Below, one piece after another: positions 1-64,000 of a stretch of 64,000 nt of DNA. Origin of the DNA: Bacillus sp. NP157 (GTDB lineage: Bacteria; Pseudomonadota; Gammaproteobacteria; Xanthomonadales; Rhodanobacteraceae); assembly GCA_018889975.1 (NCBI GenBank), contig CP076546.1:4743001-4807000 (forward strand), in the 5' to 3' direction. The translations under genes were made by a program, and so were the position numbers. Below the pieces are notes generated by a model. It was given only the letters and a program-made list of their open reading frames with translations, was not told the origin of the DNA and searched no databases. Positions within the stretch are counted from its first letter, which is position 1, and the number at the start of each line of letters is the position of its first letter.

Positions 1-998
1 ACCGCGTCACCGCCGAGGAAATCGCCGAGGTGGTCGCCCGCTGGACCGGCATCCCGGTGTCGAAGATGCTGGAAGGCGAGCGCGAGAAGCTGCTGCACAT
101 GGAAGACGCGCTGCACTCGCGCGTGGTCGGCCAGGACGAAGCTGTCCGCGCCGTGTCCGATGCGATCCGCCGTGCCCGCGCCGGCCTGTCCGATCCGAAT
201 CGTCCGTATGGCTCGTTCCTCTTCCTGGGCCCCACCGGCGTCGGCAAGACCGAACTGTGCAAGGCCCTCGCCGACTTCCTGTTCGACACGCAGGACGCGA
301 TGGTCCGCATCGACATGAGTGAGTTCATGGAGAAGCATTCCGTGAGCCGTCTCGTCGGCGCGCCCCCGGGTTACGTCGGTTACGAAGAAGGCGGCTACCT
401 GACCGAAGCCGTGCGGCGTCGTCCCTACAGCGTGATCCTGCTCGATGAAGTCGAAAAGGCGCATCCCGATGTCTTCAACATCCTCCTGCAGGTGCTCGAC
501 GACGGTCGCCTGACCGACGGCCAGGGCCGCACGGTCGACTTCCGCAACACCGTCATCGTCATGACCTCGAACCTGGGCTCGAACCTGATCCAGGAACAGG
601 CCGGCGACAGCGAAGCCGACTACATGCAGATGAAGGCCTCCGTGCTCGGCGTGGTCCAGGCACACTTCCGCCCGGAGTTCATCAACCGCCTCGACGACCT
701 GGTGGTGTTCCGTCCGCTGGACAAACAGCAGATCCGCTCGATCGCACGCATCCAGCTCAGCTACCTGTCGAAGCGCCTGGCCGAACGCCAGCTGGGCTTC
801 GAACTGAGCGACGCCGCCCTCGACCTGCTCGGCAGCGCCGGCTTCGACCCCGTGTACGGTGCACGGCCGCTCAAGCGCGCCATCCAGCAACAACTGGAAA
901 ACCCGCTGGCCCAGCGCATCCTGCGTGGGGAGTACTCGCCTGGGCAGACCGTCAGGGTCGACTCGGACGGCAACCACATTACGTTTGCTGCTGTGTAG
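1..998 (+). CDS. clpB: ClpB disaggregase, C-terminal part (5' end outside window)
   Basis: C-terminal third of the ClpB AAA+ disaggregase, which works with DnaK to resolubilise aggregated protein in the cytoplasm. The frame is open from the first full codon at position 3, so the start lies upstream of the window. The second nucleotide-binding domain is visible: the lead-in [15 protein letters not shown], Walker A GPTGVGKT, Walker [12 protein letters not shown], the pore-loop region [13 protein letters not shown], the sensor region TSNLGSN, and the C-terminal ClpB small domain with the sensor-2 motif [11 protein letters not shown]. The identification is secure. The gene ends with TAG and is followed by a short tandem repeat and a REP, with no clear intrinsic terminator. 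Confidence 0.97.
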
Positions 999-1000
999 GC

Positions 1001-1060
1001 GTGGTGCTGCTGGTTTTGTAACCGTGCTGCTGCCGGTTTTGTAATTGTGCTGCTGCCGTT
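1001..1060. repeat. 23-bp minisatellite downstream of clpB
   Basis: Two full imperfect copies (1001-1023 and 1024-1046) and one partial copy (1047-1060) of a 23-bp unit containing GTGCTGCTGCCGGTTTTGTAA. It starts two bases after the clpB stop codon and runs up to a REP element. No coding potential or terminator is apparent. Confidence 0.75.
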
Positions 1061-1066
1061 GATCGG

Positions 1067-1088
1067 TCGCGCGCAGGCGCGCTCCTAC
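1067..1088 (-). repeat. REP palindrome (GTAG type)
   Basis: Exact copy, on the minus strand, of the 22-bp consensus GTAGGAGCGCGCCTG followed by CGCGCGA. The GTAG head and GC-rich palindrome resemble the SMAG REPs of Stenotrophomonas. It lies between the ends of convergent clpB and the TonB receptor. Confidence 0.9.
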
Positions 1089-1117
1089 AGGGGGCGCGCC
1101 TGCGTGACGGGTGACCG

Positions 1118-3607
<2,490 letters not shown>

Positions 3608-3635
3608 CGATGGGTCCCCAGGGCGAGCAGTTGGC

Positions 3636-3677
3636 TCGCGAGGCGCGGCACGCCTCGCGACGCGGCCGACGGCCGCG
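3636..3677 (-). promoter_or_regulatory. Twin hairpins in the 5' leader of the TonB receptor
   Basis: Two adjacent perfect inverted repeats lie 29-70 nt upstream of the receptor ATG. The first is TCGCGAGGCG/CGCCTCGCGA (10-bp stem, 5-nt loop, 3636-3660). The second is CGCGGCC/GGCCGCG (7-bp stem, 3-nt loop, 3661-3677). Read on the minus strand neither is followed by a T-run, so they are not ordinary terminators. They may act in leader RNA stability or translation control. Function is inferred only from structure and position. Confidence 0.45.
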
Positions 3678-3764
3678 CTGGGAATGACGCTAGGCAGGGG
3701 TGCTGCGGCGCGTCAATACGACAGAATCTTTTGCGCCTTGTTGGGGCTATATGTGTAACTTCGG

Positions 3765-3779
3765 CCCTATAAAATAGGG
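3765..3779. promoter_or_regulatory. Palindrome CCCTAT-AAA-ATAGGG between divergent genes
   Basis: A perfect 6-bp inverted repeat with a 3-nt spacer, in an AT-rich island between the divergent TonB-receptor and FmdB genes. TATAAAAT within it resembles a -10 box on the plus strand. The 3608-3911 gap otherwise holds the hairpin pair and one REP. It is a candidate operator or promoter, not proven. Confidence 0.35.
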
Positions 3780-3834
3780 GTTGGCATGGAAATGGCTTTT
3801 TTACTCGTTTTGGTGCAATGCGGTGTGGGTGGGG

Positions 3835-3856
3835 TCGCGCGCAGGCGCGCTCCTAC
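3835..3856 (-). repeat. REP palindrome
   Basis: Exact minus-orientation copy of the 22-bp GTAG-headed REP, upstream of the FmdB-type gene. Confidence 0.9.
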
Positions 3857-3911
3857 TAAAGCGGGGGCGCTGGGACGATAATCGGCGGATTACGTTAAAG
3901 CGAAACCAGCC

Positions 3912-4220
3912 ATGCCCATTTACAAATTCCAGTGCCAGGCCTGCGGCCATCGTTTCGACCGCCTGCAGAAGATGGCCGACCCCGATCCGGCGAACTGCCC
4001 GTCCTGTGGCGAGCCGCGGGTCACCCGCCAGTTGAGCGCGCCGCAGTTCCGCCTGGCCGGCGGCGGCTGGTACGAGACCGACTTCAAGAAAGACGGCGAC
4101 AAGAAGCGCAACCTTGCCGAGGGCTCCTCGGGCGCGCCGGCACCGGCTCCCGCCCCGGCGGCCACACCGGCCCCGGCGCCTGCGCCAGCCCCTGCGCCGA
4201 GCGCCAAATCCGGCGACTAG
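3912..4220 (+). CDS. FmdB-family zinc-ribbon protein
   Basis: 102-residue FmdB-type putative regulatory zinc ribbon. The N-terminal domain MPIYKFQCQACGHRFDRLQK...CPSCGE has two CxxC knuckles (residues 8-11 and about 29-32), which should bind one zinc. The C-terminal third, from about residue 75, is an Ala-Pro low-complexity tail, longer and more repetitive than in many family members. The start is the ATG at 3912; a GATAAT -10-like box lies about 35 nt upstream. The role is unknown. In many proteobacteria a FmdB gene sits directly before aspS; here only the DUF3011 gene intervenes. Confidence 0.88.
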   Translation: MPIYKFQCQACGHRFDRLQKMADPDPANCPSCGEPRVTRQLSAPQFRLAGGGWYETDFKKDGDKKRNLAEGSSGAPAPAPAPAATPAPAPAPAPAPSAKSGD

Positions 4221-4336
4221 ACGACCGACTCGTCGTGAACATTACGACGTCATCGTTTTCTTGCGATCCGTTCAATCAGCGTTTCGGATGATTCCGATAG
4301 TTTCTGCGGCACATCATCGAAAGGATTTACCGGGTC

Positions 4337-4879
4337 ATGAAACGCCTGCTTGGATTGGTTGCGATGCTCGCGCTCGGCGCGGGCCTGTTCATGGCTCCCC
4401 ACGCCGCCCATGCGCAGCGTGGCGGCGACACCGTCAATTGCTATAGCGACAACGGCAAGCGCTCGTACTGCCGGGTGCCGTGGCGCGACGCCCGCCTGGT
4501 TCGCCAGGACTCCAAGACCGCCTGCATCCGCGGCCGCACCTGGGACATGGACCGCGGTGGCCTGTGGGTGGACGACGGTTGCCGCGGCATCTTCCAGGAA
4601 GCCGGTGGCTGGGGCGGTGGTGGCCGTCCGGGCTGGGACGACGGCCGGCCGGGCTACGGTGGCGGCGGTCGCCCGGGTTACGGCGGTGGCGGGCAGATCG
4701 TCAGCTGCGACAGTAACGACGGCAAGCGCGTGTATTGCCGCTGGCCGATCGGCCGTGGCGCGCGCCTGGTCGAGCAGACCTCGAAGAGCGATTGCCGCGA
4801 GGGGTATAGCTACGGGTTCACCCGGGACGGGATCTGGGCGGACCGTGGGTGCCGGGGGAAGTTTGATATTGGTCGGTGA
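4337..4879 (+). CDS. Secreted DUF3011 protein
   Basis: 180-residue exported protein with a signal peptide (about 1-26, ending AHA-Q). Two DUF3011-like repeats (about 30-85 and 118-178), each with paired cysteines and W/R-rich motifs (NGKRSYCRVPW / DGKRVYCRWPI; WVDDGCRG / WADRGCRG), flank a glycine-rich hinge GGGGRPGYGGGG. It is predicted periplasmic or secreted, with probable disulfides. The family is common in Xanthomonadaceae but has no established function. A terminator at 5001-5036 could end its transcript. Confidence 0.85.
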   Translation: MKRLLGLVAMLALGAGLFMAPHAAHAQRGGDTVNCYSDNGKRSYCRVPWRDARLVRQDSKTACIRGRTWDMDRGGLWVDDGCRGIFQEAGGWGGGGRPGWDDGRPGYGGGGRPGYGGGGQIVSCDSNDGKRVYCRWPIGRGARLVEQTSKSDCREGYSYGFTRDGIWADRGCRGKFDIGR

Positions 4880-4953
4880 GACATTGGGCGCTGATATCGG
4901 GCCCTGATATCGGTCGCTGAAGGGTGGAGTGGCGCTTCGTCGCGTTGTTGGAT

Positions 4954-4975
4954 TCGCGCGCGGGCGCGCTCCTAC
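4954..4975 (-). repeat. REP palindrome (variant)
   Basis: Minus-orientation copy of the 22-bp REP with one change in the loop (CCC instead of CCT, seen as GGG here). It lies between the DUF3011 gene and aspS. Confidence 0.88.
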
Positions 4976-5000
4976 AGGGGGTGGTGGTGGGGGTCTGGGG

Positions 5001-5036
5001 CCCCGGGTCGTGGTACGATCCGGGGTCTTTTATTTT
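5001..5036 (+). terminator. Intrinsic terminator or attenuator in front of aspS
   Basis: An 11-bp stem with one G-U pair (CCCCGGGTCGT, loop GGT, ACGATCCGGGG; 5001-5025) is followed at once by TCTTTTATTTT. This is a textbook rho-independent terminator, ending only 26 nt before the aspS ATG. The 3' arm also contains TGGTACGAT, which reads as an extended -10 promoter box. The site could end the DUF3011 transcript and also start aspS, or attenuate aspS read-through. Confidence 0.7.
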
Positions 5037-5062
5037 GCATTGCACCGCGGAGCCCCAAGCGC

Positions 5063-6835
5063 ATGCGCACCCATTTTTGCGGCCTCATCGACGAGTCCCT
5101 GGTCGGCCAGGAAGTCACCCTGTGTGGCTGGGTCAACACCCTGCGCCTGCAGAGCCACGTGGCCTTTGTCGACCTGCGCGACCACGAGGGCATCGCCCAG
5201 CTGGTGATCGAGCGCGATAACGCCGGGGCCTTCGCCGTCGCGGGCGAGCTGGGTTACGAGTACGTGGTCAAGGTCACCGGCCAGGTCCGTAAGCGCCTGT
5301 CGGTCAACGACAAGCTGAAGACCGGCACGGTCGAAGTGCTGGCCGACAAGGTCGAGATCCTCAATGCCGCGCGCGACCTGCCGTTCGCGCTGCACGAGAA
5401 CCCGAACGAGGACATGCGGATGACCTACCGCTACCTCGACCTGCGTCGCCCGGACATGCAGAAGATGATGCGCACGCGCACCGCGCTGGTCCGCGAGCTG
5501 CGCCGCTACCTGGACACCGCCGGATTCCAGGACATCGAAACCCCGATCCTGACCAAGGCCACGCCGGAAGGCGCGCGCGACTACCTGGTGCCCAGCCGCG
5601 TGCACCCGGGCCAGTTCTACGCGCTGCCGCAGTCGCCGCAGCTGTTCAAGCAGATCCTGATGATGGCCGGCTTCGATCGCTACTATCAGATCGCCCGCTG
5701 CTTCCGCGACGAAGACCTGCGCGCCGACCGCCAGCCGGAATTCACCCAGCTCGACCTGGAGTTCGCCTTCGTCGAAGAGCGCGACGTGCAGGACTTCGTC
5801 GAGAACCTGATCCGCCACGTGTTCCGTGAGGTCCGTGGCGTGGAGCTGGACGCCAGCTTCCCGCGCATGACCTACGAAGAGGCCATGCGCCGCTTCGGCT
5901 CGGACAAGCCCGACCTGCGCATCGCCCTGGAGCTGACCGACATCGCCGAGGCGGTGAAGCACGTCGACTTCAAGGTGTTCGCCGAGCCCGCCAACGACCC
6001 GGCCGGCCGCGTGGCCGCGTTGCGTGTCCCCGGTGCGGCGGATCTGTCGCGCAAGGACATCGATGTCCTCACCGAATACGCCGGGCGTTACGGCGCGAAG
6101 GGCCTGGCCTGGCTGAAGGTCGACGACCTGGCCAAGGGCCGCGAGGGCATTACCTCGCCGGTGGCCAAGTTCCTCGACGACGCCGCGCTCAACCAGGTGC
6201 TGTCGCTCACGGGCGCCGGCAACGGCGACATCGTGTTCTTCGGGGCCGGCCGCTGGAAGGTCGTGACCGACTTCATGGGCGCGCTGCGGATCAAGCTGGG
6301 CCGCGATCGTGGCCTGGTGGAAAACAGCTGGAAGCCGCTGTGGGTCACCGATTTCCCGATGTTCGAGTGGGACGAGGAGGAGAAGCGCTTCGTGGCGCTG
6401 CACCACCCGTTCACCGCGCCGAACATCGACGACATCGCCGACCTGCGCGCCAACGCCGCCGTGGCCCTGAGCCGTGGCTACGACATGGTGCTCAACGGTA
6501 ACGAGATCGGTGGCGGTTCGATCCGTATCCACCGTCCGGAGATGCAGAGCGCCGTGTTCGAGCTGCTCGGCATCGGCACGGAAGAGGCGGAGGCCAAGTT
6601 TGGCTTCCTGCTCAAGGCCCTGCGCATGGGCGCGCCGCCCCACGGCGGCCTGGCCTTCGGCATCGACCGCATCGCCGCGCTGATGGCGGGCACGGAGTCC
6701 ATCCGCGACGTCATCGCGTTCCCGAAGACCACCAGCGCGCAGGACCTGATGACCGACGCCCCGTCGATGGTCTCGGCCCCGCAGCTGAAGGAGCTGCACG
6801 TCCGCGTGGACGCGGCGGAGCCGTTGAAGGCCTGA
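5063..6835 (+). CDS. aspS: Aspartyl-tRNA synthetase
   Basis: 590-residue bacterial-type AspRS, which charges tRNA-Asp. It has the N-terminal OB-fold anticodon-binding domain (about 1-105, starting [24 protein letters not shown]), class II motif 2 [16 protein letters not shown] (about 214-229), the bacterial GAD insertion (about 285-420) and motif 3 [13 protein letters not shown] (about 529-541). Length is normal. It is followed 17 bp later by a hydrolase gene, probably cotranscribed. See 5001-5036 for the unusual leader. Confidence 0.97.
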
Positions 6836-6852
6836 TCGGGACGTATCCGTCG

Positions 6853-7482
6853 ATGACTGCCGCAGCACCTGACGTCGTCCTGCTCCACGGTTTGTGGATG
6901 CGGGGCTTCGCCATGGCCATGCTCCATCGGCGGCTGCGCGAGGAAGGCTTCAAGGTCCATCAGTTCGAATACATGAGCGTGGCCGCACCGCCGGAGCAGG
7001 CGATCGACCGCCTGCGTCGACGGATCCGCTCGCTGGCGCCCGGCCCCGTGCACGTGGTCGGGCACAGCCTGGGCGGGATCCTGGCCTTGCTGGCCTGCCG
7101 CGACATGGCGGATCCAGAGGGGCGGATCGTCTGCCTGGGTTCGCCGTTGAACGGCAGCGGCGCGGCCCGTGGCCTGACCCATCACTGGGGTGGCGATGTG
7201 TTGCTCGGCCGTTCGCGCGAGTTGCTGTCGCATGGCCTGGACCACTGGGATGGTCCGCGCGAGGTGGGGATGATCGCCGGTCGCCAGCAGGTGGGCCTGG
7301 GTTCGCTGATCGGTGACGTCGGCAGTGAGCACGACGGTTCGGTCGGCGTGGAGGAGACCCGCCTGCCGGGCCTCGCCGACCACTGCATCCTCGAAACCAG
7401 CCACTCCGGCATGCTCGTCTCCGCCGACGTAGCCCGCCAGGCCGCCCATTTCCTCCGCCAGGGCCGCTTCGAGCCCCTGTAG
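6853..7482 (+). CDS. Alpha/beta-hydrolase (lipase-like)
   Basis: 209-residue cytoplasmic alpha/beta hydrolase. It has the oxyanion-loop start VVLLHGLWM (residues 8-16), nucleophile elbow GHSLGG (about 74-79), a C-terminal catalytic His candidate in SHSGML (about 185), and no signal peptide. The substrate is unknown; PGAP1/lipase-like folds look similar. It follows aspS by 17 bp. Its stop codon, TAG at 7480-7482, lies inside the GTAG head of a REP, so the terminal residues EPL are set by the repeat junction. Confidence 0.85.
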   Translation: MTAAAPDVVLLHGLWMRGFAMAMLHRRLREEGFKVHQFEYMSVAAPPEQAIDRLRRRIRSLAPGPVHVVGHSLGGILALLACRDMADPEGRIVCLGSPLNGSGAARGLTHHWGGDVLLGRSRELLSHGLDHWDGPREVGMIAGRQQVGLGSLIGDVGSEHDGSVGVEETRLPGLADHCILETSHSGMLVSADVARQAAHFLRQGRFEPL

Positions 7483-7500
7483 GAGCGCGCCCGCGCGCGA
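7479..7500 (+). repeat. REP palindrome overlapping a stop codon
   Basis: Plus-orientation REP (variant CCC centre). Its GTAG head supplies the TAG stop of the upstream hydrolase: the G is the third base of the last sense codon. Confidence 0.9.
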
Positions 7501-7522
7501 TTGGGGTGTCCTCGATATCCAA

Positions 7523-7589
7523 CCTCCCCGCAGCGCTCGAACGTGGTCGCAGGAAGAGCCCTCGGCGCCTACCCTCGCTGCTCAAACAG
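7523..7589 (-). repeat. Dispersed ~65-bp intergenic repeat, copy 1
   Basis: Read on the minus strand this stretch (core GAGCAGCGAGGGTAGGCGCC then GAGGGCT) matches 10639-10708 on the plus strand over about 65 bp with scattered mismatches. It also matches a shorter inverted copy at 7774-7803. It is a second repeat family, distinct from the REP. The gap 7501-7822 contains these copies, the hairpin GGGCTGCTCCGCAGCCC (about 7613-7629) and the palindrome GGCCGGCCATCGTGGCCGGCC (about 7708-7728), and no convincing gene. Confidence 0.65.
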
Positions 7590-7773
7590 CGTTCTGGCGT
7601 GCGACAGGGAGGGGCTGCTCCGCAGCCCGTTTCCTTATCTGGCCTACGGCCGCGCACCGGGTGCCGGGCGGAGGTTCTTGATTCGGCATCCTGCCTCAAC
7701 AAGAACGGCCGGCCATCGTGGCCGGCCCCCTTCGGGCTTTTTCCGCCCGGCCCCCTCGCCGCCACGAACTCGC

Positions 7774-7803
7774 CTCGAGGGTAGGCGCCGAGGGCTCTTC
7801 CTC
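7774..7803 (+). repeat. Dispersed intergenic repeat, copy 2 (partial)
   Basis: Plus-strand partial copy of the repeat at 7523-7589 (core CGAGGGTAGGCGCCGAGGGC). It forms a long-range inverted pair with copy 1 across about 185 bp. Confidence 0.6.
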
Positions 7804-7822
7804 ACCACAGCGGCGAGGTTGT

Positions 7823-7844
7823 GTAGGAGCGCGCCTGCGCGCGA
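7823..7844 (+). repeat. REP palindrome
   Basis: Exact plus-orientation 22-bp REP. It faces the interrupted minus-orientation REP at 7994, making an inverted pair (REPIN-like) about 150 bp apart. Confidence 0.9.
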
Positions 7845-7877
7845 TGGGGGCTGCCGAACGACGGCAAATGCCGTGGT

Positions 7878-7919
7878 CCAAACCCAAAACCCAAAACCCA
7901 AAACCCAACACCAAAAACC
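7878..7919. repeat. AAAACCC heptanucleotide microsatellite
   Basis: Four to five tandem copies of CCCAAAA, degenerating at the 3' end, in non-coding DNA between two REPs. It is low complexity and probably length-variable. Confidence 0.8.
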
Positions 7920-7993
7920 ATCGAAACGATGCCATTTGAGCGAATTCGCACCAGTCGCCGACAATGTCCCGTCATCCCCGCCCTGTTGGCCAA

Positions 7994-8005
7994 TCGCGCG
8001 CAGGC
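7994..8005 (-). repeat. Left half of a REP split by IS3
   Basis: TCGCGCGCAGGC, the first 12 bases of a minus-orientation REP, ending in the GGC target duplication at 8003-8005. The rest of the REP resumes after the IS at 9229-9241. Confidence 0.9.
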
Positions 8006-8065
8006 TGTAGTGGCCTAATTCCCATGGACCACGAGGTAGGAGCAAACTTTCTACCGAGGTGATCC

Positions 8066-8362
8066 ATGGGATATCGAGTTGTAGACCCTTCTGTGCAGAA
8101 GGAAGCCGTACGCCTGGTGGTGGACCAGGGGCAGCCGGTGTTGGCTGTGTGCAAGATGTTTGGGCTGGGTCCCACTGCGCTTAGGCGCTGGGTGGCTGCC
8201 GAGCGCGAGCGTCGGAGCCATCCGCCTGGCAAGGCCGAGCAGGACAAGGAAATGGCCGCGCTTCGCAAACGCGTTGCCCAGTTGGAGGGCGAGGTCGAAT
8301 TCCTAAAAAAATTCGATGCCCTTCTCCAAAATCCGCCGCCTGGCTGGTCACGCAAGCGGTAG
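8066..8362 (+). CDS. IS3-family OrfA (helix-turn-helix)
   Basis: 98-residue OrfA. The N-terminal helix-turn-helix (QKEAVRLVVDQGQPVLAVCKMFGLGPTALRRW, about 11-42; given here only as a region description) binds the IS ends, and a leucine-zipper-like coil follows (MAALRKRVAQLEGEVEFLKK, about 64-82). Alone it is usually regulatory. About 1 in several ribosomes is expected to shift -1 at the A7 run 8305-8311 into the orfB frame. Confidence 0.92.
   Translation: MGYRVVDPSVQKEAVRLVVDQGQPVLAVCKMFGLGPTALRRWVAAERERRSHPPGKAEQDKEMAALRKRVAQLEGEVEFLKKFDALLQNPPPGWSRKR
8305..8311 (+). other. Programmed -1 frameshift site (A AAA AAA)
   Basis: The orfA codons here read CTA AAA AAA TTC, so A7 forms the slippery heptamer A_AAA_AAA. 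A -1 shift continues in the orfB frame from ATT at 8311 with no stop until 9189, giving the OrfAB fusion. Frameshifting by this heptamer is well established in IS3 elements. Confidence 0.88.
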
Positions 8363-8403
8363 ATGCGGCGAGGGGCACGATCCCGGTAAGGCGGGCTTGC
8401 GCG

Positions 8404-9189
8404 GTGGCGGGCGTGTCCCGCAGCAGCTACTACGCCGGGCGGCGCGAGCGACGCGAGCGGACGATCGGGCCGGTGCTAGCCAAGGCTGCGCGGACGTTAC
8501 ACGAGCAGGGGCGATGCAGCCTGGGGTCGCGCCGGCTGTCGGCGAGCTTGCGTAATCAGGGCCATGACGTTGGTCGCTACAGGGCCCGGACCCTGATCAA
8601 ACAGCTGGGCCTGAAGCGTCGGCGCCGCCCGTACGCCCACTATCGACGAGCGACCAAGCCAGCCATCGTGGCCGACAACGACCTCAATCGCGAGTTTGAT
8701 CCTGCCGCGCCGGATGTGGCCTGGGCCGGTGACATCACGCAGGTTCGGGTGGGGCGGCGATGGCTGTATATCGCCATCGTGATGGACCTGTTTTCCCGGC
8801 GCATCGTGGGCTGGGCAACCGGCTCGATGGCCGATGCCTACCTGGCCGAGCAGGCTCTGGAGCTGGCACTGGCGCACCGGCAACCGCAGGGGCCACTGCT
8901 GTTCCACTCCGACCAGGGCTGCCAGTACAGCGCGCAACGATTCGTCGACTTCCTCGCCCGGCGATCCATCCGGCAGAGCATGAGTCGCCGCGGAAACTGC
9001 TGGGATAACGCTGTCGTCGAACGCTTCTTCCACACCCTGAAACACGAATGGATGCCGACCAGTGGCTACGCGACGTTCGACGAGGCCACGAAGGACTTCT
9101 CCAGCTTCCTGATCTATTACGACCAGCAGCGGCCGCACTCGCGGCTAAACGACGTGCCGCCAGCCACCTTCGAGTGGCTGGCGGCATAA
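8404..9189 (+). CDS. IS3-family OrfB transposase (DDE integrase core)
   Basis: Catalytic part of the transposase. The orfB frame is open from 8311 in the frameshift fusion; the first in-frame start-like codon is at 8404. DDE residues are visible in DVAWAGDITQV (first Asp), FHSDQGCQY (second Asp) and GNCWDNAVVERFFHTLKHEW (Glu). It also has the HTH_21-like segment SRSSYYAGRRER. It is full length and intact, expressed as OrfAB by -1 frameshifting. Confidence 0.93.
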   Translation: MAGVSRSSYYAGRRERRERTIGPVLAKAARTLHEQGRCSLGSRRLSASLRNQGHDVGRYRARTLIKQLGLKRRRRPYAHYRRATKPAIVADNDLNREFDPAAPDVAWAGDITQVRVGRRWLYIAIVMDLFSRRIVGWATGSMADAYLAEQALELALAHRQPQGPLLFHSDQGCQYSAQRFVDFLARRSIRQSMSRRGNCWDNAVVERFFHTLKHEWMPTSGYATFDEATKDFSSFLIYYDQQRPHSRLNDVPPATFEWLAA

Positions 9190-9228
9190 AACGCCTACGG
9201 CGTGGTCCACGAGGACTTGACCACTACA

Positions 9229-9241
9229 GGCGCGCTCCTAC
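9229..9241 (-). repeat. Right half of the REP split by IS3
   Basis: GGC target duplicate (9229-9231) plus GCGCTCCTAC, completing the REP begun at 7994. Confidence 0.9.
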
Positions 9242-9281
9242 AGGAGCCTACGTAGCGGCGTTGTAGATACTCTCTTCCCGG

Positions 9282-10277
9282 TCAACCCTGCCTAAGGTGC
9301 TCTGGGCTAAAAAGCTTGGTGACGTCGAAGTTTTCGTTGTCGCGCAGGCAAGCCCAGAGCCCGGTGAGGTATTTGCGCATGACTGCCGCGAGGGCCTGGC
9401 GCTTGGCCTTTCCGCGACGAAGCAGCTGTTCGTAGAAGGCTTTGACCAAGGGGTCGTAGCGCACGGCAACCAGCGCAGGCATGTACATGCCTGCGCGCAG
9501 GTAGGTGTTTCCGCCCTTGCTTAGCCGCGGCCGTCCGTGGACGCTCGTGCCCGATTGGGTGTGACAAACGTCCAGGCCCGCATGGCGGCTGACCTGCGGC
9601 GCTTTCATAGTGCTGGGAAGCATGGCCAGTTCAGCGAGTACCGCCATCGCCGAGACCTCGGCGATGCCCGGGGCTGCGGTCATGTGGCGAAGCTGGGCTT
9701 GGCGCACCGGATCGGTGTCGATCTGCTGGCGCATCGCACCGCGCAGGCGTTCGATGCGCCGATCGAGGGTGGCGACGGCCTCGGTTTCGTCCTCGAGCAG
9801 CAGCACATGCGTGCCCTTCTTGGCAGTCAGGGCGTGCAGGCGGTTCTTCGCGCGGACCCGCTCCCCCAACAGCCGGTTCACCTGCCGTCCCAGGTCCCGC
9901 AGGGCCAGGTCCGCCTGCTCCGGTGCGATCCAGCGTGCCGGCTTGAGCGCCTCGCCATACTCGGCAAGCAACCCCGCATCGATCGTGTCGGTCTTGGTGC
10001 CCTTGAGCTTGAGCTGGGCGAACCGCTTGGCACTGCGCGGGTTGATGACCGAGACCGGCAATCCAGCCCGATCCAGCGCGATGGCCAGGTCCAGGTGATA
10101 GATCCCGGTCGCTTCCATCACCACCCAGGAAGGCCGTAAATCCAGAAGCTTCCTGGCCAGCCGTGCATGTCCTGCCGGGGTTTGCTCGAACTTCCCCAGC
10201 GCAACACCCTTGCCGTTGTCATACGAGGCCACGGCGCAGTCGCGCGCGCTGACGTCCAATCCGATCGACATGACCAT
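9282..10277 (-). CDS. IS110-family DEDD transposase/recombinase
   Basis: 331-residue IS110 transposase. The N-terminal RuvC-like DEDD domain shows SIGLDVSARDC (Asp8), VVMEATGIYHL (Glu) and KTDTIDAGLLAEYG (Asp pair). The C-terminal Transposase_20 part has the helix-hairpin-like TAAPGIAEVSAMAVLAELA and the GRPRLSKGGNTYLR motif with the conserved serine. Intact. The start at 10277 or the in-frame ATG at 10271; AAGGG sits 6 nt before the latter. IS110 enzymes are guided by a bridge RNA from the non-coding end. Confidence 0.92.
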   Translation of the reverse strand: MVMSIGLDVSARDCAVASYDNGKGVALGKFEQTPAGHARLARKLLDLRPSWVVMEATGIYHLDLAIALDRAGLPVSVINPRSAKRFAQLKLKGTKTDTIDAGLLAEYGEALKPARWIAPEQADLALRDLGRQVNRLLGERVRAKNRLHALTAKKGTHVLLLEDETEAVATLDRRIERLRGAMRQQIDTDPVRQAQLRHMTAAPGIAEVSAMAVLAELAMLPSTMKAPQVSRHAGLDVCHTQSGTSVHGRPRLSKGGNTYLRAGMYMPALVAVRYDPLVKAFYEQLLRRGKAKRQALAAVMRKYLTGLWACLRDNENFDVTKLFSPEHLRQG

Positions 10278-10380
10278 CCCTTACATCCTCCGCGAGTTAG
10301 CGTGAGAATGGATCCGGCTCCCCGACCCCGCATTTTTTGCCCCTGCAACCTTGTATGCGAAGTCCCTCGCGGGCTTCTGG
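10278..10380 (-). ncRNA. Candidate bridge-RNA region of the IS110 element
   Basis: The non-coding end upstream of the transposase. In IS110-group elements this end encodes a structured bridge RNA that pairs with target and donor DNA (established for IS621). Here there are about 100 bp with GC-rich self-complementary stretches and an ATTTTTTG run. The assignment rests on position only; loops and guide sequences could not be resolved by eye. Confidence 0.35.
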
Positions 10381-10510
10381 ATACTCTCCGCAGTTGGCAA
10401 TGGGGCGGGGGCCACTCTACAGGCGAAGTCAGGAACATCCTGCTTCAAGGAGCGCGCGGCCTCCCCGGAATCCTTCGCACACCCCCCGGATGGGAGGCAC
10501 CGCCAAGATA

Positions 10511-10532
10511 CAAGGAGCGCGCCTGCGCGCGA
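10511..10532 (+). repeat. REP palindrome with altered head
   Basis: Plus-orientation REP in which the GTAG head reads CAAG; the remaining 19 bases match. It lies in the 525-bp gap 10278-10802. The rest of that gap holds GC-rich hairpins (such as GGCGGCGAAGCCGC) and a dispersed repeat, and no convincing gene. Confidence 0.7.
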
Positions 10533-10638
10533 ATGGAAAGCACGGCGGCGAAGCCGCGGCATCTCCCGCACAAGCGAGCGGCCGAAGGCCAATAGGTACA
10601 CGGGCCGCGGCTGCGGCCAACCTTATCGAACGCGGAGG

Positions 10639-10708
10639 ACCTGTCTGAGCAGCGAGGGTGGGCGCCGAGGGCTGGTCCTGCCAGAACGCCCGAGCGCCGC
10701 GCAGACCC
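10639..10708 (+). repeat. Dispersed ~65-bp intergenic repeat, copy 3
   Basis: Plus-strand counterpart of the minus-strand repeat at 7523-7589. It shares TGAGCAGCGAGGGTGGGCGC then CGAGGGCT, and further similarity downstream (CGAGCGCCGCG versus CGAGCGCTGCG). Confidence 0.65.
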
Positions 10709-10759
10709 CTACGCAGTCTCCCCGCCAGCAGCAAAAGACACCTCGCGCCCCAGTTCCGC

Positions 10760-10765
10760 TAGAAT
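10760..10765 (+). promoter_or_regulatory. Candidate -10 box for yebC
   Basis: TAGAAT in the context CCGCTAGAATCCCGCC, about 37 nt before the yebC ATG. The same CCGCTAGAATCCC string precedes prmC. No good -35 is visible. Confidence 0.4.
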
Positions 10766-10802
10766 CCCGCCCCTGTCCGTTCTGTATCGCCGGGAAACGC
10801 AC

Positions 10803-11549
10803 ATGGGTAGAGGCCCGTCCATCGAAGGTCGCAAGAATGCCGAAGACGCCAAGCGCGCCAAGGTATTCACCAAGCTGATCCGAGAAATCACCATCGCCAC
10901 CCGCGGCGGCGTCCCCGACCCTGCCGGCAACCCGCGCCTGCGCGCGGCTGTCGACAAGGCCCTGGCCGCCAACATGACCAAGGACACCATCGAGCGCGCC
11001 ATCAAGCGCGGCTCGGGTGCCGATGGCGGCGCCGACATGCACGAAGTCCGCTACGAGGGCTACGGCCCCGCGGGCACCGCGCTGATCGTCGACTGCGTCA
11101 CCGACAACCAGACCCGCACCGTCGCCGACGTCCGCGCCGCGTTGACCAAGCTCGGCGGCAACATGGGCACCACCAATTCGGTGGCGTTCCAGTTCACCCG
11201 CGTGGGCCAGGTCGTGGTCCACACCGGCGGCGACGCCGACGTGGAAGCGAAGCTGGAAGAAGCGGCGATCGAAAACAACGCCGAAGACATTGTCATCGCC
11301 GATGGCGTGGGCACGGTGTTGCTCGCGGCCGACCCGATCGCCGTGGAAGCCATGCGCAAGGCGCTGGCGGCTGCCGGCTTCGACGTCGACGGCTCCGACG
11401 TGGTGATGCGCCCCAACGGCCCGCTGGTGACCCCGACGGGCGAGGCCCTGGAGCAGTTCCAGAAGCTGCTGGCCCGCCTGGACAGCCTCGACGACGTCGA
11501 CGAGGTCTATCACAACGCGGTGCTGCCGCAGGAAGCGGACGACGAGTAA
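10803..11549 (+). CDS. yebC: YebC/PmpR-family regulator
   Basis: 248-residue YebC-family cytoplasmic protein. The N-terminus [20 protein letters not shown], the central [13 protein letters not shown] and [12 protein letters not shown] motifs and the length match the family. Members have been described as DNA-binding regulators and more recently as ribosome-associated factors for proline-rich stretches. It heads the yebC-ruvC-ruvA group, 46 bp before ruvC, a conserved arrangement. Confidence 0.95.
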
Positions 11550-11595
11550 GGCCCTCCCGGCCTTGCTCGCCCCGCCAAGCGAACGCCTCCCTGTC

Positions 11596-12117
11596 ATGAC
11601 ACGCATCCTCGGCATCGACCCGGGCAGCCAGCGCACGGGCGTCGGAATCATCGACGTCGCCGGGGACGGCGGGCTGACCCACGTGTGGCATGGCGCGCTG
11701 ATGGTCGGGAAGGAAGACACCTTCCCCCTGCGCCTGAAACGCATCTTTGACGAACTCTGCGCCATCATCGGCACGCACGTTCCGGCGGAAGCCGCGATCG
11801 AGCGGGTTTTCATGTCGCGCAACGCCGACTCGGCCCTGAAACTGGGCCAGGCCCGCGGTGCCGCCGTGTGTGCCGTGGTCAGCCAGGGAATCGTCGTGCA
11901 CGAATACGCAGCGACCGAGGTCAAGCAGGCGGTGGTCGGTACCGGCCGCGCCGACAAGACCCAGGTCCAGCACATGATCGGGATGATCCTCGGCCTGAAG
12001 GGTCCGCTGCAGGCGGACGCGGCCGACGCGCTGGCGATTGCGATTGCCCACGCACATACCCGTTCCAGTATTGAACGCGTGGGTATCCCGCGCACCGCAT
12101 GGAGACGTCGCCGATGA
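11596..12117 (+). CDS. ruvC: Holliday-junction resolvase RuvC
   Basis: 173-residue RuvC, the endonuclease that cuts Holliday junctions bound by RuvAB. The RNase-H-like active-site Asp is in [12 protein letters not shown] (Asp7-8 region), and the C-terminal acidic cluster is in [14 protein letters not shown]. The ATG at 11596 gives the canonical length; the frame is open 33 bp further upstream but that extension is not family-like. The stop overlaps the ruvA start (ATGA, 12114-12117). Confidence 0.97.
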
Positions 12118-12710
12118 TCGGCCGCCTGCGTGGCACCCTCGTAAGCAAGCAACCGCCGTCGCTCCTGGTGGACGTCGGTGGCGTCGGCTATGAAGTCGAC
12201 GCACCCATGTCGACCATCTACGACCTGCCGGCCACCGGCCAGGAAGTCACCCTGTTGACCCACCATGCGGTGAAGGAAGACGGCGTGGCCCTGTACGGCT
12301 TCCTGCGCGAGGCCGAGCGGGCGATGTTCCGGCACCTGATCAAGGTCAGCGGGATCGGCGCGAAGATCGCGCTGGCCGTGTTGTCCGGCGTCTCCACCGA
12401 CGAGCTGTCGCGGCTGGTGCATGCCGGCGACGTCGTGGCCCTCACCAAGATCCCCGGCATCGGCAAGAAGACCGCCGAGCGCATGGTGGTGGAGTTGCGC
12501 GACCGCGTGGACGCCACGGGCGTACGCTTGCCGGCGAGCAGCGCAGGCGTGGCGGCACCGGTCGATCCGGTCGGCGAAGCCACCGTGGCGCTGCAGCAGC
12601 TTGGCTACAAGCCGCCCGAGGCGACGCGACTCGTCAGCAAGGTGGCCGCCGAGGGCGACACCGCCGAAGCCATTATCCGCAAGGCGCTCCGCGCCGCGCT
12701 GGGAAGCTAA
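12114..12710 (+). CDS. ruvA: Holliday-junction DNA helicase subunit RuvA
   Basis: 198-residue RuvA, which binds four-way junctions and loads RuvB. It has the N-terminal OB-fold [28 protein letters not shown], tandem HhH motifs ([18 protein letters not shown] and [21 protein letters not shown]) and a C-terminal UBA-like RuvB-binding domain. The ATG at 12114 overlaps the ruvC stop. ruvB is separated from it by kup, unlike the E. coli ruvAB pair. Confidence 0.97.
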
Positions 12711-12712
12711 TC

Positions 12713-14611
12713 ATGGGCATGAGCCACGCCGACGAATTGCGCAACGCGCACGGCAAGAAACTGGCGACGCTGGCGCTTGGCGCGATCGGCATCGTCTTCG
12801 GTGACATCGGCACCAGCCCGCTGTACACCATGAAGGAAACCCTGGGCACGCACGGCATGACGCCGCAGCCCGCGGCCGTGCTCGGCGTGCTGTCGCTGAT
12901 CTTCTGGTCGCTGCTGATGGTGATCTCGCTCAAGTACGTCACCTTCGTGATGCGCGCGGACAACAAGGGCGAGGGCGGCATCATGGCGCTGATGGCCCTG
13001 GCCCAGCGCAGCGTCAGCGGCTCGCCGCGCAGCCGTTGGGTGCTCGCGGCGATCGGTATCTTCGGCGCATCGCTGTTCTACGGCGACGGCGTGATCACCC
13101 CGGCCATGTCGGTGCTCTCCGCGGTGGAAGGCCTGGAGGTGGCCGCGCCGACGCTGGACACCTACGTGCTGCCGATCTGCCTGGTGATCCTGTTCATCCT
13201 GTTCGCGATCCAGCGCCACGGCACCGACCTGGTCGGCAAGGCCTTCGCGCCGGTGATGTGCGTGTGGTTCCTCGTGCTGGCCGCGCTGGGCCTCAACCAG
13301 ATCATGCAGCACCCGCAGGTGCTGCTGGCGTTGAACCCGATGTACGCGGTGAAGTTCTTCACCGAGCACGGCAAGCAGGCCTTCATCGCGCTCGGTGGCG
13401 TGGTGCTGGCGCTCACCGGCGGCGAAGCGCTGTACGCCGACATGGGCCACTTCGGCAAGAAGCCGATCCGCCTGGCCTGGTTCTTCTTCGTGCTGCCGGC
13501 GCTGCTGATCAATTATTTCGGCCAGGGTGCGCTGCTGCTGCACGACCAGACCGCGATCGAAAACCCGTTCTACAAGCTGGTCCCGGAAAACCTGCTCTAT
13601 CCGATGATCGCGCTGTCCACGGCGGCAGCGGTGATCGCCTCGCAGGCGGTGATCTCGGGCGCGTTCTCGATGACCCGCGAAGCGATGTCGCTGGGCTATT
13701 CGCCGCGCATGGCCGTCGTGCACACCTCGCGCGAGATGTCCGGGCAGATCTTCGTGCCGTGGATCAACCGCCTGCTGTTCGTGCTGGTGATCCTGGCCGT
13801 GCTGGGCTTCCGCTCGTCGAACAACCTGGGCGCCGCCTACGGCATCGCCGTGACCGGCACCATGACCATGACCACGCTGCTGGCGCTGGTGGTGGCCAAG
13901 CGCCGCTGGAACTGGCACTGGTCGGCGGTGATCGCCGTCGGCGTCATCTTCCTCATCACCGACCTGTCGTTCTTCGGCGCCAACGCGCTGAAAATCGCCC
14001 ACGGCGGCTGGTTCCCGCTGGTGCTCGGCGTGGTGATCTTCACCATGATGACCACCTGGCGGCGGGGCAGGGACCTGGTGGTGCGCGAGATCAAGCAGTC
14101 GGGCCTGGCGCTGGAGCCCTTCGTGGCCAACATCGCCGACCACCCGCCGCTGATCGTCCCGGGTACCGCGGTGTTCCTCACCGCGAACCAGAACTCGGTG
14201 CCGCACGCGATGCTGCACAACCTCAAGCACAACAAGGTGCTGCACGAGCGCAACGTGCTGCTCACCGTGGAGATGCTCGAGACCCCGGTCGCCGATTACG
14301 ACGAACGGATGGAAGTGATCGAGTACGGCGGCGGCTTCTTCGGCCTGCAGCTGCGCTACGGCTTCGCCGAGGATCCGAACATCCCGTTGTCGCTGGAGCG
14401 GGCCAGTACCCACGGCCTCGACTTCGACATGATGGACACGACGTTCTTCCTGTCGCGCGAGACCATCGTCGCCGATGCCCGGCGCCCGGGCATGGCGCTG
14501 TGGCGCGACAAGCTGTTCGCGTTCCTGGCACGCAACGCGCTACCGGCGACGGCGTTCTTCCAGATCCCCGGCAACCGCCTGATCGAGCTCGGCGCGCAAG
14601 TCGAGATCTAG
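12713..14611 (+). CDS. kup: Kup-type low-affinity K+ transporter
   Basis: 632-residue inner-membrane K+/H+ symporter with about 12 membrane segments in the first 450 residues and a cytoplasmic C-terminal domain. Family signatures are GAIGIVFGDIGTSPLYTMKE near the N-terminus, DNKGEGGIMALMAL and GDGVITPAMSVLSAVEGL. The start is at 12713, or at 12719 (MSHADE). It lies 2 bp after the ruvA stop, so it is transcribed within the ruv operon; this placement is known in xanthomonads. A REP pair follows it. Confidence 0.96.
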   Translation: MGMSHADELRNAHGKKLATLALGAIGIVFGDIGTSPLYTMKETLGTHGMTPQPAAVLGVLSLIFWSLLMVISLKYVTFVMRADNKGEGGIMALMALAQRSVSGSPRSRWVLAAIGIFGASLFYGDGVITPAMSVLSAVEGLEVAAPTLDTYVLPICLVILFILFAIQRHGTDLVGKAFAPVMCVWFLVLAALGLNQIMQHPQVLLALNPMYAVKFFTEHGKQAFIALGGVVLALTGGEALYADMGHFGKKPIRLAWFFFVLPALLINYFGQGALLLHDQTAIENPFYKLVPENLLYPMIALSTAAAVIASQAVISGAFSMTREAMSLGYSPRMAVVHTSREMSGQIFVPWINRLLFVLVILAVLGFRSSNNLGAAYGIAVTGTMTMTTLLALVVAKRRWNWHWSAVIAVGVIFLITDLSFFGANALKIAHGGWFPLVLGVVIFTMMTTWRRGRDLVVREIKQSGLALEPFVANIADHPPLIVPGTAVFLTANQNSVPHAMLHNLKHNKVLHERNVLLTVEMLETPVADYDERMEVIEYGGGFFGLQLRYGFAEDPNIPLSLERASTHGLDFDMMDTTFFLSRETIVADARRPGMALWRDKLFAFLARNALPATAFFQIPGNRLIELGAQVEI

Positions 14612-14621
14612 CCGGCACCCT

Positions 14622-14737
14622 GTAGGAGCGCGCCTGCGCGCGATGTCCGTGCGCCTGCGCGCGATGTCCTTGAACCGGCGCGCTATGTCATTGCGGCTGC
14701 GCCGGGATGGGGTGGTCGCGCGCAGGCGCGCTCCTAC
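14622..14737. repeat. Inverted REP pair (REPIN-like) between kup and ruvB
   Basis: An exact plus-orientation REP (14622-14643) faces an exact minus-orientation REP (14716-14737). Between them is a REP fragment GTGCGCCTGCGCGCGA (14649-14664) and a further GGCGCGC remnant. A transcript through this region would fold into one long hairpin. Confidence 0.88.
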
Positions 14738-14744
14738 AGGGGCC

Positions 14745-14754
14745 GTGCCATAAT
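14745..14754 (+). promoter_or_regulatory. Extended -10 promoter of ruvB, leaderless
   Basis: GTGCCATAAT contains TGC-CATAAT, an extended -10 box, ending 7 nt before the ruvB ATG. Transcription would begin at or next to the start codon, and no Shine-Dalgarno is present. Confidence 0.5.
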
Positions 14755-14761
14755 CCGCCCC

Positions 14762-15798
<1,037 letters not shown>

Positions 15799-15802
<4 letters not shown>

Positions 15803-16203
15803 GCCTGTTTGCATGGCCCGTGCGGGTCTACTGGGAGGACACCGATGCGGGTGGGGTGGTCTACCACGCCAGCTACGTGCGTTTCATGGAGCGGGCCCGG
15901 ACCGAGTGGCTGCGGGCCCAGGGGATCGACCAGCTGGCCCTGCGCGAATCCATCGGCCTGGGCTTCGTGGTCCGCGAAATGCACCTGGACTTCCTGCGCG
16001 CGGCCCGTCTGGATGATGAACTCCTGGTCAGCGTAACCGTCAAAGAACGTCGTTCAGCAAGTATGCTGTTCGGTCAGGAGATCGTGCGGGGGGATACCAC
16101 GCTGTTGCGCGCCACGGTGCGCGTCGCGTGCGTCAACCTCGATACGATGCGCCCGGCCCAGATCCCCCCGGATCTGTTCCCCTCCGAATTCCCCTTTACC
16201 TAA
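15799..16203 (+). CDS. ybgC: Tol-Pal-associated acyl-CoA thioesterase YbgC
   Basis: 134-residue hotdog-fold thioesterase, the usual first gene of tol-pal operons. [30 protein letters not shown] carries the conserved Asp (in EDTDAGG) and the Y-H motif of the 4-hydroxybenzoyl-CoA thioesterase type. It is translationally coupled to ruvB by a 4-bp overlap and lies 32 bp before tolQ. The physiological substrate is uncertain. Confidence 0.94.
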
Positions 16204-16235
16204 GCCACAGATACCCGGCGGAGAGCCTTCAAGCA

Positions 16236-16919
16236 ATGAACGGTGGACTCAACATTTTCAAGCTGGTCACCGAAGCCAGCCTGCCCGTGCAGCTGGTGAT
16301 GCTGCTCCTGCTGGCCTTCTCGTTCATGTCGTGGGTGATCATCATCCGCAAGTACCGCCAGCTCAACGAAGCCCACAGCAACGCCGAGACCTTCGAGGAC
16401 CGTTTCTGGTCGGGCGCCGACCTGGCCGCCCTGTTCCGCGAAGTGGGTAACCGCGAAGGCCAGCACGGCATCGAAAACGTGTTCGAGGCCGGCTTCCGCG
16501 AATTCGCCCGCCAGCGCCAGCGCCGGGTGACCGACGCCGACCGCATCATGGAAGGTTCCGAGCGCGCCATGCGTGTGGCCGGCACCCGCGAGATCGGCAA
16601 GCTCGAGCAGAACCTGGAATTCCTCGCCAACGTCGGTTCGATCAGCCCGTACATCGGCCTGTTCGGCACGGTGTGGGGCATCATGGGCGCCTTCCAGGGC
16701 CTGGGCGAAATGAAGGACGTCACCATCTCGGTGGTCGCGCCGCACATCTCCGAGGCGCTGATCGCCACCGCGATGGGCCTGTTCGCTGCCATCCCGGCCG
16801 TGTGGGCCTACAACCGCTTCGCCACCCGGGTGGAGCGCGTCGCGTCGCGCTACGAGGTGTTCCAGGAAGAGTTCTCCTCGGTGCTGCAGCGCCAGATCCA
16901 CGCCGACGAAGCGGTCTGA
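16236..16919 (+). CDS. tolQ: TolQ, inner-membrane proton channel subunit
   Basis: 227-residue MotA/TolQ/ExbB-family protein with three membrane segments (about 18-38, 133-155 and 168-192). The conserved channel regions FLANVGSISPYIGLFGTVWG and LIATAMGLFAAIPAVWAYN are present. With TolR it forms the proton-driven stator that energises TolA for outer-membrane constriction and Pal recycling. The ATG at 16236 gives the expected N-terminus MNGGLNIFKLV; a longer frame upstream overlaps ybgC and is not real. Confidence 0.96.
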   Translation: MNGGLNIFKLVTEASLPVQLVMLLLLAFSFMSWVIIIRKYRQLNEAHSNAETFEDRFWSGADLAALFREVGNREGQHGIENVFEAGFREFARQRQRRVTDADRIMEGSERAMRVAGTREIGKLEQNLEFLANVGSISPYIGLFGTVWGIMGAFQGLGEMKDVTISVVAPHISEALIATAMGLFAAIPAVWAYNRFATRVERVASRYEVFQEEFSSVLQRQIHADEAV

Positions 16920-16928
16920 GCCGGCGCC

Positions 16929-17378
16929 ATGGCTACGCGTAACGTCTACCGCCGCCACAAGCGGAAGCTGAAGTCCGAGATCAACGTCGTGCCCTACATC
17001 GACGTGATGCTCGTGCTGCTGATCATCTTCATGGTCACCACCCCGATGATGAACCTCGGCGTGGATATCCAGCTGCCGCAGACCAACGCCAAGTCCTTGC
17101 AGGACAAGAAAGATCCGGTCGTCGTCTCGGTCGACGAGCAGGGCCAGATCTACCTGACCGCCAACGGCACCAAGCGCGAGCCGGTCAGCATCGACGAGTT
17201 CAAGACCAAGATCACCGCGTTCCACGACGCCAACCCGGAGCTGCAGGTCCTGCTCGCCGGCGACGACCGCGTGGGCTACGGCAAGGTGTACCAGATCCTC
17301 CCGATCCTCCAGGAAGCGGGCATCTCCAAGATTGGCCTCATGAGCCAGCCGCAGTCCGCGCAGAATGGAAAACCGTAA
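16929..17378 (+). CDS. tolR: TolR, stator subunit
   Basis: 149-residue ExbD/TolR-family protein. It has one N-terminal membrane segment with the proton-carrying Asp in INVVPYIDVMLVLLIIFMV (about 19-37), then a periplasmic domain ending VGYGKVYQILPILQEAGISKIGL. It starts 9 bp after tolQ and overlaps tolA by 14 bp. Confidence 0.96.
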   Translation: MATRNVYRRHKRKLKSEINVVPYIDVMLVLLIIFMVTTPMMNLGVDIQLPQTNAKSLQDKKDPVVVSVDEQGQIYLTANGTKREPVSIDEFKTKITAFHDANPELQVLLAGDDRVGYGKVYQILPILQEAGISKIGLMSQPQSAQNGKP

Positions 17379-18300
17379 CGGCACGCCTGTCGCGGTCTTC
17401 TGGGCCGCGGTCCTGCACCTTGGCATCGCGGCCTTCCTCTGGCTCGCGATCACCTCGTGCACGTTCTGGGAAGAGTGGGGCGACAAGCTCGGGATCCCCC
17501 GTGAGTGGAATCCGCTGAAGTGCGAGGCACCGATCCTGCTCCCGGGCCAGCCGATCGAGGCCGTGCTGATCGGGCCGACCGGCGCGCCGCCGCCCAAGCA
17601 CACGCAGAAGCCGGTGCCCAATACCGTGCCGCCGCCGCCCGCCCAGCCGACGCCCACCCCGCCCCAGCCGGAGAAGCCCAAGGTCGAGACCTTGCCGCCT
17701 CCGCCGAAGACGCCTGCGCCCAAGGATCAGGAAAAGATCGTCGACGATGCCGTGCAGAAGGCCGAGGACGCCAAGAAGGTGCAGGAAGAGCAGCAGCGCC
17801 AGCGCCAGTCCGAACTCGATGCCCAGGAAGAGAAGCGCAAGGAAAAGCAGAAGCAGATCGACGACATCTTCAAGCAGCTGGACGCCGCCAAGTCGAATAC
17901 GAAGCAGGCGGACACCAAGAAGAAGCAGGCTGAGCAGCAGCTCAAGGACCTGGCCAATGCCAAGGACGACGGTCGGGAAGACCTGCCGTTCGCGGAGAAG
18001 CCGCAGACGGGCCAGAACGGCAAGGACGACAGCAAGCAGGCCGCCTACATCGCGGCCATCCAGAACGCCGTGACCCAGAACTGGTTGCGTCCGGAAAACA
18101 TCGGCACTGGCGCCTGCATCGTCCACGTCGTCCAGATCCCTGGCGGCCAGGTGCTCAGCGCGAAGGTCGACTCGAGCTGTCCGTTCGACGGCCCGGGCCG
18201 TGCGTCTCTGGAGAACGCCGTGTTGCGCGCCCAGCCGCTGCCGTACCAGGGCTTCGAGGACGTCTTCAAGCGAGACCTCACCTTCACGTTCAGGCCTTAA
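17365..18300 (+). CDS. tolA: TolA, envelope-spanning energy transducer
   Basis: 311-residue TolA with an N-terminal membrane anchor (about 9-33), a Pro-rich stretch (about 75-125), a long charged helical domain rich in K, E, Q and A (about 125-215), and a compact C-terminal domain with CIVHVVQIPGGQVLSAKV and paired cysteines. It links the TolQR motor to TolB-Pal in the periplasm. The start inside the end of tolR indicates coupling. A weak hairpin follows at 18312. Confidence 0.94.
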   Translation: MENRNGTPVAVFWAAVLHLGIAAFLWLAITSCTFWEEWGDKLGIPREWNPLKCEAPILLPGQPIEAVLIGPTGAPPPKHTQKPVPNTVPPPPAQPTPTPPQPEKPKVETLPPPPKTPAPKDQEKIVDDAVQKAEDAKKVQEEQQRQRQSELDAQEEKRKEKQKQIDDIFKQLDAAKSNTKQADTKKKQAEQQLKDLANAKDDGREDLPFAEKPQTGQNGKDDSKQAAYIAAIQNAVTQNWLRPENIGTGACIVHVVQIPGGQVLSAKVDSSCPFDGPGRASLENAVLRAQPLPYQGFEDVFKRDLTFTFRP

Positions 18301-18311
18301 TGATGGAACGT

Positions 18312-18341
18312 GCCCTCGCGACGTGGGATAGCCGCGAGGGC
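18312..18341 (+). terminator. Hairpin between tolA and tolB (weak terminator)
   Basis: Perfect 9-bp stem GCCCTCGCG/CGCGAGGGC with a 12-nt loop, followed only by GTTTA. It may cause partial termination or mark an mRNA end; the U-tract is too short for a strong terminator. Confidence 0.4.
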
Positions 18342-18415
18342 GTTTAGACTCAGGTCATTCAGGTTCACCCGCGCCCCCTTACCATCCGGGACGCTACTTC
18401 CCCTTTCAGGTCGCA

Positions 18416-19744
18416 ATGAATCAGCCCATGCGCAAGACGATATTCCGATTCGCCGCCGCCCTCGTGGCGCTGGCCGCCCTCGTGGCCGGCCCTGCCGCCG
18501 CCCAGTCGCTCAACGTGGAAATCGCCAAGGGCGTAGCCACGGCGACGCCGATCGCCGTCGTGCCCTTTGCCCAGGCGGGCGGGGCGCCCCTGCCGACCGA
18601 CGTCGCGGACGTCATCCGCGCCGATTTCAACCGCTCGGGCAAGTTCCGCTCGCTGGACAAGGCCGACATCGTCGAGACCCCGTCGCAGGGTTCGGACATC
18701 AAGTTCGCGACCTGGCGCCTGCTCAAGCAGGATTACCTGACCATCGGCCGCATGAGCGATGCCGGTGGCGGCATGGTCAAGGTCGACTACGAACTGTGGG
18801 ACGTGAACCGCCAGCAGAGCCTGCTGGCCCAGTCGTTCACGGCCCCGGCCGGTGACCTGCGTGGCGTGGCCCACCAGATCGCCGACCAGATCTACGAAAA
18901 GATCACCGGCGTCCGTGGCGCGTTCTGGACCCGCATCGCCTATGTCACGGCGGTGGGGACCGGCAACAACTCCACTTATTCGCTGATCGTCGCCGATTCG
19001 GACGGCTTCAACCCGCAGGTCGTGGCCCGCTCGCGCGAGTCGCTGCTGTCGCCGGCGTGGTCGCCGGACGGCAACAAGCTGGCTTACGTGTCGTTCGAAA
19101 GCGGCAATTCGGCCGTGTATGTGCAGAACATCTCCACCGGCTCGCGTAGCCTCGTGGCTTCGCACCCCAAGGGCATCAACTCCGCCCCGGCCTGGTCGCC
19201 GGACGGCAGCAAGCTCGCAGTGAGCCTGTCCTACGTGGGTAACCCGGAGATCTTCATCATCGACGTTGCCAGCCGTACCGAAACGCGGGTGACCAACAAC
19301 TTCGCGATCGATACCGAGCCGACCTTCACCCCGGACGGCCAGAGCCTGATCTTCACCTCGGATCGCTCGGGCAAGCCGCAGCTGTACCAGACCTCGATCT
19401 CGGGCGGCAACGCCCAGCGCCTCACCTTCCAGGGCGGCTTCAACGCCAGCGCCTCGGTCAGCTTCGACGGCAAGCAGATTGCGATGGTGCAGGGCAACGG
19501 GAACGTGTATCGTATCGCCATCTTGGACCGTAGTCTGGGCGGGCAGGTGCGCTTCGTTTCCCCCGGTAACGTGGACGATTCGCCCAGCTTCGCGCCCAAC
19601 GCCAGCATGCTGCTCTATGCGGCATCGCAGGGTACGCGCGGCGTCCTTTATGCGGTTTCGGCGGACGGCCTTGTGCGCCAGCGTCTCGTCCTTTCGGATG
19701 GTGACGTGCGCGAGCCGTCGTGGGGACCTTATCGACAGCGTTGA
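18416..19744 (+). CDS. tolB: TolB, periplasmic beta-propeller
   Basis: 442-residue periplasmic TolB, the Pal-binding partner. It has a signal peptide (about 1-33, ending GPAAAQ-S), the N-terminal alpha/beta domain and a six-bladed propeller with repeated SPAWSPDGNKLAYVSF, SAPAWSPDGSKLAVSL, EPTFTPDGQSLIFTSD-type blades, ending EPSWGPYRQR. The start is at 18416, or at 18428 (MRKTIF). It lies 115 bp after tolA behind a hairpin, so it may have its own promoter. Confidence 0.96.
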   Translation: MNQPMRKTIFRFAAALVALAALVAGPAAAQSLNVEIAKGVATATPIAVVPFAQAGGAPLPTDVADVIRADFNRSGKFRSLDKADIVETPSQGSDIKFATWRLLKQDYLTIGRMSDAGGGMVKVDYELWDVNRQQSLLAQSFTAPAGDLRGVAHQIADQIYEKITGVRGAFWTRIAYVTAVGTGNNSTYSLIVADSDGFNPQVVARSRESLLSPAWSPDGNKLAYVSFESGNSAVYVQNISTGSRSLVASHPKGINSAPAWSPDGSKLAVSLSYVGNPEIFIIDVASRTETRVTNNFAIDTEPTFTPDGQSLIFTSDRSGKPQLYQTSISGGNAQRLTFQGGFNASASVSFDGKQIAMVQGNGNVYRIAILDRSLGGQVRFVSPGNVDDSPSFAPNASMLLYAASQGTRGVLYAVSADGLVRQRLVLSDGDVREPSWGPYRQR

Positions 19745-19784
19745 TGGCGCGCCCTGGGGCCGCGACATTGGCAACGTCCCGGGG

Positions 19785-19810
19785 AAAGGCGCGGCATGGT
19801 CCGCGCCTTT
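19785..19810 (+). terminator. Strong hairpin in the tolB-pal gap
   Basis: Perfect 10-bp stem AAAGGCGCGG/CCGCGCCTTT with the loop CATGGT, ending in TTT but then CCTGCGG. It is a possible terminator or processing site. The 253-bp gap 19745-19997 otherwise shows no gene; a 44-codon frame at 19826 lacks support. Confidence 0.45.
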
Positions 19811-19997
19811 CCTGCGGACGACAGAATGAAGGAACAACCGGCGATCGCCCACAAGCGGCCGACGGAGCGAGGGCGTAGGGTGCGGGACAGCGCCCCGTCA
19901 ACGTGGAAGCAAGTAGAAAAACAGCCGGACAACCGGCGGTGTCTGTCCCGAATACCGTAAATAGACTGTCGGAACTCAACTGTTGAAGGAACGTCCC

Positions 19998-20507
19998 ATG
20001 AATAAGACCGTTACCGTCACCCTGGCTGCCCTGCTCTGCGTGGGTGCTGCTGCGTGTGCAAAGAAGAACACCAAGCCTGCCCCGGTGCAGGAAACCCAGC
20101 CGGTCGCTACCCAGACCGCGCCGACCAACGATGGCAAGTACCAGCCGTCTGACCTCGATACCGATGCCTGCCTCCGTCAGCGCGTCGTGTACTTCGACTT
20201 CGACAAGAACGACGTGAAGCCGGAATTCCAGCAGATCATCGCTTGCCACGCCAAGTACCTGCAGGACCGTCCGCAGTCGGCCATGACCCTCGAGGGTAAC
20301 ACCGACGAGCGCGGCACCCGCGAGTACAACCTGGGCCTCGGCGAGCGCCGTGGCAATGCCGTCTCCAGCGCCCTCCAGGCTGCTGGCGGTTCGGCTGGCC
20401 AGGTCAACGTGACCTCGTACGGCAAGGAAAAGCCGACGTGCAAAGAGCACAACGAAGACTGCTGGGCCAAGAACCGTCGCGTTGAGATCGTCTACACCGC
20501 GAAGTAA
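19998..20507 (+). CDS. pal: Pal, peptidoglycan-associated lipoprotein
   Basis: 169-residue outer-membrane lipoprotein. The signal peptide ends in GAAAC (lipidated Cys about residue 16). The OmpA-like C-terminal domain binds diaminopimelate in peptidoglycan: VVYFDFDKNDVKPEFQ, LEGNTDERGTREYNLGLGERRGNAV. The ATG at 19998 was chosen because AAGGA lies 7 nt before it. The TAA stop shares its last A with the cpoB ATG. Confidence 0.97.
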   Translation: MNKTVTVTLAALLCVGAAACAKKNTKPAPVQETQPVATQTAPTNDGKYQPSDLDTDACLRQRVVYFDFDKNDVKPEFQQIIACHAKYLQDRPQSAMTLEGNTDERGTREYNLGLGERRGNAVSSALQAAGGSAGQVNVTSYGKEKPTCKEHNEDCWAKNRRVEIVYTAK

Positions 20508-21358
20508 TGAAAAAGTCTCTGGCTAACAGTTTCACGGCCAGGCTTGGCGTGGCGGGCGCACTTGCGTCCGCCACGCTTTTTGCGTGCCCGGCATTCGCCC
20601 AGGATCGCCTCAGCCTCGCCGACCGTGTCGCGCGGCTCGAGCAGCAGAACCAGTCCAATTCGGGCACGACGCAACTGGTGAACCAGGTCAACGACCTGCA
20701 GCAACAGGTCGCCCAGCTCCAGGGCCAGATCGAAGAGCTGCAACACCAGAACCAGCAACTCCAGGATTCCCAGAAGGCCCAGTACGCGGACATGGATTCG
20801 CGCATGGGTCGTCTCGAAAAGGGTGGGGCACCCGCCGGCCAGCCGGCGGCCGCCGCGCCCGTTGGCAACCCCGCCGCCGCACCGCCCGCGGCTGGTGCGC
20901 CGCAGCAGGCCGCCGCTCCCGCGGGTCCGGCCCCGGCCGCCACTGGCGCCGCCCCGGCCGCCACGACGCCGGCGGAACAGACCGCCTACGACACCGCGTT
21001 CAAGTCCCTGCGTGGCGGCGATTACGTCACCGCGTCGCGTGGCTTCCGCGACTTCCTCGTGAAGTACCCGGACAGCCCGCTCGCGCCCAACGCCTATTAC
21101 TGGCTGGGCGAGTCGTACTACGTGACCATGAACTACCCGGTCGCGATCGAAGCGTTCCAGCGCCTGGTGAAGAATTACCCGCAGAGCGACAAGGTCTCCG
21201 ACGGCCTGCTCAAGGTGGGTTATTGCCAGATCGAACTGAAGCAGCAGGACGCCGCCATCGCGACCCTCAAGCAGGTCTCGGCGAAGTATCCGGGCACCAA
21301 GGCCGCCGGCCTTGCACAGGAACGCCTGCGCCGCCTGCAGCGCCAGACGGCCAACTGA
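20507..21358 (+). CDS. cpoB: CpoB/YbgF, Tol-Pal-associated coordinator
   Basis: 283-residue periplasmic protein with a signal peptide ending AFAQ (about 1-28). An N-terminal coiled coil rich in Gln and Leu (about 38-95) mediates trimerisation. An Ala-Pro-rich linker (about 105-155) precedes three TPR-like repeats (AYDTAFKSLRGGDYVTASRGF and following). In E. coli it coordinates PBP1B with Tol during constriction. It overlaps pal by one base (TAATG), so it is coupled. Confidence 0.94.
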   Translation: MKKSLANSFTARLGVAGALASATLFACPAFAQDRLSLADRVARLEQQNQSNSGTTQLVNQVNDLQQQVAQLQGQIEELQHQNQQLQDSQKAQYADMDSRMGRLEKGGAPAGQPAAAAPVGNPAAAPPAAGAPQQAAAPAGPAPAATGAAPAATTPAEQTAYDTAFKSLRGGDYVTASRGFRDFLVKYPDSPLAPNAYYWLGESYYVTMNYPVAIEAFQRLVKNYPQSDKVSDGLLKVGYCQIELKQQDAAIATLKQVSAKYPGTKAAGLAQERLRRLQRQTAN

Positions 21359-21362
21359 TCCC

Positions 21363-22055
21363 ATGAACGGCAGCACCGCAACCCCGGCGGACGTCTCGCC
21401 GGCAGCGCCCGTTAGGGAGCGCCTGCGGATTACCGAGATCTTCCACTCCGTGCAGGGCGAGGCCGACGCGATCGGCTGGCCCACCGTGTTCGTGCGCCTC
21501 ACCGGCTGCCCGCTGCGCTGCGTGTGGTGCGATACCGAATACTCCTTCCATGGCGGCCAGTGGCACGACATCGACGCCATCGTCGCCGAGGTCGCCAGCT
21601 ACGGCGCGCGCCATGTCTGCGTGACCGGTGGCGAGCCGCTGGCGCAGAAGCGCTGCCAGATCCTGCTGCGCAAGCTCTGCGACGCCGGCCACGAGGTCTC
21701 CCTGGAAACCTCGGGGGCGCTGGACGTCTCCGAGGTGGATCCGCGCGTACGCAAGGTCATGGACCTGAAGGCGCCCGGTTCGGGCGAAAGCGCGCGCAAC
21801 CTGTGGTCTAACCTCGACCACCTGCTGCCGCACGACCAGGTCAAGTTCGTCATCGCCAGCCGCGCCGACTTCGAATGGTCGCGCGACACCGTGCGCGAGC
21901 ATGCCCTCGACCGTAAGGCGATGGTGCTGTTCTCGCCCGTGTGGGGCAACGTCGAGCCGCGCGAGCTGGCCGAATGGATCATTGAAGAACGCCTGCCGGT
22001 GCGCTTCCAGCTGCAGCTGCACAAGCTGCTGTGGAACGACGCCGCCGGCCACTGA
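21363..22055 (+). CDS. queE: 7-carboxy-7-deazaguanine synthase QueE
   Basis: 230-residue radical-SAM enzyme making CDG from carboxytetrahydropterin in queuosine/preQ0 synthesis. The [4Fe-4S] motif Cx3CxxC is Cys49, Cys53 and Cys56 in [30 protein letters not shown] is typical. The ATG at 21363 is 4 bp after cpoB and 16 bp before queC. An alternative upstream start lies inside cpoB and is unlikely. Confidence 0.95.
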
Positions 22056-22071
22056 TACGAAGGTTATGCCC

Positions 22072-22755
22072 ATGAATGCAACGAACCCCACCCGCAAGGC
22101 CGTCGTCCTCGTCTCCGGCGGCATGGATTCCGCGGTGACGATCGCCATGGCCCGCGAGCAAGGCTTCGACGTGTACGCATTGAGCGTCGCCTACGGCCAG
22201 CGCCACAACTCCGAGCTCGAAGCGTCCGAGCGCGTGTCGAAGATGCTCGGCGCCGTGGAGCACAAGGTCGTCCACGTCGACCTGCGCAGCATCGGCGGTT
22301 CGGCACTCACGGCCGATATCGACGTCCCCGAAGAGGGTGGCGAAGGCATCCCGGTCACCTACGTGCCGGCGCGCAACACCATCATGCTTTCGATCGCCCT
22401 GGGCTGGGCCGAAGTGCTCGGCTCCGCCGACATCTTCTGCGGCGTGAACGCCGTCGACTACTCCGGTTACCCGGATTGCCGTCCCGCCTTCATCGAAGCA
22501 TTCGAGACGCTCGCAAACGTCGCGACGAAGGCCGGCGTGGAAGGGGCGGGCATCCGCATCCACGCGCCGCTGATGGCGATGGGCAAGGGCGACATCGTCC
22601 GCGAAGGCATGCGTCTCGACGTCGACTTCGCCGCGACCGTCAGCTGCTACCAGGCCGACGCCCAGGGCCGTGCCTGCGGCCACTGCGATGCCTGCCGGCT
22701 GCGCGCGGAAGGCTTCGCCATGGCTGGCGTCGCCGACCCCACGCATTACGCCTGA
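22072..22755 (+). CDS. queC: 7-cyano-7-deazaguanine synthase QueC
   Basis: 227-residue ATP-dependent enzyme converting CDG to preQ0. The PP-loop [11 protein letters not shown] (Ser15-Ser20) and the C-terminal zinc cysteines in [17 protein letters not shown] are present. The ATG at 22072 is preferred to 22066 because GAAGG lies 8 nt upstream of it. The 3' end overlaps by 10 bp the end of the convergent unknown gene. Confidence 0.96.
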
Positions 22756-23243
22756 GAAGCCGCCCCCGGATTCCGCCGGGCGGTGGTAGCAAAGAGCCTT
22801 ACGGGCCACAGCAGGACCGTCGCCAGAATGGACCTGCGGACCATCAGCAGGAGGATCTCAGCGTAAGCGCGCTGTTCGATCGACGTCAGTTCGTGCACCG
22901 TGGCTCGCGGCAAATGCCTTACGGAATTCGCCAGAGCCTCGCGCAGGTTCTTTTCGTTTCGGATCCGGGCGTTTGTTCGCGAGAGGCGAGTGAAGCAATA
23001 GCGCGCCGCGGTGACATCGTTCGCGTGTCGGATGAGACAACCGAGTAAACGGCGGCGCACGATGTACGCGCGACCACTGACCTGAAGGGTAGCGCTCGCT
23101 CGCATTGCCGACAGCTCGCGCTGGAGCAAGAGCAGGTTGATCCGGGCCTGGACCACGGCGGATCGCGGAAGCTCCACGAACAACGTGTACGCGACCATAG
23201 CTAGCGAAGCGATGTAGATCAGTGCAATGACGAGGACGGTCAC
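22746..23243 (-). CDS. Unknown membrane protein, gene B of a pair
   Basis: 165-residue protein of unknown function. An N-terminal membrane segment ([25 protein letters not shown]) is followed by a basic helical region with many Arg, a few Cys, and a second hydrophobic stretch near the C-terminus ([23 protein letters not shown]). The GTG at 23243 was chosen because it overlaps the previous stop (GTGA) and is preceded by AGGAGAAACCT, a strong ribosome site. Codon use looks less biased than in neighbours. It could be a prophage remnant beside tRNA-Lys. Confidence 0.55.
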
Positions 23244-23725
23244 AGGTTTCTCCTCTCGTTGGTGTCTCTGGTGCTGGAAACGCCGCGCTCGGCTCTTGCA
23301 GTAACCGCGTATGCCGCTCGTGTCGCTGGCGAGCCACCCAGGCGATCGGCCTGATTCCTGACGGCGCGCCGATACCTCACGTTGATGCCTCCCGACACGA
23401 GAAGGGCCAGCAAAAGGGCTGAAAGAAGCCACCAGGGCGGTCCGAGCGTCGCGAAGACCTCCTTCAGCAGGGAACTAGACACTTTTGCGTCGACATAGGC
23501 GGTCAGGTGGGTGGTCTTGCCCGCCAGGTAGTACGCCAAAGCCCACAGGGACGCGACACACGTTGCGCCACGAATCAATGACCTCAGGACCGCGCCAAGC
23601 CACGCATGCTTCAACGCTTTTTCCAATGCCTCGACCCGGCCGCGGAGCACGCCGTTTTCGACTACCAACTGATCGCGCGTTAGCCCTTCGACGGGCGCGA
23701 TCCGGCGCCCTCTGCCTGCGTTCAC
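23240..23725 (-). CDS. Unknown membrane protein, gene A of a pair
   Basis: 161-residue protein. A short N-terminal coiled coil (LTRDQLVVENGVLRGRVEAL, about 13-32) is followed by a membrane segment (SLIRGATCVASLWALAYYLAG), a short outer loop and a second segment (PPWWLLSALLLALLVSGG), then a basic tail. The GTG at 23725 follows AAGGG by 8 nt; an ATG at 23827 is possible but lacks a ribosome site. It is coupled to gene B by GTGA. No family was recognised. Confidence 0.55.
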   Translation of the reverse strand: MNAGRGRRIAPVEGLTRDQLVVENGVLRGRVEALEKALKHAWLGAVLRSLIRGATCVASLWALAYYLAGKTTHLTAYVDAKVSSSLLKEVFATLGPPWWLLSALLLALLVSGGINVRYRRAVRNQADRLGGSPATRAAYAVTARAERGVSSTRDTNERRNL

Positions 23726-23894
23726 TGATCGATCCCTTGTTTGACGCAGTTCATGGCGCACCCCGGCCGCGTTAGGTAGCAAGTGGTGGCTACGGTAACG
23801 GCTGGTGTTCGTGCGGAAAGCAGGCATAACGCTCGGCGTAGGCGGCGAAATGCCGACGCGGCGTGTAGGGGAAACGGAAGGGAGTGTGGCGCGA

Positions 23895-23970
23895 TGGTGG
23901 GTCGTGACGGACTCGAACCGTCGACCTACGGATTAAAAGTCCGCTGCTCTACCGACTGAGCTAACGACCC
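23895..23970 (-). tRNA. tRNA-Lys (TTT)
   Basis: 76-nt cloverleaf read on the minus strand. The acceptor stem is GGGTCGT/ACGACCC, the D-arm TAGCTCAGTCGGTAGAGCA, the anticodon loop CTTTTAA (anticodon TTT), the T-arm GACGGTTCGAGTCCGTC, the discriminator A and an encoded CCA. The unknown gene pair lies directly downstream in the gap to queC. Confidence 0.97.
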
Positions 23971-24029
23971 ATGCGCAAGGAGCCGCGTAGTTTAGTGGGC
24001 TGGCGGGGGCGGCACAACCCGAGCGGGGT

Positions 24030-24974
24030 TCAGGTGCCCAGGACGATCGCCTCGACGTCGCGCCCGGCCTCGCGCCAGGCCCCGATGCCGCCGGTCAGCG
24101 GGCGGACATTCGCATAGCCCAGCTTGGTCAGGCGCTCGGCGACCTTGGCGGCCGAGACCTCGTTGGGGCACGAGCAGTAGATCACCACGGCCGTGTTGTG
24201 CGGCAGGGTGGCCAGGTCGGCCTCCGCGGTGGTCATGTCGAACAGCCGCGAACCGGGGATGACGAACGGGTCGTCCCGGCGGTTGGACAGGCTGCGCACG
24301 TCCACGATGAGCGCGCCCGGGTCATTGGCCAGCAGCACGGCCAGCTCGTCGACCGAGATCCGGCTCTTGCGCAGCCGCGAGATCAGCAGGCTGCGCCGGG
24401 TGTAGCGGAACAGCACCCACAGCACCAGGCCGATGGCTGCCAGGGCGGCAAGGCCCACGCCGAACTGGCGCAGCACGCCCAGCACGGCGTCGATCTGCCG
24501 GTAGAACAGCATGCCCACCGACAGGCCCACCGAGATCCACAGCGCGGCGCCAGCGAGGTCATAGACCGTGAACCGGCTGAAGCGCGTATCGCCCGCGCCG
24601 GCGATCGGGATCGCCACCAGCGACAGGCCGGGGATGAAGCGCGACACCAGCAGCAACTTCACGCCGCGCTTCTCGAAGAACCCACTGGCCCGGCGCACGC
24701 AGGTGTCCGGCGACAGCGAGATCCGGCACAGGCCATCCAGCACCCGGTAGCCGAACCGGCGGCCGGTGAGGAACCACGCCGTATCGCCAGCGAAGGCCCC
24801 GGCCAGGGCGCCGACGAAGGTGGCCATGATCAGTAACGGGTCGCGTGCGGTGACCAGGGTCGCGCCGACCACGATCAGCGTCGGCATGGCCGGCACGGGC
24901 AGCCCGATGGCCCCCGCGAAGACGCCAAGGAATGCCACCACGGGCGCGGTATCCGACCAGTTGACGCTCGCCAC
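24030..24974 (-). CDS. DedA-like membrane protein fused to a rhodanese domain
   Basis: 314-residue fusion. Residues about 1-200 are a DedA/VTT (SNARE-associated) membrane domain with FAGDTAWFLTGRRFG and FFEKRGVKLLLVSRFIPGLS; this family is linked to lipid scrambling and membrane-potential maintenance. Residues about 210-314 are a cytoplasmic rhodanese domain with the active-site loop VVIYCSCPNEVSA (catalytic Cys about 263). The start is GTG at 24974 with GAGGA upstream. The stand-alone gene points to a redox- or sulfur-responsive transporter-like protein, but its function is unknown. Confidence 0.9.
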   Translation of the reverse strand: MASVNWSDTAPVVAFLGVFAGAIGLPVPAMPTLIVVGATLVTARDPLLIMATFVGALAGAFAGDTAWFLTGRRFGYRVLDGLCRISLSPDTCVRRASGFFEKRGVKLLLVSRFIPGLSLVAIPIAGAGDTRFSRFTVYDLAGAALWISVGLSVGMLFYRQIDAVLGVLRQFGVGLAALAAIGLVLWVLFRYTRRSLLISRLRKSRISVDELAVLLANDPGALIVDVRSLSNRRDDPFVIPGSRLFDMTTAEADLATLPHNTAVVIYCSCPNEVSAAKVAERLTKLGYANVRPLTGGIGAWREAGRDVEAIVLGT

Positions 24975-25053
24975 GACCGCAATCCTCGACGCTTCGGTGG
25001 CGAAAGGTTACGCCGGTCCCGGCGTCAGGCACAGGGGTAACGCGCGGCGTGTG

Positions 25054-26439
25054 TCACAAGGCGGTGTGATGGCTCACCGTCTCGCGTGCGCGCGCTGGCA
25101 ATCCGGCCGCCGCGCCATCGAGCTGGACCCAGAACAGGGTGCCGCGCCCCGGGCTGGAACGCACGCCGATGGTGCCGCCGACCACGTCGGCGATGCGCCG
25201 GGCCACGGCCAGGCCGAGGCCCAGGCCAGGATGGCCGGGCAGGCGGGTGAACTCGTCGAACACGCGTTCCTGCTGCGCCGGCTCGATGCCCATGCCGTTG
25301 TCACGCACTTCCAGCCGGATGTCGCGGCCGCGCCGGCGCACGGCCACCAGCACCCGCCCATGCGGCGTGCCGATCACCGCATTGGAGACCAGCCGGTGCA
25401 GCAGCTCGGCAAGCAGGTTGGCGTCGCCGCGCAGTGGAATCCTGCCACCACGCCAGTGGATATTGACGTTGAGCCGCTCGGCGTCGTTGGCGATGGCGTC
25501 GCGCGCACGCATGAACAGGTCGGCCGCGATCAGCTCGCCACTCGCCGCCTCGATGGCGCCAGCGTCGAAGCGAGCCATGTCGAGCAGGCCTTCGAGCAAT
25601 TCGTGCAGCCGGGTGATGTTGGTGCGCATCTGCCCCTGCACCGCACGCTGGCGCAGGTCGTCGCCCGGCTGCATGCCACCGACGAACAGCGACAGCGCCT
25701 GCAAGGGCTGGCGGAAATGATCGCCCAGCTGCTCGATGAAACGGGTCTGCCGCGCCATCTCCTGCATGCGCTGGCGGAACGCTTCGGTGCGATCGGCCTG
25801 GTGCACGGCACGCAGTTCGGCCAGCTCGCCAAGCAGGCGACCGACCGCCGCTTCCATCGATGCCGCATCGCCCGCCGTGCGATCGTTGCGCTGGCGCAAC
25901 TCCGCGTCGATGCGTGCCTTCAGCTCATCGGCGGGTGCGAACACATCGCGCTCGAGCAGCCGTCGACTGGCGAGGTACACCGCGACGACGCCACCACCGA
26001 GCAGCAACATCATCAGCGTGGCCGCAAGACGCCGCTCGCGCAGCGCGGACGTATCCGAAATGGTTTCCAGTTCACCGAGCGCCGTCGGTACACGCACATG
26101 CATCTGCCGACGCGCATCCAGTGGGCGCCCGCTGTCGATCACCAGGGCAGGGCCTTCGAGCCGGTGCAGGATGACCTGTGCGGTTGGCGAGCTGCGCGAC
26201 AGCGCACGTGCCAGCGTGTCGCGCGTCGCATCGTCCGCCGGGTTGCTACCGACCAGGCCCGCCAGCCGCACCGCCTGGATCCGCGCGATGTTGCGCGCCT
26301 CCAGCGAAATACTGCGCAAGTGCATCACGCCCAGCGTCGCCGCCAGCGCGAGCGCCACCATCGCCAGCGGCAACAGGCCCTTCCGGACCTGCCGCTCGCT
26401 CGACGGCGAACGGCCGGGCGGGGTGGATGACGCGTTCAT
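25054..26439 (-). CDS. Sensor histidine kinase (HxxRQP type)
   Basis: 461-residue inner-membrane histidine kinase. It has one membrane segment near 22-41, a periplasmic sensor of about 100 residues, a second segment near 138-160, a coiled linker, the H-box IEQLGDHFRQPLQALSLF (His about 241), the N-box ELLHRLVSNAV, the G1-box DNGMGI and the G2-box GLGLGLAVARR. The H-box belongs to the HDLRQP group, with HF in place of HDL. It is last in a four-gene cluster with a PhnD-like protein, a LuxR-type regulator and a hybrid kinase. Confidence 0.9.
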   Translation of the reverse strand: MNASSTPPGRSPSSERQVRKGLLPLAMVALALAATLGVMHLRSISLEARNIARIQAVRLAGLVGSNPADDATRDTLARALSRSSPTAQVILHRLEGPALVIDSGRPLDARRQMHVRVPTALGELETISDTSALRERRLAATLMMLLLGGGVVAVYLASRRLLERDVFAPADELKARIDAELRQRNDRTAGDAASMEAAVGRLLGELAELRAVHQADRTEAFRQRMQEMARQTRFIEQLGDHFRQPLQALSLFVGGMQPGDDLRQRAVQGQMRTNITRLHELLEGLLDMARFDAGAIEAASGELIAADLFMRARDAIANDAERLNVNIHWRGGRIPLRGDANLLAELLHRLVSNAVIGTPHGRVLVAVRRRGRDIRLEVRDNGMGIEPAQQERVFDEFTRLPGHPGLGLGLAVARRIADVVGGTIGVRSSPGRGTLFWVQLDGAAAGLPARARETVSHHTAL

Positions 26440-26550
26440 GCAGCGGCCTTCGACGACGGGGTTTCATGACGAATCTATGAAACGCCCGTTCGCGGCGCGA
26501 TAGCCAAGGGGAGCTAAGCCCTATGGCATAGGCCTTTTGGCCGATGGGGC

Positions 26551-27603
26551 CTATTTCCCGCGGAGTCGGCCAACCAGTGTGTCGTGGTCGGCCTGGATCT
26601 TCGAGAAGCGCGCTTCGCGGGCACTCTCGCTTACCCATTGCGCGGTGGTGGCGCGGCGCTTTTCCAGCGAATACTCGATGTCGGCGAACGGCACCAGGCA
26701 GGCATTGGTGGCCGCGGCAAAGCCGCTGATGTCGTGGATCATCTTCAGGTTGGCTTCCTGTCGGCCGCCGTCCTTGCCCTTGCCGTAGCTGGTGATGAAG
26801 GCGGCCACCTTCTCCCGCAGCGAAGGCGGCAGGTCGTTGCGGATCACGATCACGGCGTGTGGGATCAGCGAGGACTTCCACAGGATGCGCAGCCGCGCGT
26901 ACTGCTCGGGGAAGTGCTGCTGAAAGCGTTCGAGGTCGGCGGTGTTGTTGGTCGCCACGTCCACCTCGCCGTTGGCCACGGCCAGGGCGTTGTTCTGGTG
27001 GTTGTCGACGTGCACCTTGGCGAAGAAGGTGTCCGAATCCACCCCGCGGGCGGCGAATAACTGGGTCTCCGGTACAAGGTAGCCCGAGACCGACAGTGCC
27101 TCGCCACGGGCGAATCGCCACTGGCCGGGGCGGGCGAACAGCTGGTCGAGGGTGCCGATGTGCGAGTCCGTGGCGACCAGCAACACGGCGTAATAGCCCT
27201 TCGAGCCGTCGCCGCGGGTGAGCTGGCCGATCACCTGCATGTTCTGGCCGACCACCGCGTCGAGGGCGAGCCGGCCGGAAAGGAAGGCGATGTCGACGCG
27301 CTGCTCGCTGATCGCCTGGGCGATGCCTTCATAGGTGGTGACGGAGACGGCGCGCACCGGGCGACCGATGGCGCTGTGCAGGTCGTCCAGCATCGGACGC
27401 CAGGCTTCGAGCGACTCGGCGGGGCCGCCGATCGGCAGGATGCCGAAGGTCAGCGGGGCGTTCGGATCGATGTCGGTGCCGGGACCCGCGCCTGACCCAC
27501 GGGCCAGCGCGGCGGTGGGGCACGCGCAGAGCAACACCAGCAGCCATGCCACCAGCCAACTACCCGCACCCGTCCTGGTCGTGCCTGCCCTGCCTGCGCG
27601 CAT
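26551..27603 (-). CDS. PhnD-like periplasmic binding protein
   Basis: 350-residue exported solute-binding protein of the phosphate/phosphite/phosphonate (PhnD) type. The signal peptide spans about 1-34. The fold signatures are PLTFGILPIGGPAESLEAWRPMLDDLHSAIGRPV, DIAFLSGRLALDA and the hinge region VDNHQNNALAVANGEVDVATNNTADL. No ABC permease or ATPase lies nearby; the neighbours are two histidine kinases and a response regulator. It may therefore present a ligand to a kinase rather than to a transporter (inference). Ligand unknown. Confidence 0.85.
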   Translation of the reverse strand: MRAGRAGTTRTGAGSWLVAWLLVLLCACPTAALARGSGAGPGTDIDPNAPLTFGILPIGGPAESLEAWRPMLDDLHSAIGRPVRAVSVTTYEGIAQAISEQRVDIAFLSGRLALDAVVGQNMQVIGQLTRGDGSKGYYAVLLVATDSHIGTLDQLFARPGQWRFARGEALSVSGYLVPETQLFAARGVDSDTFFAKVHVDNHQNNALAVANGEVDVATNNTADLERFQQHFPEQYARLRILWKSSLIPHAVIVIRNDLPPSLREKVAAFITSYGKGKDGGRQEANLKMIHDISGFAAATNACLVPFADIEYSLEKRRATTAQWVSESAREARFSKIQADHDTLVGRLRGK

Positions 27604-27696
27604 GCGACCGCCTCGTGGTTAACCGCTCCCCCCAGGCGCTCCGTGCCCATCCGGGTACCAGCCTACGCCGGCGCCCGGGTAAAACCGTGTCGTGCG

Positions 27697-28383
27697 TCAG
27701 TCGCCGAGGTGTTGTGCCGCCACCAGGGCCTCGAGCCGGTTCCGCACATGCAGCGCGCGGAAAATGGCGGCGAGGTGGATCTTGACCGTGCCCTCGCTGA
27801 TGCCCAGCTCGCGGGCGATCAGCTTGTTCGGGCGACCCTTGGCCAGCAGCTTCAGGACATCGATCTGGCGGTCGGTCAGCACCGTCGCCAGTCGTTCCTT
27901 GGTGGTGAGGCCGTCGCCGCCGAGGGTGGCGAATGCCGGGGCCATCGGCGCCGTGGAGGCGGCCTTCATGGCTTCGGGGGGCACGTAGATGCCGCCGCCC
28001 ACGACCAGCCGCACCGCATTGAGGATGACGTCGGGTGGCGAGGATTTGGGGATATAACCCTGGACGCCGAGGTCCAGCACGTGGCGGATGGCGCTGGGGT
28101 CTTCGGTGCCCGAGAGCACCACCACGGGGCGCGCACGCGAGGTGCCGTCGTCGCTGGGGTCACGCAGCGCCGCCACGGCATCCTTGATGTGCTCGACGCC
28201 ATCGGCACCGGGCATCGCCATGTCGATGAGGGCCACGTCGGGAAGGGGTGTATTCGCCAGCAGGGCGCGAAGCGCCGCCACTGTTTCAGCCTCGACGAAT
28301 TCGACGTCGTCACCCAGTTCGCGAAGCTTAAGCTTCACGCCCTCGATGATGAGTCGATGATCGTCCGCGATCAAAACTCGCAT
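27697..28383 (-). CDS. NarL/LuxR-type response regulator
   Basis: 228-residue response regulator. The receiver domain (about 1-130) starts MRVLIADDHRLI, with phospho-acceptor Asp in VALIDMAMPGADG (about residue 53) and Lys in GYIPKSS. The C-terminal LuxR helix-turn-helix is LTDRQIDVLKLLAKGRPNKLIARELGISEGTVKIHL. The start at 28383 begins exactly at the receiver; the longer upstream frame is not family-like. It lies between the hybrid kinase and the PhnD-like gene, probably in one operon. Confidence 0.93.
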   Translation of the reverse strand: MRVLIADDHRLIIEGVKLKLRELGDDVEFVEAETVAALRALLANTPLPDVALIDMAMPGADGVEHIKDAVAALRDPSDDGTSRARPVVVLSGTEDPSAIRHVLDLGVQGYIPKSSPPDVILNAVRLVVGGGIYVPPEAMKAASTAPMAPAFATLGGDGLTTKERLATVLTDRQIDVLKLLAKGRPNKLIARELGISEGTVKIHLAAIFRALHVRNRLEALVAAQHLGD

Positions 28384-28470
28384 GCCACTCCTCCGCTCGC
28401 ACTGCCACGAGCATCCCCGTTCAAAAGACCATAGCCCCACCTGCTCGCCGCGGCAAGCAGGCCATTAGGC

Positions 28471-30381
28471 TCAGACGGCTGCATGATGGACAGACCATGC
28501 GGAAACCATTACATCGTGGAGCCGTTCGGGGGAGACTGGCTTGTACAGGACCTGCGTCGTGCTGGTATCCACGCTGGCGAGGAAGTCGCTGCGGGTTTCG
28601 CCGGTGATCAGTACGCGCGCGAACGGAGGGGGGTCGCCCGGCCGGCGGCGGTAATAGCGATCGAGCAGGGACAACACGTCCAGCCCGGTGCCTTCGCGCA
28701 GGCGCAGGTCGGAAATCACCAGGTCCGGCGGCTGCATCCACAGGTGCACGGCCTCCATCGCCTGCTGCGCGTCCTCGGCGGTCATCACCTCGCAGCCCCA
28801 GCTGCCGAGCAGGTAGCTGATGCCGGCGAGGATGCTGGGCTCGTCGTCGATCACCAGCACGCGCATGCCGGCCACGTCGCGGGGCATGCCCGGCTCGGCC
28901 ATCGGGGTCGGCGGCGCCTCGGGCACGGGGTTCGGCCGCACTTCGGGCAGGGTGATAGAAAACACGCTGCCCTTGCCGGGGCGCGAGACCACGGTGGCCC
29001 GGGTGCCCAGCAACACGGCCAGGCGTTGCACGGTGGACAGGCCCAGGCCGAGGCCGCGGCGGGTGCCTTCCGGTCGGCCGGCTTCCGGCCCGCTTTCCAC
29101 CCGGTAAAACTCGTCGAAGATATGCGGCACGTGCTCGCGGGCGATGCCCAGCCCGGTGTCCCACACGTCGATGCGCACGGTGCCGTCGTCGCGCTTGCGC
29201 GCCGCCACCAGCACGCCACCGCAACGCGTGTAACGCAGCGCGTTGCTCACCAGGTTGTTGAGGATGCGCGCCAGCATCGTGCGGTCGCCGTGCACCCACA
29301 GGTCGGTTGTGCGCACCACCAGGCGCAGGTCGTGCTGTTCGGCGACCATGCGGAAGTTGACGCTGACTTCTTCGAACACCTCGTCCATCGAGATGTCGCG
29401 TGGCACCGGCTTCATCGCGCCCGTATCCAGCCGCGAAAGGTCGAGCAGTTCGCTGAAAAGATGATCGAGCGATTCGACGCATTCCTGGATGTGCGCGATG
29501 CGGTTGAGCCGCACCGGATCGAACTCATCCACGGCAAGGCCCGATGAAAACAGGGTCAGCGCATACAGCGGCTGGCGCAGGTCGTGCGAGGCGGCGGCGA
29601 GGAAGCGTGCCTTCGCCACGCTGGCCGCTTCCAGCGCGGCGTTCTTGCGAGCGAGTTCGTCGGTCGCGGTGGCGATCTCGCGCTCCATGCCGATCTGCGC
29701 GTGCAGGAGCTTCGAGGCCGCGCCGTTGAAGCCACGCTGCAGGTCGCCGATTTCCGTGTCGTCGGTGACCGGCACGACCACCGTGCGGTCACCCAGGCCA
29801 AGCTGGCGCACGGCGATGGCGAGGTTGCGCAACGGCGCACTCATCCAGCGCGCGGCCGACCAGCCGATCATGATGGCGATGAGCAGGCTCAGCGTCAGCC
29901 AGACCAGCGCGTTGTGCACGCTGGCGCGCTGTGCGGCCACGGCGTCTTCCACGCTGACATCCACCGTGACCGAGCCCAGCACGCGGCGGCTGGTCGGGTC
30001 GAGCACGTCGCGCGAGACCGTGAGGCTGTCATCGTCCTCGACCGAGCCGTTGACCCGGTCGGCGAGGATCTCGCCATCGCGGTCGGAGATCCGCACGCGG
30101 GCCACCTGCGGCAATTGCACGATGGACTGGGCGATGCGCCCCAGCTCCCGGCGTTGCTCGCCGCGCAGGGCATCGCCAGAGACGGTGGCGGCCTGCTGCG
30201 CGATCGCATCGGCGGTGGAGCGGCCCATCTCGTGCAGGGTGTCCATCTGGTGCCGGGTAAGCAGGGTGACCAGCAGCACGGCGGCGATGGCGGTCGGGGC
30301 CAGGGCCACGCAGGTCAGGCGCTGCACGAGCGACGTGCGGCGCCACACCCTTTCCAGCCATGAAGCCGACAAATCGCGCAT
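28471..30381 (-). CDS. Hybrid sensor histidine kinase with C-terminal receiver
   Basis: 636-residue membrane kinase with a membrane segment near 25-43, a periplasmic sensor (about 45-155), a second segment (about 158-178) and HAMP (about 180-235). The H-box ASHDLRQPLYALTLF (His about 266), N-box ILNNLVSNALRYT and G-boxes DTGLGI and GLGLGLSTVQR follow. The C-terminal receiver (about 510-630) has DDEPSI, phospho-Asp in VISDLRLREGTG and Lys in VLYKPVSP. It heads the cluster 30381-25054 and is the likely partner of the regulator at 27697. Confidence 0.93.
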   Translation of the reverse strand: MRDLSASWLERVWRRTSLVQRLTCVALAPTAIAAVLLVTLLTRHQMDTLHEMGRSTADAIAQQAATVSGDALRGEQRRELGRIAQSIVQLPQVARVRISDRDGEILADRVNGSVEDDDSLTVSRDVLDPTSRRVLGSVTVDVSVEDAVAAQRASVHNALVWLTLSLLIAIMIGWSAARWMSAPLRNLAIAVRQLGLGDRTVVVPVTDDTEIGDLQRGFNGAASKLLHAQIGMEREIATATDELARKNAALEAASVAKARFLAAASHDLRQPLYALTLFSSGLAVDEFDPVRLNRIAHIQECVESLDHLFSELLDLSRLDTGAMKPVPRDISMDEVFEEVSVNFRMVAEQHDLRLVVRTTDLWVHGDRTMLARILNNLVSNALRYTRCGGVLVAARKRDDGTVRIDVWDTGLGIAREHVPHIFDEFYRVESGPEAGRPEGTRRGLGLGLSTVQRLAVLLGTRATVVSRPGKGSVFSITLPEVRPNPVPEAPPTPMAEPGMPRDVAGMRVLVIDDEPSILAGISYLLGSWGCEVMTAEDAQQAMEAVHLWMQPPDLVISDLRLREGTGLDVLSLLDRYYRRRPGDPPPFARVLITGETRSDFLASVDTSTTQVLYKPVSPERLHDVMVSAWSVHHAAV

Positions 30382-30447
30382 GCGTGTCCCCCCGCCGCCC
30401 CCGGAGGCGTGCGCGGCTAGCCTAGCGCAGTTCGATGGCGTCCGGCG

Positions 30448-31185
30448 TCAGCCGCGGCGGCGCTCGCGCCAGGCCTGGACCAGCGGCGGCACGGCGGCGA
30501 CCACGACGAACAGGGCCAGTGGAACGAGCAGCCGTCCGTTGACCAGGCTGGCGGCGGTCAGCGGTCCGCGGCCGAGGGTGTCGGCCAGCCCGGCGCCGAT
30601 CGCGCTTTCGATGGCGAGGGAGAGCGTGCCGCCGACCCAAGTGGCGGCGAGGAACAGCCACCACGGGCAGCGCAGCCAGGCCAGCGCGACGGTCATCGCA
30701 CCGAGCGGCACCACCGGGACGAAACGCAGGGCGAAGGTGTGCCGCACGGGATGGCGCAGGTAGCGTTCGCGCAGGCGGGTGGCGAAGGCGGGCGGTGCGC
30801 GGGTGCCCGCGGCGAAGGCGTGGCGGCTGGCCGCGAACAGCGCGGCGGACCCTGCCACCAGGGCGACCGAGCCCAGCGCGGTGCCCTCGGCGATGCCGAA
30901 GAGCAGGCCACCGGCCAGGACCAGCACGATGGTGCCGGGGACGCCGGTGGCGATGGCCACGGCGAGGGCGACGGTGAAGCCGATGCGCGACCCCAGCGGG
31001 TAGCTGCCGACCAGGGCCCGCAGCGACCCGCTTCCGTGGACGACGTGCGACGCGTCCACTTCACGCAGCACGCCACTGCCGATCACGCCGGCACCGAGCA
31101 GCACCAGCAGGACAAGCGGCAGCGCGGCGCGCCAGGCGCGCCCGCGGCCGGGCGTAGCCTCAGTAGGCGGCGCCGATTTCGCCAT
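30448..31185 (-). CDS. VTT/TVP38-family membrane protein
   Basis: 245-residue membrane protein of the VTT (TVP38/TMEM64/DedA-related) group with about five hydrophobic segments. It shows VALAVAIATGVPGTIVLVLAGGLLFG and FALRFVPVVPLGAMTVALAW, the latter matching the family F-R-x-x-P-x-x-P motif. The ATG at 31185 gives a family-like N-terminus but overlaps the upstream deaminase by 26 bp; a longer frame exists. It ends the glnS-deaminase-VTT operon. The transported lipid or ion is unknown. Confidence 0.83.
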   Translation of the reverse strand: MAKSAPPTEATPGRGRAWRAALPLVLLVLLGAGVIGSGVLREVDASHVVHGSGSLRALVGSYPLGSRIGFTVALAVAIATGVPGTIVLVLAGGLLFGIAEGTALGSVALVAGSAALFAASRHAFAAGTRAPPAFATRLRERYLRHPVRHTFALRFVPVVPLGAMTVALAWLRCPWWLFLAATWVGGTLSLAIESAIGAGLADTLGRGPLTAASLVNGRLLVPLALFVVVAAVPPLVQAWRERRRG

Positions 31186-31717
31186 AGTGGCGCAGTACGG
31201 TGCGCGCGTCGTCGCGCAGGATGTCACGGCGCACGGCGATGCCGCGGCGCTCGAGTTCACCCACCCAGTCCGCCGGCAGCGGGCCTTCGTCGAACGGGGT
31301 GAGTTCCTCGACGTCGCTGGCGCGTGCGCCGATCAGCAAGGTGTCGATGCCTGCCCACACGGTGGCGCCGTAGCACTGGCAGCACGGCTGCGAGCTGGTC
31401 GCGAGGGTGAACGCGCTGCCGTCTTCGTTGAGGCGGAAACGCTGCAGGCGCTGCTGCGCGAGCATGTACGCCATCATCTCGGCGTGCGCCACCGAGCAGC
31501 TCTGCGGCACGACGCGGTTCACGCCGACGGCGACGATGCGGTCGTTGCCGTCGAACACCACGGCGCCGAACGGGCCACCCGTCTCGGCATCCACGTTCTG
31601 CGCGGACAACGCGATGGCGAGGCCGACCTTGGCTTCGTCACCGGCATACGCCACCGATGCGTCCACGGCGTCGTGGACCCAGGCCGGCAGGGTGAGGTGG
31701 ACCTGTGCGTACAACAT
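31160..31717 (-). CDS. CMP/dCMP-type nucleoside deaminase
   Basis: 185-residue zinc-dependent deaminase of the cytidine/guanine/tRNA-adenosine deaminase superfamily. The zinc ligands and catalytic Glu are HAE in SVAHAEMMAYM and PCxxC in SSQPCCQCYGA; GGPFGAVVFDGNDRIVAVGVNRV is typical of guanine-deaminase-like members. It is longer than TadA. The ATG at 31717 shares its first base with the glnS stop (TGATG), so it is coupled to glnS. The substrate (guanine, other base or nucleoside) is unresolved. Confidence 0.87.
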   Translation of the reverse strand: MLYAQVHLTLPAWVHDAVDASVAYAGDEAKVGLAIALSAQNVDAETGGPFGAVVFDGNDRIVAVGVNRVVPQSCSVAHAEMMAYMLAQQRLQRFRLNEDGSAFTLATSSQPCCQCYGATVWAGIDTLLIGARASDVEELTPFDEGPLPADWVGELERRGIAVRRDILRDDARTVLRHYGEIGAAY

Positions 31718-33444
31718 CAGGACTGCTTCGCCCACGAATCGCGCAGCGTCACCACGCGGTTGAACACCGGGGCAGCGTGCGTGTGGTCGTGCATGTCGGC
31801 GACGAAGAAGCCAAGGCGTTCGAACTGCACGCGGTCTTCGCGCTCCGCGCCGGCGGCGGCCGGCTCGACGAAACCGTGCACCACGCGACGCGAGTCGGGG
31901 TTCAGGTGATCCTTGTAGGTCTTGCCGTCGGTGTCGTCGTCCGGATCGGCCGCGTCGAACAGGCGGTCGTAGAGGCGGACCACCGCCGGCACGGCGTCGC
32001 GCGCGCTGACCCAGTGGATCGTGCCCTTCACCTTGCGGTCGGAGCCGGGCATGCCGGTGCGCGATTCGAGGTCGAGGGTGCAACGCAGTTCGACCACGTC
32101 GCCGGCGTCGTTCTTGACCAGTTCGTCGCAGCGCACGATGCCGACGCCACGCAGGCGCACTTCACCGTCGGGCGTGAGGCGATGGAAGCCCTTCGGCGGC
32201 ACCTCGGCGAAATCCTCGCGCTCGATCCACAGCTCGGGCGAGAACGGCACGCTGCGCGAACCGAAGCTTTCGTCCTTGGGGTGGTTCGGGAAGGTGAGCG
32301 TCTCGGCGTGCGCGGCCGGCAGGTTGGTGATGGTGAGCTTGAGCGGATCGATCACGGCGAGGCGACGCGGCGCCTTCGCGTCGAGGTCTTCGCGCACGCA
32401 GCCTTCCAGCACGCTCATGTCGATGGTGCTGTTCTGCTTGCTCACGCCGATGCGTTCCCAGAACAGGCGGATGCCTGCCGGGGTGAAACCGCGGCGACGC
32501 ACGCCGGCGACGGTCGGCATGCGCGGATCGTCCCAGCCATCGACCAGGTTTTCCGAGACCAGCGTGATCAGCTTGCGCTTGCTCATCACCGTGTAGTTGA
32601 GGTTGCCGCGCGAAAACTCGATCTGGCGCGGCTTGCTCGGCACGGTGGGCAGGCCGGCGGCGACCAGCGAACTCCACAGGGCCGGATCGTTGGCGAGGTC
32701 GACGCTATCCACGCACCAGTCGTACAGCGGGCGGTGGTCTTCGAATTCCAGCGTGCACAGCGAATGGGTGATGCCTTCCACCGCGTCCGACAGCGAATGC
32801 GCGAAGTCGTACATCGGGTAGATCGGCCACGCATCGCCGGTGTTCTGGTGGTGCACCTTGCGTACGCGGTACAACGCGGGATCGCGCAGGTTGATGTTGC
32901 CCGAGGCCATGTCGAGCTTCGCGCGCAGCGTCTTGCTGCCGTCGGCGAACTCGCCGGCGCGCATGCGCTGGAACAGGTCGAGGTTTTCTTCCACCGAGCG
33001 GTCGCGGTAGGGCGAGTTGCGGCCCGGCTCGGTGAGGGTGCCGCGGTATTCGCGCACTTCCTCGGCCGAGAGGTCGTCGACGTACGCCAGGCCCAGGCGG
33101 ATCAGCTTCAGCGCCGACTGGTAGAACACCTCGAAGTAGTCCGAGGCGTGGCGCAGTTCGGCCCACTCGAAGCCGAGCCACTTCACGTCGCGCTGGATCG
33201 ACTCGACGTACTCGATGTCTTCCTTCGACGGGTTGGTGTCATCGAAGCGCAGGTTGCAGGTGCCCGCGAACTCCCCGGCAAGGCCGAAGTTCAGGCAGAT
33301 GGACTTGGCATGCCCCAGGTGCAGGTAGCCGTTCGGCTCCGGCGGGAAGCGGGTGTGGATCACCGTGTGCTTGCCGGAGGCCAGGTCGTCGCGGACGATC
33401 TGGCGGATGAAGTGCTGCTGCAGGACGGGCGTTTCGGTAGACAT
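31717..33444 (-). CDS. glnS: Glutaminyl-tRNA synthetase
   Basis: 575-residue class I GlnRS. The HIGH motif appears as [16 protein letters not shown] (about 34-49), followed by [10 protein letters not shown], and the KMSKS equivalent as VMSKRKL (about 280). The two C-terminal beta-barrel anticodon-binding domains follow. Presence of GlnRS means tRNA-Gln is charged directly. It is first gene of a three-gene operon with a deaminase and a VTT protein. Confidence 0.97.
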
Positions 33445-33534
33445 CGTCGAGTGGCTCTGGGGTAGGGGCGCGGCAAACGTCCGAGTTTACCGTTCCTGCG
33501 CCCGCGATGCTTGCCGCCGGGCGGTGGGGCGGGG

Positions 33535-33540
33535 TAGGTT
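33535..33540 (+). promoter_or_regulatory. Candidate -10 box of apt, leaderless
   Basis: TAGGTT (TAnnnT pattern) ends 6 nt before the apt ATG in GGTAGGTTCCCCGCATG. There is no Shine-Dalgarno. Similar spacing occurs at ruvB, prmC and the lacI-type gene. Confidence 0.4.
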
Positions 33541-33546
33541 CCCCGC

Positions 33547-34065
33547 ATGCAGCCCCTACTCAAGCTTATCCGGGACGTTCCCGACTTCCCGCGCCCCGGC
33601 ATCATGTTCAAGGACATCACGCCCTTGCTCGCCGACGCGTCGGCGTTCGCCCAGTGCATCGACGCGCTTTGCGCGCCCTGGCGTGGCCAGGGCATCCGCG
33701 CCGTCTGCGGGATCGAATCGCGCGGTTTCATCTTCGGCGCGGCCATGGCCCAGGCACTGGGGGCCGGCTTCGTACCGATCCGCAAGGCCGGCAAGCTGCC
33801 GCCGCCGGTGGTCGGCATGGATTACGGGCTGGAATACGGCCTGGATCGCCTGGAGATCGGCACCGAGGCCCTGTCGCCGGGTGAGCGCGTGATCATCGTC
33901 GACGACGTGCTCGCCACCGGCGGCACGCTGGATGCCGGCCGCCGCCTGGTCGAGCGGTTGGGCGCCGAGGTGATGGGTGCCAGCGTGGTGATCGAACTGG
34001 GTGGCCTGGCCGGCCGCGCGCGCTGGAGCGGCGACGCCCCGTTGCATGCCCTGGTCGCTTACTGA
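33547..34065 (+). CDS. apt: Adenine phosphoribosyltransferase
   Basis: 172-residue Apt, which salvages adenine to AMP with PRPP. It has the N-terminal IRDVPDFPRPGIMFKDITPLL, the adenine-site region GIESRGFIFGAAMA, and the PRPP loop RVIIVDDVLATGGTLDAG (about 116-133). Length is normal. It is divergent from glnS and convergent with the unknown gene at 34075. Confidence 0.96.
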   Translation: MQPLLKLIRDVPDFPRPGIMFKDITPLLADASAFAQCIDALCAPWRGQGIRAVCGIESRGFIFGAAMAQALGAGFVPIRKAGKLPPPVVGMDYGLEYGLDRLEIGTEALSPGERVIIVDDVLATGGTLDAGRRLVERLGAEVMGASVVIELGGLAGRARWSGDAPLHALVAY

Positions 34066-34074
34066 GCCCGTCGC

Positions 34075-34695
34075 TTACTGAGCCGCCCGGGCGGGCTTTT
34101 CTTCGCTGATGCTCTCGACCAGCACGATCTCGCAGCCACCGGCGCCGGTGTCTTCGCGGGTCAGCGAGGTGTCCCAGTGCCAGCCGTCGTCGCGCTTGAT
34201 GTCGACGAGGAAGCCTTCGAAGTGGACCACTTCGCCCTGGCGCACGTCGCGCAGCTGGCGGGCGGCGGTGTCGTTGGCCGGGATCATGTGCATGTTGGCG
34301 CTGGAATCCTCGATCTCGTGGCGCGGGATCGGGAAGTTGTCGGTGTACCAGAAGTAGAAGCGGTTCGACTGGGAGATGCGGATCTTGTCCAGCACGGCCG
34401 AGTCGGACATCCGGCCCCAGCCCATCGCCAGGTCGGTCGGTGCGATCGGCGCCAGGTCGTCCAGCTGGTAGTCCTCGCGCGACAGCACGCGTCCGCTCAT
34501 GGCGAACTTCGCCCGCGGCTCCAGCCGAAAGTGGCCACGCGACAGTTCGGTGCCACGGGGGATGTCTTCCTGGTCCGGTTCATCGCCCGCGACGATGCCG
34601 GGCGCGTCATGCACCGGCCTGTGCCGCCACCAGTTGTAGCCACCCCAGCTCGACAGGACGAGCAGCAGGGCGACGAGCCAAACGCGCATGGACAA
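34075..34695 (-). CDS. Conserved membrane-anchored protein of unknown function
   Basis: 206-residue protein with an N-terminal signal anchor (MRVWLVALLLVLSSWGGYNWW) and a soluble, presumably periplasmic domain containing DLAMGWGRMSDSAVLDKIRISQSNRFYFW, AANMHMIPAN-like and FEGFLVDIKRDDGWHWDTSLTREDTGAGGCEI motifs. The GWGxMSD and SRxYxW pattern recurs in a widespread uncharacterised family, recognised from memory without a name. The start is at 34695 or 34689. It is 6 bp downstream of oxyR on the same strand, so cotranscribed read-through is possible only in the order oxyR end 34702 then this gene. Confidence 0.7.
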   Translation of the reverse strand: MSMRVWLVALLLVLSSWGGYNWWRHRPVHDAPGIVAGDEPDQEDIPRGTELSRGHFRLEPRAKFAMSGRVLSREDYQLDDLAPIAPTDLAMGWGRMSDSAVLDKIRISQSNRFYFWYTDNFPIPRHEIEDSSANMHMIPANDTAARQLRDVRQGEVVHFEGFLVDIKRDDGWHWDTSLTREDTGAGGCEIVLVESISEEKPARAAQ

Positions 34696-34701
34696 AAACC
34701 G

Positions 34702-35661
34702 TCAGGGGGTCGGGAGGGCAACGTTCGACGCCCCACCCGGTTGACCGGTGGCGCATCCATGGGTGTTGAACAGCTCGGCCGGGATACCCCTGACCAGCTC
34801 GGCCAGGGCCTCGAAGAACGGCGTCATCGCCGAACTCTTGCGCCACAGCATAGCGATCCGGCGGCTCGGCGCGGGGTCTTCGAATTCGATCAGGTGCACG
34901 TTGGCCGACTGGGCGACCGGCGGCTGCACGGCGAGGCTGGGCAGCAGGGTGATGCCGACGTTGGCCGAAACCATCTGGCGCAGGGTTTCCAGGCTGGTCG
35001 CGCGGAAGCCGGTCTTCTCGCCGGCGCCGGCCATGTGGCAGACCTCCAGCGCCTGGTCGCGCAGGCAGTGGCCGTCTTCCAGCAGCAGCAGGTTCTGCTC
35101 GGAAAGGTCGTCCATGCGCAGGCGATGATGGCTGGCCAGCGGGTGGCCGCTGGGGACGGCCAGCACGAACGGTTCTTCGAACAGGAATTCGGTGTGCAGC
35201 GAATCGTCGTGGACGGGCAGGGCGAGGATGCCGGCATCCAGGGTGCCTTCGCGCAGCATGTGCAGCACCTGCTCGGTCTTCTCCTCGCGCAGCAACAGCT
35301 CCAGCCGCGGGAAGCGCTCGCGTAGCAGGGGAATGACGTGGGGGAGCAGGTAGGGCCCCAGGGTGGGGAAGATGCCGAGGCGGATCGTCCCGGACTCCGG
35401 GTCGCGGGTGCGCTGGGCGATCGATTTGATCTCCTCCACCTGCGACAGCACCCCACGGGCGCGGCGGGCGATCTCGCGGCCGGTCTCGGTCAGCAGCACC
35501 TTGCGCGGGGTGCGTTCGACCAGCGCGACGCCCAGCTCGTCCTCCAGCTTCTTGATCTGCGTGGACAGGGTGGGTTGGCTGACGAAGCTCGCCTCCGCGG
35601 CCCGGCCGAAGTGGCGGTGCTCGGCAAGGGCGACGAGGTAGGATAGGTCTCGAAGGTTCAT
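34702..35661 (-). CDS. oxyR: OxyR, peroxide-sensing LysR-type regulator
   Basis: 319-residue LysR-family activator. The N-terminal winged helix (MNLRDLSYLVALAEHRHFGRAAEASFVSQPTLS) precedes an effector domain whose redox cysteines Cys199 and Cys208 (EDGHCLRDQALEVC) fall at the same numbers as in E. coli OxyR. Peroxide forms a disulfide between them. It is divergent from ahpC with a clear OxyR site between. The start at 35661 removes a long N-terminal extension of the open frame. Confidence 0.96.
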   Translation of the reverse strand: MNLRDLSYLVALAEHRHFGRAAEASFVSQPTLSTQIKKLEDELGVALVERTPRKVLLTETGREIARRARGVLSQVEEIKSIAQRTRDPESGTIRLGIFPTLGPYLLPHVIPLLRERFPRLELLLREEKTEQVLHMLREGTLDAGILALPVHDDSLHTEFLFEEPFVLAVPSGHPLASHHRLRMDDLSEQNLLLLEDGHCLRDQALEVCHMAGAGEKTGFRATSLETLRQMVSANVGITLLPSLAVQPPVAQSANVHLIEFEDPAPSRRIAMLWRKSSAMTPFFEALAELVRGIPAELFNTHGCATGQPGGASNVALPTP

Positions 35662-35685
35662 GGGACGGTCTCGCGGCACGTTGCG

Positions 35686-35722
35686 ATAGCCGCAGACTAT
35701 CACACCTATGTCTACAATCGAT
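35686..35722. promoter_or_regulatory. OxyR binding site between oxyR and ahpC
   Basis: Four tetranucleotides at exact 7-nt spacing: ATAG (35686-35689), CTAT (35697-35700), ATGT (35708-35711) and CGAT (35719-35722). The established OxyR consensus is ATAG-N7-CTAT-N7-ATAG-N7-CTAT; two blocks match fully and the others in 2 and 3 of 4 positions. Placed 25 bp upstream of oxyR, it fits autorepression of oxyR and activation of ahpC. Confidence 0.85.
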
Positions 35723-35728
35723 TTGAGA

Positions 35729-35747
35729 TATCGAACCCGGTTCGATA
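35729..35747. promoter_or_regulatory. Perfect palindrome next to the OxyR site
   Basis: TATCGAAC-CCG-GTTCGATA, 8-bp arms with a 3-bp spacer, 6 bp downstream of the OxyR site and 74 bp before the ahpC ATG. Such symmetry suggests a dimeric regulator site overlapping the ahpC promoter. The protein is unknown. Confidence 0.5.
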
Positions 35748-35820
35748 ACCTAGCTTTATTGATCGCTTCCCCAGGCGATCCCTCGTGTTTACACCAACCC
35801 TCACTCTGGAGAGTCGATCC

Positions 35821-36369
35821 ATGCTGACCATTGGCGATAAGTTCCCCGAATTCAACCTCCTGGCCGTCGACGGCGGCCCGCTGGCCAACAAGATCGAAGA
35901 CGCTTTCACCACGATCTCCGACAAGTCGTACGAGGGCAAGTGGAAGCTCGTGTTCTTCTACCCGAAGGACTTCACCTTCGTCTGCCCGACCGAGATCAAG
36001 GGTTTCAGCGACCTCAACGAGCAGTTCGCCGACCGTGATTGCCAGATCCTGGCCGCGTCGACCGACAGCGAGTTCGTCCACCGCGCATGGCGCATGGACC
36101 ACGCCGACCTGAAGGACCTCAAGTTCCCGATGCTCGCGGACATCAAGAAGGAGCTGACCTCGGCTCTCGGCATCCTGACCAACGACGGCGTCGCCCAGCG
36201 CGCCACCTTCCTGGTCGATCCGAACGGCGAGATCCAGTTCGCCTACGTCACCGCCGGTTCGGTTGGCCGTAACCCGGACGAAGTGCTGCGCGTCCTCGAC
36301 GCCCTGCAGACCGACGAGCTGTGCGCCTGCAACTGGAAGGCCGGCGAAGAGACCCTCAAGGTCGCCTAA
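35821..36369 (+). CDS. ahpC: AhpC-type 2-Cys peroxiredoxin
   Basis: 182-residue peroxiredoxin reducing H2O2 and organic peroxides. The peroxidatic Cys55 is in FTFVCPTE and the resolving Cys in ELCACNW (Cys168 or Cys170). The sequence resembles the AhpC subgroup that is paired with AhpD rather than AhpF: an AhpD-like gene follows at 36543 and no ahpF is seen. The start at 35821 was chosen over 35785 because MLTIGDKFPEF is the family N-terminus and GGAGAG precedes it. Confidence 0.93.
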   Translation: MLTIGDKFPEFNLLAVDGGPLANKIEDAFTTISDKSYEGKWKLVFFYPKDFTFVCPTEIKGFSDLNEQFADRDCQILAASTDSEFVHRAWRMDHADLKDLKFPMLADIKKELTSALGILTNDGVAQRATFLVDPNGEIQFAYVTAGSVGRNPDEVLRVLDALQTDELCACNWKAGEETLKVA

Positions 36370-36542
36370 GCCCCGCAAGTCAAAGTCCCGCGCCGCATAG
36401 CTCCACCCCGCGCGGCGCGGGCACCCTATCCCAGTACACCCCCCCCGATGCGCCCCCAGCGCATCCCGCGTGAACCGGTGCCCCCGCTCCGAGCCATTCC
36501 GCGCCCCATTCCTTTCCCCCGATTACGACCTGGAGCACACCG

Positions 36543-37085
36543 ATGAGCATTGCCGATCTCCGCAGCCAGCTTCCCGAATATGCCAAGGACCTGAAGCTCA
36601 ACCTCGATTCCGTGCTGAGCGAAGCCGGCGCACCGGGCCTGAACAAGGCGCAGATCGCCATGGTCGCGCTGGGCTCGGCATTCGCCGCGCGCTTCAAGCC
36701 GCTGACCGAAGCGGTCGCCGTGTTCGCCGCCGAGCACGCCACGCCCGAGCAGATCACCGCCGCCAAGGGTTCGGCCGCGATCATGGGCATGAACAACATC
36801 TATTACCGCTTCCAGCACCTGGTCTCGCACCCCGAGTACGAAACCATGCCGGCCAAGCTGCGCATGAACGTCATCGGCGCCTACAAGGGCGATGCGAAGA
36901 ATGACTTCGAGCTGGTCTCGCTCGCCGTCTCGGCCGTCAACGGCTGCGGCATGTGCATCGACTCGCACGACAAGGTGCTGCGCGACGGCGGCGTCACCGT
37001 CCAGGGCATCCAGAGCGCCGTGCGCATCGCTTCGGTGATCCACGCCGTGGCCGTGGTCCTCGAGCAGGCCGAAGCCGCCGGCTGA
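36543..37085 (+). CDS. ahpD: AhpD-like alkylhydroperoxidase (CMD family)
   Basis: 180-residue carboxymuconolactone-decarboxylase-fold protein. The redox motif is Cys135-GM-Cys138 with His142 (NGCGMCIDSHDKVL), and Glu is present in the proton-relay helix (DFELVSLAVSAV). In Mycobacterium AhpD regenerates AhpC through dihydrolipoamide. Its place 173 bp after ahpC supports the same role here. Confidence 0.92.
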   Translation: MSIADLRSQLPEYAKDLKLNLDSVLSEAGAPGLNKAQIAMVALGSAFAARFKPLTEAVAVFAAEHATPEQITAAKGSAAIMGMNNIYYRFQHLVSHPEYETMPAKLRMNVIGAYKGDAKNDFELVSLAVSAVNGCGMCIDSHDKVLRDGGVTVQGIQSAVRIASVIHAVAVVLEQAEAAG

Positions 37086-37140
37086 TGCTTCGTGGCGGGT
37101 TTTGGGCGATGCTCACCCTACCTATCGCGGAGGGTGTGCC

Positions 37141-37500
37141 ATGAGCTATGTCGATGGTTTCGTCATGCCGGTGCCGGAAGACCGCCTGGCCGATTACAAG
37201 AAGATGGCCAGGGTTGGCGCGAAGGTCTGGATGGACCACGGGGCGCTGGCCTACACCGAATGCGTGGCCGACGACGTCAAACCCGGCAAGGTCACCTCTT
37301 TCCCGCAGGCCGTGAAACTGAAGCCGGGCGAGGTCGTGGTGTTCTCCTGGATCGTCTACAAGAGCCGCCGCGACCGCGATCGGATCATGAAGAAAGTGAT
37401 GGAAGATCCGCGACTTGCGAAGTACATGGACCCCAAGTCCATGCCCTTCGACGGCAAGCGGATGTTCTGGGGCGGGTTCAAGCCGATCGTCGAGGCCTGA
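37141..37500 (+). CDS. DUF1428 (YbaA-like) protein
   Basis: 119-residue cytoplasmic protein of the dimeric alpha-beta-barrel DUF1428 family. MSYVDGFVMPVPEDRLADYKKMAR, ECVADDVKPGKVTSFPQAV and MPFDGKRMFWGGF are characteristic. The ATG at 37141 follows GGAGGG. It lies 55 bp after the AhpD-like gene, so it may be in the peroxide-response unit, but its biochemical role is unknown. Confidence 0.88.
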   Translation: MSYVDGFVMPVPEDRLADYKKMARVGAKVWMDHGALAYTECVADDVKPGKVTSFPQAVKLKPGEVVVFSWIVYKSRRDRDRIMKKVMEDPRLAKYMDPKSMPFDGKRMFWGGFKPIVEA

Positions 37501-37597
37501 CGCGCTGCGGCATCCAGGGGGTGCCTTCCGGCACTGTGTCGAAGGTCACCCCTCTCCGCAGGATGGGCGGGATTATCCACAGGGAGTCCCACCTGCC

Positions 37598-40276
37598 ATG
37601 CGTCGTTTCGTCCGTCCCCTCATTCTCACTGCGCTCGCCGCCTGCTGTGGCGCCGCGCTCGCCGCCGGCACGGACGCCGCGCCTCCCCTTGGCCACCTGC
37701 CGGACTGGGCCCAGCCCGAGAGCTACAAGCTCGCCTTCAAGGTCGACCCCAAGCAGGAAGACTATTCCGGCTCCACGGTCATCAAGATCAAGCTCACCCA
37801 GCCGTCCGACTTCGTCTGGATCCACGGCAAGGAGCTGAAGGTTTCCAAGGTCGTCGTCACCGACGCCGCCGGCAAGAAGCACAACGGTAAGTACACCGTC
37901 GCCGCCGAGAAGGAAGGCGTCGCCCGCCTCGACCTCGGTGCGAAGCTGGAAGGCGAAGTCACCGTCGCCATCGATTTCAGCGCGCCGCTGAACAAGCAGC
38001 TGCAGGGCCTGTACAAGGTCTCGCACGAAGGCATCCCGTACGCCATGACGCAGATGGAGCCGGTCTCGGCTCGCTACGCGTTCCCCGGCTTCGACGAACC
38101 GCGCTTCAAGACCACCTATGACATCAGCCTGACCATCCCGGCCGACGACCAGGGCGTGGCCAACACCGCGCAGGTGAAGGAAGAGAAGGCCGGCGCCGGC
38201 TGGAAGACCCTCACGTTCTCGACCACCAAGCCGCTGCCGACCTACCTGGTCGCGTTCGCCGTTGGCCCGTGGGACGTGGTGAAGGGCCCGGACATCGCGC
38301 CGACCGAATACCGCACCACCGCCACCCCGCTGCGCGGCATCGCCGCCAAGGGCGAAGGCCACCGCATGCAGCACGTGCTGGGCGAGACCAACTCGATCAT
38401 CCACACGCTCGAGGAGTACTACGGTTTCGGCTATCCGTTCGACAAGCTCGACCTGCTCGCCGCGCCGGACTTCAGCGCGGGCGCGATGGAGAATGCCGGC
38501 CTGGTCACCTTCCGCGACTGGCTGCTGCTGATCGATGCGGATTCGGCCGCGAACTACGTGCGTGGTTCGTTCAACGTCAACGCGCATGAGCTGGCCCACC
38601 AGTGGACCGGCGACACCGTGACGATGGCCTGGTGGAACGACCTGTGGCTCAACGAAGCGTTCGCCACGTGGATGCAGCAGAAGGTCACGCAGAAGGTTCA
38701 CCCGGAATACCGCGCCGACCTCGACCGCGTCCGCGGTGCGCAGGGTGCGATGAACAACGACAGCCTGGTCAGCGCTCGCAAGATCCGCCAGGAAATCACC
38801 GGTAACGGCGATATCGAAACCGCGTTCGACGGCATCACCTACCAGAAGGGTGCGGCCGTGCTGGGCATGTTCGAAGGCTATGTCTCCGAGCCGGTGTTCC
38901 AGAAGGGCATGCGTGCCTACATCCAGAAGCACAAGTTCGCCAACGCGACCGCCGACGACCTCGTCGATTCGATCGCCGAAGCGGCGGGCCAGGGTGAGCA
39001 GTTCAAGAAGGCGTTCAACAGCTTCCTCGACCAGTCGGGCGTGCCGTACGTCACCACCGAAGTGAAGACCGAAGGCGGCAAGACCGTGCTGCACGTGAAG
39101 CAGAGCCGCTACCTGCCGCTGGGCAGCACCGGTGATGCGAGCCGCGTGTGGGGCGTGCCGATGTGCGTGCGTTACGCCGTGGCCGGTGGCGACAAGGTCA
39201 AGTGCGAAATCTTCGACCAGGCCGAAGGCAGCATCGTGCTCGACGGCGCGGCGAAGAACGCGTGGGTGATGCCGAATGCGAACGGCCGCGGTTACTACCG
39301 CTTCGCCGAGAGCAAGGCTGACCTCGCCAACCTCGCCAAGGTGGTCGGTAAGCTGACCGACGCCGAGCAGCTCGCCTACGCCGATGCCGTCCGCGCTGGC
39401 TTCCAGCACGGCGACCTCGATGCCGGCGACGTGCTCGCCGCGCTGAAGCCGGTCACCGCGTCGAGCACCCGCGAAGTGTTCACCGCGCCGATGCCGACCT
39501 TCACCTGGATCATGGACCACGAAGCCACCACGGACGCCCAGCGCGCCGTGCTCCGCAAGTGGGCCATCGATGCCTACAAGCCGAAGCTGGCTTCGCTGGG
39601 CTTCCGCAAGAAGGCCGGTGAGAAGGACAACGACACGCTTACCCGTAACGTGCTGGTCGGCTTCCTCGCCGACAAGGACATCGCGGACAAGGACGTGCGT
39701 GCCGAGATGCTGAAGCAGGGCGATGCCGCGCTGAAGCTGAAGGATGGCCGCCTCGACCTCGACGCCGCCGATCCGGACCTGCTCGCCAACGCGCTCAGCG
39801 TGTCCGTGCAGGAGCACGGTGCCCCGGCGGTGGATGCACTGATCGCCGAGATCCCGAAGACCTCCGACCCGGCCAAGCGCAATGCGATGCTCGCGGCACT
39901 GGGCGATTCCAACGACGTGGCGGTTGCCAACAAGGCGCGTGACTTCGCCCTGGGCAAGGACGTCAAGGTCGGCGAGATGGCGATGGTGCTGATGGGCGGC
40001 CGCGACAGCGAGAAGTCGCGTGACGACGTGTGGCAGTGGTTCACCACCAACTACGACAAGATCGTCGCCCGCACCGGCAGCTTCGCCGGCGGCAAGCTCC
40101 CGGCGCTCGGTGCACAGGGTGGCTGCTCGAAGGCCGAGGCCGACCGCCTCAACGCCTTCTTCAAGCCGCGCATGGGCCAGGTCAGCGGTGCCGAACGCGG
40201 CCTCGCGCAGACCAGCGAGTCGATCCTCCTGTGCTCCGCCCTGAAGGACAAGCAGGACCCCAAGTCCATCCGCTAA
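37598..40276 (+). CDS. M1-family metallo-aminopeptidase, exported
   Basis: 892-residue M1 peptidase. The signal peptide is MRRFVRPLILTALAACCGAALAAG (about 1-23). The N-terminal saddle domain is followed by the GAMEN exopeptidase motif (about 294-298), zinc motif HELAHQW with downstream NEAFA (about 330-353), and a C-terminal ERAP1-like helical domain. It is predicted to remove N-terminal residues from peptides in the periplasm or outside the cell. The ATG at 37598 was chosen over upstream in-frame starts that overlap DUF1428. A strong terminator follows. Confidence 0.94.
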   Translation: MRRFVRPLILTALAACCGAALAAGTDAAPPLGHLPDWAQPESYKLAFKVDPKQEDYSGSTVIKIKLTQPSDFVWIHGKELKVSKVVVTDAAGKKHNGKYTVAAEKEGVARLDLGAKLEGEVTVAIDFSAPLNKQLQGLYKVSHEGIPYAMTQMEPVSARYAFPGFDEPRFKTTYDISLTIPADDQGVANTAQVKEEKAGAGWKTLTFSTTKPLPTYLVAFAVGPWDVVKGPDIAPTEYRTTATPLRGIAAKGEGHRMQHVLGETNSIIHTLEEYYGFGYPFDKLDLLAAPDFSAGAMENAGLVTFRDWLLLIDADSAANYVRGSFNVNAHELAHQWTGDTVTMAWWNDLWLNEAFATWMQQKVTQKVHPEYRADLDRVRGAQGAMNNDSLVSARKIRQEITGNGDIETAFDGITYQKGAAVLGMFEGYVSEPVFQKGMRAYIQKHKFANATADDLVDSIAEAAGQGEQFKKAFNSFLDQSGVPYVTTEVKTEGGKTVLHVKQSRYLPLGSTGDASRVWGVPMCVRYAVAGGDKVKCEIFDQAEGSIVLDGAAKNAWVMPNANGRGYYRFAESKADLANLAKVVGKLTDAEQLAYADAVRAGFQHGDLDAGDVLAALKPVTASSTREVFTAPMPTFTWIMDHEATTDAQRAVLRKWAIDAYKPKLASLGFRKKAGEKDNDTLTRNVLVGFLADKDIADKDVRAEMLKQGDAALKLKDGRLDLDAADPDLLANALSVSVQEHGAPAVDALIAEIPKTSDPAKRNAMLAALGDSNDVAVANKARDFALGKDVKVGEMAMVLMGGRDSEKSRDDVWQWFTTNYDKIVARTGSFAGGKLPALGAQGGCSKAEADRLNAFFKPRMGQVSGAERGLAQTSESILLCSALKDKQDPKSIR

Positions 40277-40289
40277 CCCGCAACCCCAT

Positions 40290-40311
40290 GTAGGAGCGCG
40301 CCTGCGCGCGA
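40290..40311 (+). repeat. REP palindrome
   Basis: Exact plus-orientation REP just after the M1 peptidase stop and before its terminator. Confidence 0.9.
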
Positions 40312-40332
40312 AAGCCAGCAACAACTAGAATA

Positions 40333-40362
40333 GGCCGGGCGAGAAATCGCCCGGCCTTTTTT
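40333..40362 (+). terminator. Intrinsic terminator after the M1 peptidase
   Basis: Perfect 10-bp stem GGCCGGGCGA/TCGCCCGGCC with GAAA tetraloop followed by six T. It isolates the peptidase from the paralogue cluster that starts 26 bp later. Confidence 0.93.
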
Positions 40363-40388
40363 AAGAACGCCCCGAGGAGAATCGCAGG

Positions 40389-40793
40389 ATGGCTTTTCGA
40401 TTGACGGACAACGGACTAGGTGCCATAGACGAGGCTCGCGGCATCCTCGTGGACATGGCCTTTCGCTTCACCGACATCGGCAACAGGGTTCCCTACGATT
40501 ACGCCGAGGGTGATCTCAAATTCGGTTTCGACACCGAAGCAGAAGTCGGCATCCCGCTCACTGGGCCTATGGCAACCGGTGAGGTTGAGCCGCGTCCCAC
40601 GACCCTCGTTACGCATATCCTCGAGAGCTCAATCAAAGATGGTCTCGTCGCAGCGCTGGGTGTAGGCGCATTGGATCTCGTCGATTTCGATCGGATCAAG
40701 ATGGATATTCGTGAAGCCGTTTTCGTCGTCGAGGCGGACCGTGGCGACTACTTGCGCCTGGTTCCGGAGTTCAGGGTCGACATTGTTCCATGA
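40389..40793 (+). CDS. Unknown protein, tandem family 1, copy A
   Basis: 134-residue soluble protein with no recognised family, no signal and no Cys. It is rich in Asp/Glu and has conserved blocks shared with its two neighbours: DMAFRFTD, VPYDYAEGDLKFGFDTEAE, RPTTLVTHILESSIKDGL, DFDRIKMDI and DYLRLVPEFRVDIVP. GAGGAG precedes the ATG. About three quarters of positions look identical to copy C and fewer to copy B. The first of three tandem copies directly behind a terminator. Confidence 0.8.
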   Translation: MAFRLTDNGLGAIDEARGILVDMAFRFTDIGNRVPYDYAEGDLKFGFDTEAEVGIPLTGPMATGEVEPRPTTLVTHILESSIKDGLVAALGVGALDLVDFDRIKMDIREAVFVVEADRGDYLRLVPEFRVDIVP

Positions 40794-40846
40794 TCGGCAG
40801 CGAACAGAGCAGCGGCAGCCCACCCACGTCTAGTCAAGGATCAGCG

Positions 40847-41251
40847 ATGGCATTTCGTCTCATGGAAAACGCGGTTGGTGCGATCGATGAATCGCGCGGT
40901 ATCACAGTGAAGATGGCGTTTCGATTTGCGGATATCGACAACAGCGTGCCATTCGATTACATCGAAGGCGAATTGACATTCGGCTTCGATACGGAAGCAG
41001 AGGACGGTATTCCAGTAGGTGGAGCACTTATCGATGGCGAGTCGCAGCCGCGTCCCAACACTCTTGTTACACATGTCTTAGAGAGTTCTGTTCGAGAAGG
41101 CCTGATTCGCTCGTTAGGGCCTGACGCTTTGCACAAGGTGGATTACGAACGCATCAAAGAGGATATCCTCGAAGCAGTTTTTGTTACTGCGTCTGATAAT
41201 GGTCGGTATCTGCGCTTGGTGCCGCACTATAAAGTGGACTTCATTCCTTAG
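40847..41251 (+). CDS. Unknown protein, tandem family 1, copy B
   Basis: 134-residue paralogue of the genes at 40389 and 41351, the most diverged of the three (KMAFRFADIDNSVPFDYIEGELTFGFDTEAE). Codon use is visibly richer in A/T at third positions than in copies A and C and the housekeeping genes. AAGGA lies 6 nt before the ATG; an in-frame ATG at 40790 would overlap copy A and is unlikely. Function unknown. Confidence 0.78.
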   Translation: MAFRLMENAVGAIDESRGITVKMAFRFADIDNSVPFDYIEGELTFGFDTEAEDGIPVGGALIDGESQPRPNTLVTHVLESSVREGLIRSLGPDALHKVDYERIKEDILEAVFVTASDNGRYLRLVPHYKVDFIP

Positions 41252-41350
41252 TGAGCCACGTCTTCTGCAGCGTCAGTGAAATTCTTCTCAAGCCGCGTTT
41301 GCTCGCGCTTGGGGCACGGTCTGGTATGTATTTTTTCAGGAAGAAAGACG

Positions 41351-41758
41351 ATGGCAGCGTTTCGATTGACGGATCATGGGTTGGGCGCCGTAGACGATGA
41401 TCGCGGCATCGTCGTGAGCATGGCCTTTCGCTTTGCCGATACCGACAACATGGTTCCCTACGACTACACCGAGGGCGATCTCAGGTTCGGATTCGACACT
41501 TACGCAGAGAGAGGTATCCCGCGAAGCGGCCCCATGGCTACCGGAGAAATTGAGTCACGCCCTAAAACCCTCGTTACGCATATCCTAGAGAGTTCGATCA
41601 AAGATGGTCTCTTTGCGGCCCTGGGTAAGGACGCGTTGGATAAGGTCGATTTCGATCGCCTGAAGGCGGATATCTGCGAAGCCGTCTTTGTTGCCCAGGC
41701 AGATGGTGGCGACTATCTGCGGCTCGTCCCGGAATTCAGAGTCGACATCGTCCCCTGA
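41351..41758 (+). CDS. Unknown protein, tandem family 1, copy C
   Basis: 135-residue paralogue closest to copy A, sharing the C-terminal DGGDYLRLVPEFRVDIVP block and THILESSIKDGL. AGGAAGAAAG precedes the ATG at 41351. It ends the three-gene array and is followed by a REP and an intrinsic terminator. Function unknown; duplicated small acidic proteins of this kind can be immunity or adaptor proteins, but nothing in sequence proves it. Confidence 0.78.
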   Translation: MAAFRLTDHGLGAVDDDRGIVVSMAFRFADTDNMVPYDYTEGDLRFGFDTYAERGIPRSGPMATGEIESRPKTLVTHILESSIKDGLFAALGKDALDKVDFDRLKADICEAVFVAQADGGDYLRLVPEFRVDIVP

Positions 41759-41790
41759 CCACCGCTACAAGCGATAGCTGCCGGCCCCTT

Positions 41791-41812
41791 GTAGGAGCGC
41801 CCCCGCGCGCGA
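41791..41812 (+). repeat. REP palindrome (variant)
   Basis: Plus-orientation REP with GCGCCCCCGCGCGC centre, between copy C and its terminator. Confidence 0.82.
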
Positions 41813-41860
41813 CCGAGATGGCGATCCCACCCAATCGCAACGCCACCCCCAACAAGACCA

Positions 41861-41894
41861 GAAGCCCGGGCCCCAACCGCCCGGGCTTCTTTTT
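41861..41894 (+). terminator. Intrinsic terminator after tandem family 1
   Basis: Perfect 10-bp stem GAAGCCCGGG/CCCGGGCTTC (loop about 9 nt) followed by TTTTT. It ends just before the convergent gene at 41897. Confidence 0.92.
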
Positions 41895-41896
41895 CA

Positions 41897-42316
41897 TCAC
41901 TGCACCTGGAACCCCACCCGCACGGTCGCACCCGGCCCGCGCGGGAAGATCATGAATTCAAAGTTGCCACCTTCACGCCCCGACGCGTCCCAGGTGCGCC
42001 GGTAACCCACGATGGTGTCGCCACGCTTGCAGGCACCCACGCCGCGGCCGGTGTTGCAGAGCCGCTCGGTGGCGATCTCCTTCAGCGGACTTCCGAGCAG
42101 GCGCGCCTGCGGTGCGTTGCCCATGCCGATTTCGTCGGTCTTGATGTAGAGCCAGCGACCGCCGTGGTCTCTTTGCGTGGTTTGTCGTCCGGTCACGATT
42201 TCACGTCCAACCTTCTCCGATTCAACGGAGTAGACGTACGCGCTAACAGACGGGGCAGCCGTTGCATTGATCGTCGTGCCCATGAGGGCGCAACAAGCGA
42301 CATGATGTATTTTCAT
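41897..42316 (-). CDS. Secreted protein of unknown function
   Basis: 139-residue protein with a short signal peptide (MKIHHVACCALMGTTINATAAPS, cleavage about residue 21). The mature part contains SAYVYSVESEKVGREIVTGRQTT, two Cys (RLCNTGRGVGACKRGD) likely to form a disulfide, and a beta-rich C-terminus ending RVGFQVQ. No family recognised. Predicted periplasmic or secreted. It lies between the two tandem-paralogue arrays on the opposite strand. Confidence 0.65.
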   Translation of the reverse strand: MKIHHVACCALMGTTINATAAPSVSAYVYSVESEKVGREIVTGRQTTQRDHGGRWLYIKTDEIGMGNAPQARLLGSPLKEIATERLCNTGRGVGACKRGDTIVGYRRTWDASGREGGNFEFMIFPRGPGATVRVGFQVQ

Positions 42317-42561
42317 TCAATTCTCCTGCTCGGCCCTGTTGGCCGACGACTATCCTGGCGATTGGGAGTGGGGTCGGGGATGGCAGGCGCCCTCGTCAGA
42401 ACGTAGGAGAATGGCGCGTCTGGCGTCGCCCGCGTCAAGCTAGGCGCGGCGTGTAGGCACAAAGCATCAATACGTGTAGGCGGTGTCTCTTCGTGTGTCC
42501 CGTGCGGCACGCATGGTGGTGGGTCGTGCTGTCATCGGAGTACTCATCCCGGGAGTACGCC

Positions 42562-42960
42562 ATGCAGATCACGTCGTTGAGCAACGGATCCAATCCAGTG
42601 TCGGTGGTATCGGCCGTGCCTGCCGTCATCGCAAAGAAGATCCAATCGCCAGACACGCCCGACATCCCTAGAAACATCGATTTCTCCCACGTCACGCCAA
42701 GGCAGTTGAACGAGTACGTCGATCAGCTGATATTCGCCGATCGCATCAGCGCCGAGGATGCGAGCGGGCTCATGAATATGCTTTATTCAAATGAACGCTG
42801 GGGAGCGCCCGATACGCCGATCGACGTTCGCGCGCGGATGGAAGGCCACCGCGACTTCCTTCTCGACCTGCACGACGCACGAGCCGGCTTCTACAGCGGC
42901 CTTCTTAATCAACTCGATGCATTTGAAGCCACCGGACTTGGCGTGTCAGTGGAGGCGTAG
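42562..42960 (+). CDS. Unknown protein, tandem family 2, copy D
   Basis: 132-residue helical protein with no signal, Cys or recognised domain. The N-terminus MQITSLSNG is followed by a variable linker and a conserved C-terminal half shared with the next gene: DFSHVTPRQLNEYVDQLIFADRI, then GAPDTPIDVRARMEGHRDFL and LDLHDARAGFYSGLL. The ATG at 42562 follows GGGAG; the heptamer GGAGTAC is repeated at 42538 and 42553 just upstream. The 245-bp gap before it holds no other clear signal. Confidence 0.72.
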   Translation: MQITSLSNGSNPVSVVSAVPAVIAKKIQSPDTPDIPRNIDFSHVTPRQLNEYVDQLIFADRISAEDASGLMNMLYSNERWGAPDTPIDVRARMEGHRDFLLDLHDARAGFYSGLLNQLDAFEATGLGVSVEA

Positions 42961-43044
42961 CCATGCGGTCGAATCCCTATGCAGCGCGTCATGTCCAGTT
43001 GGGTGGCATGTCCTTCCGGCTCGTTTGGCTTACGGAGCACGTTC

Positions 43045-43446
43045 ATGCAGATCTCGTCCTTTAACGATTCACCCGCCCGCGTATCTGTCGCGTCGGCGGT
43101 GCCTACGGTCATCGCGAAAACGATGCTCGCTTCTGAGAAAGCCGCCGAAGTACCCAAATCCGTCGATTTCTCTCGTGTCACACCGCGACGGCTGGGGGAG
43201 TACATCAACGAGATGATCTTTGCTGGCCGGATTACACGCGAGGAAGTAAGTGCGCTCGAATTGATGATGACGCCGGACGAAGAGCTTGGCGCCCCGGACG
43301 TTCCCATCAACGTCCGCGCGCGCATGGAGGGCCACCGCGACTTCCTCCTCGACCTGCACGACGCCCGTGCATCGTTCTACACGGGCATGCTCGACCGCCT
43401 CGACGCACTGGAGGCCACCGGCCTGGGTATTTCGATGGAGGCCTAG
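43045..43446 (+). CDS. Unknown protein, tandem family 2, copy E
   Basis: 133-residue paralogue of the gene at 42562. The block RARMEGHRDFLLDLHDARA is identical and the end EATGLGISMEA matches EATGLGVSVEA. The N-terminal linkers differ in length and sequence. The ATG at 43045 was chosen by alignment with copy D; an earlier in-frame ATG (42979) would add an unrelated leader. The gene ends 39 bp before the LacI-type regulator. Function unknown. Confidence 0.72.
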   Translation: MQISSFNDSPARVSVASAVPTVIAKTMLASEKAAEVPKSVDFSRVTPRRLGEYINEMIFAGRITREEVSALELMMTPDEELGAPDVPINVRARMEGHRDFLLDLHDARASFYTGMLDRLDALEATGLGISMEA

Positions 43447-43473
43447 GCATCTACCGAGCGCCAGCGCTTGGGT

Positions 43474-43479
43474 TACGCT
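43474..43479 (+). promoter_or_regulatory. Candidate -10 box of the lacI-type gene, leaderless
   Basis: TACGCT (TAnnnT) ends 6 nt before the ATG at 43486, with no Shine-Dalgarno in between. Same geometry as ruvB, apt and prmC. Confidence 0.35.
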
Positions 43480-43485
43480 TACCCC

Positions 43486-44478
43486 ATGCACACCCGCACC
43501 AGCACCGCTCGTGACGTCGCCGAACTCGCCGGGGTATCCATCTCGGCCGTGTCGCGAACGTTCACGCCGGGCGCCAGCGTGTCGTCGAAGACGAAGGAGC
43601 GGGTGCTGGCGGCGGCCGAGTCGCTGGGCTACCGGCCGAACCAGCTCGCGCGCAGCCTGATGACCGGCAAGACGGCGCTGATCGGCCTGGTCTCCAACCA
43701 CTTCGCGAACCCCACCTTCATGGAGGTGTTCGACCTGTTCACCCGCGAGCTGCAGGCTCGTGGCCTGCGCCCCTTGCTGGCGAACCTCGGCGAAGACGAG
43801 GACGGCAGCCAGGCGCTGGACATGATGCGCCAGTACAGCGTCGATGCCGTGCTGATCGCCACCTCGGCGCCGCCGGCGGGCTTCGCCGCGTCGTGCCGGG
43901 CGGCGGGCATGCCGGTGATCCACGTCTTCGGCCGCGCCGGGCGGGGTGCCCCAGTGCCGGTGGCGACCGTCGACAACGTCGCCGGCGGCCGCCTGGTCGG
44001 CGAAGCGATGCGCGGGCGTGGCCTGCGCCGCCTCGCCTACATCGGTGGCTCGCCACACGATGTGTCGTCGACCGATCGCGCCGATGGGTTCGCCGACGCG
44101 GCCGGCAAGGCGCTCAAGCACACCCGCTTCGCCGGCAACTACACCCACGATCACGGACGCGACGCCATGCTGGCGCTGCTCGACGACGACGCGCGCGTCG
44201 ACGGCGTGTTCTGCGGCGACGACGTGCTCGCCATGGGCGCCATCGATGCCTGCCGCGAACGCGGCGTCGACGTGCCCGGCCAGGTCAGCATCGTCGGCTT
44301 CGACGACATGCCGCTCGCCGCTTGGTCGTCCTATTCGCTGACCACCGTACGCCAGCCGATCCGGGAGATGGTGCTGCATGCGATCGAGAAGATCGCGGCA
44401 TGGGTGGAGAACGCCGATGCGGTGCCGCGGAGTAAGTTGTTTGGGTGTGAACTGGTGGTGCGGCGTAGTTTGCGCTGA
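43486..44478 (+). CDS. LacI/GalR-family transcriptional regulator
   Basis: 330-residue regulator. The N-terminal helix-turn-helix and hinge TARDVAELAGVSISAVSRTFTP...VLAAAESLGYRPNQLARSL is followed by a periplasmic-binding-protein-like effector domain (from about 60) with GFDDMPLAAWSSYSLTTVRQP near the end. It probably senses a sugar or cyclitol derivative. The nearest matching target is the perfect palindrome at 45762-45779 between the Gfo/Idh and PhyH genes. The ATG at 43486 was preferred to a TTG at 43468. Confidence 0.93.
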   Translation: MHTRTSTARDVAELAGVSISAVSRTFTPGASVSSKTKERVLAAAESLGYRPNQLARSLMTGKTALIGLVSNHFANPTFMEVFDLFTRELQARGLRPLLANLGEDEDGSQALDMMRQYSVDAVLIATSAPPAGFAASCRAAGMPVIHVFGRAGRGAPVPVATVDNVAGGRLVGEAMRGRGLRRLAYIGGSPHDVSSTDRADGFADAAGKALKHTRFAGNYTHDHGRDAMLALLDDDARVDGVFCGDDVLAMGAIDACRERGVDVPGQVSIVGFDDMPLAAWSSYSLTTVRQPIREMVLHAIEKIAAWVENADAVPRSKLFGCELVVRRSLR

Positions 44479-44530
44479 GCGGGACTTGGTTTTCCGTCTG
44501 CGCGCGGATGGGGCCTTGTCGTGACACCTT

Positions 44531-44552
44531 TCGCGCGCAGGCGCGCTCCTAC
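44531..44552 (-). repeat. REP palindrome overlapping a stop codon
   Basis: Exact minus-orientation REP whose GTAG head (44552-44549) provides the TAG stop of the Gfo/Idh gene. Confidence 0.9.
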
Positions 44553-45667
44553 ATGAGGGGGATCCAGCGGCGTTCGGCGGCGGATACCAGCGCGGCCTCG
44601 ATCACCCGATCCACCTCGTAGCCATCGCGGAATGTCGGCCAGACCGTTTCGCCCGTCTCGATCGCCTGCAGGAAGTCGCGCAGCTCGATGACGATCTGGT
44701 CGTTGTAGCCGGTGCCGTGGCCAAAGCCCTGGTTGAAGGCGAGGTAATCCGGATGTGGCGGCCCCATCAGCAGCTTCTGGAATCCACGCCGTGCCGGTTC
44801 GCGCGCGGCGTCGTAAAGCCACAGCGCGTTCTGGTCTTCCTGGTCGAAGTACAAGGCGCCACGCGTGCCGGTGATCCGATAGGTGTAGCCCATCTTCCGG
44901 CCGGCGGCGACGCGGCTGAAGCTGAGGCTGCCGCTGGCACCGTTGGCGAAGCGCAACAACATCTGGCCCTGGTCGTCGTTCTCGACCGCTTCCGGGCCGT
45001 CCGCTCCCGGGCGCGAGGCGTGCACGATCTGGGTGTCGGCGATGAGGCTCGCGATCGGCCCGACCAGGCGCAGGCATGCGTTGACGATATGCGGTGCGAC
45101 ATCGGCGAGCGCGCCGGCAGCGGTGCCGGTGCTGATCCGCGTACGCCACGAGGCGGGCAGGGCGGGATCGTGCAGGTAATCCTCCACGTGTTCCGCCGTC
45201 ACCTGGATAACCTCGCCGATCTCGCCCGACGCAATCACCTGCCGGGCCAGCTGGCTCGCCGGCGTGCGGATGTAGTTGTAGCCGACCATGCTGGCCAGGC
45301 CTGCCTGCTCGATCGCCTCGGTCATGCGCAGCGATTCACTCGCGTCACAGCCGAGTGGTTTCTCGCAGAGGATCGGCTTCCCCGCCGCGATGCAGGCCAG
45401 CACCATCTCCAGGTGGGTACGCGGCGGCGTGGCGATGATCACCGCCTCCACGGCGGGATCGGCGACCAGCGCCCGCCAGTCGCCCGTCGAACGCCGCCAG
45501 CCCCACCGGCTCGCATGGGCCGCCGCGCCATCCGCCGTCGAGGTCGCGATCATCTCGCACACCGGGCGCAGCCCGGTCTCGAAAATCGCCCCGACCGACT
45601 GCAACGCGATCGTATGGGCCTTGCCCATATACCCCGCCCCGATCAATCCCACCCCAATCTCTCTCAT
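44549..45667 (-). CDS. Gfo/Idh/MocA-family NAD(P) oxidoreductase
   Basis: 372-residue dehydrogenase, probably acting on a sugar or inositol. The Rossmann motif is VGLIGAGYMGKAH (about 6-18), the EKP motif is in KPILCEKPLGCDAS (about 101), and the C-terminal beta-sheet domain contains AGALADVAPHIVNACLRLVGP with the catalytic His. The ATG at 45667 is used; the frame stays open upstream through a REP and that part is not real. The stop TAG is inside a REP. Divergent from the PhyH gene across a LacI-type operator. Confidence 0.92.
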   Translation of the reverse strand: MREIGVGLIGAGYMGKAHTIALQSVGAIFETGLRPVCEMIATSTADGAAAHASRWGWRRSTGDWRALVADPAVEAVIIATPPRTHLEMVLACIAAGKPILCEKPLGCDASESLRMTEAIEQAGLASMVGYNYIRTPASQLARQVIASGEIGEVIQVTAEHVEDYLHDPALPASWRTRISTGTAAGALADVAPHIVNACLRLVGPIASLIADTQIVHASRPGADGPEAVENDDQGQMLLRFANGASGSLSFSRVAAGRKMGYTYRITGTRGALYFDQEDQNALWLYDAAREPARRGFQKLLMGPPHPDYLAFNQGFGHGTGYNDQIVIELRDFLQAIETGETVWPTFRDGYEVDRVIEAALVSAAERRWIPLM

Positions 45668-45698
45668 CCGGCACCCCGCAAGAATAAAACGCCCCCCT

Positions 45699-45720
45699 GT
45701 AGGAGCGCGCCCGCGCGCGA
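45699..45720 (+). repeat. REP palindrome (variant)
   Basis: Plus-orientation REP with CCC centre, in the divergent region between the Gfo/Idh and PhyH genes. Confidence 0.88.
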
Positions 45721-45761
45721 CCCCACAGAACGTAGCCCATCCTGACCATGTTGCACCGCAA

Positions 45762-45779
45762 TTTGCAAGCGCTTGCAAA
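45762..45779. promoter_or_regulatory. LacI/GalR-type operator
   Basis: TTTGCAAGCGCTTGCAAA, a perfect 18-bp palindrome with the central CG of LacI-family operators. It lies 95 bp upstream of the Gfo/Idh gene and 62 bp upstream of the PhyH gene, so one site can control both. The LacI-type regulator at 43486 is the obvious candidate ligand. Confidence 0.85.
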
Positions 45780-45840
45780 ACGGCCTAGCGTAGTCCCCGA
45801 CAAGACCCCTTTGCCGCCCCCGCGCGGCCGGAGACCCGCC

Positions 45841-46722
45841 ATGAATGCCGTTCGCCAGCCAGCCGTCGTCCCCCCGGTTTTCACCGAAGCCAACCTCGAT
45901 ACCGATGCCATCGTCCGCGAGCTGCTGGAAGGCATGGGTGCGGTGACCCTGCGTGGCCTGTTCACGCCCGAGGAGATCGCCGAAGCGCGCGACATCGTCA
46001 TGCGCGAATCCAACCAGGACGACCGCGGGTCCAAGGTCACCCATTTCCAGGGCGATGCGGAGAAGGCCGGGCGGATCAACCTGCAGCGGCGTGTTTGGAA
46101 CCTGCTCGCCAAGGGCGAGGTGTTCTCGCGGATGGCGGCGCACCCGGCGATCATGCAGGTAATGCGCGCCTTCCTCGGCAGCGAGTTCATCATGGGCTCG
46201 ATCGCCGCGAACCGTATCCTGCCCGGTGGCCCGGGGCAGGAGCCGCACATCGACTATCCGTACTGGGATTACCACTCGCCGCAGACCCACCCGACGCGAA
46301 TCAATGCGTCATTCCCGTTGAACGGGCAGGTGACGATCATGCTCGATCCGTTCACCGAGGAAACCGGCGCCACCGCCTACGTGCCCGGCACGCAGCGCGA
46401 GCTGCGCTACCCCGACGAAGGCGACGGCTTCTTCAGCCGCTGCGAGCGCATGCTCGGCGAACCGGGCGACACCGTCGTGTTCTTCGGCGCGGTGTGGCAC
46501 TGCGCGATGCCCAACCGCAGCAGCATCGATCGCACGGCGATCATCACCCAGTACCTGCCCAAGTTCGTCAAGCCGATGGAAGACCTGCCGGCGGCGTTGC
46601 CGGAGGCCTTCGTGAAGCAGGCCGGCCCGGATATCCGGCAGTTGCTCGGGTTGAACTATCCGTATCCGGAGGTGCTGGATGCGGCGCGTGGGGGGAATGC
46701 GGAGGGGAGGAAGCGGTATTGA
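45841..46722 (+). CDS. Phytanoyl-CoA dioxygenase (PhyH) family protein
   Basis: 293-residue Fe(II)/2-oxoglutarate oxygenase. The metal ligands are His and Asp of EPHIDYP (about 136-138) and a distal His in VWHCAMPNRS (about 219), with a 2-oxoglutarate-binding Arg candidate in SIDRTAIITQYLP. The substrate is unknown; divergent transcription from a sugar-type dehydrogenase under a LacI operator suggests a small oxygenated catabolite rather than phytanoyl-CoA. ATG at 45841. Confidence 0.9.
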   Translation: MNAVRQPAVVPPVFTEANLDTDAIVRELLEGMGAVTLRGLFTPEEIAEARDIVMRESNQDDRGSKVTHFQGDAEKAGRINLQRRVWNLLAKGEVFSRMAAHPAIMQVMRAFLGSEFIMGSIAANRILPGGPGQEPHIDYPYWDYHSPQTHPTRINASFPLNGQVTIMLDPFTEETGATAYVPGTQRELRYPDEGDGFFSRCERMLGEPGDTVVFFGAVWHCAMPNRSSIDRTAIITQYLPKFVKPMEDLPAALPEAFVKQAGPDIRQLLGLNYPYPEVLDAARGGNAEGRKRY

Positions 46723-46757
46723 GGGGTTGCAGCCCTGATGGGTTGTGGCGGATTCGG

Positions 46758-46779
46758 TCGCGCGCGGGCGCGCTCCTAC
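46758..46779 (-). repeat. REP palindrome overlapping a stop codon
   Basis: Minus-orientation REP (variant centre) whose GTAG head (46779-46776) provides the TAG stop of the hydrolase gene. Confidence 0.9.
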
Positions 46780-47633
46780 AGGGGGTGGGGGGTGCTGGTG
46801 GTTTTGATGAAGGTGTCGATGTCCTGGAGGACGGGGGCCTTGGCTTTCGAGGGGCCTAGCGCGAACAGGATGCTCATGTGGGTGATGCCGGGGTAGAGCT
46901 TGAGCGTGACCGGTTCGCCTTTGGTTTCGTAGTGTTTGGCGAGCGACTGTGCATTCGAAGGCTTCACCGTCGAATCGTCGTCGCCCTGCAGCAGCAACGC
47001 AGGCGGCTCGTCGCCGTCGACGAAGTTCACGGGCTGCGAGCGGGCCTGGGCCTCCGGGGTCTTGCCGAACATGTCGATGAAGTCGTCGCGTTTCAGCGGC
47101 AGGAAGTCGTACGGCCCGGCCAGGCCGATGAAGCCCGACAGCTGGCGGGGTTGCATGCCGACCTTGCCCAGCCATTGCTTATCAGTGGCGAGCAGCGAGG
47201 CGATATGCGCACCCGCCGAATGACCCATCACGTAGAGCCGCGAAGGATCGCCACCGTACTTCGCGACGTTCTCCCGGGCCCACGCCGTGGCGTGCGCGGC
47301 ATCGTCCATGAAGCCATCGAGCCGTGCCTTCGGCCACGTGCGGTAATCGGGGATCACCACGACGATCCCACGCGACGCGAGCGATTCGCCGACCCAGCGA
47401 TACCACTGCCGCTTGCCGCTTTTCCAGCTGCCGCCGTAGAAGAACACCACCACCGGCGCGTTCTTCGCGTCCGGCGGTGAGTAGACGTCGAGCGACAGCG
47501 CGCCATCGAAGGGGATGTCGTGGTGCGCGACGGTGTCGCCCGCGGGCTGGCGGGCATTTACCACGCCGAAGAGGGCGGACTGGCAGCCGGCGAGGAGCAG
47601 GGCGGCGAGGGAAGCGAGGATGAGTCGGGTCAT
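46776..47633 (-). CDS. Alpha/beta-hydrolase lipoprotein, twin 1
   Basis: 285-residue lipoprotein esterase of the BD-FAE/carboxylesterase type. The lipobox LLLAGC puts the lipidated Cys at residue 17. Features are the oxyanion segment VVVFFYGGSWKSGKR, nucleophile elbow VMGHSAGAHIA, Asp in LQGDDDSTV and His in PGITHMSILF. The closest relative in the window is the gene at 48210. The ATG at 47633 was used. The TAG stop falls in a REP. Probably acts on acyl esters at the envelope; substrate unknown. Confidence 0.88.
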   Translation of the reverse strand: MTRLILASLAALLLAGCQSALFGVVNARQPAGDTVAHHDIPFDGALSLDVYSPPDAKNAPVVVFFYGGSWKSGKRQWYRWVGESLASRGIVVVIPDYRTWPKARLDGFMDDAAHATAWARENVAKYGGDPSRLYVMGHSAGAHIASLLATDKQWLGKVGMQPRQLSGFIGLAGPYDFLPLKRDDFIDMFGKTPEAQARSQPVNFVDGDEPPALLLQGDDDSTVKPSNAQSLAKHYETKGEPVTLKLYPGITHMSILFALGPSKAKAPVLQDIDTFIKTTSTPHPL

Positions 47634-47769
47634 ACCCAACGTTTACGTACCGGGCGTGAAGACGGATGCAAAGATCGACTCGCGACCCCCTGGGTTTGTT
47701 GACACCGCCGGTTTGCAGCACCTATGTTCTTGCGATGCGTGCGTGCCGGGCACGGGAGTGGGAGAAAGC

Positions 47770-48174
47770 ATGGAGAGTGACGTGTGCAGCCCGCGACGCG
47801 TGCCCTCGTGGCGTTATCCGCCAGTCGCCATGCTCGTCCTGTCGTGCCTCGCCTCGGCCTGCGCCTCCTCGCCCGCGCATGTCGACGTCGTGCCAGGGAA
47901 GGTGGCGAAGCAGTGGGGATTCCCAGGCTGCGAGATATCCGTTCCGTTGAGCCCAGCCCAGGTCGTCGACGACGTGAAGACGCTCGGCGGTTCCGCACCG
48001 GAGACCTATCCCGAATGGAACCGACTGCTTTCGGTGCGACGGGACGGAGACCAGTTGCGCCTCGTCGATTGCACGCGTGAGCGTCGGAACCGCGACGTGG
48101 GCGACCCCTACTACTACGCGCTGTTTCGCGACGACAAAGTCATCGCTGAACTCCACTTTGCGTTCTTCGATTAG
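47770..48174 (+). CDS. Small lipoprotein of unknown function
   Basis: 134-residue putative lipoprotein. A signal segment PVAMLVLSCLASAC precedes the candidate lipidated Cys (about residue 31). The mature part is about 100 residues with two Cys (FPGCEIS, LVDCTRER) and VIAELHFAFFD at the end. GGGAGAAAGC before the ATG at 47770 supports this start, though the 15-residue lead before the hydrophobic core is long; an internal ATG at about 47830 would give a standard lipoprotein signal. It sits between the hydrolase twins on the opposite strand. Confidence 0.6.
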   Translation: MESDVCSPRRVPSWRYPPVAMLVLSCLASACASSPAHVDVVPGKVAKQWGFPGCEISVPLSPAQVVDDVKTLGGSAPETYPEWNRLLSVRRDGDQLRLVDCTRERRNRDVGDPYYYALFRDDKVIAELHFAFFD

Positions 48175-48209
48175 CGGCAGGCATGCGGCCCGGCCCTGTC
48201 AGACGCCGC

Positions 48210-49064
48210 TCAGTGGCCCGGGTGCCCGTGGATGAAGTCGATGGTGTCCGCCAGCGTGCTGGCCCGGTGCTTCATGGGGCCGAAGGAGAGGAGAAGGCCT
48301 TCGTGGCCGACGCCGGGGTAGAGCTTCAGCTCGGCCGCCTCGCCCGCATCGTTGTACCGCGCTTGCATGGACAACGCCTCCGAGGGATACACCTCGGTGT
48401 CTTTCTCGCCCTGTAGCAGCAACGCAGGCGGCTCATCGCCGTCGACGAAGTTCACGGGCTGCGACGCGGCCTGCGCCGCCGGTGACGTGCCGAACATGCC
48501 CAGGTAGTCGGCGTCGTCGTCGATCGGCAGGAAGTCGTACGTGCCTGCCACGCCGATCCATCCGGCGAGGTCGCGCGGCTGCATGCCCACGGTGGCCAGC
48601 CATTGTTTGTCGGTGGCCAGCATCGCCGCGATATGGCCTCCCGACGAGTGCCCCATCAGGAAGAGGTCGCCCGGCGCGCCGCCGAACTCGCCGATATGCT
48701 CGTGCACCCAGCCCACCGCCTGCACGGCGTCCGCGAGGAAGCCCGCCATCGGCACGATCGGCCAGAGCCGAATGTCCGGGACCACGGCCACGACCCCGTT
48801 ACGCGCCAGCGCCTCGCCCATCCAGCGGTCCCACTGCCGTTTCCCGTGCTGCCAGTCGCCGCCGTAGAAGTAGACGACGACGGGCGCGTTCGTGGCACCG
48901 GGCGGGGCGTACACATCCAGCGCCAGGTGGTGTACCGGGTCATAGACGATGCCGGGATGTGCCACGACGCCCGCGCCCGTTTGCGTCGCGTTGATGGTCG
49001 CGAAGAACGTCGCCCGGCAGCCGGCGAGGCCAAGCAAGGCGAGGGCGATAAGGACAAGGCGCAT
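48210..49064 (-). CDS. Alpha/beta-hydrolase lipoprotein, twin 2
   Basis: 284-residue paralogue of the gene at 46776. The lipobox LGLAGC gives Cys16; oxyanion segment VVVYFYGGDWQHGKR, nucleophile elbow LMGHSSGGHIA, QPVNFVDGDEPPALLLQGEKD and His in PGVGHEGLLLSFGP follow the same order. The ATG at 49064 was chosen because it gives a standard lipoprotein signal; the frame is open through a REP further upstream. The pair arose by duplication and is now separated by a small lipoprotein gene. Confidence 0.88.
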   Translation of the reverse strand: MRLVLIALALLGLAGCRATFFATINATQTGAGVVAHPGIVYDPVHHLALDVYAPPGATNAPVVVYFYGGDWQHGKRQWDRWMGEALARNGVVAVVPDIRLWPIVPMAGFLADAVQAVGWVHEHIGEFGGAPGDLFLMGHSSGGHIAAMLATDKQWLATVGMQPRDLAGWIGVAGTYDFLPIDDDADYLGMFGTSPAAQAASQPVNFVDGDEPPALLLQGEKDTEVYPSEALSMQARYNDAGEAAELKLYPGVGHEGLLLSFGPMKHRASTLADTIDFIHGHPGH

Positions 49065-49073
49065 CGCCCCATT

Positions 49074-49096
49074 GTAGGAGCGCGCCTCGCGCGCGA
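49074..49096 (+). repeat. REP palindrome with 1-bp insertion
   Basis: Plus-orientation REP with one extra C (GCGCGCCTCGCGCGCGA), between the hydrolase start and prmC. Confidence 0.8.
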
Positions 49097-49200
49097 CCAC
49101 GCGCAAGATCCCGCGTCCTCACCGAATGACCCACCCCTAAACGCCACCGGGTTCTCCACCCGCGCCCAACCGGCCTCCCACCACCCACCCCACCGCCCGC

Positions 49201-49206
49201 TAGAAT
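49201..49206 (+). promoter_or_regulatory. Candidate -10 box of prmC, leaderless
   Basis: TAGAAT in CCGCTAGAATCCCCCGCATG ends 7 nt before the prmC ATG. No Shine-Dalgarno. The string CCGCTAGAATCCC also precedes yebC. Confidence 0.5.
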
Positions 49207-49213
49207 CCCCCGC

Positions 49214-50038
49214 ATGACCGACGTCCGTACGATCCTGCGCCAGGCCAGCCACGCCCTCGGCGACCGCCTCGAGGCCGAGCTGCTGCTGGGCCATGCCCTG
49301 GGTGTGAACCGGGCCTGGTTCTTCGCCCACGCGGACGATGCGCTGCCCGCGGCCGACGAGGCCGTGTTCGACGCGCTGGTCCAGCGCCGCGTCGCCGGCG
49401 AGCCGGTGGCCTACATCACCGGGTATCGCGACTTCTGGTCGCTGGCGCTCGAAGTCACGCCGGCCACGCTGATCCCGCGTCCGGAAACCGAACTCCTCGT
49501 CGAACTCGCCCTGGTCCACCTGCCCGAAGGCGGCCGGCTGCTCGACCTCGGTACCGGCAGCGGCGCCATCGCGCTGGCAGTGGCGAAGGAACGACCCGAC
49601 GCCGTGGTGCACGCCGTCGACGCGAGTGCCGCCGCGCTGGATGTCGCCCAGCGCAACGCACGACGCCTCGGGCTGCGCGTGGCCTTCCATCACGGCGACT
49701 GGTTCGCGCCGCTGGGCGACGAACGCTACGACGTCATCGTCAGCAACCCACCGTATATCGAAGAGGCGGACGAACACCTGGCGAAGGGCGACCTGCGCTT
49801 CGAGCCGCGCTCCGCACTGGCCTCGGGCGCCGATGGCCTCGACGACATCCGGCGCATCATCGATGGCTCGCCGGCACATTTGCACGACACGGGTTGGCTG
49901 ATGTTCGAACACGGCTGGAACCAGGGCGACGCGTCACGCGCGCTATTCGACGTTCGCAGATGGTCGGATGTCACGACCACGCGCGACCTCGAGCATCGCG
50001 ACCGGGTCACCGGGGCCCGCTGGTCATCCCGCGCCTGA
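49214..50038 (+). CDS. prmC: Release-factor glutamine methyltransferase PrmC
   Basis: 274-residue SAM-dependent methyltransferase that modifies the GGQ glutamine of RF1 and RF2. The N-terminal helical domain precedes PVAYITGYRDFWSL, the SAM motif LLDLGTGSGAIALAVA (about 112-127) and the NPPY catalytic motif VIVSNPPYIEEAD (about 174-186). Its 3' end overlaps the convergent nadR by 15 bp. Confidence 0.95.
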   Translation: MTDVRTILRQASHALGDRLEAELLLGHALGVNRAWFFAHADDALPAADEAVFDALVQRRVAGEPVAYITGYRDFWSLALEVTPATLIPRPETELLVELALVHLPEGGRLLDLGTGSGAIALAVAKERPDAVVHAVDASAAALDVAQRNARRLGLRVAFHHGDWFAPLGDERYDVIVSNPPYIEEADEHLAKGDLRFEPRSALASGADGLDDIRRIIDGSPAHLHDTGWLMFEHGWNQGDASRALFDVRRWSDVTTTRDLEHRDRVTGARWSSRA

Positions 50039-51082
50039 CAATGCGCCTGCCGTCGCAAGCGATGCAGCGGCCGCGGCACAGCGCTGCTCCCGATCACCCC
50101 GCAACAGCGTAAACGGCATCCCGCGACGGCCAAGCTCGTCGAGGTACCACGCATGCTGCCGGTCGCGGAACGCTTCGTCCTGGCGCGTGCCGTCCTGCAC
50201 GAACGGGAATTCCGGGGCGCACAGGAAGACGTGGTCGTAGCGCCGCGCGGCAAGCGCCTCCAGCAGCGGATCCGCACGACCGAACAGCGCATGGTTGTAG
50301 AACAGCGTCGTCAAAGGACTGGTGTCGCAGACCAGCCAGCCGAGCGCGCCGCGTGCCGCCTCGTCCTCGCGCGCGCATTGCACCTCGCCGATGTGCAGCA
50401 TGTCGTCGTAACGCAAGGCGCCGTCGCGCGCCACCCACAACTCGCGGCCGTACTCGTCGACATGCGTGGTATCGAGGCGCGTGGCGAGGTCGACGCACAG
50501 CGTGCTCTTGCCGGTCGATTCGCCACCGAGGATGCACGCGCGGCGCACATAGTCTGCGTGTACCTCGGGAGCCAGCCAGCGTCGGGCGGCGGCCGGGTCC
50601 TGGCGGATCCGTGTCGCCGAGACGGGGATCGTGGCGCGCTCGCGATCGACGCTCACGTGTTCGACGACGCCCGCGTAGCCCGGCACATGGGTCGTGAACC
50701 AGTCCGTGAGCGACGCGGCGAAGCCGCGGCCGTAGTCCTCGCTGGTGAACACCACCTCGAAGGTGGTGCCCAGCACATCGGTGCACAGCCAGCAGGCGAA
50801 CGCACGTTGCACGTCGTCCGGTTCGTCGTTGTGGGGGATGCGTCGCGTGTGCCCGGCAGCCGCGAGGCGTGCGTCGTCGAGGACCACGATGCGCGCCGCG
50901 CGTGGGAAACGCAGGCGCAACCAGCGCTCCCGGGTCGCCGCATCGCAGCGCTCGAACGACGGCTGGCTGTACGCCAGCACGGTCAGCTCGTCGCATGCGG
51001 CGAGCGCCTGGTTCACGAGGTACTCGTGGCCCAGGTGCAGCGGCGAGAACTTGCCGACGACGAGGCCACGCCGCAGGCTCAC
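50024..51082 (-). CDS. nadR: NadR-type NMN adenylyltransferase / ribosylnicotinamide kinase
   Basis: 352-residue bifunctional enzyme. The N-terminal nucleotidyltransferase part starts LVVGKFSPLHLGHEYLV (HxGH at 16-19) and has the ISSxxIR-like PVSATRIRQDP. The C-terminal kinase has P-loop ILGGESTGKST (186-194). There is no N-terminal helix-turn-helix, so unlike enteric NadR it is not a repressor. With PnuC it forms a nicotinamide riboside salvage route to NAD. The GTG at 51082 overlaps the pnuC stop (GTGA). It is last in the seven-gene operon from 57886. Confidence 0.93.
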   Translation of the reverse strand: MSLRRGLVVGKFSPLHLGHEYLVNQALAACDELTVLAYSQPSFERCDAATRERWLRLRFPRAARIVVLDDARLAAAGHTRRIPHNDEPDDVQRAFACWLCTDVLGTTFEVVFTSEDYGRGFAASLTDWFTTHVPGYAGVVEHVSVDRERATIPVSATRIRQDPAAARRWLAPEVHADYVRRACILGGESTGKSTLCVDLATRLDTTHVDEYGRELWVARDGALRYDDMLHIGEVQCAREDEAARGALGWLVCDTSPLTTLFYNHALFGRADPLLEALAARRYDHVFLCAPEFPFVQDGTRQDEAFRDRQHAWYLDELGRRGMPFTLLRGDREQRCAAAAASLATAGALSGAG

Positions 51083-51663
51083 GCCGCCGCCCCGGCGTCG
51101 GCCTCGGCATTCGGCGTGCGTGCCAGTCGCCACCAGTAGCGCCAGGCGATGATCGCGTTCACCCAGTACACCGCGTAGAGGCCCGCGGTGAGGTACAGGC
51201 CGCGGCTGAGGTAGAGCGGCACCGCCACGCTGTTGACCAGCAGCCAGAATGGCCATGTCGCCACGTCGCGACGCATCAGCAGCACCTGGGCGAGCACGCT
51301 GAACGCAAGCACGGTGGAGTCCGCGAACGGCTGGTAAGCCTGCGTATAGCGGTGCAGGAGCATGCCGTAGCCGATCGTCGCGACGATGGCGGCGAGCGTG
51401 GCCAGGCCGATCACGCGCCAGCTGCTGGCGTCGCTGACCGGTTTCTCGCTGGACCCACGCACCCAACGGATCCAGCCGAGGATGCTGGTGACGACGAAGA
51501 AAACCTGCAGCAGCACGTCGGCGTAGAGGTGCGCGTCGTAGAACACCACGGTGAACACGGCGCAGCCGACCAGCCCGGTCCACCACGTGTGCACGCTGTT
51601 GCGGCCGGCGAAGAGGATGGAGGCGGTGGCGAGCAGGTTGGCGATGAGTTCGAGCGGGGTCAC
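51079..51663 (-). CDS. pnuC: PnuC nicotinamide riboside transporter
   Basis: 194-residue inner-membrane transporter with about seven hydrophobic segments. The N-terminal ELIANLLATASILFAGRNSVHTWWTG and the WPFWLLVNSVAVPLYLSRGLYLTAGLYAVYWVNAI motif (substrate-binding W/N residues) are typical of PnuC. The GTG at 51663 overlaps the upstream stop (GTGA), and its own stop overlaps the nadR GTG. It imports the substrate phosphorylated by NadR. Confidence 0.94.
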   Translation of the reverse strand: MTPLELIANLLATASILFAGRNSVHTWWTGLVGCAVFTVVFYDAHLYADVLLQVFFVVTSILGWIRWVRGSSEKPVSDASSWRVIGLATLAAIVATIGYGMLLHRYTQAYQPFADSTVLAFSVLAQVLLMRRDVATWPFWLLVNSVAVPLYLSRGLYLTAGLYAVYWVNAIIAWRYWWRLARTPNAEADAGAAA

Positions 51664-53006
51664 GTCAGTCCAGCGGCGAGGTCGGTGGTGTATTGCAGGG
51701 GCTTGGCATCGGGCGCGTCGCGCTGCACGCGTATGGCCACGGGGCCGAGCAGGCGGTGCAGTGGCGCGAGCGCCGCATCGTCGCCGCCGTGGAAGCTTAG
51801 CGGCAAGGTCAGCGTGAACGCGCCATCGGCATGCTGGTGCACGCTGAAATGCGACAGCGGAAGATGCCCCAGCGCGTGGGTCACGTCCACGTTGTTCACC
51901 CAGCCACCGTCGGCGCAGCGAAAGCGCACCGGACGGCGACCGCCGAAGTCGAGCAGCACGGGCTCGCCGGCGTGCTCGCCCGCGGCGGCGAAGTCACCGG
52001 TGCGATAGCGCAGCAGGGGCAGGTAATCGTTGAAGCCGCCGGAGACGACGATCTCGCCGCGCTCGCCTTGCGCCGCACGCGTGCCGTCGTCGCGCAGGAT
52101 CTCGATATACAGGCGGGGTTGCAGCGGGACGTGGCCACCGGCCGCGTCGTCGTAAACGGCCACGGGGCCGACTTCGTTCATCGAATAGATGTCGAGCACC
52201 GGGCAGCCGAAGCGCGCGGCCAGGGCATCGCGCAGGCCCGGCGACAGCATCATCGACACCGACAGCAGCGCGCGTGGCCGGACCCGTGTTGGCACGCGCA
52301 GCAGTTCGGCGAAGGACAGCGGATCGCCGGCAAGGAACTCGGGGTCCATCGCGTCGAGCCACGCCTCGCGGTCGGCGGGCGACTGCCAGTCGCCGGGATG
52401 CAGGTTGATCTTCGCCAGCCCGGATTCGCCGGTCTGTGGGGTCACCGAGGTGTAGGTGAAGCAGCGCGACTGGTGGCCGAGCAGGATCACGCCCACGCGG
52501 TCGGCGCCGCCCACGGGCTCGATCCCGACCCGGCGCAGTGCGCGGCGGTGGTGGGTGAGGTAGCGGCCCGCCACGCGCGGATGCGAGGGCACCAACATCG
52601 GGTGGCCGGTGGTGCCGGTGGTCTGGAACTGGACCAGCCGGTCCAGCGGCAGGCTGTCCGGCACGAAGCTGGCGACGTCCGCCGCGAGCATCGCGCGCGA
52701 CAGCGGCTGGATGTCGCTGAAGCGCCGTGGCGGCGCACCGAGCGCGCGGTAGTGCGGCACCTCGCGGAAGGCATGCGCGACCACCCCGGCGAGCCACGCG
52801 GGCTCCGTGCCGTTGATCGACGGCACCGGCGAGCCCGCCATGGCCTGTTCGTAGCCGGCGAGGTCCGCGAGATCGTCGTCGCGCAGCCGGTTACCGCTGG
52901 CCTGGGTGAACCGCGGTGCCGCCGGATGCTCGCGCATCCGCCGGAGCATCGCGCGGCCGGCGTCGCTCAGGGTCGGATAGCGGTCGGTATCGGTGGCTTC
53001 GGTCAT
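51660..53006 (-). CDS. PaaK/CapK-like adenylate-forming enzyme
   Basis: 448-residue ANL-superfamily protein resembling phenylacetate-CoA ligase and CapK. The ATP loop is TTGTTGHPM (129-137), SMNEVGPV matches the A5-like motif, and LRYRTGDFA carries the ribose-binding Asp. The acyl substrate is unknown, and no carrier protein or thioesterase is adjacent. ATG at 53006 overlaps the upstream stop (ATGA) and its stop overlaps pnuC, which ties an acid-activating enzyme to both the VWA genes and NAD salvage. Confidence 0.85.
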   Translation of the reverse strand: MTEATDTDRYPTLSDAGRAMLRRMREHPAAPRFTQASGNRLRDDDLADLAGYEQAMAGSPVPSINGTEPAWLAGVVAHAFREVPHYRALGAPPRRFSDIQPLSRAMLAADVASFVPDSLPLDRLVQFQTTGTTGHPMLVPSHPRVAGRYLTHHRRALRRVGIEPVGGADRVGVILLGHQSRCFTYTSVTPQTGESGLAKINLHPGDWQSPADREAWLDAMDPEFLAGDPLSFAELLRVPTRVRPRALLSVSMMLSPGLRDALAARFGCPVLDIYSMNEVGPVAVYDDAAGGHVPLQPRLYIEILRDDGTRAAQGERGEIVVSGGFNDYLPLLRYRTGDFAAAGEHAGEPVLLDFGGRRPVRFRCADGGWVNNVDVTHALGHLPLSHFSVHQHADGAFTLTLPLSFHGGDDAALAPLHRLLGPVAIRVQRDAPDAKPLQYTTDLAAGLT

Positions 53007-53587
53007 TCACGCGTCCACTTGTCGGCCGATTCGGCGGCTGCCTTCTTCGCCAGCGCTTCGCGGATCGCCCGTGCCCGTTCCTCGGCGCTGCGTGCCGCTT
53101 CCAGCAGGCGTGCGCGTTCCACGCCGCTGATCGACGACAGCCGGTCGGTCGCTTCCGCGCGCGCTTCGCCCGCCGGGCGATAGCCAAGCCGGGCAAGCGC
53201 CGTGCGGGCCAGTTCTTCGCGGCGCTCGGCATCGTGCACGAAACGGTCCGCGCTGCCACCGGCGACCAGCTCGGCGGCGGCCTGGTCGAGCACCTGCAGC
53301 AGGCCCTCGCGCGCGGGCTTCGCGTCGACGAACCAGTCGTCGGCGAGCAGCCAGGTGGTGACCTGGACCAGCATCAGGCGGTTGCGATCGGCGCGTGCAT
53401 CGCCGGAGACATAGCGACGCAAGGCCGACGCGTCGACGCGATGCCCGTGCAGGCGCAGCAGGTCGTGCACCAGCGCAGCGACGCGCACGGTGCCCGCCGC
53501 CGCGACGCGCGGTTCGTCGAGGAATTCCACCGGCGTTTCCGCGAGACGGCGGGTCAGTGTTTCAAGGACGGGGCCTTCGCGTTCCAT
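53003..53587 (-). CDS. Unknown helical protein of the MoxR-VWA operon
   Basis: 194-residue cytoplasmic protein, largely helical, no signal peptide and no recognised family. The middle contains VRVAALVHDLLRLHGHRVDASALRRYVSGD and LMLVQVTTWLLADDWFV; the C-terminal third is a charged coil (ARLLEAARSAEERARAIREALAKKAAAE). The ATG at 53587 shares one base with the upstream stop (TGATG); its stop overlaps the next ATG. Likely an adaptor or partner of the AAA+/VWA proteins, by context only. Confidence 0.75.
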   Translation of the reverse strand: MEREGPVLETLTRRLAETPVEFLDEPRVAAAGTVRVAALVHDLLRLHGHRVDASALRRYVSGDARADRNRLMLVQVTTWLLADDWFVDAKPAREGLLQVLDQAAAELVAGGSADRFVHDAERREELARTALARLGYRPAGEARAEATDRLSSISGVERARLLEAARSAEERARAIREALAKKAAAESADKWTRE

Positions 53588-55362
53588 CAGGCGGCTTCCC
53601 TGTTGCGGTAATGCTGGTCGCTGAAGGCGCGGGCGAACGCGACCAGGTCTTCCATCGTCGCGCAGGGGTGGATGGCCCAGCCCTGTTCGTCGCGTGCGCG
53701 GCGCAGGTCGCCGAACCACTGGCCCGAGGTCCAGTTCGCGGGGATATTCAGCGCCATGGTGCCGCCGGCGCGACCGACGGCGAGTGCATGCGCGCTGATG
53801 TCCCAACCGCTGAGCCCCTGCTCGTCACGGGCGAACATCGTGTCGATGCCGGCATCGGAAATCATCAGGATATGCACCGGGCGATCGTGCGGGCGCCGCG
53901 CAGCGAAGGTCTCGCGCAGCCGGTGGATGGGAAAGGCGGTGGCGCCACCGTAGTAGCCGGTGAGCACGCGCAGGATCGCGTCTTCGTCGCGAACGAAACC
54001 CTCGGTGTGCATGTACTGCTGCTTGCCGCTCCACAGCGTCGCCTGCACGCGCGAGCCCGTGCGCAGGGCGGACAGCGCGATGATCGCGCCGGCCAGGGCG
54101 AGGTACGAGGTGTGCTGTTGCGGGTTGGGCATCGAGCCGGAACTGTCCACGTAGATGTCGAGGTCGACCGGGATGACGTCCTGCTCGCGCCCCGGCGACA
54201 CGCCCATGGTCCGGCGCACGGTGGTCACGCCGGGAATGATCCGCGGCGACACCAGCACGCTCTGGAACCAGTCGATGTCTTCGACGGCGTCGCCCACTTC
54301 CCAGGTTTCCAGGCCTTCGGGCAAGGGCTCGGGGGATTCGGGCGCGCGTCGCGTCGGGAACGGCACGAGGTCGGGCAGGGCGCGTTCGCGGTAGTAGCGC
54401 ACGGCGATGTCGTGTTCGCTGCGGGTGACGCCCGCGGCCTTGAGGATCTCGCCGTATTCGAATGGCTCGCGTGCCTGGCCGGTGGATCGCTCGTTCGATG
54501 TCGCGGGCTCGACGGGTGCCGTCCGCTCGCCGGAGAGACCCGGATCCTCGCTGGGATGGATGCCGCCGTCGAGTTCGTCGCTCTCCACGTCGACCAGTCC
54601 GCTCGGCTCGCAGTGTTCGGCGGCCATCCGCGTGTCGTGCAGGTAACCCAGCGCATCCGATCCGTGGGTGTCTTCGACCAGGTATTCCAGCAACAGGGTG
54701 GCGAAGCGCCCGGCGGCATGCAGCCACTCGCCGCTGTAGACGCGGATCAGCCGCGCGCCAAGCCACGCGTCGCCGCGGATGCGCACGTCGTCGACGGCGC
54801 CGCCGAGGCTGCCGCGCGGCAGGCTCCACAGTTCTTCGTAGATGCCCATGTACAGCATCCACAGGCGGTTGTCCGGCGACGCGGGCGTGGCCCTGGCCAG
54901 GCGCCGGTAGACCTCGTCCATGCGCAGCCCGGCGCGGCGCTGCAGGCGGTCGTTGATGAACAGGTCGGTGTAGAGGTTGGCCACCATCGGCGCATGCCGT
55001 TCCAGCGTGGGCAACGCGCGACGCATGCGCGCGAGCAGGCGGAACTGGTCGGAGGCCGTCGCGGGGGCCAGCACGTGGTGGCCGATTTCGTGGGCGAGCA
55101 CTTCCACGGCGAGGTCATCCAGGCCGAACCGCGCCACCGTTTCCATGTCGATCACCACGCTCTGGTCGAACAGGCGGATCATCGCGAAGCTGCCGCTCAG
55201 CCCTTCCTGCGCCGCTTCCACGCGCGTATCGCACAGGCGCGGATCGCGCAGGCGGGTGAAGCGGCTCCAGCAGGCCAGTGCGGCCGGCCACGCGGTGCGC
55301 CAGGCGGCCAGGCGCTCGCCCGGCGTGGGTAGCGGCGGGGGTGTTGTCGTGGCCTCGCTCAT
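53587..55362 (-). CDS. HExxH metalloprotease-like and VWA-domain protein
   Basis: 591-residue cytoplasmic protein. Near the N-terminus is VEVLAHEIGHHVLAP, a zinc-protease HExxH motif at His91-Glu92-His95. A long middle region follows. The C-terminal VWA domain has the MIDAS motif DIYVDSSGSMPNP (Asp406, Ser408, Ser410), a Thr candidate in GGATAFP (about 475) and Asp in MISDAGID (about 503). VWA proteins of this kind work with MoxR ATPases, here the gene at 56306. A third zinc ligand was not identified. It overlaps both neighbours (ATGA and TGATG). Confidence 0.88.
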   Translation of the reverse strand: MSEATTTPPPLPTPGERLAAWRTAWPAALACWSRFTRLRDPRLCDTRVEAAQEGLSGSFAMIRLFDQSVVIDMETVARFGLDDLAVEVLAHEIGHHVLAPATASDQFRLLARMRRALPTLERHAPMVANLYTDLFINDRLQRRAGLRMDEVYRRLARATPASPDNRLWMLYMGIYEELWSLPRGSLGGAVDDVRIRGDAWLGARLIRVYSGEWLHAAGRFATLLLEYLVEDTHGSDALGYLHDTRMAAEHCEPSGLVDVESDELDGGIHPSEDPGLSGERTAPVEPATSNERSTGQAREPFEYGEILKAAGVTRSEHDIAVRYYRERALPDLVPFPTRRAPESPEPLPEGLETWEVGDAVEDIDWFQSVLVSPRIIPGVTTVRRTMGVSPGREQDVIPVDLDIYVDSSGSMPNPQQHTSYLALAGAIIALSALRTGSRVQATLWSGKQQYMHTEGFVRDEDAILRVLTGYYGGATAFPIHRLRETFAARRPHDRPVHILMISDAGIDTMFARDEQGLSGWDISAHALAVGRAGGTMALNIPANWTSGQWFGDLRRARDEQGWAIHPCATMEDLVAFARAFSDQHYRNREAA

Positions 55363-56309
55363 CGCGGCAGGGGCTGCACGCAGATGACGTGGCTGAACGG
55401 CGAACTGATCGCCAGCGCGTCGGCATGCGCGACGACGGCCAGTTCGTCCGCGGGCAAGCCGTGTTCGCCGAGCCGGGCACGCCATGCGGCGTCCGGCCGG
55501 CCCGGCGCGCGCGCCGCGTGGAACTCATCGGCTGTCGCCGGCAGCAGGGCCGCGCCGTAGGCGTCGGCGACCAGCGCGAAGAAACGCTCGCCGCTGCGCA
55601 CGACGAAGCGCGCCGCATCCGCTCGCACCTCGGGAGGTTCGGGGAACACGCCGCCGAAGCCGGTGAACGCACCCACGTCGCGCAAGGCCTCCACGCGTCC
55701 CGACGGCTGCCACCAGGGATCGGCGGCGTGTCCGTCGAGCAGCGGCTGCAGCGCTTCGCCCTCCGCGCCGAGCGCGGCGCTGGCGAGCGCGGCGGGCAGC
55801 TGCGCGGCAAGGCGCAACGCACCGTCGCGGTAGGTCGGCATGCCGGCACGCCACGCGAGCACCTGGCCGACGGCACGCCACTGCGTGACGGTCTCGCAAC
55901 GCGGCGACAGCGTGGCGAAGCTTTCCAGCCAGATGGCCTGGCGGGCACCGGGCGCCTGCGCGATGCGTAGCGTGGCGTGGCTCAGCGCGCCCAGCACGCT
56001 GTCCGGCTGCACCGCGATCAGCGCGCTGGCAGGCACGGCCAGGCGCTCCCACGCCGCGCTGACGGCGACCAGCGACGCGCTTGCGCGGCCTGCCAGTTGC
56101 AGGCACAGGTGATATCCCGCCAGCGTCACCGCGGCCTGGCGTTCCGACGGCACGGCGGCGACCACCGCATCGAGCGGGCCGGCCAGCAGGGCGGCGAAGG
56201 CCTCGGTATCGAAGGCGGGGTATTGGTGGCGCGCCGTGGCGACGCGTGCATTGAAGTCGTTGCGACCCGCCGCCAGCACGCGTGCGAGGGCCGGTCCGAC
56301 GCGCTTCAT
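55359..56309 (-). CDS. Unknown protein between MoxR and VWA genes
   Basis: 316-residue cytoplasmic protein, Ala- and Leu-rich, no signal or recognised domain. It has regularly spaced helices (ERQAAVTLAGYHLCLQLAGRASASLVAVSAAWERL) and a C-terminal segment with RFVVRSGERFFALVADAYGAALLP. Start ATG 56309 and stop at 55359 overlap both neighbours by 4 bp (ATGA), so its product is made in step with the ATPase and VWA protein. Possibly a scaffold or substrate adaptor; function unknown. Confidence 0.78.
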   Translation of the reverse strand: MKRVGPALARVLAAGRNDFNARVATARHQYPAFDTEAFAALLAGPLDAVVAAVPSERQAAVTLAGYHLCLQLAGRASASLVAVSAAWERLAVPASALIAVQPDSVLGALSHATLRIAQAPGARQAIWLESFATLSPRCETVTQWRAVGQVLAWRAGMPTYRDGALRLAAQLPAALASAALGAEGEALQPLLDGHAADPWWQPSGRVEALRDVGAFTGFGGVFPEPPEVRADAARFVVRSGERFFALVADAYGAALLPATADEFHAARAPGRPDAAWRARLGEHGLPADELAVVAHADALAISSPFSHVICVQPLPR

Positions 56310-57886
56310 TGCGCGCGCAGCCACTGCAGGTAGTTGGTGTAGCGCTGGTGCAGGTATTTCAGCTTCACCAGGTCGTCGTAGATGTGGCCATACAGCTTGC
56401 GGCCCTTCGTGCGTTCTTCGACGAGGTGTTCGATCGCGGCGAGGCGGCGGCGCACGTCACGCTCGGCCACGCCGTCGAGGCCCCTGGCGAACTCCTCGGA
56501 GGCCTTGCCGACCGGGTCGTCGCGATCCAGGTCGAACTGGTCGTAATCCGCGTTGGACAGGTCGAGCAGGTGGCGCAGCCAGCTATAGGTGTCGGTGCGG
56601 TATACCGCGTTTTCCGGCAGGCCGAAGAACGGCGAGTCCAGGTCCGGGTGCAGCTTGCCGTGCAGGACGAAGGGCACCACCTGGCGCAGGTCGTCCAGCG
56701 CAACGGATTCGTTGCCGCGGAAGAACGCCATGGCCTTGGCGTACACCAGCAGGGTCAGCAGGGTGCGTACCGAAAGGCCGTTGCGGGTCTGGCAGCCGAT
56801 GTCTTTCAGGCGATCGCGACCGGTGTCGGTGGCGGTGAGCCGGTTCCAGTCACCGCCGGCCAGGCGCGCCGCGTCCTTGGTCATGTACTCCAGCTGCTGG
56901 CCGGCCACTTCCATGAATTCGAACTGGCTGGCGAAGAACTCCAGCCGGCGACGCACGTCCGCGGGGACCTCGATCGCGCGGATCCGCCGCGACATCGCGT
57001 CGATCTCTTCCGCGCTGAACACGATCTCCGGCGGGACCATGTCTTCGGGACGCACGTCGCCTTCGATCCGCAGCAGCAGGTCGTCGAGGAAGCGCGGGTT
57101 GAACGCCAGCGCCTGCACGGTGACGTCGATGCGATCGCGCAAGGCCTCGATCACCTGGTAGGTGCCGCCACCGAGGTCGTCGTTGGCGGTGAGGTACCAC
57201 GCCGATTCCGGACACTCGTAGACGTGGTTTAGTACTTCGGCGTAGTTGTCGCCCATCAGGGTGAGCAGGGCGCTTTGCGTGCGGGTGGGGATGCGGTTGT
57301 ATTCGTCGACGATCTTCACCCGCATGCCCAGCCAGCGACGCCAGGCGATGCGGATGTCGTCCATGTCCTGCGCGGTGGCGAGGTCGGCGGGCAGCGGGTT
57401 GCCGAGCAGGTCGGCGACGGTCATCTGCGGATGGCCGTGCTGCATCGCGCGCTTCACCTCACGCAACGGGTAGCCGGCGAGCACGCCCATCAGCGTGGCG
57501 CTGGCGGTCTTGCCGCGGCCGGGTCCGCCGACCAGCAGGCATTTGCGCCGCGTGGCGAAGGTCAGCAGGGGCAACAGGACGAAGCTGGAATAGCTCTGCG
57601 CGGAGGGCAGCACCAGCGTGCGACGGGTGTCGCCGATGCTGAAGCTCGGCGCCGGGCCTTCGTTGAATTCGATGTCGTAATGCGGGCTGATGATCGCGTT
57701 GTTGACGATCCAGAAGTACGCCTGGCGCAGCTTCTCGTCGAGGGTCAGCGCCTCGCCCGGTGCATCGGCGCCGGTGTCGAGCGGGCCGGCATACAGGTTC
57801 TCGACATCGAACTCGCGCGCGGCGGGCGCGTTCTTCGGGTGGGTCGGCGCTTGCGACACGCGCTGGAAGAATCGAAAACCCGGCAT
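56306..57886 (-). CDS. MoxR-like AAA+ ATPase
   Basis: 526-residue AAA+ ATPase, first gene of the operon. Walker A is GGPGRGKT (120-127), Walker B KIVDEYN (191-197), sensor 1 AWYLTANDD (Asn235), and a distal arginine-finger region EALRDRIDV follows. Residues 1-110 form an unusual N-terminal extension and the C-terminal 200 residues are helical. It is longer than classical MoxR (about 330). It is predicted to remodel a target with the VWA protein at 53587. The ATG at 57886 follows AAGGA by 5 nt. Confidence 0.9.
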   Translation of the reverse strand: MPGFRFFQRVSQAPTHPKNAPAAREFDVENLYAGPLDTGADAPGEALTLDEKLRQAYFWIVNNAIISPHYDIEFNEGPAPSFSIGDTRRTLVLPSAQSYSSFVLLPLLTFATRRKCLLVGGPGRGKTASATLMGVLAGYPLREVKRAMQHGHPQMTVADLLGNPLPADLATAQDMDDIRIAWRRWLGMRVKIVDEYNRIPTRTQSALLTLMGDNYAEVLNHVYECPESAWYLTANDDLGGGTYQVIEALRDRIDVTVQALAFNPRFLDDLLLRIEGDVRPEDMVPPEIVFSAEEIDAMSRRIRAIEVPADVRRRLEFFASQFEFMEVAGQQLEYMTKDAARLAGGDWNRLTATDTGRDRLKDIGCQTRNGLSVRTLLTLLVYAKAMAFFRGNESVALDDLRQVVPFVLHGKLHPDLDSPFFGLPENAVYRTDTYSWLRHLLDLSNADYDQFDLDRDDPVGKASEEFARGLDGVAERDVRRRLAAIEHLVEERTKGRKLYGHIYDDLVKLKYLHQRYTNYLQWLRAQ

Positions 57887-57906
57887 GGCGTTCCTTCGTG
57901 TCGGGA

Positions 57907-57932
57907 CGCACGCACCGGGCCCGGTGCGTGCG
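57907..57932. promoter_or_regulatory. Perfect 26-bp palindrome between dxs and the MoxR operon
   Basis: Arms CGCACGCACCGGG/CCCGGTGCGTGCG with no spacer, 20 bp before the MoxR-like start and 16 bp after the dxs stop. No T-run follows on the minus strand, so it is not a standard terminator. It could be an RNA processing hairpin or a repressor operator for the operon. Confidence 0.55.
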
Positions 57933-57948
57933 CGTTGGATCGTTCGGG

Positions 57949-59844
57949 TTAACCCGCGCTGGCCACCGCCGACGCCACGAACTGCGGGAAACGCCCGCGG
58001 ATCGCGCTGCGGATCTGCGGCAGGTCGAGGCCGGCCATGGTCAGCACTTCTTCGCGGCTGCCGTGTTCGAGATATTCGTCGGGCAGGCCGAGGTGGTAGA
58101 TCGGCAGGGTGACGCCCTTCGCCGCGAGGAACTCGGCGACGCCTGCGCCGGCGCCACCGGCGACGGCGTTGTCCTCGATGGTGACGAAGGCCTGGTGGGT
58201 GCGCGCGAGCTCGAGGATGAGCTCTTCATCCAGCGGCTTGACGAAGCGCATGTTGGCCAGCGTGGCGTCGACTTCCGCGGCGATGATCGCCGCCGGGGCG
58301 AGCATGGTGCCGAAGGAGAGGATCGCCAGCCCATGGTGGCCGCGACGACGGATCTCGCCCTTGCCGATCGGCAGCGTCTCCAGGCCTTCGCTGATCTTCG
58401 CGCCCGGGCCAGTGCCGCGCGGATAGCGGATCGCGGCCGGGCCGTTATAGGCATAGCCGGTGCTCAGCATCATCCGGCACTCGTTCTCGTCGGCGGGCGC
58501 CATGATCACCATGTTCGGCAGCACGCGCAGGAACGACATGTCGAAGCTGCCGCAGTGGGTCGCGCCGTCCGGGCCGACCACGCCGGCGCGGTCGATCGCG
58601 TAGGTCACGTCGAGGTTCTGCAGGGCGACGTCGTGGATGGCCTGGTCGTAGGCACGCTGCAGGAAGGTGGAGTAGATCGCCACCACCGGCTTCGCGCCCT
58701 CCACGGCCATGCCGGCGGCGAGCGTGACCGCATGCTGCTCGGCGATCGCCACGTCGAAATAGCGCTGCGGGTATTCCTTCGAGAAACGCACCAGGCCGGA
58801 GCCTTCGCGCATCGCCGGGGTGATGCCGAGCAGGCGCTCGTCGGCAGCGGCCTGGTCACAGAGCCAGTCGCTGAAGATGTCGGTATAGGTCGGCTTGGCC
58901 GGCACGCCCTTCTTCACCAGGCCCGCGATGGGGTCGAACGGACCCACGGCGTGGTATTCGATCTGTGCCTTTTCGGCAGGTTCGTAGCCCTTGCCCTTGG
59001 TCGTCATCACGTGGAGCAGCTGCGGGCCGGGCAGGTCCTTGACCATTTCCAGCGCCTGGACCAGCTGGCCCATGTTGTGGCCGTCGATCGGCCCGGTGTA
59101 ATGGAAACCGAGTTCCTCGAACAGCGTGGACGGCACGAACATGCCCTTGGCGTGTTCTTCCCAGCGCTTGAAGAAGCGGCCGAAGAAGGACTCGCGCGGC
59201 ATGGCCTTCTTGGCCCGCTCGCGCCACGCATTGAGGGTGCGGCTGGACATCGCGCGCGCCGCCATCTTGGTCATGGCGCCGACGTTCTCGCTGATCGACA
59301 TGCCGTTGTCGTTGAGGATCACCAGCATGTTCGGCTCGACGTCGCCGCCGTGGTTCATGGCTTCGAAGGCCATGCCGGCGGTGAACGCGCCATCGCCGAT
59401 CACGGCGACCACCTTGCGGTTGTCCCCACGGCGCTGCAGGGCGATGGCCATGCCCAGCGCGGCCGAGATCGAGGTCGACGAATGGCCGACGCCGAAGGTG
59501 TCGTACTCGCTTTCGTCGCGGCGCGGGAACGGCGCCAAGCCGTCCTTCTTCTTGATCGTGGTGATCCGGTCACGGCGGCCGGTGAGGATCTTGTGCGGGT
59601 AGCACTGGTGGCCGACGTCCCAGACCAGGCGGTCCTTCGGGGTCTCGAACACGTGGTGCAGGGCCACGGTGAGCTCCAGCACGCCCAGGCCCGAGCTGAA
59701 ATGCCCGCCCGACGAGGCCACGGCCTCGATCAGGTAGCGGCGCAGCTCGTCGGCGATCGCCGGCAGTTCGTCCGCCGAGAAACGGCGGAGATCCTCCGGC
59801 GAGTCGATCTGCGCCAGATAGGGATAGTTCGAGAGGTCGTTCAT
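57949..59844 (-). CDS. dxs: 1-deoxy-D-xylulose-5-phosphate synthase
   Basis: 631-residue thiamine-diphosphate enzyme, first step of the MEP isoprenoid pathway. The N-terminal [26 protein letters not shown] motif [18 protein letters not shown]...ILNDN, and the transketolase central domain [18 protein letters not shown] are visible. Normal length. It is followed after 63 bp by the MoxR-VWA operon on the same strand, separated by a perfect palindrome. Confidence 0.97.
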
Positions 59845-59910
59845 CCGCCTATTGTTCGCCCAAGCAGGGGGCGGGGCAAGGACCAGCGTGTGAAAAAACG
59901 AAGGCGAGCC

Positions 59911-60519
59911 TTACCCCGGGCGGCGATCCCGGGGCAGGTGGCTGACCAGGAACTCCATCTGGTCGGCCAGGATGTTGCGGTTGGACAGGATCAGGTGCTC
60001 CACCCAGCTCGGCCGGTAGGGCACGGCCAAAAGCGGCATATTCGCCTGGTGTGGGGTCCGGTTGCTCTTGCGCAGGTTGCAGGCAAGGCAGGCGCTGACC
60101 ACGTTTTCCCACTCGTCCGCGCCCTTCTTGGAGATGGGCACGACGTGGTCGCGGGTGAGCTCGTGGCGGGTGTACTGATGGCCGCAATACAGGCAGATAT
60201 GCCGGTCGCGGGCGAACAGGGCGGTGTTGGTGAGGGCGGGCGCCGGATCGATGGCATGTTCGCGGCAATGGCCGGTGCTGGCCACGATCGGGTGCAGTTC
60301 CAGGCTGCTGCGCAGGCCTGAGGCGCGGCTGATGCCGCCGCGGACGGTCACGCAGGGATCGCCCAGGGTCCAGGCCACGACCCCGCGTACATAGAGGCAA
60401 ACCGCGTCCTGCCAGCTGATCCAGTCGAGGATGCGGCCGGAGGCATCGAGCGAGAGCACCCGCGTGGCGTGCAGCGCAGCCACTTTCGGCAGGTCCTCCT
60501 GGAGCACTTCCATCGTCAT
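59911..60519 (-). CDS. HNH endonuclease family protein
   Basis: 202-residue protein with a C-terminal HNH domain: zinc-ribbon Cys pairs CLYCG and CLACN surround TRDHVVPISKKGADEWENVVSAC, with the catalytic His in DHVVP and Asn in ENVVSAC. The N-terminal 90 residues (VLSLDASGRILDWISWQDAVCLYVRG) are a typical leader of this McrA-like housekeeping group. The start is at 60519 or 60513. Located 66 bp upstream of dxs on the same strand. Biological target unknown. Confidence 0.9.
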   Translation of the reverse strand: MTMEVLQEDLPKVAALHATRVLSLDASGRILDWISWQDAVCLYVRGVVAWTLGDPCVTVRGGISRASGLRSSLELHPIVASTGHCREHAIDPAPALTNTALFARDRHICLYCGHQYTRHELTRDHVVPISKKGADEWENVVSACLACNLRKSNRTPHQANMPLLAVPYRPSWVEHLILSNRNILADQMEFLVSHLPRDRRPG

Positions 60520-60776
60520 CTAGTCTCGTCCTTCACGTGCGCGAAAGAGCGTTCCAGCAAGCCGAACTCCGTGCGGGCCATGGGGTGGCCCCGCCCTTTA
60601 CGAGGGCGTTCGCCCGAGCATAGCCCATAATTACGACAGAAAAGCATCGCCGCGGTATGGATCTTGCGGGGCTTTTCCTGTTCCGCGCCGCTGATATAGT
60701 GGGCGTTCGATTCGAGACCGACGGGTTTGGAAGGGGGGCCGGGGTGGCTTCCCAGGCCTGGCGGGTCCAAGAGGGA

Positions 60777-61544
60777 ATGACAGTGGCAGAAGTGCTTTTC
60801 TACGAGCGCCCGGTGGCGCTGAACCGGACGACTCACCGTGACCTTCGCCTGAAGGCGGTGAACAACATCCATTTCGCCGCCAAGGCACACTCCGTGCCGC
60901 TGACCGGCGTCGAGTTCGCCCCGGCCGCGCGTGACTTCCCCATCCTGTTCGCTGGCAACAGCATCGAGGACGCGGGTCCGATGGCCCTCCTCGGCCTGCG
61001 CCAGGGTGAAAACCTGTTCGTCGGCGAGAACGGTTTCTGGGAACAGGGCATGTACATCCCGGCCTTCGTCCGCCGCTACCCGTTCGTGCTGGCCGAGAAG
61101 CCGGTCGGCGCCGAGGGCGACGATTTCACCGTGTTCCTCGACGAGGCCTACGAAGGCTTCAACGAGACCGAAGGCGAGCGCCTCTTCAACGAAGACGGCA
61201 CCGACGCCCCGGCCCTGACCAACGCCGTGAACTTCCTGGGCGAGTTCCAGGACCACGTGGCCCGCACCCAGTGGTTCATGGGCAAGCTGCGCGAGCACGA
61301 CCTGCTCGAGCCGCGCACCATCACCCTGCAGAAGGAAGGCCGCGGGATCAACCTCAACGGCCTGTTCGTGATCAACGAAGAGAAGCTGCGCAAGCTCGAC
61401 GAAAAGGTCGCTGGCGAGTTCCTCCGCGAAGGCGCGTTCGGCTGGATCTACGCCCACCTGGTGTCGCTGGCCAACATTGATCGCATGGCGGCCCGCCTGG
61501 ACACGCGTGAGACGAAGGACGACGGCGCCAAGCTCAACGCCTGA
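60777..61544 (+). CDS. SapC-family protein
   Basis: 255-residue SapC-like protein (Pfam SapC type). The family pattern starts FYERPVALNRTTHRDLRLKAVNNIHFAAKAHSVPLTGVEF and includes PMALLGLRQGENLFVGENGFWEQGMYIPAFVRRYPFVLA. Named after a Campylobacter S-layer transport gene; in xanthomonads it often lies near TonB receptors and its role is unknown. The ATG at 60777 follows GAGGGA; a longer frame upstream lacks support. The 257-bp gap before it, between divergent genes, shows no other clear element. Confidence 0.88.
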   Translation: MTVAEVLFYERPVALNRTTHRDLRLKAVNNIHFAAKAHSVPLTGVEFAPAARDFPILFAGNSIEDAGPMALLGLRQGENLFVGENGFWEQGMYIPAFVRRYPFVLAEKPVGAEGDDFTVFLDEAYEGFNETEGERLFNEDGTDAPALTNAVNFLGEFQDHVARTQWFMGKLREHDLLEPRTITLQKEGRGINLNGLFVINEEKLRKLDEKVAGEFLREGAFGWIYAHLVSLANIDRMAARLDTRETKDDGAKLNA

Positions 61545-61565
61545 TCGCGGCGTCACGCTGGATAA

Positions 61566-61597
61566 CGAAAAAGGCCGCCTTCGGGCGGCCTTTTTCG
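61566..61597. terminator. Bidirectional intrinsic terminator
   Basis: Stem GGCCGCC/GGCGGCC with TTCG tetraloop, flanked by AAAAA on the left and TTTTT on the right, symmetrical to CGAAAAA/TTTTTCG. It serves both sapC (plus) and the convergent GNAT gene (minus). Confidence 0.95.
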
Positions 61598-61613
61598 TGC
61601 CACCCGGTCCGCT

Positions 61614-62090
61614 TCAGCGGACCGGTCGGGCCATCCGCACCAGGTCCGTATCGAACCCGTGCTTCATGTACAGGTCGCGTGCGCGCTCGTTCCCGGGGAA
61701 CACCGCCAGCGTGACGAACTGGCAGCGATGCTCCTTGGCCCAGACGTAGGCGTGGTCGAGCATGGCCTTGCCGACGCCGGAGCCCTCGTAGCGCTCGTCG
61801 ACCGCGATATCCGAGATATGGCAGTTGTCGCGCTGGGTGAAGAAATCCTTGGTCTTCTGCAGGTGGATGAAACCCACCGCGTCGCCATCGTCGTTCTCGG
61901 CGATGAAGATGTAGCTGTTGGACGGTTGCTCGTCGAGGTGCCTGACCAGGTCCGTCTCGATGCCCTTGAGGCAGTCGCTCTTCGTCCGGCCGTTCGGCAG
62001 CGGGAAGTGGATGAACCGGTGGACAAGGCCGAGGATAAAGTCATCGTCGTCGCTCTCGGCGAGACGAATCAGGAACGCTGGGTCGCTCAT
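61614..62090 (-). CDS. GNAT-family N-acetyltransferase
   Basis: 158-residue acetyltransferase with the acetyl-CoA motif ISDIAVDERYEGSGVGKAMLDHAYVWAKE (Q/RxxGxG/A as RYEGSGVG) and the C-terminal VFPGNERARDLYMKHGFD. The substrate is unknown (small molecule or protein N-terminus). The start at 62090 is MSDPAF; the frame remains open upstream through a repeat array but that is not coding. Confidence 0.9.
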   Translation of the reverse strand: MSDPAFLIRLAESDDDDFILGLVHRFIHFPLPNGRTKSDCLKGIETDLVRHLDEQPSNSYIFIAENDDGDAVGFIHLQKTKDFFTQRDNCHISDIAVDERYEGSGVGKAMLDHAYVWAKEHRCQFVTLAVFPGNERARDLYMKHGFDTDLVRMARPVR

Positions 62091-62179
62091 CGTGTCGGGA
62101 ACCGTCGTTGGCGTTGGGTGTCCGGGCTGGTCCCGTTCTACACCCGGCAGCCCAACGCGTAAAGCACGCATGCCCCTAT

Positions 62180-62201
62180 GTAGGAGCGCGCCTGCGCGCG
62201 A
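62180..62201 (+). repeat. REP palindrome, left member of a pair
   Basis: Exact plus-orientation REP facing the minus-orientation REP at 62357, with a tandem repeat between. Confidence 0.9.
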
Positions 62202-62241
62202 TAGGGGTGCGATAGAGGCGCGATAGGCCGAAATGGCCCGA

Positions 62242-62320
62242 CCATCCATGGCGATAGCCTGGCCATCCATGGCCATTGCCCTTGCCATCCATGGCCATTG
62301 CCCTTGCCATCCATGGCGAC
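62242..62320. repeat. 21-22-bp tandem repeat of CCATCCATGGC units
   Basis: CCATCCATGGC occurs at 62242, 62263, 62285 and 62307, a 21-22-bp period; the middle units read GCCATCCATGGCCATTGCCC followed by TT. Each contains the palindrome GGCCATCCATGGCC or a close variant. The array lies between two inverted REPs and is bounded by GGCCCGA and CAGGCCC. Confidence 0.85.
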
Positions 62321-62356
62321 CAGGCCCATTTCCCCGATCTGGATGCCATGGTCCGG

Positions 62357-62378
62357 TCGCGCGCAGGCGCGCTCCTAC
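62357..62378 (-). repeat. REP palindrome overlapping a stop codon
   Basis: Exact minus-orientation REP. Its GTAG head (62378-62375) supplies the TAG stop of the acyl-CoA dehydrogenase. Confidence 0.9.
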
Positions 62379-64000
62379 AGCAGCTCGGGCAGGGTCTCGA
62401 CGCCGGCGTCGATCGCCGCCTTGTGCAGGTGGATGCGCGGCAGGATGCGGGCGAAGTAGAAGTTGGCCGTGTCGCGCTTGGCCTGCTTGCCCTCGGCGTT
62501 GAGCAGGGTCGTGCCCTCGGCGGCCAGCACGCTGCGGGCCAGGCAATAGGCCAGGGTGATGTAGCCGGAGTAATACAAATAATCGACCGCGGCCGCGCCG
62601 AGTTCTTCGGGGTTGGCCTGGGCCTTGCCGGCGATCTCGATGGTCAGGTCGCCCCAGGCCTTCGCTGCTACGGCCAGCGGGCCGACATAGGCCTTCACCG
62701 TCTCGTTCGCCGCGTTGGCGTGGCAGAACGCCGAGATCTCGCCGAGGAAATGCTTCAGGCCCGCACCCTGCAGCTGGACGATCTTGCGGCCGAGCAGGTC
62801 CAGCGCCTGGATCTGCGTGGTGCCTTCGTACAGGGTGATGATGCGGGCATCGCGGACGAACTGCTCCATGCCATGTTCGGCGATGAAACCGTGGCCGCCG
62901 AAGATCTGCAGCGCTTCCTTGGTGCATTCCTGGGCCGCTTCGGTCAGCAGGCCCTTGGCGATCGGGATCAGGAACGAAAGCAGTTCACCCGCCTGCTTGC
63001 GCGCCTGCGGATCGGCATCGCGCGATTCGATGTCGCTCTGCAGCGCCGCGTAGGCGGCCAGCACGCGACCGCCCTCGACGAAGGCGCGCTGGGTGAGCAG
63101 CATCCTGCGCACGTCGGGATGGACGGTGAGCGGATCGGCCGGCTTTTCCGGCAACTTCGGGCCGGACAGCGCACGCATCTGCAGGCGCTCGCGGGCGTAG
63201 TTCAGGCTGTTCTGCAGGGCACGCTCGGATACCGCCAGGCCCTGGATGCCGACGGCGAGGCGCGCCGCATTCATCATGGTGAACATTGCCACCAGGCCCT
63301 TGTGCGCGGGGCCGATCAGCCAGCCCTGCGCCTCGTCGAAATTCATCACGCAGGTGGCCGAGCCCTTGATGCCCATCTTGTGCTCGATGGCGCCGGCCGC
63401 GGCGGCATTGCGCTCGCCCAGCGAGCCGTCCGCATTCACCTTGAACTTCGGCACCACCAGCATCGAGATGCCGCGGCTACCGGCCGGCGCGTCCGGCAGG
63501 CGGGCGAGCACGAGGTGGATGATGTTCTCGGCGAAATCGTGCTCGCCGGCGCTGATGAAGATCTTCGTGCCGGTGACCCGGTAGCTGCCGTCGTCGTTCG
63601 GTTCGGCACGAGTCTTCAGCAGGCCCAGGTCGGAGCCGGCCTGCGGTTCGGTCAGGCACATGGTGCCGGTCCAGCGGCCTTCCACCAGCGGCTTGAGGAA
63701 GGTGTCCTGCTGCCACTCGTCGCCATGGTGCTCCAGCGCGTCGGTCGCGCCGTGCGAGAGCAGGGGATAGATGCCCCAGGCCAGGTTGGCCGAGTCGATC
63801 ATTTCCTTCACCAGCGCGCCGAGCACGGCGGGGAGCGCCTGGCCACCGAATTTTTCGTGCGCGGTAAGGCCGGCCCAGCCGCCGTCGGCGTACTGGCGAT
63901 AGGCTTCCTTGAAGCCCTTCGGCGTGGTGACCGAGGCGGTCGCCTTGTCGTAGTGGCAGCCCTCGGCATCGCCGGAGGCATTCAGCGGGGCGAGCACCTG
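62375..64000 (-). CDS. Acyl-CoA dehydrogenase (5' end outside window)
   Basis: FAD-dependent acyl-CoA dehydrogenase with an extended C-terminal domain, 541 codons visible; the frame runs off the window end (VLAPLN...), so the N-terminus is missing. Present are MCLTEPQAGSDLGLLKT, ITGTKIFISAGEHD-like VTGTKIFISAGEHDFAENIIHLVLAR, the dehydrogenase C-terminal domain and ECTKEALQIFGGHGFIAEHGMEQFVRDARIITLYEGTTQIQ with the catalytic Glu. It matches the long (about 600-residue) class used in fatty-acid or branched acyl degradation. Stop TAG is inside a REP. Confidence 0.94.
   Translation of the reverse strand, partial: QVLAPLNASGDAEGCHYDKATASVTTPKGFKEAYRQYADGGWAGLTAHEKFGGQALPAVLGALVKEMIDSANLAWGIYPLLSHGATDALEHHGDEWQQDTFLKPLVEGRWTGTMCLTEPQAGSDLGLLKTRAEPNDDGSYRVTGTKIFISAGEHDFAENIIHLVLARLPDAPAGSRGISMLVVPKFKVNADGSLGERNAAAAGAIEHKMGIKGSATCVMNFDEAQGWLIGPAHKGLVAMFTMMNAARLAVGIQGLAVSERALQNSLNYARERLQMRALSGPKLPEKPADPLTVHPDVRRMLLTQRAFVEGGRVLAAYAALQSDIESRDADPQARKQAGELLSFLIPIAKGLLTEAAQECTKEALQIFGGHGFIAEHGMEQFVRDARIITLYEGTTQIQALDLLGRKIVQLQGAGLKHFLGEISAFCHANAANETVKAYVGPLAVAAKAWGDLTIEIAGKAQANPEELGAAAVDYLYYSGYITLAYCLARSVLAAEGTTLLNAEGKQAKRDTANFYFARILPRIHLHKAAIDAGVETLPELL

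Follow-up and report, generated by a model that had tools for sequence, protein, structure and literature searches.

A mobile gene cassette that appears to link MoxR-VWA protein remodelling with vitamin B3 import and NAD synthesis

On the evidence of gene order and sequence, the genes for a MoxR-type AAA+ ATPase, an orphan protein (u316), a VWA protein carrying a HEIGHH motif, in most copies a radical SAM enzyme, a second orphan protein (u194), a PaaK-like enzyme, PnuC and NadR, in this order, are shown to form one gene module. Within it, an ATP-driven protein-remodelling machine of MoxR and VWA appears to be coupled with the import of vitamin B3 and with NAD synthesis, and the cassette appears to spread as a whole among proteobacteria that are only distantly related. 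As to its function, we infer with a probability of roughly 0.4 that it is a maturation or biosynthesis module, in which the machine would work for a pathway that the cassette encodes and also provides with NAD; the single steps of this reading are less certain.

The cassette was studied in a window of 64,000 nucleotides from Bacillus sp. NP157 (the whole stretch of DNA that was analysed), where it occupies positions 50024-57886 of the minus strand. The sequence-only reading had described seven genes in one direction with every junction overlapping, and this was confirmed: all six junctions overlap, from MoxR to NadR by ATGA, ATGA, TGATG, ATGA, GTGA and GTGA. Its gene count holds for the window, but the commoner set is one of eight genes, with a radical SAM gene present in 8 of 11 cassettes. 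The first gene, all being on the minus strand, encodes MoxR (526 aa; 56306..57886) and is followed by those for u316 (316 aa; 55359..56309), the VWA protein (591 aa; 53587..55362), the helical u194 (194 aa; 53003..53587), the PaaK-like adenylate-forming enzyme (448 aa; 51660..53006), the nicotinamide riboside transporter PnuC (194 aa; 51079..51663) and NadR, an NMN adenylyltransferase and ribosylnicotinamide kinase (352 aa; 50024..51082).

The cassette is present in 11 distinct genomes of three family-level groups, and the seven genes keep an identical order in all 11. None lacks PnuC-NadR or MoxR-VWA, all having been located through the VWA protein, a route by which remnants without it would escape. 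The PaaK-PnuC overlap of 4 nt recurs in all 11 cassettes, the same overlap of u194 and PaaK in 10 and that of PnuC and NadR in nine; the constant order together with several conserved overlaps makes the arrangement more than chance. Across the seven genes and 11 cassettes, identity to the window proteins ranges from 32 to 79%, protein lengths are near-constant, and each of the active-site patterns tried for MoxR, VWA, NadR, PnuC and the PaaK-like enzyme was found in 10 or 11 copies. Between families, the distance matrices are correlated (r 0.85-0.98; eight families, eight cassettes), and two sister pairs, the window copy with L012 and L013 with L015, were recovered in all seven core gene trees, the former with low support in the trees of MoxR (0.48) and NadR (0.61).

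The cassette is rare, patchy and horizontally moved. It is carried by 5 of the 233 genomes of the family, a count made after 5 of the 10 rows of the VWA search were dropped as weak (E 0.002-0.009); in a further VWA search 5 of 8 rows were dropped likewise (E 3e-6 to 3e-4). Neighbourhoods differ among the eight loci compared. In the window the cassette is flanked by dxs and prmC; at 12 of 21 congeneric dxs loci these two genes are direct neighbours, an empty site. Among 23 genomes of the genus, NadR of the cassette type was found in two, and these are the same two that carry the cassette. As far as sequence data can tell, distribution and trees indicate horizontal transfer as a unit. The VWA protein had no match in 72,556 plasmid records or 50,697 phage records, and none of 96 pattern hits in IMG/VR viral contigs was confirmed; MoxR was not matched in plasmids either, and a plasmid search with the PaaK-like and radical SAM proteins gave remote relatives only. 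Nineteen flank proteins were scanned at seven of the other 10 loci: 14 have Pfam matches, to proteins of ordinary metabolism, to regulators, to surface and transport proteins and, in one case, to a Fic protein; the other five are unmatched. Taken together, the linkage in all 11 cassettes, the NadR distribution, the correlated distances and the empty site strongly support the earlier proposal that PnuC and NadR belong with MoxR-VWA; the MoxR, VWA-HExxH and PaaK-like genes accompanied them in every one of these relatives, with no unlinked case. A search of the literature, in which most subscription journals were missing, turned up no publication that describes these genes together.

A single promoter would lead one to expect a -10-like element directly 5' of MoxR in most copies, and such a hexamer lies 32-36 nt 5' of the gene in 8 of 11 cassettes, whereas 2000 base-composition shuffles average 0.37 and go no higher than 3, none of them reaching 8. 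It is absent from two other cassettes and from the window's 62-nt gap between dxs and MoxR (57887..57948, minus strand), which holds a perfect 26-bp palindrome at 57907-57932. In the window region a sigma-70 scan returned 0 promoters (0.5 expected), and the four terminator-like sites are at chance level (4.1 expected).

MoxR-VWA machines are widespread, and many have, to our knowledge, no known client. The cassette MoxR exceeds the Pfam cut-offs for AAA_3 and AAA_lid_2, is 526 aa long in all 11 cassettes, and retains the Walker A motif GGPGRGKT, DEYNRI, TAND and ALRDR in all 11 and LSVR in 10. The VWA protein matches Pfam VWA_2 weakly (E 0.04, below cut-off), as do five of the seven members of alignment A3 (best E 0.006). 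Its MIDAS motif DxSxS-T-D (DxSxS at residues 406-410, 54133..54147) and its N-terminal HEIGHH motif (residues 91-96, 55075..55092), both on the minus strand, are found in all 11 cassettes and are invariant in A3. A DUF2201-like reading of this protein was rejected, there being no such Pfam match up to E 10. A MoxR ATPase and a MIDAS-intact VWA protein are likewise encoded in one operon in NorQ-NorD and RavA-ViaA, and in NorD (PMC9976466) the VWA domain also lies C-terminal to a large N-terminal region. Unlike these systems, the cassette has no recognised NOR, Rubisco or respiratory target, its VWA protein bears HEIGHH, its MoxR and VWA genes are separated by u316, and it adds two orphan proteins, the PaaK-like enzyme, PnuC and NadR.

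PnuC scored well above the cut-offs of PF04973 (NMN_transporter; 157.2 vs 27.3 bits) and TIGR01528 (80.4 vs 42.45 bits), and has a solved relative, 4qtn. NadR matched AAA_28 (PF13521) strongly (113.8 bits) and a cytidylyltransferase family just under its cut-off, and it aligns in both domains to the solved relatives 9x6f, 8x7f, 1lw7 and 6gye; GKFxPLHxGH and the kinase P-loop are kept in all 11 cassettes. The protein opens directly at the adenylyltransferase motif, which leaves no room for an N-terminal HTH. The cassette pair resembles known PnuC-NadR nicotinamide riboside salvage in gene adjacency and motifs; it differs in closing a MoxR-VWA cassette in all 11 copies and in a NadR that falls under the cut-off of the curated family TIGR01526 (151.9 vs 341.15 bits).

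The PaaK-like enzyme lies just under the Pfam cut-off for AMP-binding (28.3 vs 29.9 bits) and is related to phenylacetate-CoA ligase in the PDB (2y4o, E 2.2e-12). It has adenylate-forming motifs in common with PaaK/DVU_1553-type AMP-dependent CoA ligases, but it scores far under the cut-offs of all eight NCBIfam matches, including the best curated one, NF045666 (DVU_1553 family; 63.8 vs 300 bits), and the PaaK phenylacetate-CoA ligase equivalog TIGR02155 (29.7 vs 646.3 bits), and no pathway gene for a CoA product was recognised in the cassette. The radical SAM gene of the eight-gene cassettes lies between VWA and u194, a slot taken in the window by the TGATG junction (53585..53589, minus strand). 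The window copy lacks it: none was found by tblastn at 45001-62000 (best E 0.45), and the genome holds one partial match only (E 1.2e-6). Being missing in three of 11 cassettes, it cannot be essential everywhere. Like radical SAM/SPASM maturases (TIGR04053, NirJ, PapB and others), its product has a CX3CX2C pattern (seven of eight copies, not L061) and further C-terminal cysteine patterns (eight of eight), but it falls far below cut-off among the curated matches listed. We also considered a precursor peptide and rejected it, since no flanking ORF of at least 60 aa recurred among the matches listed for eight relatives' loci, two of which are the same DNA (L060-L062 were excluded).

The sequence-only reading took the two orphans for the key novelty; that they are new families is upheld as far as the searched libraries reach, with no significant sequence or PDB-fold match. 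The window u316 had no family match in Pfam, NCBIfam and PADLOC (E<=1) or in PHROGs (E<=0.01), and a Pfam scan of seven members gave three single-member matches (best E 0.0016). Its AF2 model, built from seven sequences only (pLDDT 83, pTM 0.69), predicts a helical N-terminal and a beta-rich C-terminal domain, with no Foldseek match at E<=0.001 in PDB and BFVD. It is the least conserved cassette protein (33-52% identity to the window in seven relatives). For u194, Pfam and NCBIfam gave weak matches only, none significant (best NCBIfam E 0.016), and its AF2 model (pLDDT 84, again seven sequences only), in which residues 143-193 form a single helix, had no Foldseek match in the PDB at E<=0.001. 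Within the class sample (369) it was found only in the three cassette genomes, apart from one partial match of 17.7 bits. Its C-terminal tail, ESADKWTRE in the window (53006..53032, minus strand), is nearly invariant: ESADKWxRE-stop in 10 of 11 cassettes and ASADKWTRE in the eleventh, with synonymous codon variation among cassettes.

In the maturation reading that we prefer, the MoxR ATPase would combine with the VWA protein, whose MIDAS is intact, into an ATP-driven remodelling and maturation machine similar to NorQD or RavA-ViaA, most likely acting on the cassette's own u194 and/or u316. The MIDAS may grip u194 by its nearly invariant acidic C-terminus, a contact proposed because targets supply an acidic residue to MIDAS sites; such binding has been suggested for the MIDAS of NorD (PMC9976466), and NorQD serves metal insertion (PMC13036017). 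Acyl-adenylate formation by the PaaK-like enzyme would activate a carboxylate, a radical SAM enzyme would contribute a modification in those cassettes that have it, and PnuC and NadR would import nicotinamide riboside and convert it to NAD+, so that an acquired pathway would supply its own NAD or an NMN/NAD building block. The metabolic gene content (an adenylate-forming enzyme, a radical SAM enzyme, a transporter and NadR) supports this maturation reading. It is weakened by the absence of the radical SAM gene from three cassettes, by the PaaK-like scores under the curated ligase cut-offs, by the low conservation of the proposed client u316 and by the three copies, the window's included, without a -10-like element; no client enzyme, product or substrate was recognised in the cassette, which also counts against it. 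A more specific version, which we consider very unlikely, has the cassette make a nicotinamide-derived cofactor or nucleotide-modified protein: NadR would raise imported nicotinamide riboside to NMN/NAD, the PaaK-like enzyme would adenylate a carboxylate, possibly the C-terminal Glu of the u194 tail, the radical SAM enzyme, where present, would modify the product, and MoxR-VWA/HEIGHH would install it with a metal into u316 or u194. If true, cofactor synthesis and an insertase would be joined here in a module of a new kind, loosely like pincer-nucleotide synthesis plus NorQD. The maturation reading itself would mean that a MoxR-VWA machine, its likely clients and their chemistry are bundled with two orphan proteins on a transferable block of about 8-9 kb, which would connect AAA+ remodelling with radical chemistry, adenylation and NAD metabolism in a testable way. 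Natural experiments are at hand in relatives that have or lack the cassette and in copies that have or lack the radical SAM gene.

The sequence-only reading had also raised a conflict system. In such a system MoxR-VWA would put together a complex of u316 and u194 upon infection, an unrecognised effector would act, and PnuC-NadR would replace the NAD+ lost to the invader or to the system's own activity. The tests made do not support this, and we hold it to be rather unlikely. The outline of the cassette does match the vWA-MoxR ternary conflict systems described by Kaur et al. (2020; PMC7159879), in which MoxR and vWA are encoded together with dedicated extra proteins; in one of their classes a radical SAM gene stands alone. 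MoxR and vWA are likewise encoded together in all 11 cassettes, with u316 between the two, and the rarity, patchiness and mobility of the cassette fit, as does the carriage of NadR by phages, described for NAD+ reconstitution in PMC9503650 and seen also in phrog_3462. But PADLOC at E<=1 left six of the seven window proteins unmatched and gave the PaaK-like enzyme Csx3 alone, weakly (E 0.042); the cassette holds no recognised effector such as a toxin, nuclease or TIR, the 19 flank proteins include no defence system, and the searches of mobile elements failed to match VWA in phages, plasmids and viral contigs or MoxR in plasmids. The PHROGs matches were confined to families of PnuC, of NadR/kinase/cytidyltransferase and of generic radical SAM proteins. 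Conflict systems have variable, displaceable effector modules, whereas here the part set is constant save for the optional radical SAM gene, and the P-loop GXXXTAKS, described by Kaur et al. as frequent in subsystems 3 and 4, contrasts with the ordinary GGPGRGKT of all 11 cassettes. No second AAA+ (FtsH) or beta-propeller was recognised among the window cassette proteins, and VMAP-C, iSTAND, double FtsH and beta-propeller had no Pfam match in seven u316 members or the window u194; the strings acyl, adenylat and NADase do not occur in the main text of PMC7159879.

Nicotinamide riboside salvage could instead be the whole purpose, with MoxR-VWA, the PaaK-like enzyme and the orphans regulating or assembling the uptake route. 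PnuC and NadR, motifs kept, are indeed in every cassette, and the cassette probably brings a new nicotinamide riboside route, since no other NadR of its type was found in the genus. Yet PnuC and NadR function elsewhere without such partners, and five large genes are an odd price for salvage; we think this improbable. That the genes share no task and are held together by overlap and co-transfer is most improbable of all: overlap makes genes difficult to part and the block does move, but unselected passengers would have decayed or vanished, whereas all seven genes persist in 11 of 11 cassettes at the identities given, with catalytic motifs and near-constant lengths.

Three of the five weak matches dropped from the further VWA search (L021, L022 and L024) read by eye, from their ORFs, as YpfJ-type HExGHH zinc peptidases rather than whole-protein relatives. 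'Premature stop' flags on PnuC of L015, L061 and L062 and on NadR of L017 were rejected as alignments overrunning the natural stop, because the gene lengths (189, 189, 185 and 345 aa) match those of other cassettes, and single stops in L058 and L059 were read in the same way.

The sequence-only reading had described seven codirectional genes at 50024-57886 with overlaps at all six junctions, and both points were confirmed; the genes lie on the minus strand. In the order MoxR, u316 (an orphan 316-aa protein), VWA (the 591-aa HEIGHH-plus-VWA protein), u194 (an orphan 194-aa protein), PaaK-like enzyme, PnuC and NadR, the junctions are ATGA, ATGA, TGATG, ATGA, GTGA and GTGA. NadR and prmC share 15 nt at their ends. 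The assignments of MoxR, PnuC and NadR are backed by Pfam and NCBIfam, which match the VWA and AMP-binding domains weakly. For the two proteins singled out as unknown, u316 and u194, searches of Pfam, NCBIfam, PADLOC and PHROGs indeed gave nothing significant.

Searches for full-length homologues of VWA were positive for five of the 233 genomes sampled from the window's family, three of 369 of the class, three of 398 of the phylum, four of 277 of the family of genome G397 and two of 299 of the family of the Polaromonas metagenome genome. These samples overlap, the window's own genome is counted in the first three, and few first-look candidates were scored per genome, by which homologues were possibly missed; pooled, they yielded 11 distinct genomes. 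Locus L016, from Stenotrophomonas sp. SY1, is the same DNA as G397, with identical ORFs, and the same DNA as L026. Comparison of the window with the surroundings of the 10 other cassettes revealed the seven genes in one order and direction in every cassette. The overlap of PaaK and PnuC is -4 nt in all 11, that of u194 and PaaK in 10 and that of PnuC and NadR in nine; the MoxR-u316 junction is less strict (-4 to +16), and start choices at the u316-VWA junction are uncertain.

The sequence-only reading had also tied MoxR-VWA to NAD salvage and had named usual separation of the two in relatives as evidence against such a tie. The opposite was seen at the level of gene linkage: MoxR-VWA is accompanied by PnuC-NadR in 11/11 cassettes, a count which, as all cassettes were found via VWA, describes the company that VWA keeps. 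Cassette-type NadR (E<=1e-5) occurred in two of 23 genus genomes, G000 and G110, exactly those that carry the cassette. Distance matrices of eight families correlated at r 0.85-0.98 over eight cassettes, a descriptive figure only, as the rows are related.

All reading frames used have natural-looking lengths, and motifs, defined by patterns that we chose after seeing the alignments, are widely retained. Present in all 11 cassettes were Walker A, DEYNRI, TAND and ALRDR of MoxR; HEIGHH, DxSxS, GGxTxFP and SDxGI of VWA; GKFxPLHxGH, the kinase P-loop, the second adenylyltransferase motif and CDTxPLxT of NadR; RNxxHTWWxG and LYADVxLQ of PnuC; and two PaaK-like motifs. MoxR LSVR, PaaK TTGTTGHP, NadR EYGR, one PnuC motif and two u194 motifs were matched in 10, the exception being locus L062, and PaaK YRTGD in 10, the exception being L061.

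Eight of the 11 cassettes have an additional gene of ~320 aa inserted after VWA and before u194, each time with a 4-nt overlap with VWA. Its product is a radical SAM protein (CX3CX2C, GGEP, C-terminal CSFT and CxDC) that scores under every curated cut-off among the matches listed. Three cassettes lack the gene: those of L016, L062 and the window. No copy was found in window 45001-62000, where the VWA/u194 junction is closed to TGATG, and the genome has one partial match elsewhere (E 1.2e-6). Since L012, the window's sister in the trees, carries the gene, loss in the window lineage is most likely and repeated gain a less likely alternative. The corresponding gaps measure 90 nt in L016 (11762-11851) and 54 nt in L062 (reverse complement, 10053-10106). 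The cysteine pattern fits seven of the eight genes; in L061 (reading orientation 10957-11928) it is unmatched, although the protein retains GGEP and fits the patterns for the C-terminal cysteines, and it may be divergent or inactive.

Profile searches of PDB sequences returned nothing for u316 or VWA and, for u194, haemoglobin alone with E values no lower than 0.9. Among the seven u316 members there were three Pfam matches, each in one member (best E 0.0016), which we take as chance; the family-library matches of u194, with the window copy as the sole sequence scanned, were weak (best E 0.016). In the class sample (n=369) u194 was found in the three cassette genomes and as one 17.7-bit fragment. 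Its residues 143-193 are predicted to form one helix, and its C-terminal end is ESADKWxRE in 10 cassettes and ASADKWTRE in the eleventh. The tail is encoded with differing synonymous codons, a sign that selection acts on the protein. In the NorD literature (PMC9976466) a MIDAS is described as binding an acidic residue that the target contributes; the u194 tail could be such a ligand of the VWA MIDAS.

Gene set, order, linkage and motif conservation can be read directly from the sequences, as can the placement and trees underlying the transfer reading below; the functions of PnuC and NadR are assigned by homology, and we infer the remaining functions and all complexes and clients. We judge a maturation or biosynthesis module likeliest, at a probability of roughly 40%: MoxR-VWA would work in the manner of NorQD (PMC13036017), the adenylating and radical SAM enzymes would carry out chemistry, and PnuC-NadR would supply NAD. 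The main rival, a conflict system, shares its outline with published vWA-MoxR systems, one class of which has a radical SAM gene (PMC7159879), but we consider it rather unlikely: no effector was recognised, the cassette's set of parts is constant, PADLOC gave only one weak match (Csx3, E 0.042), and 19 flank proteins at seven of the 10 other loci, 14 with and five without a Pfam match, included no defence system. A role in salvage seems improbable, and mere hitch-hiking of the genes highly so; the rest of the probability goes to readings that did not occur to us. MoxR-VWA operons are already known. A variant that joins one to an NAD arm and two orphan proteins is new, and no account of this gene set turned up in the literature searched.

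The cassette appears to be mobile as a block. Among the matches listed for the window, L012-L017, L026 and L027 no shared neighbour was seen outside it; apart from the L016/L026 identity, similarity there was remote (31-32%) and linked positions that do not correspond. The window's cassette sits between dxs and prmC, neither of which has a match at any of the 10 other loci, and across 22 dxs loci in 23 genus genomes MoxR comes next after dxs in the window's genome only. In G110, of the same genus, the cassette lies elsewhere (G110:C1:67846; dxs at 1372409). The trees of all seven core genes join the window to L012, from another genus (support 0.48 for MoxR to 0.98 for VWA, 1.00 in the concatenated tree), and L015, the G110 cassette, with L013, also from another genus; L017 (a Polaromonas MAG) and L062, found in searching the Polaromonas genome's family, cluster with the window and L012. 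Taken together, neighbours, insertion site, G110 position and trees suggest that the entire cassette has been transferred more than once. Its GC is 0.700 in the window against 0.669 in the flanks, 3.1 points higher, and exceeds that of the flanks at nine of 11 loci, with the reverse in L017 (0.514 vs 0.604) and L027 (0.625 vs 0.637). At the 21 other genus dxs loci prmC follows within ~110 nt in 12, lies ~1.2 kb away in one (G110) and is absent from the 1.5 kb examined in eight; the dxs-prmC gap (loci L028-L049) may be an insertion-prone site in the genus.

A TATAAT-like hexamer (at least 5/6 matches) lies 32-36 nt before the MoxR start in eight of 11 cassettes. When these upstream sequences were shuffled with base composition kept, the count averaged 0.37 and never exceeded 3 (0/2000 reached 8), and 21 control windows within coding sequence had it in 0 or 1 of 11; recurrence so far above both supports a single promoter upstream of MoxR. 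The hexamer is missing from the window, L012 and L062, and a wider scan of the window region found no sigma-70-like site. There MoxR starts 62 nt past dxs, and a 26-bp perfect palindrome without a loop (57907-57932), unique in the window at up to three mismatches, lies between them. The palindrome might terminate dxs transcription or serve as a regulator site, and expression of the window's cassette may depend on read-through from dxs.

A Fic/DOC-domain gene (L017:16577-17209) adjoins the Polaromonas cassette. In the window, two similar lipoprotein-like alpha/beta hydrolases, recognised by eye from translations (46776-47639 and 48210-49106, minus strand), are apparently a duplication, and an HNH-like protein (59911-60519, minus strand; CxxC and DHVVP motif, by eye) is encoded directly upstream of dxs.
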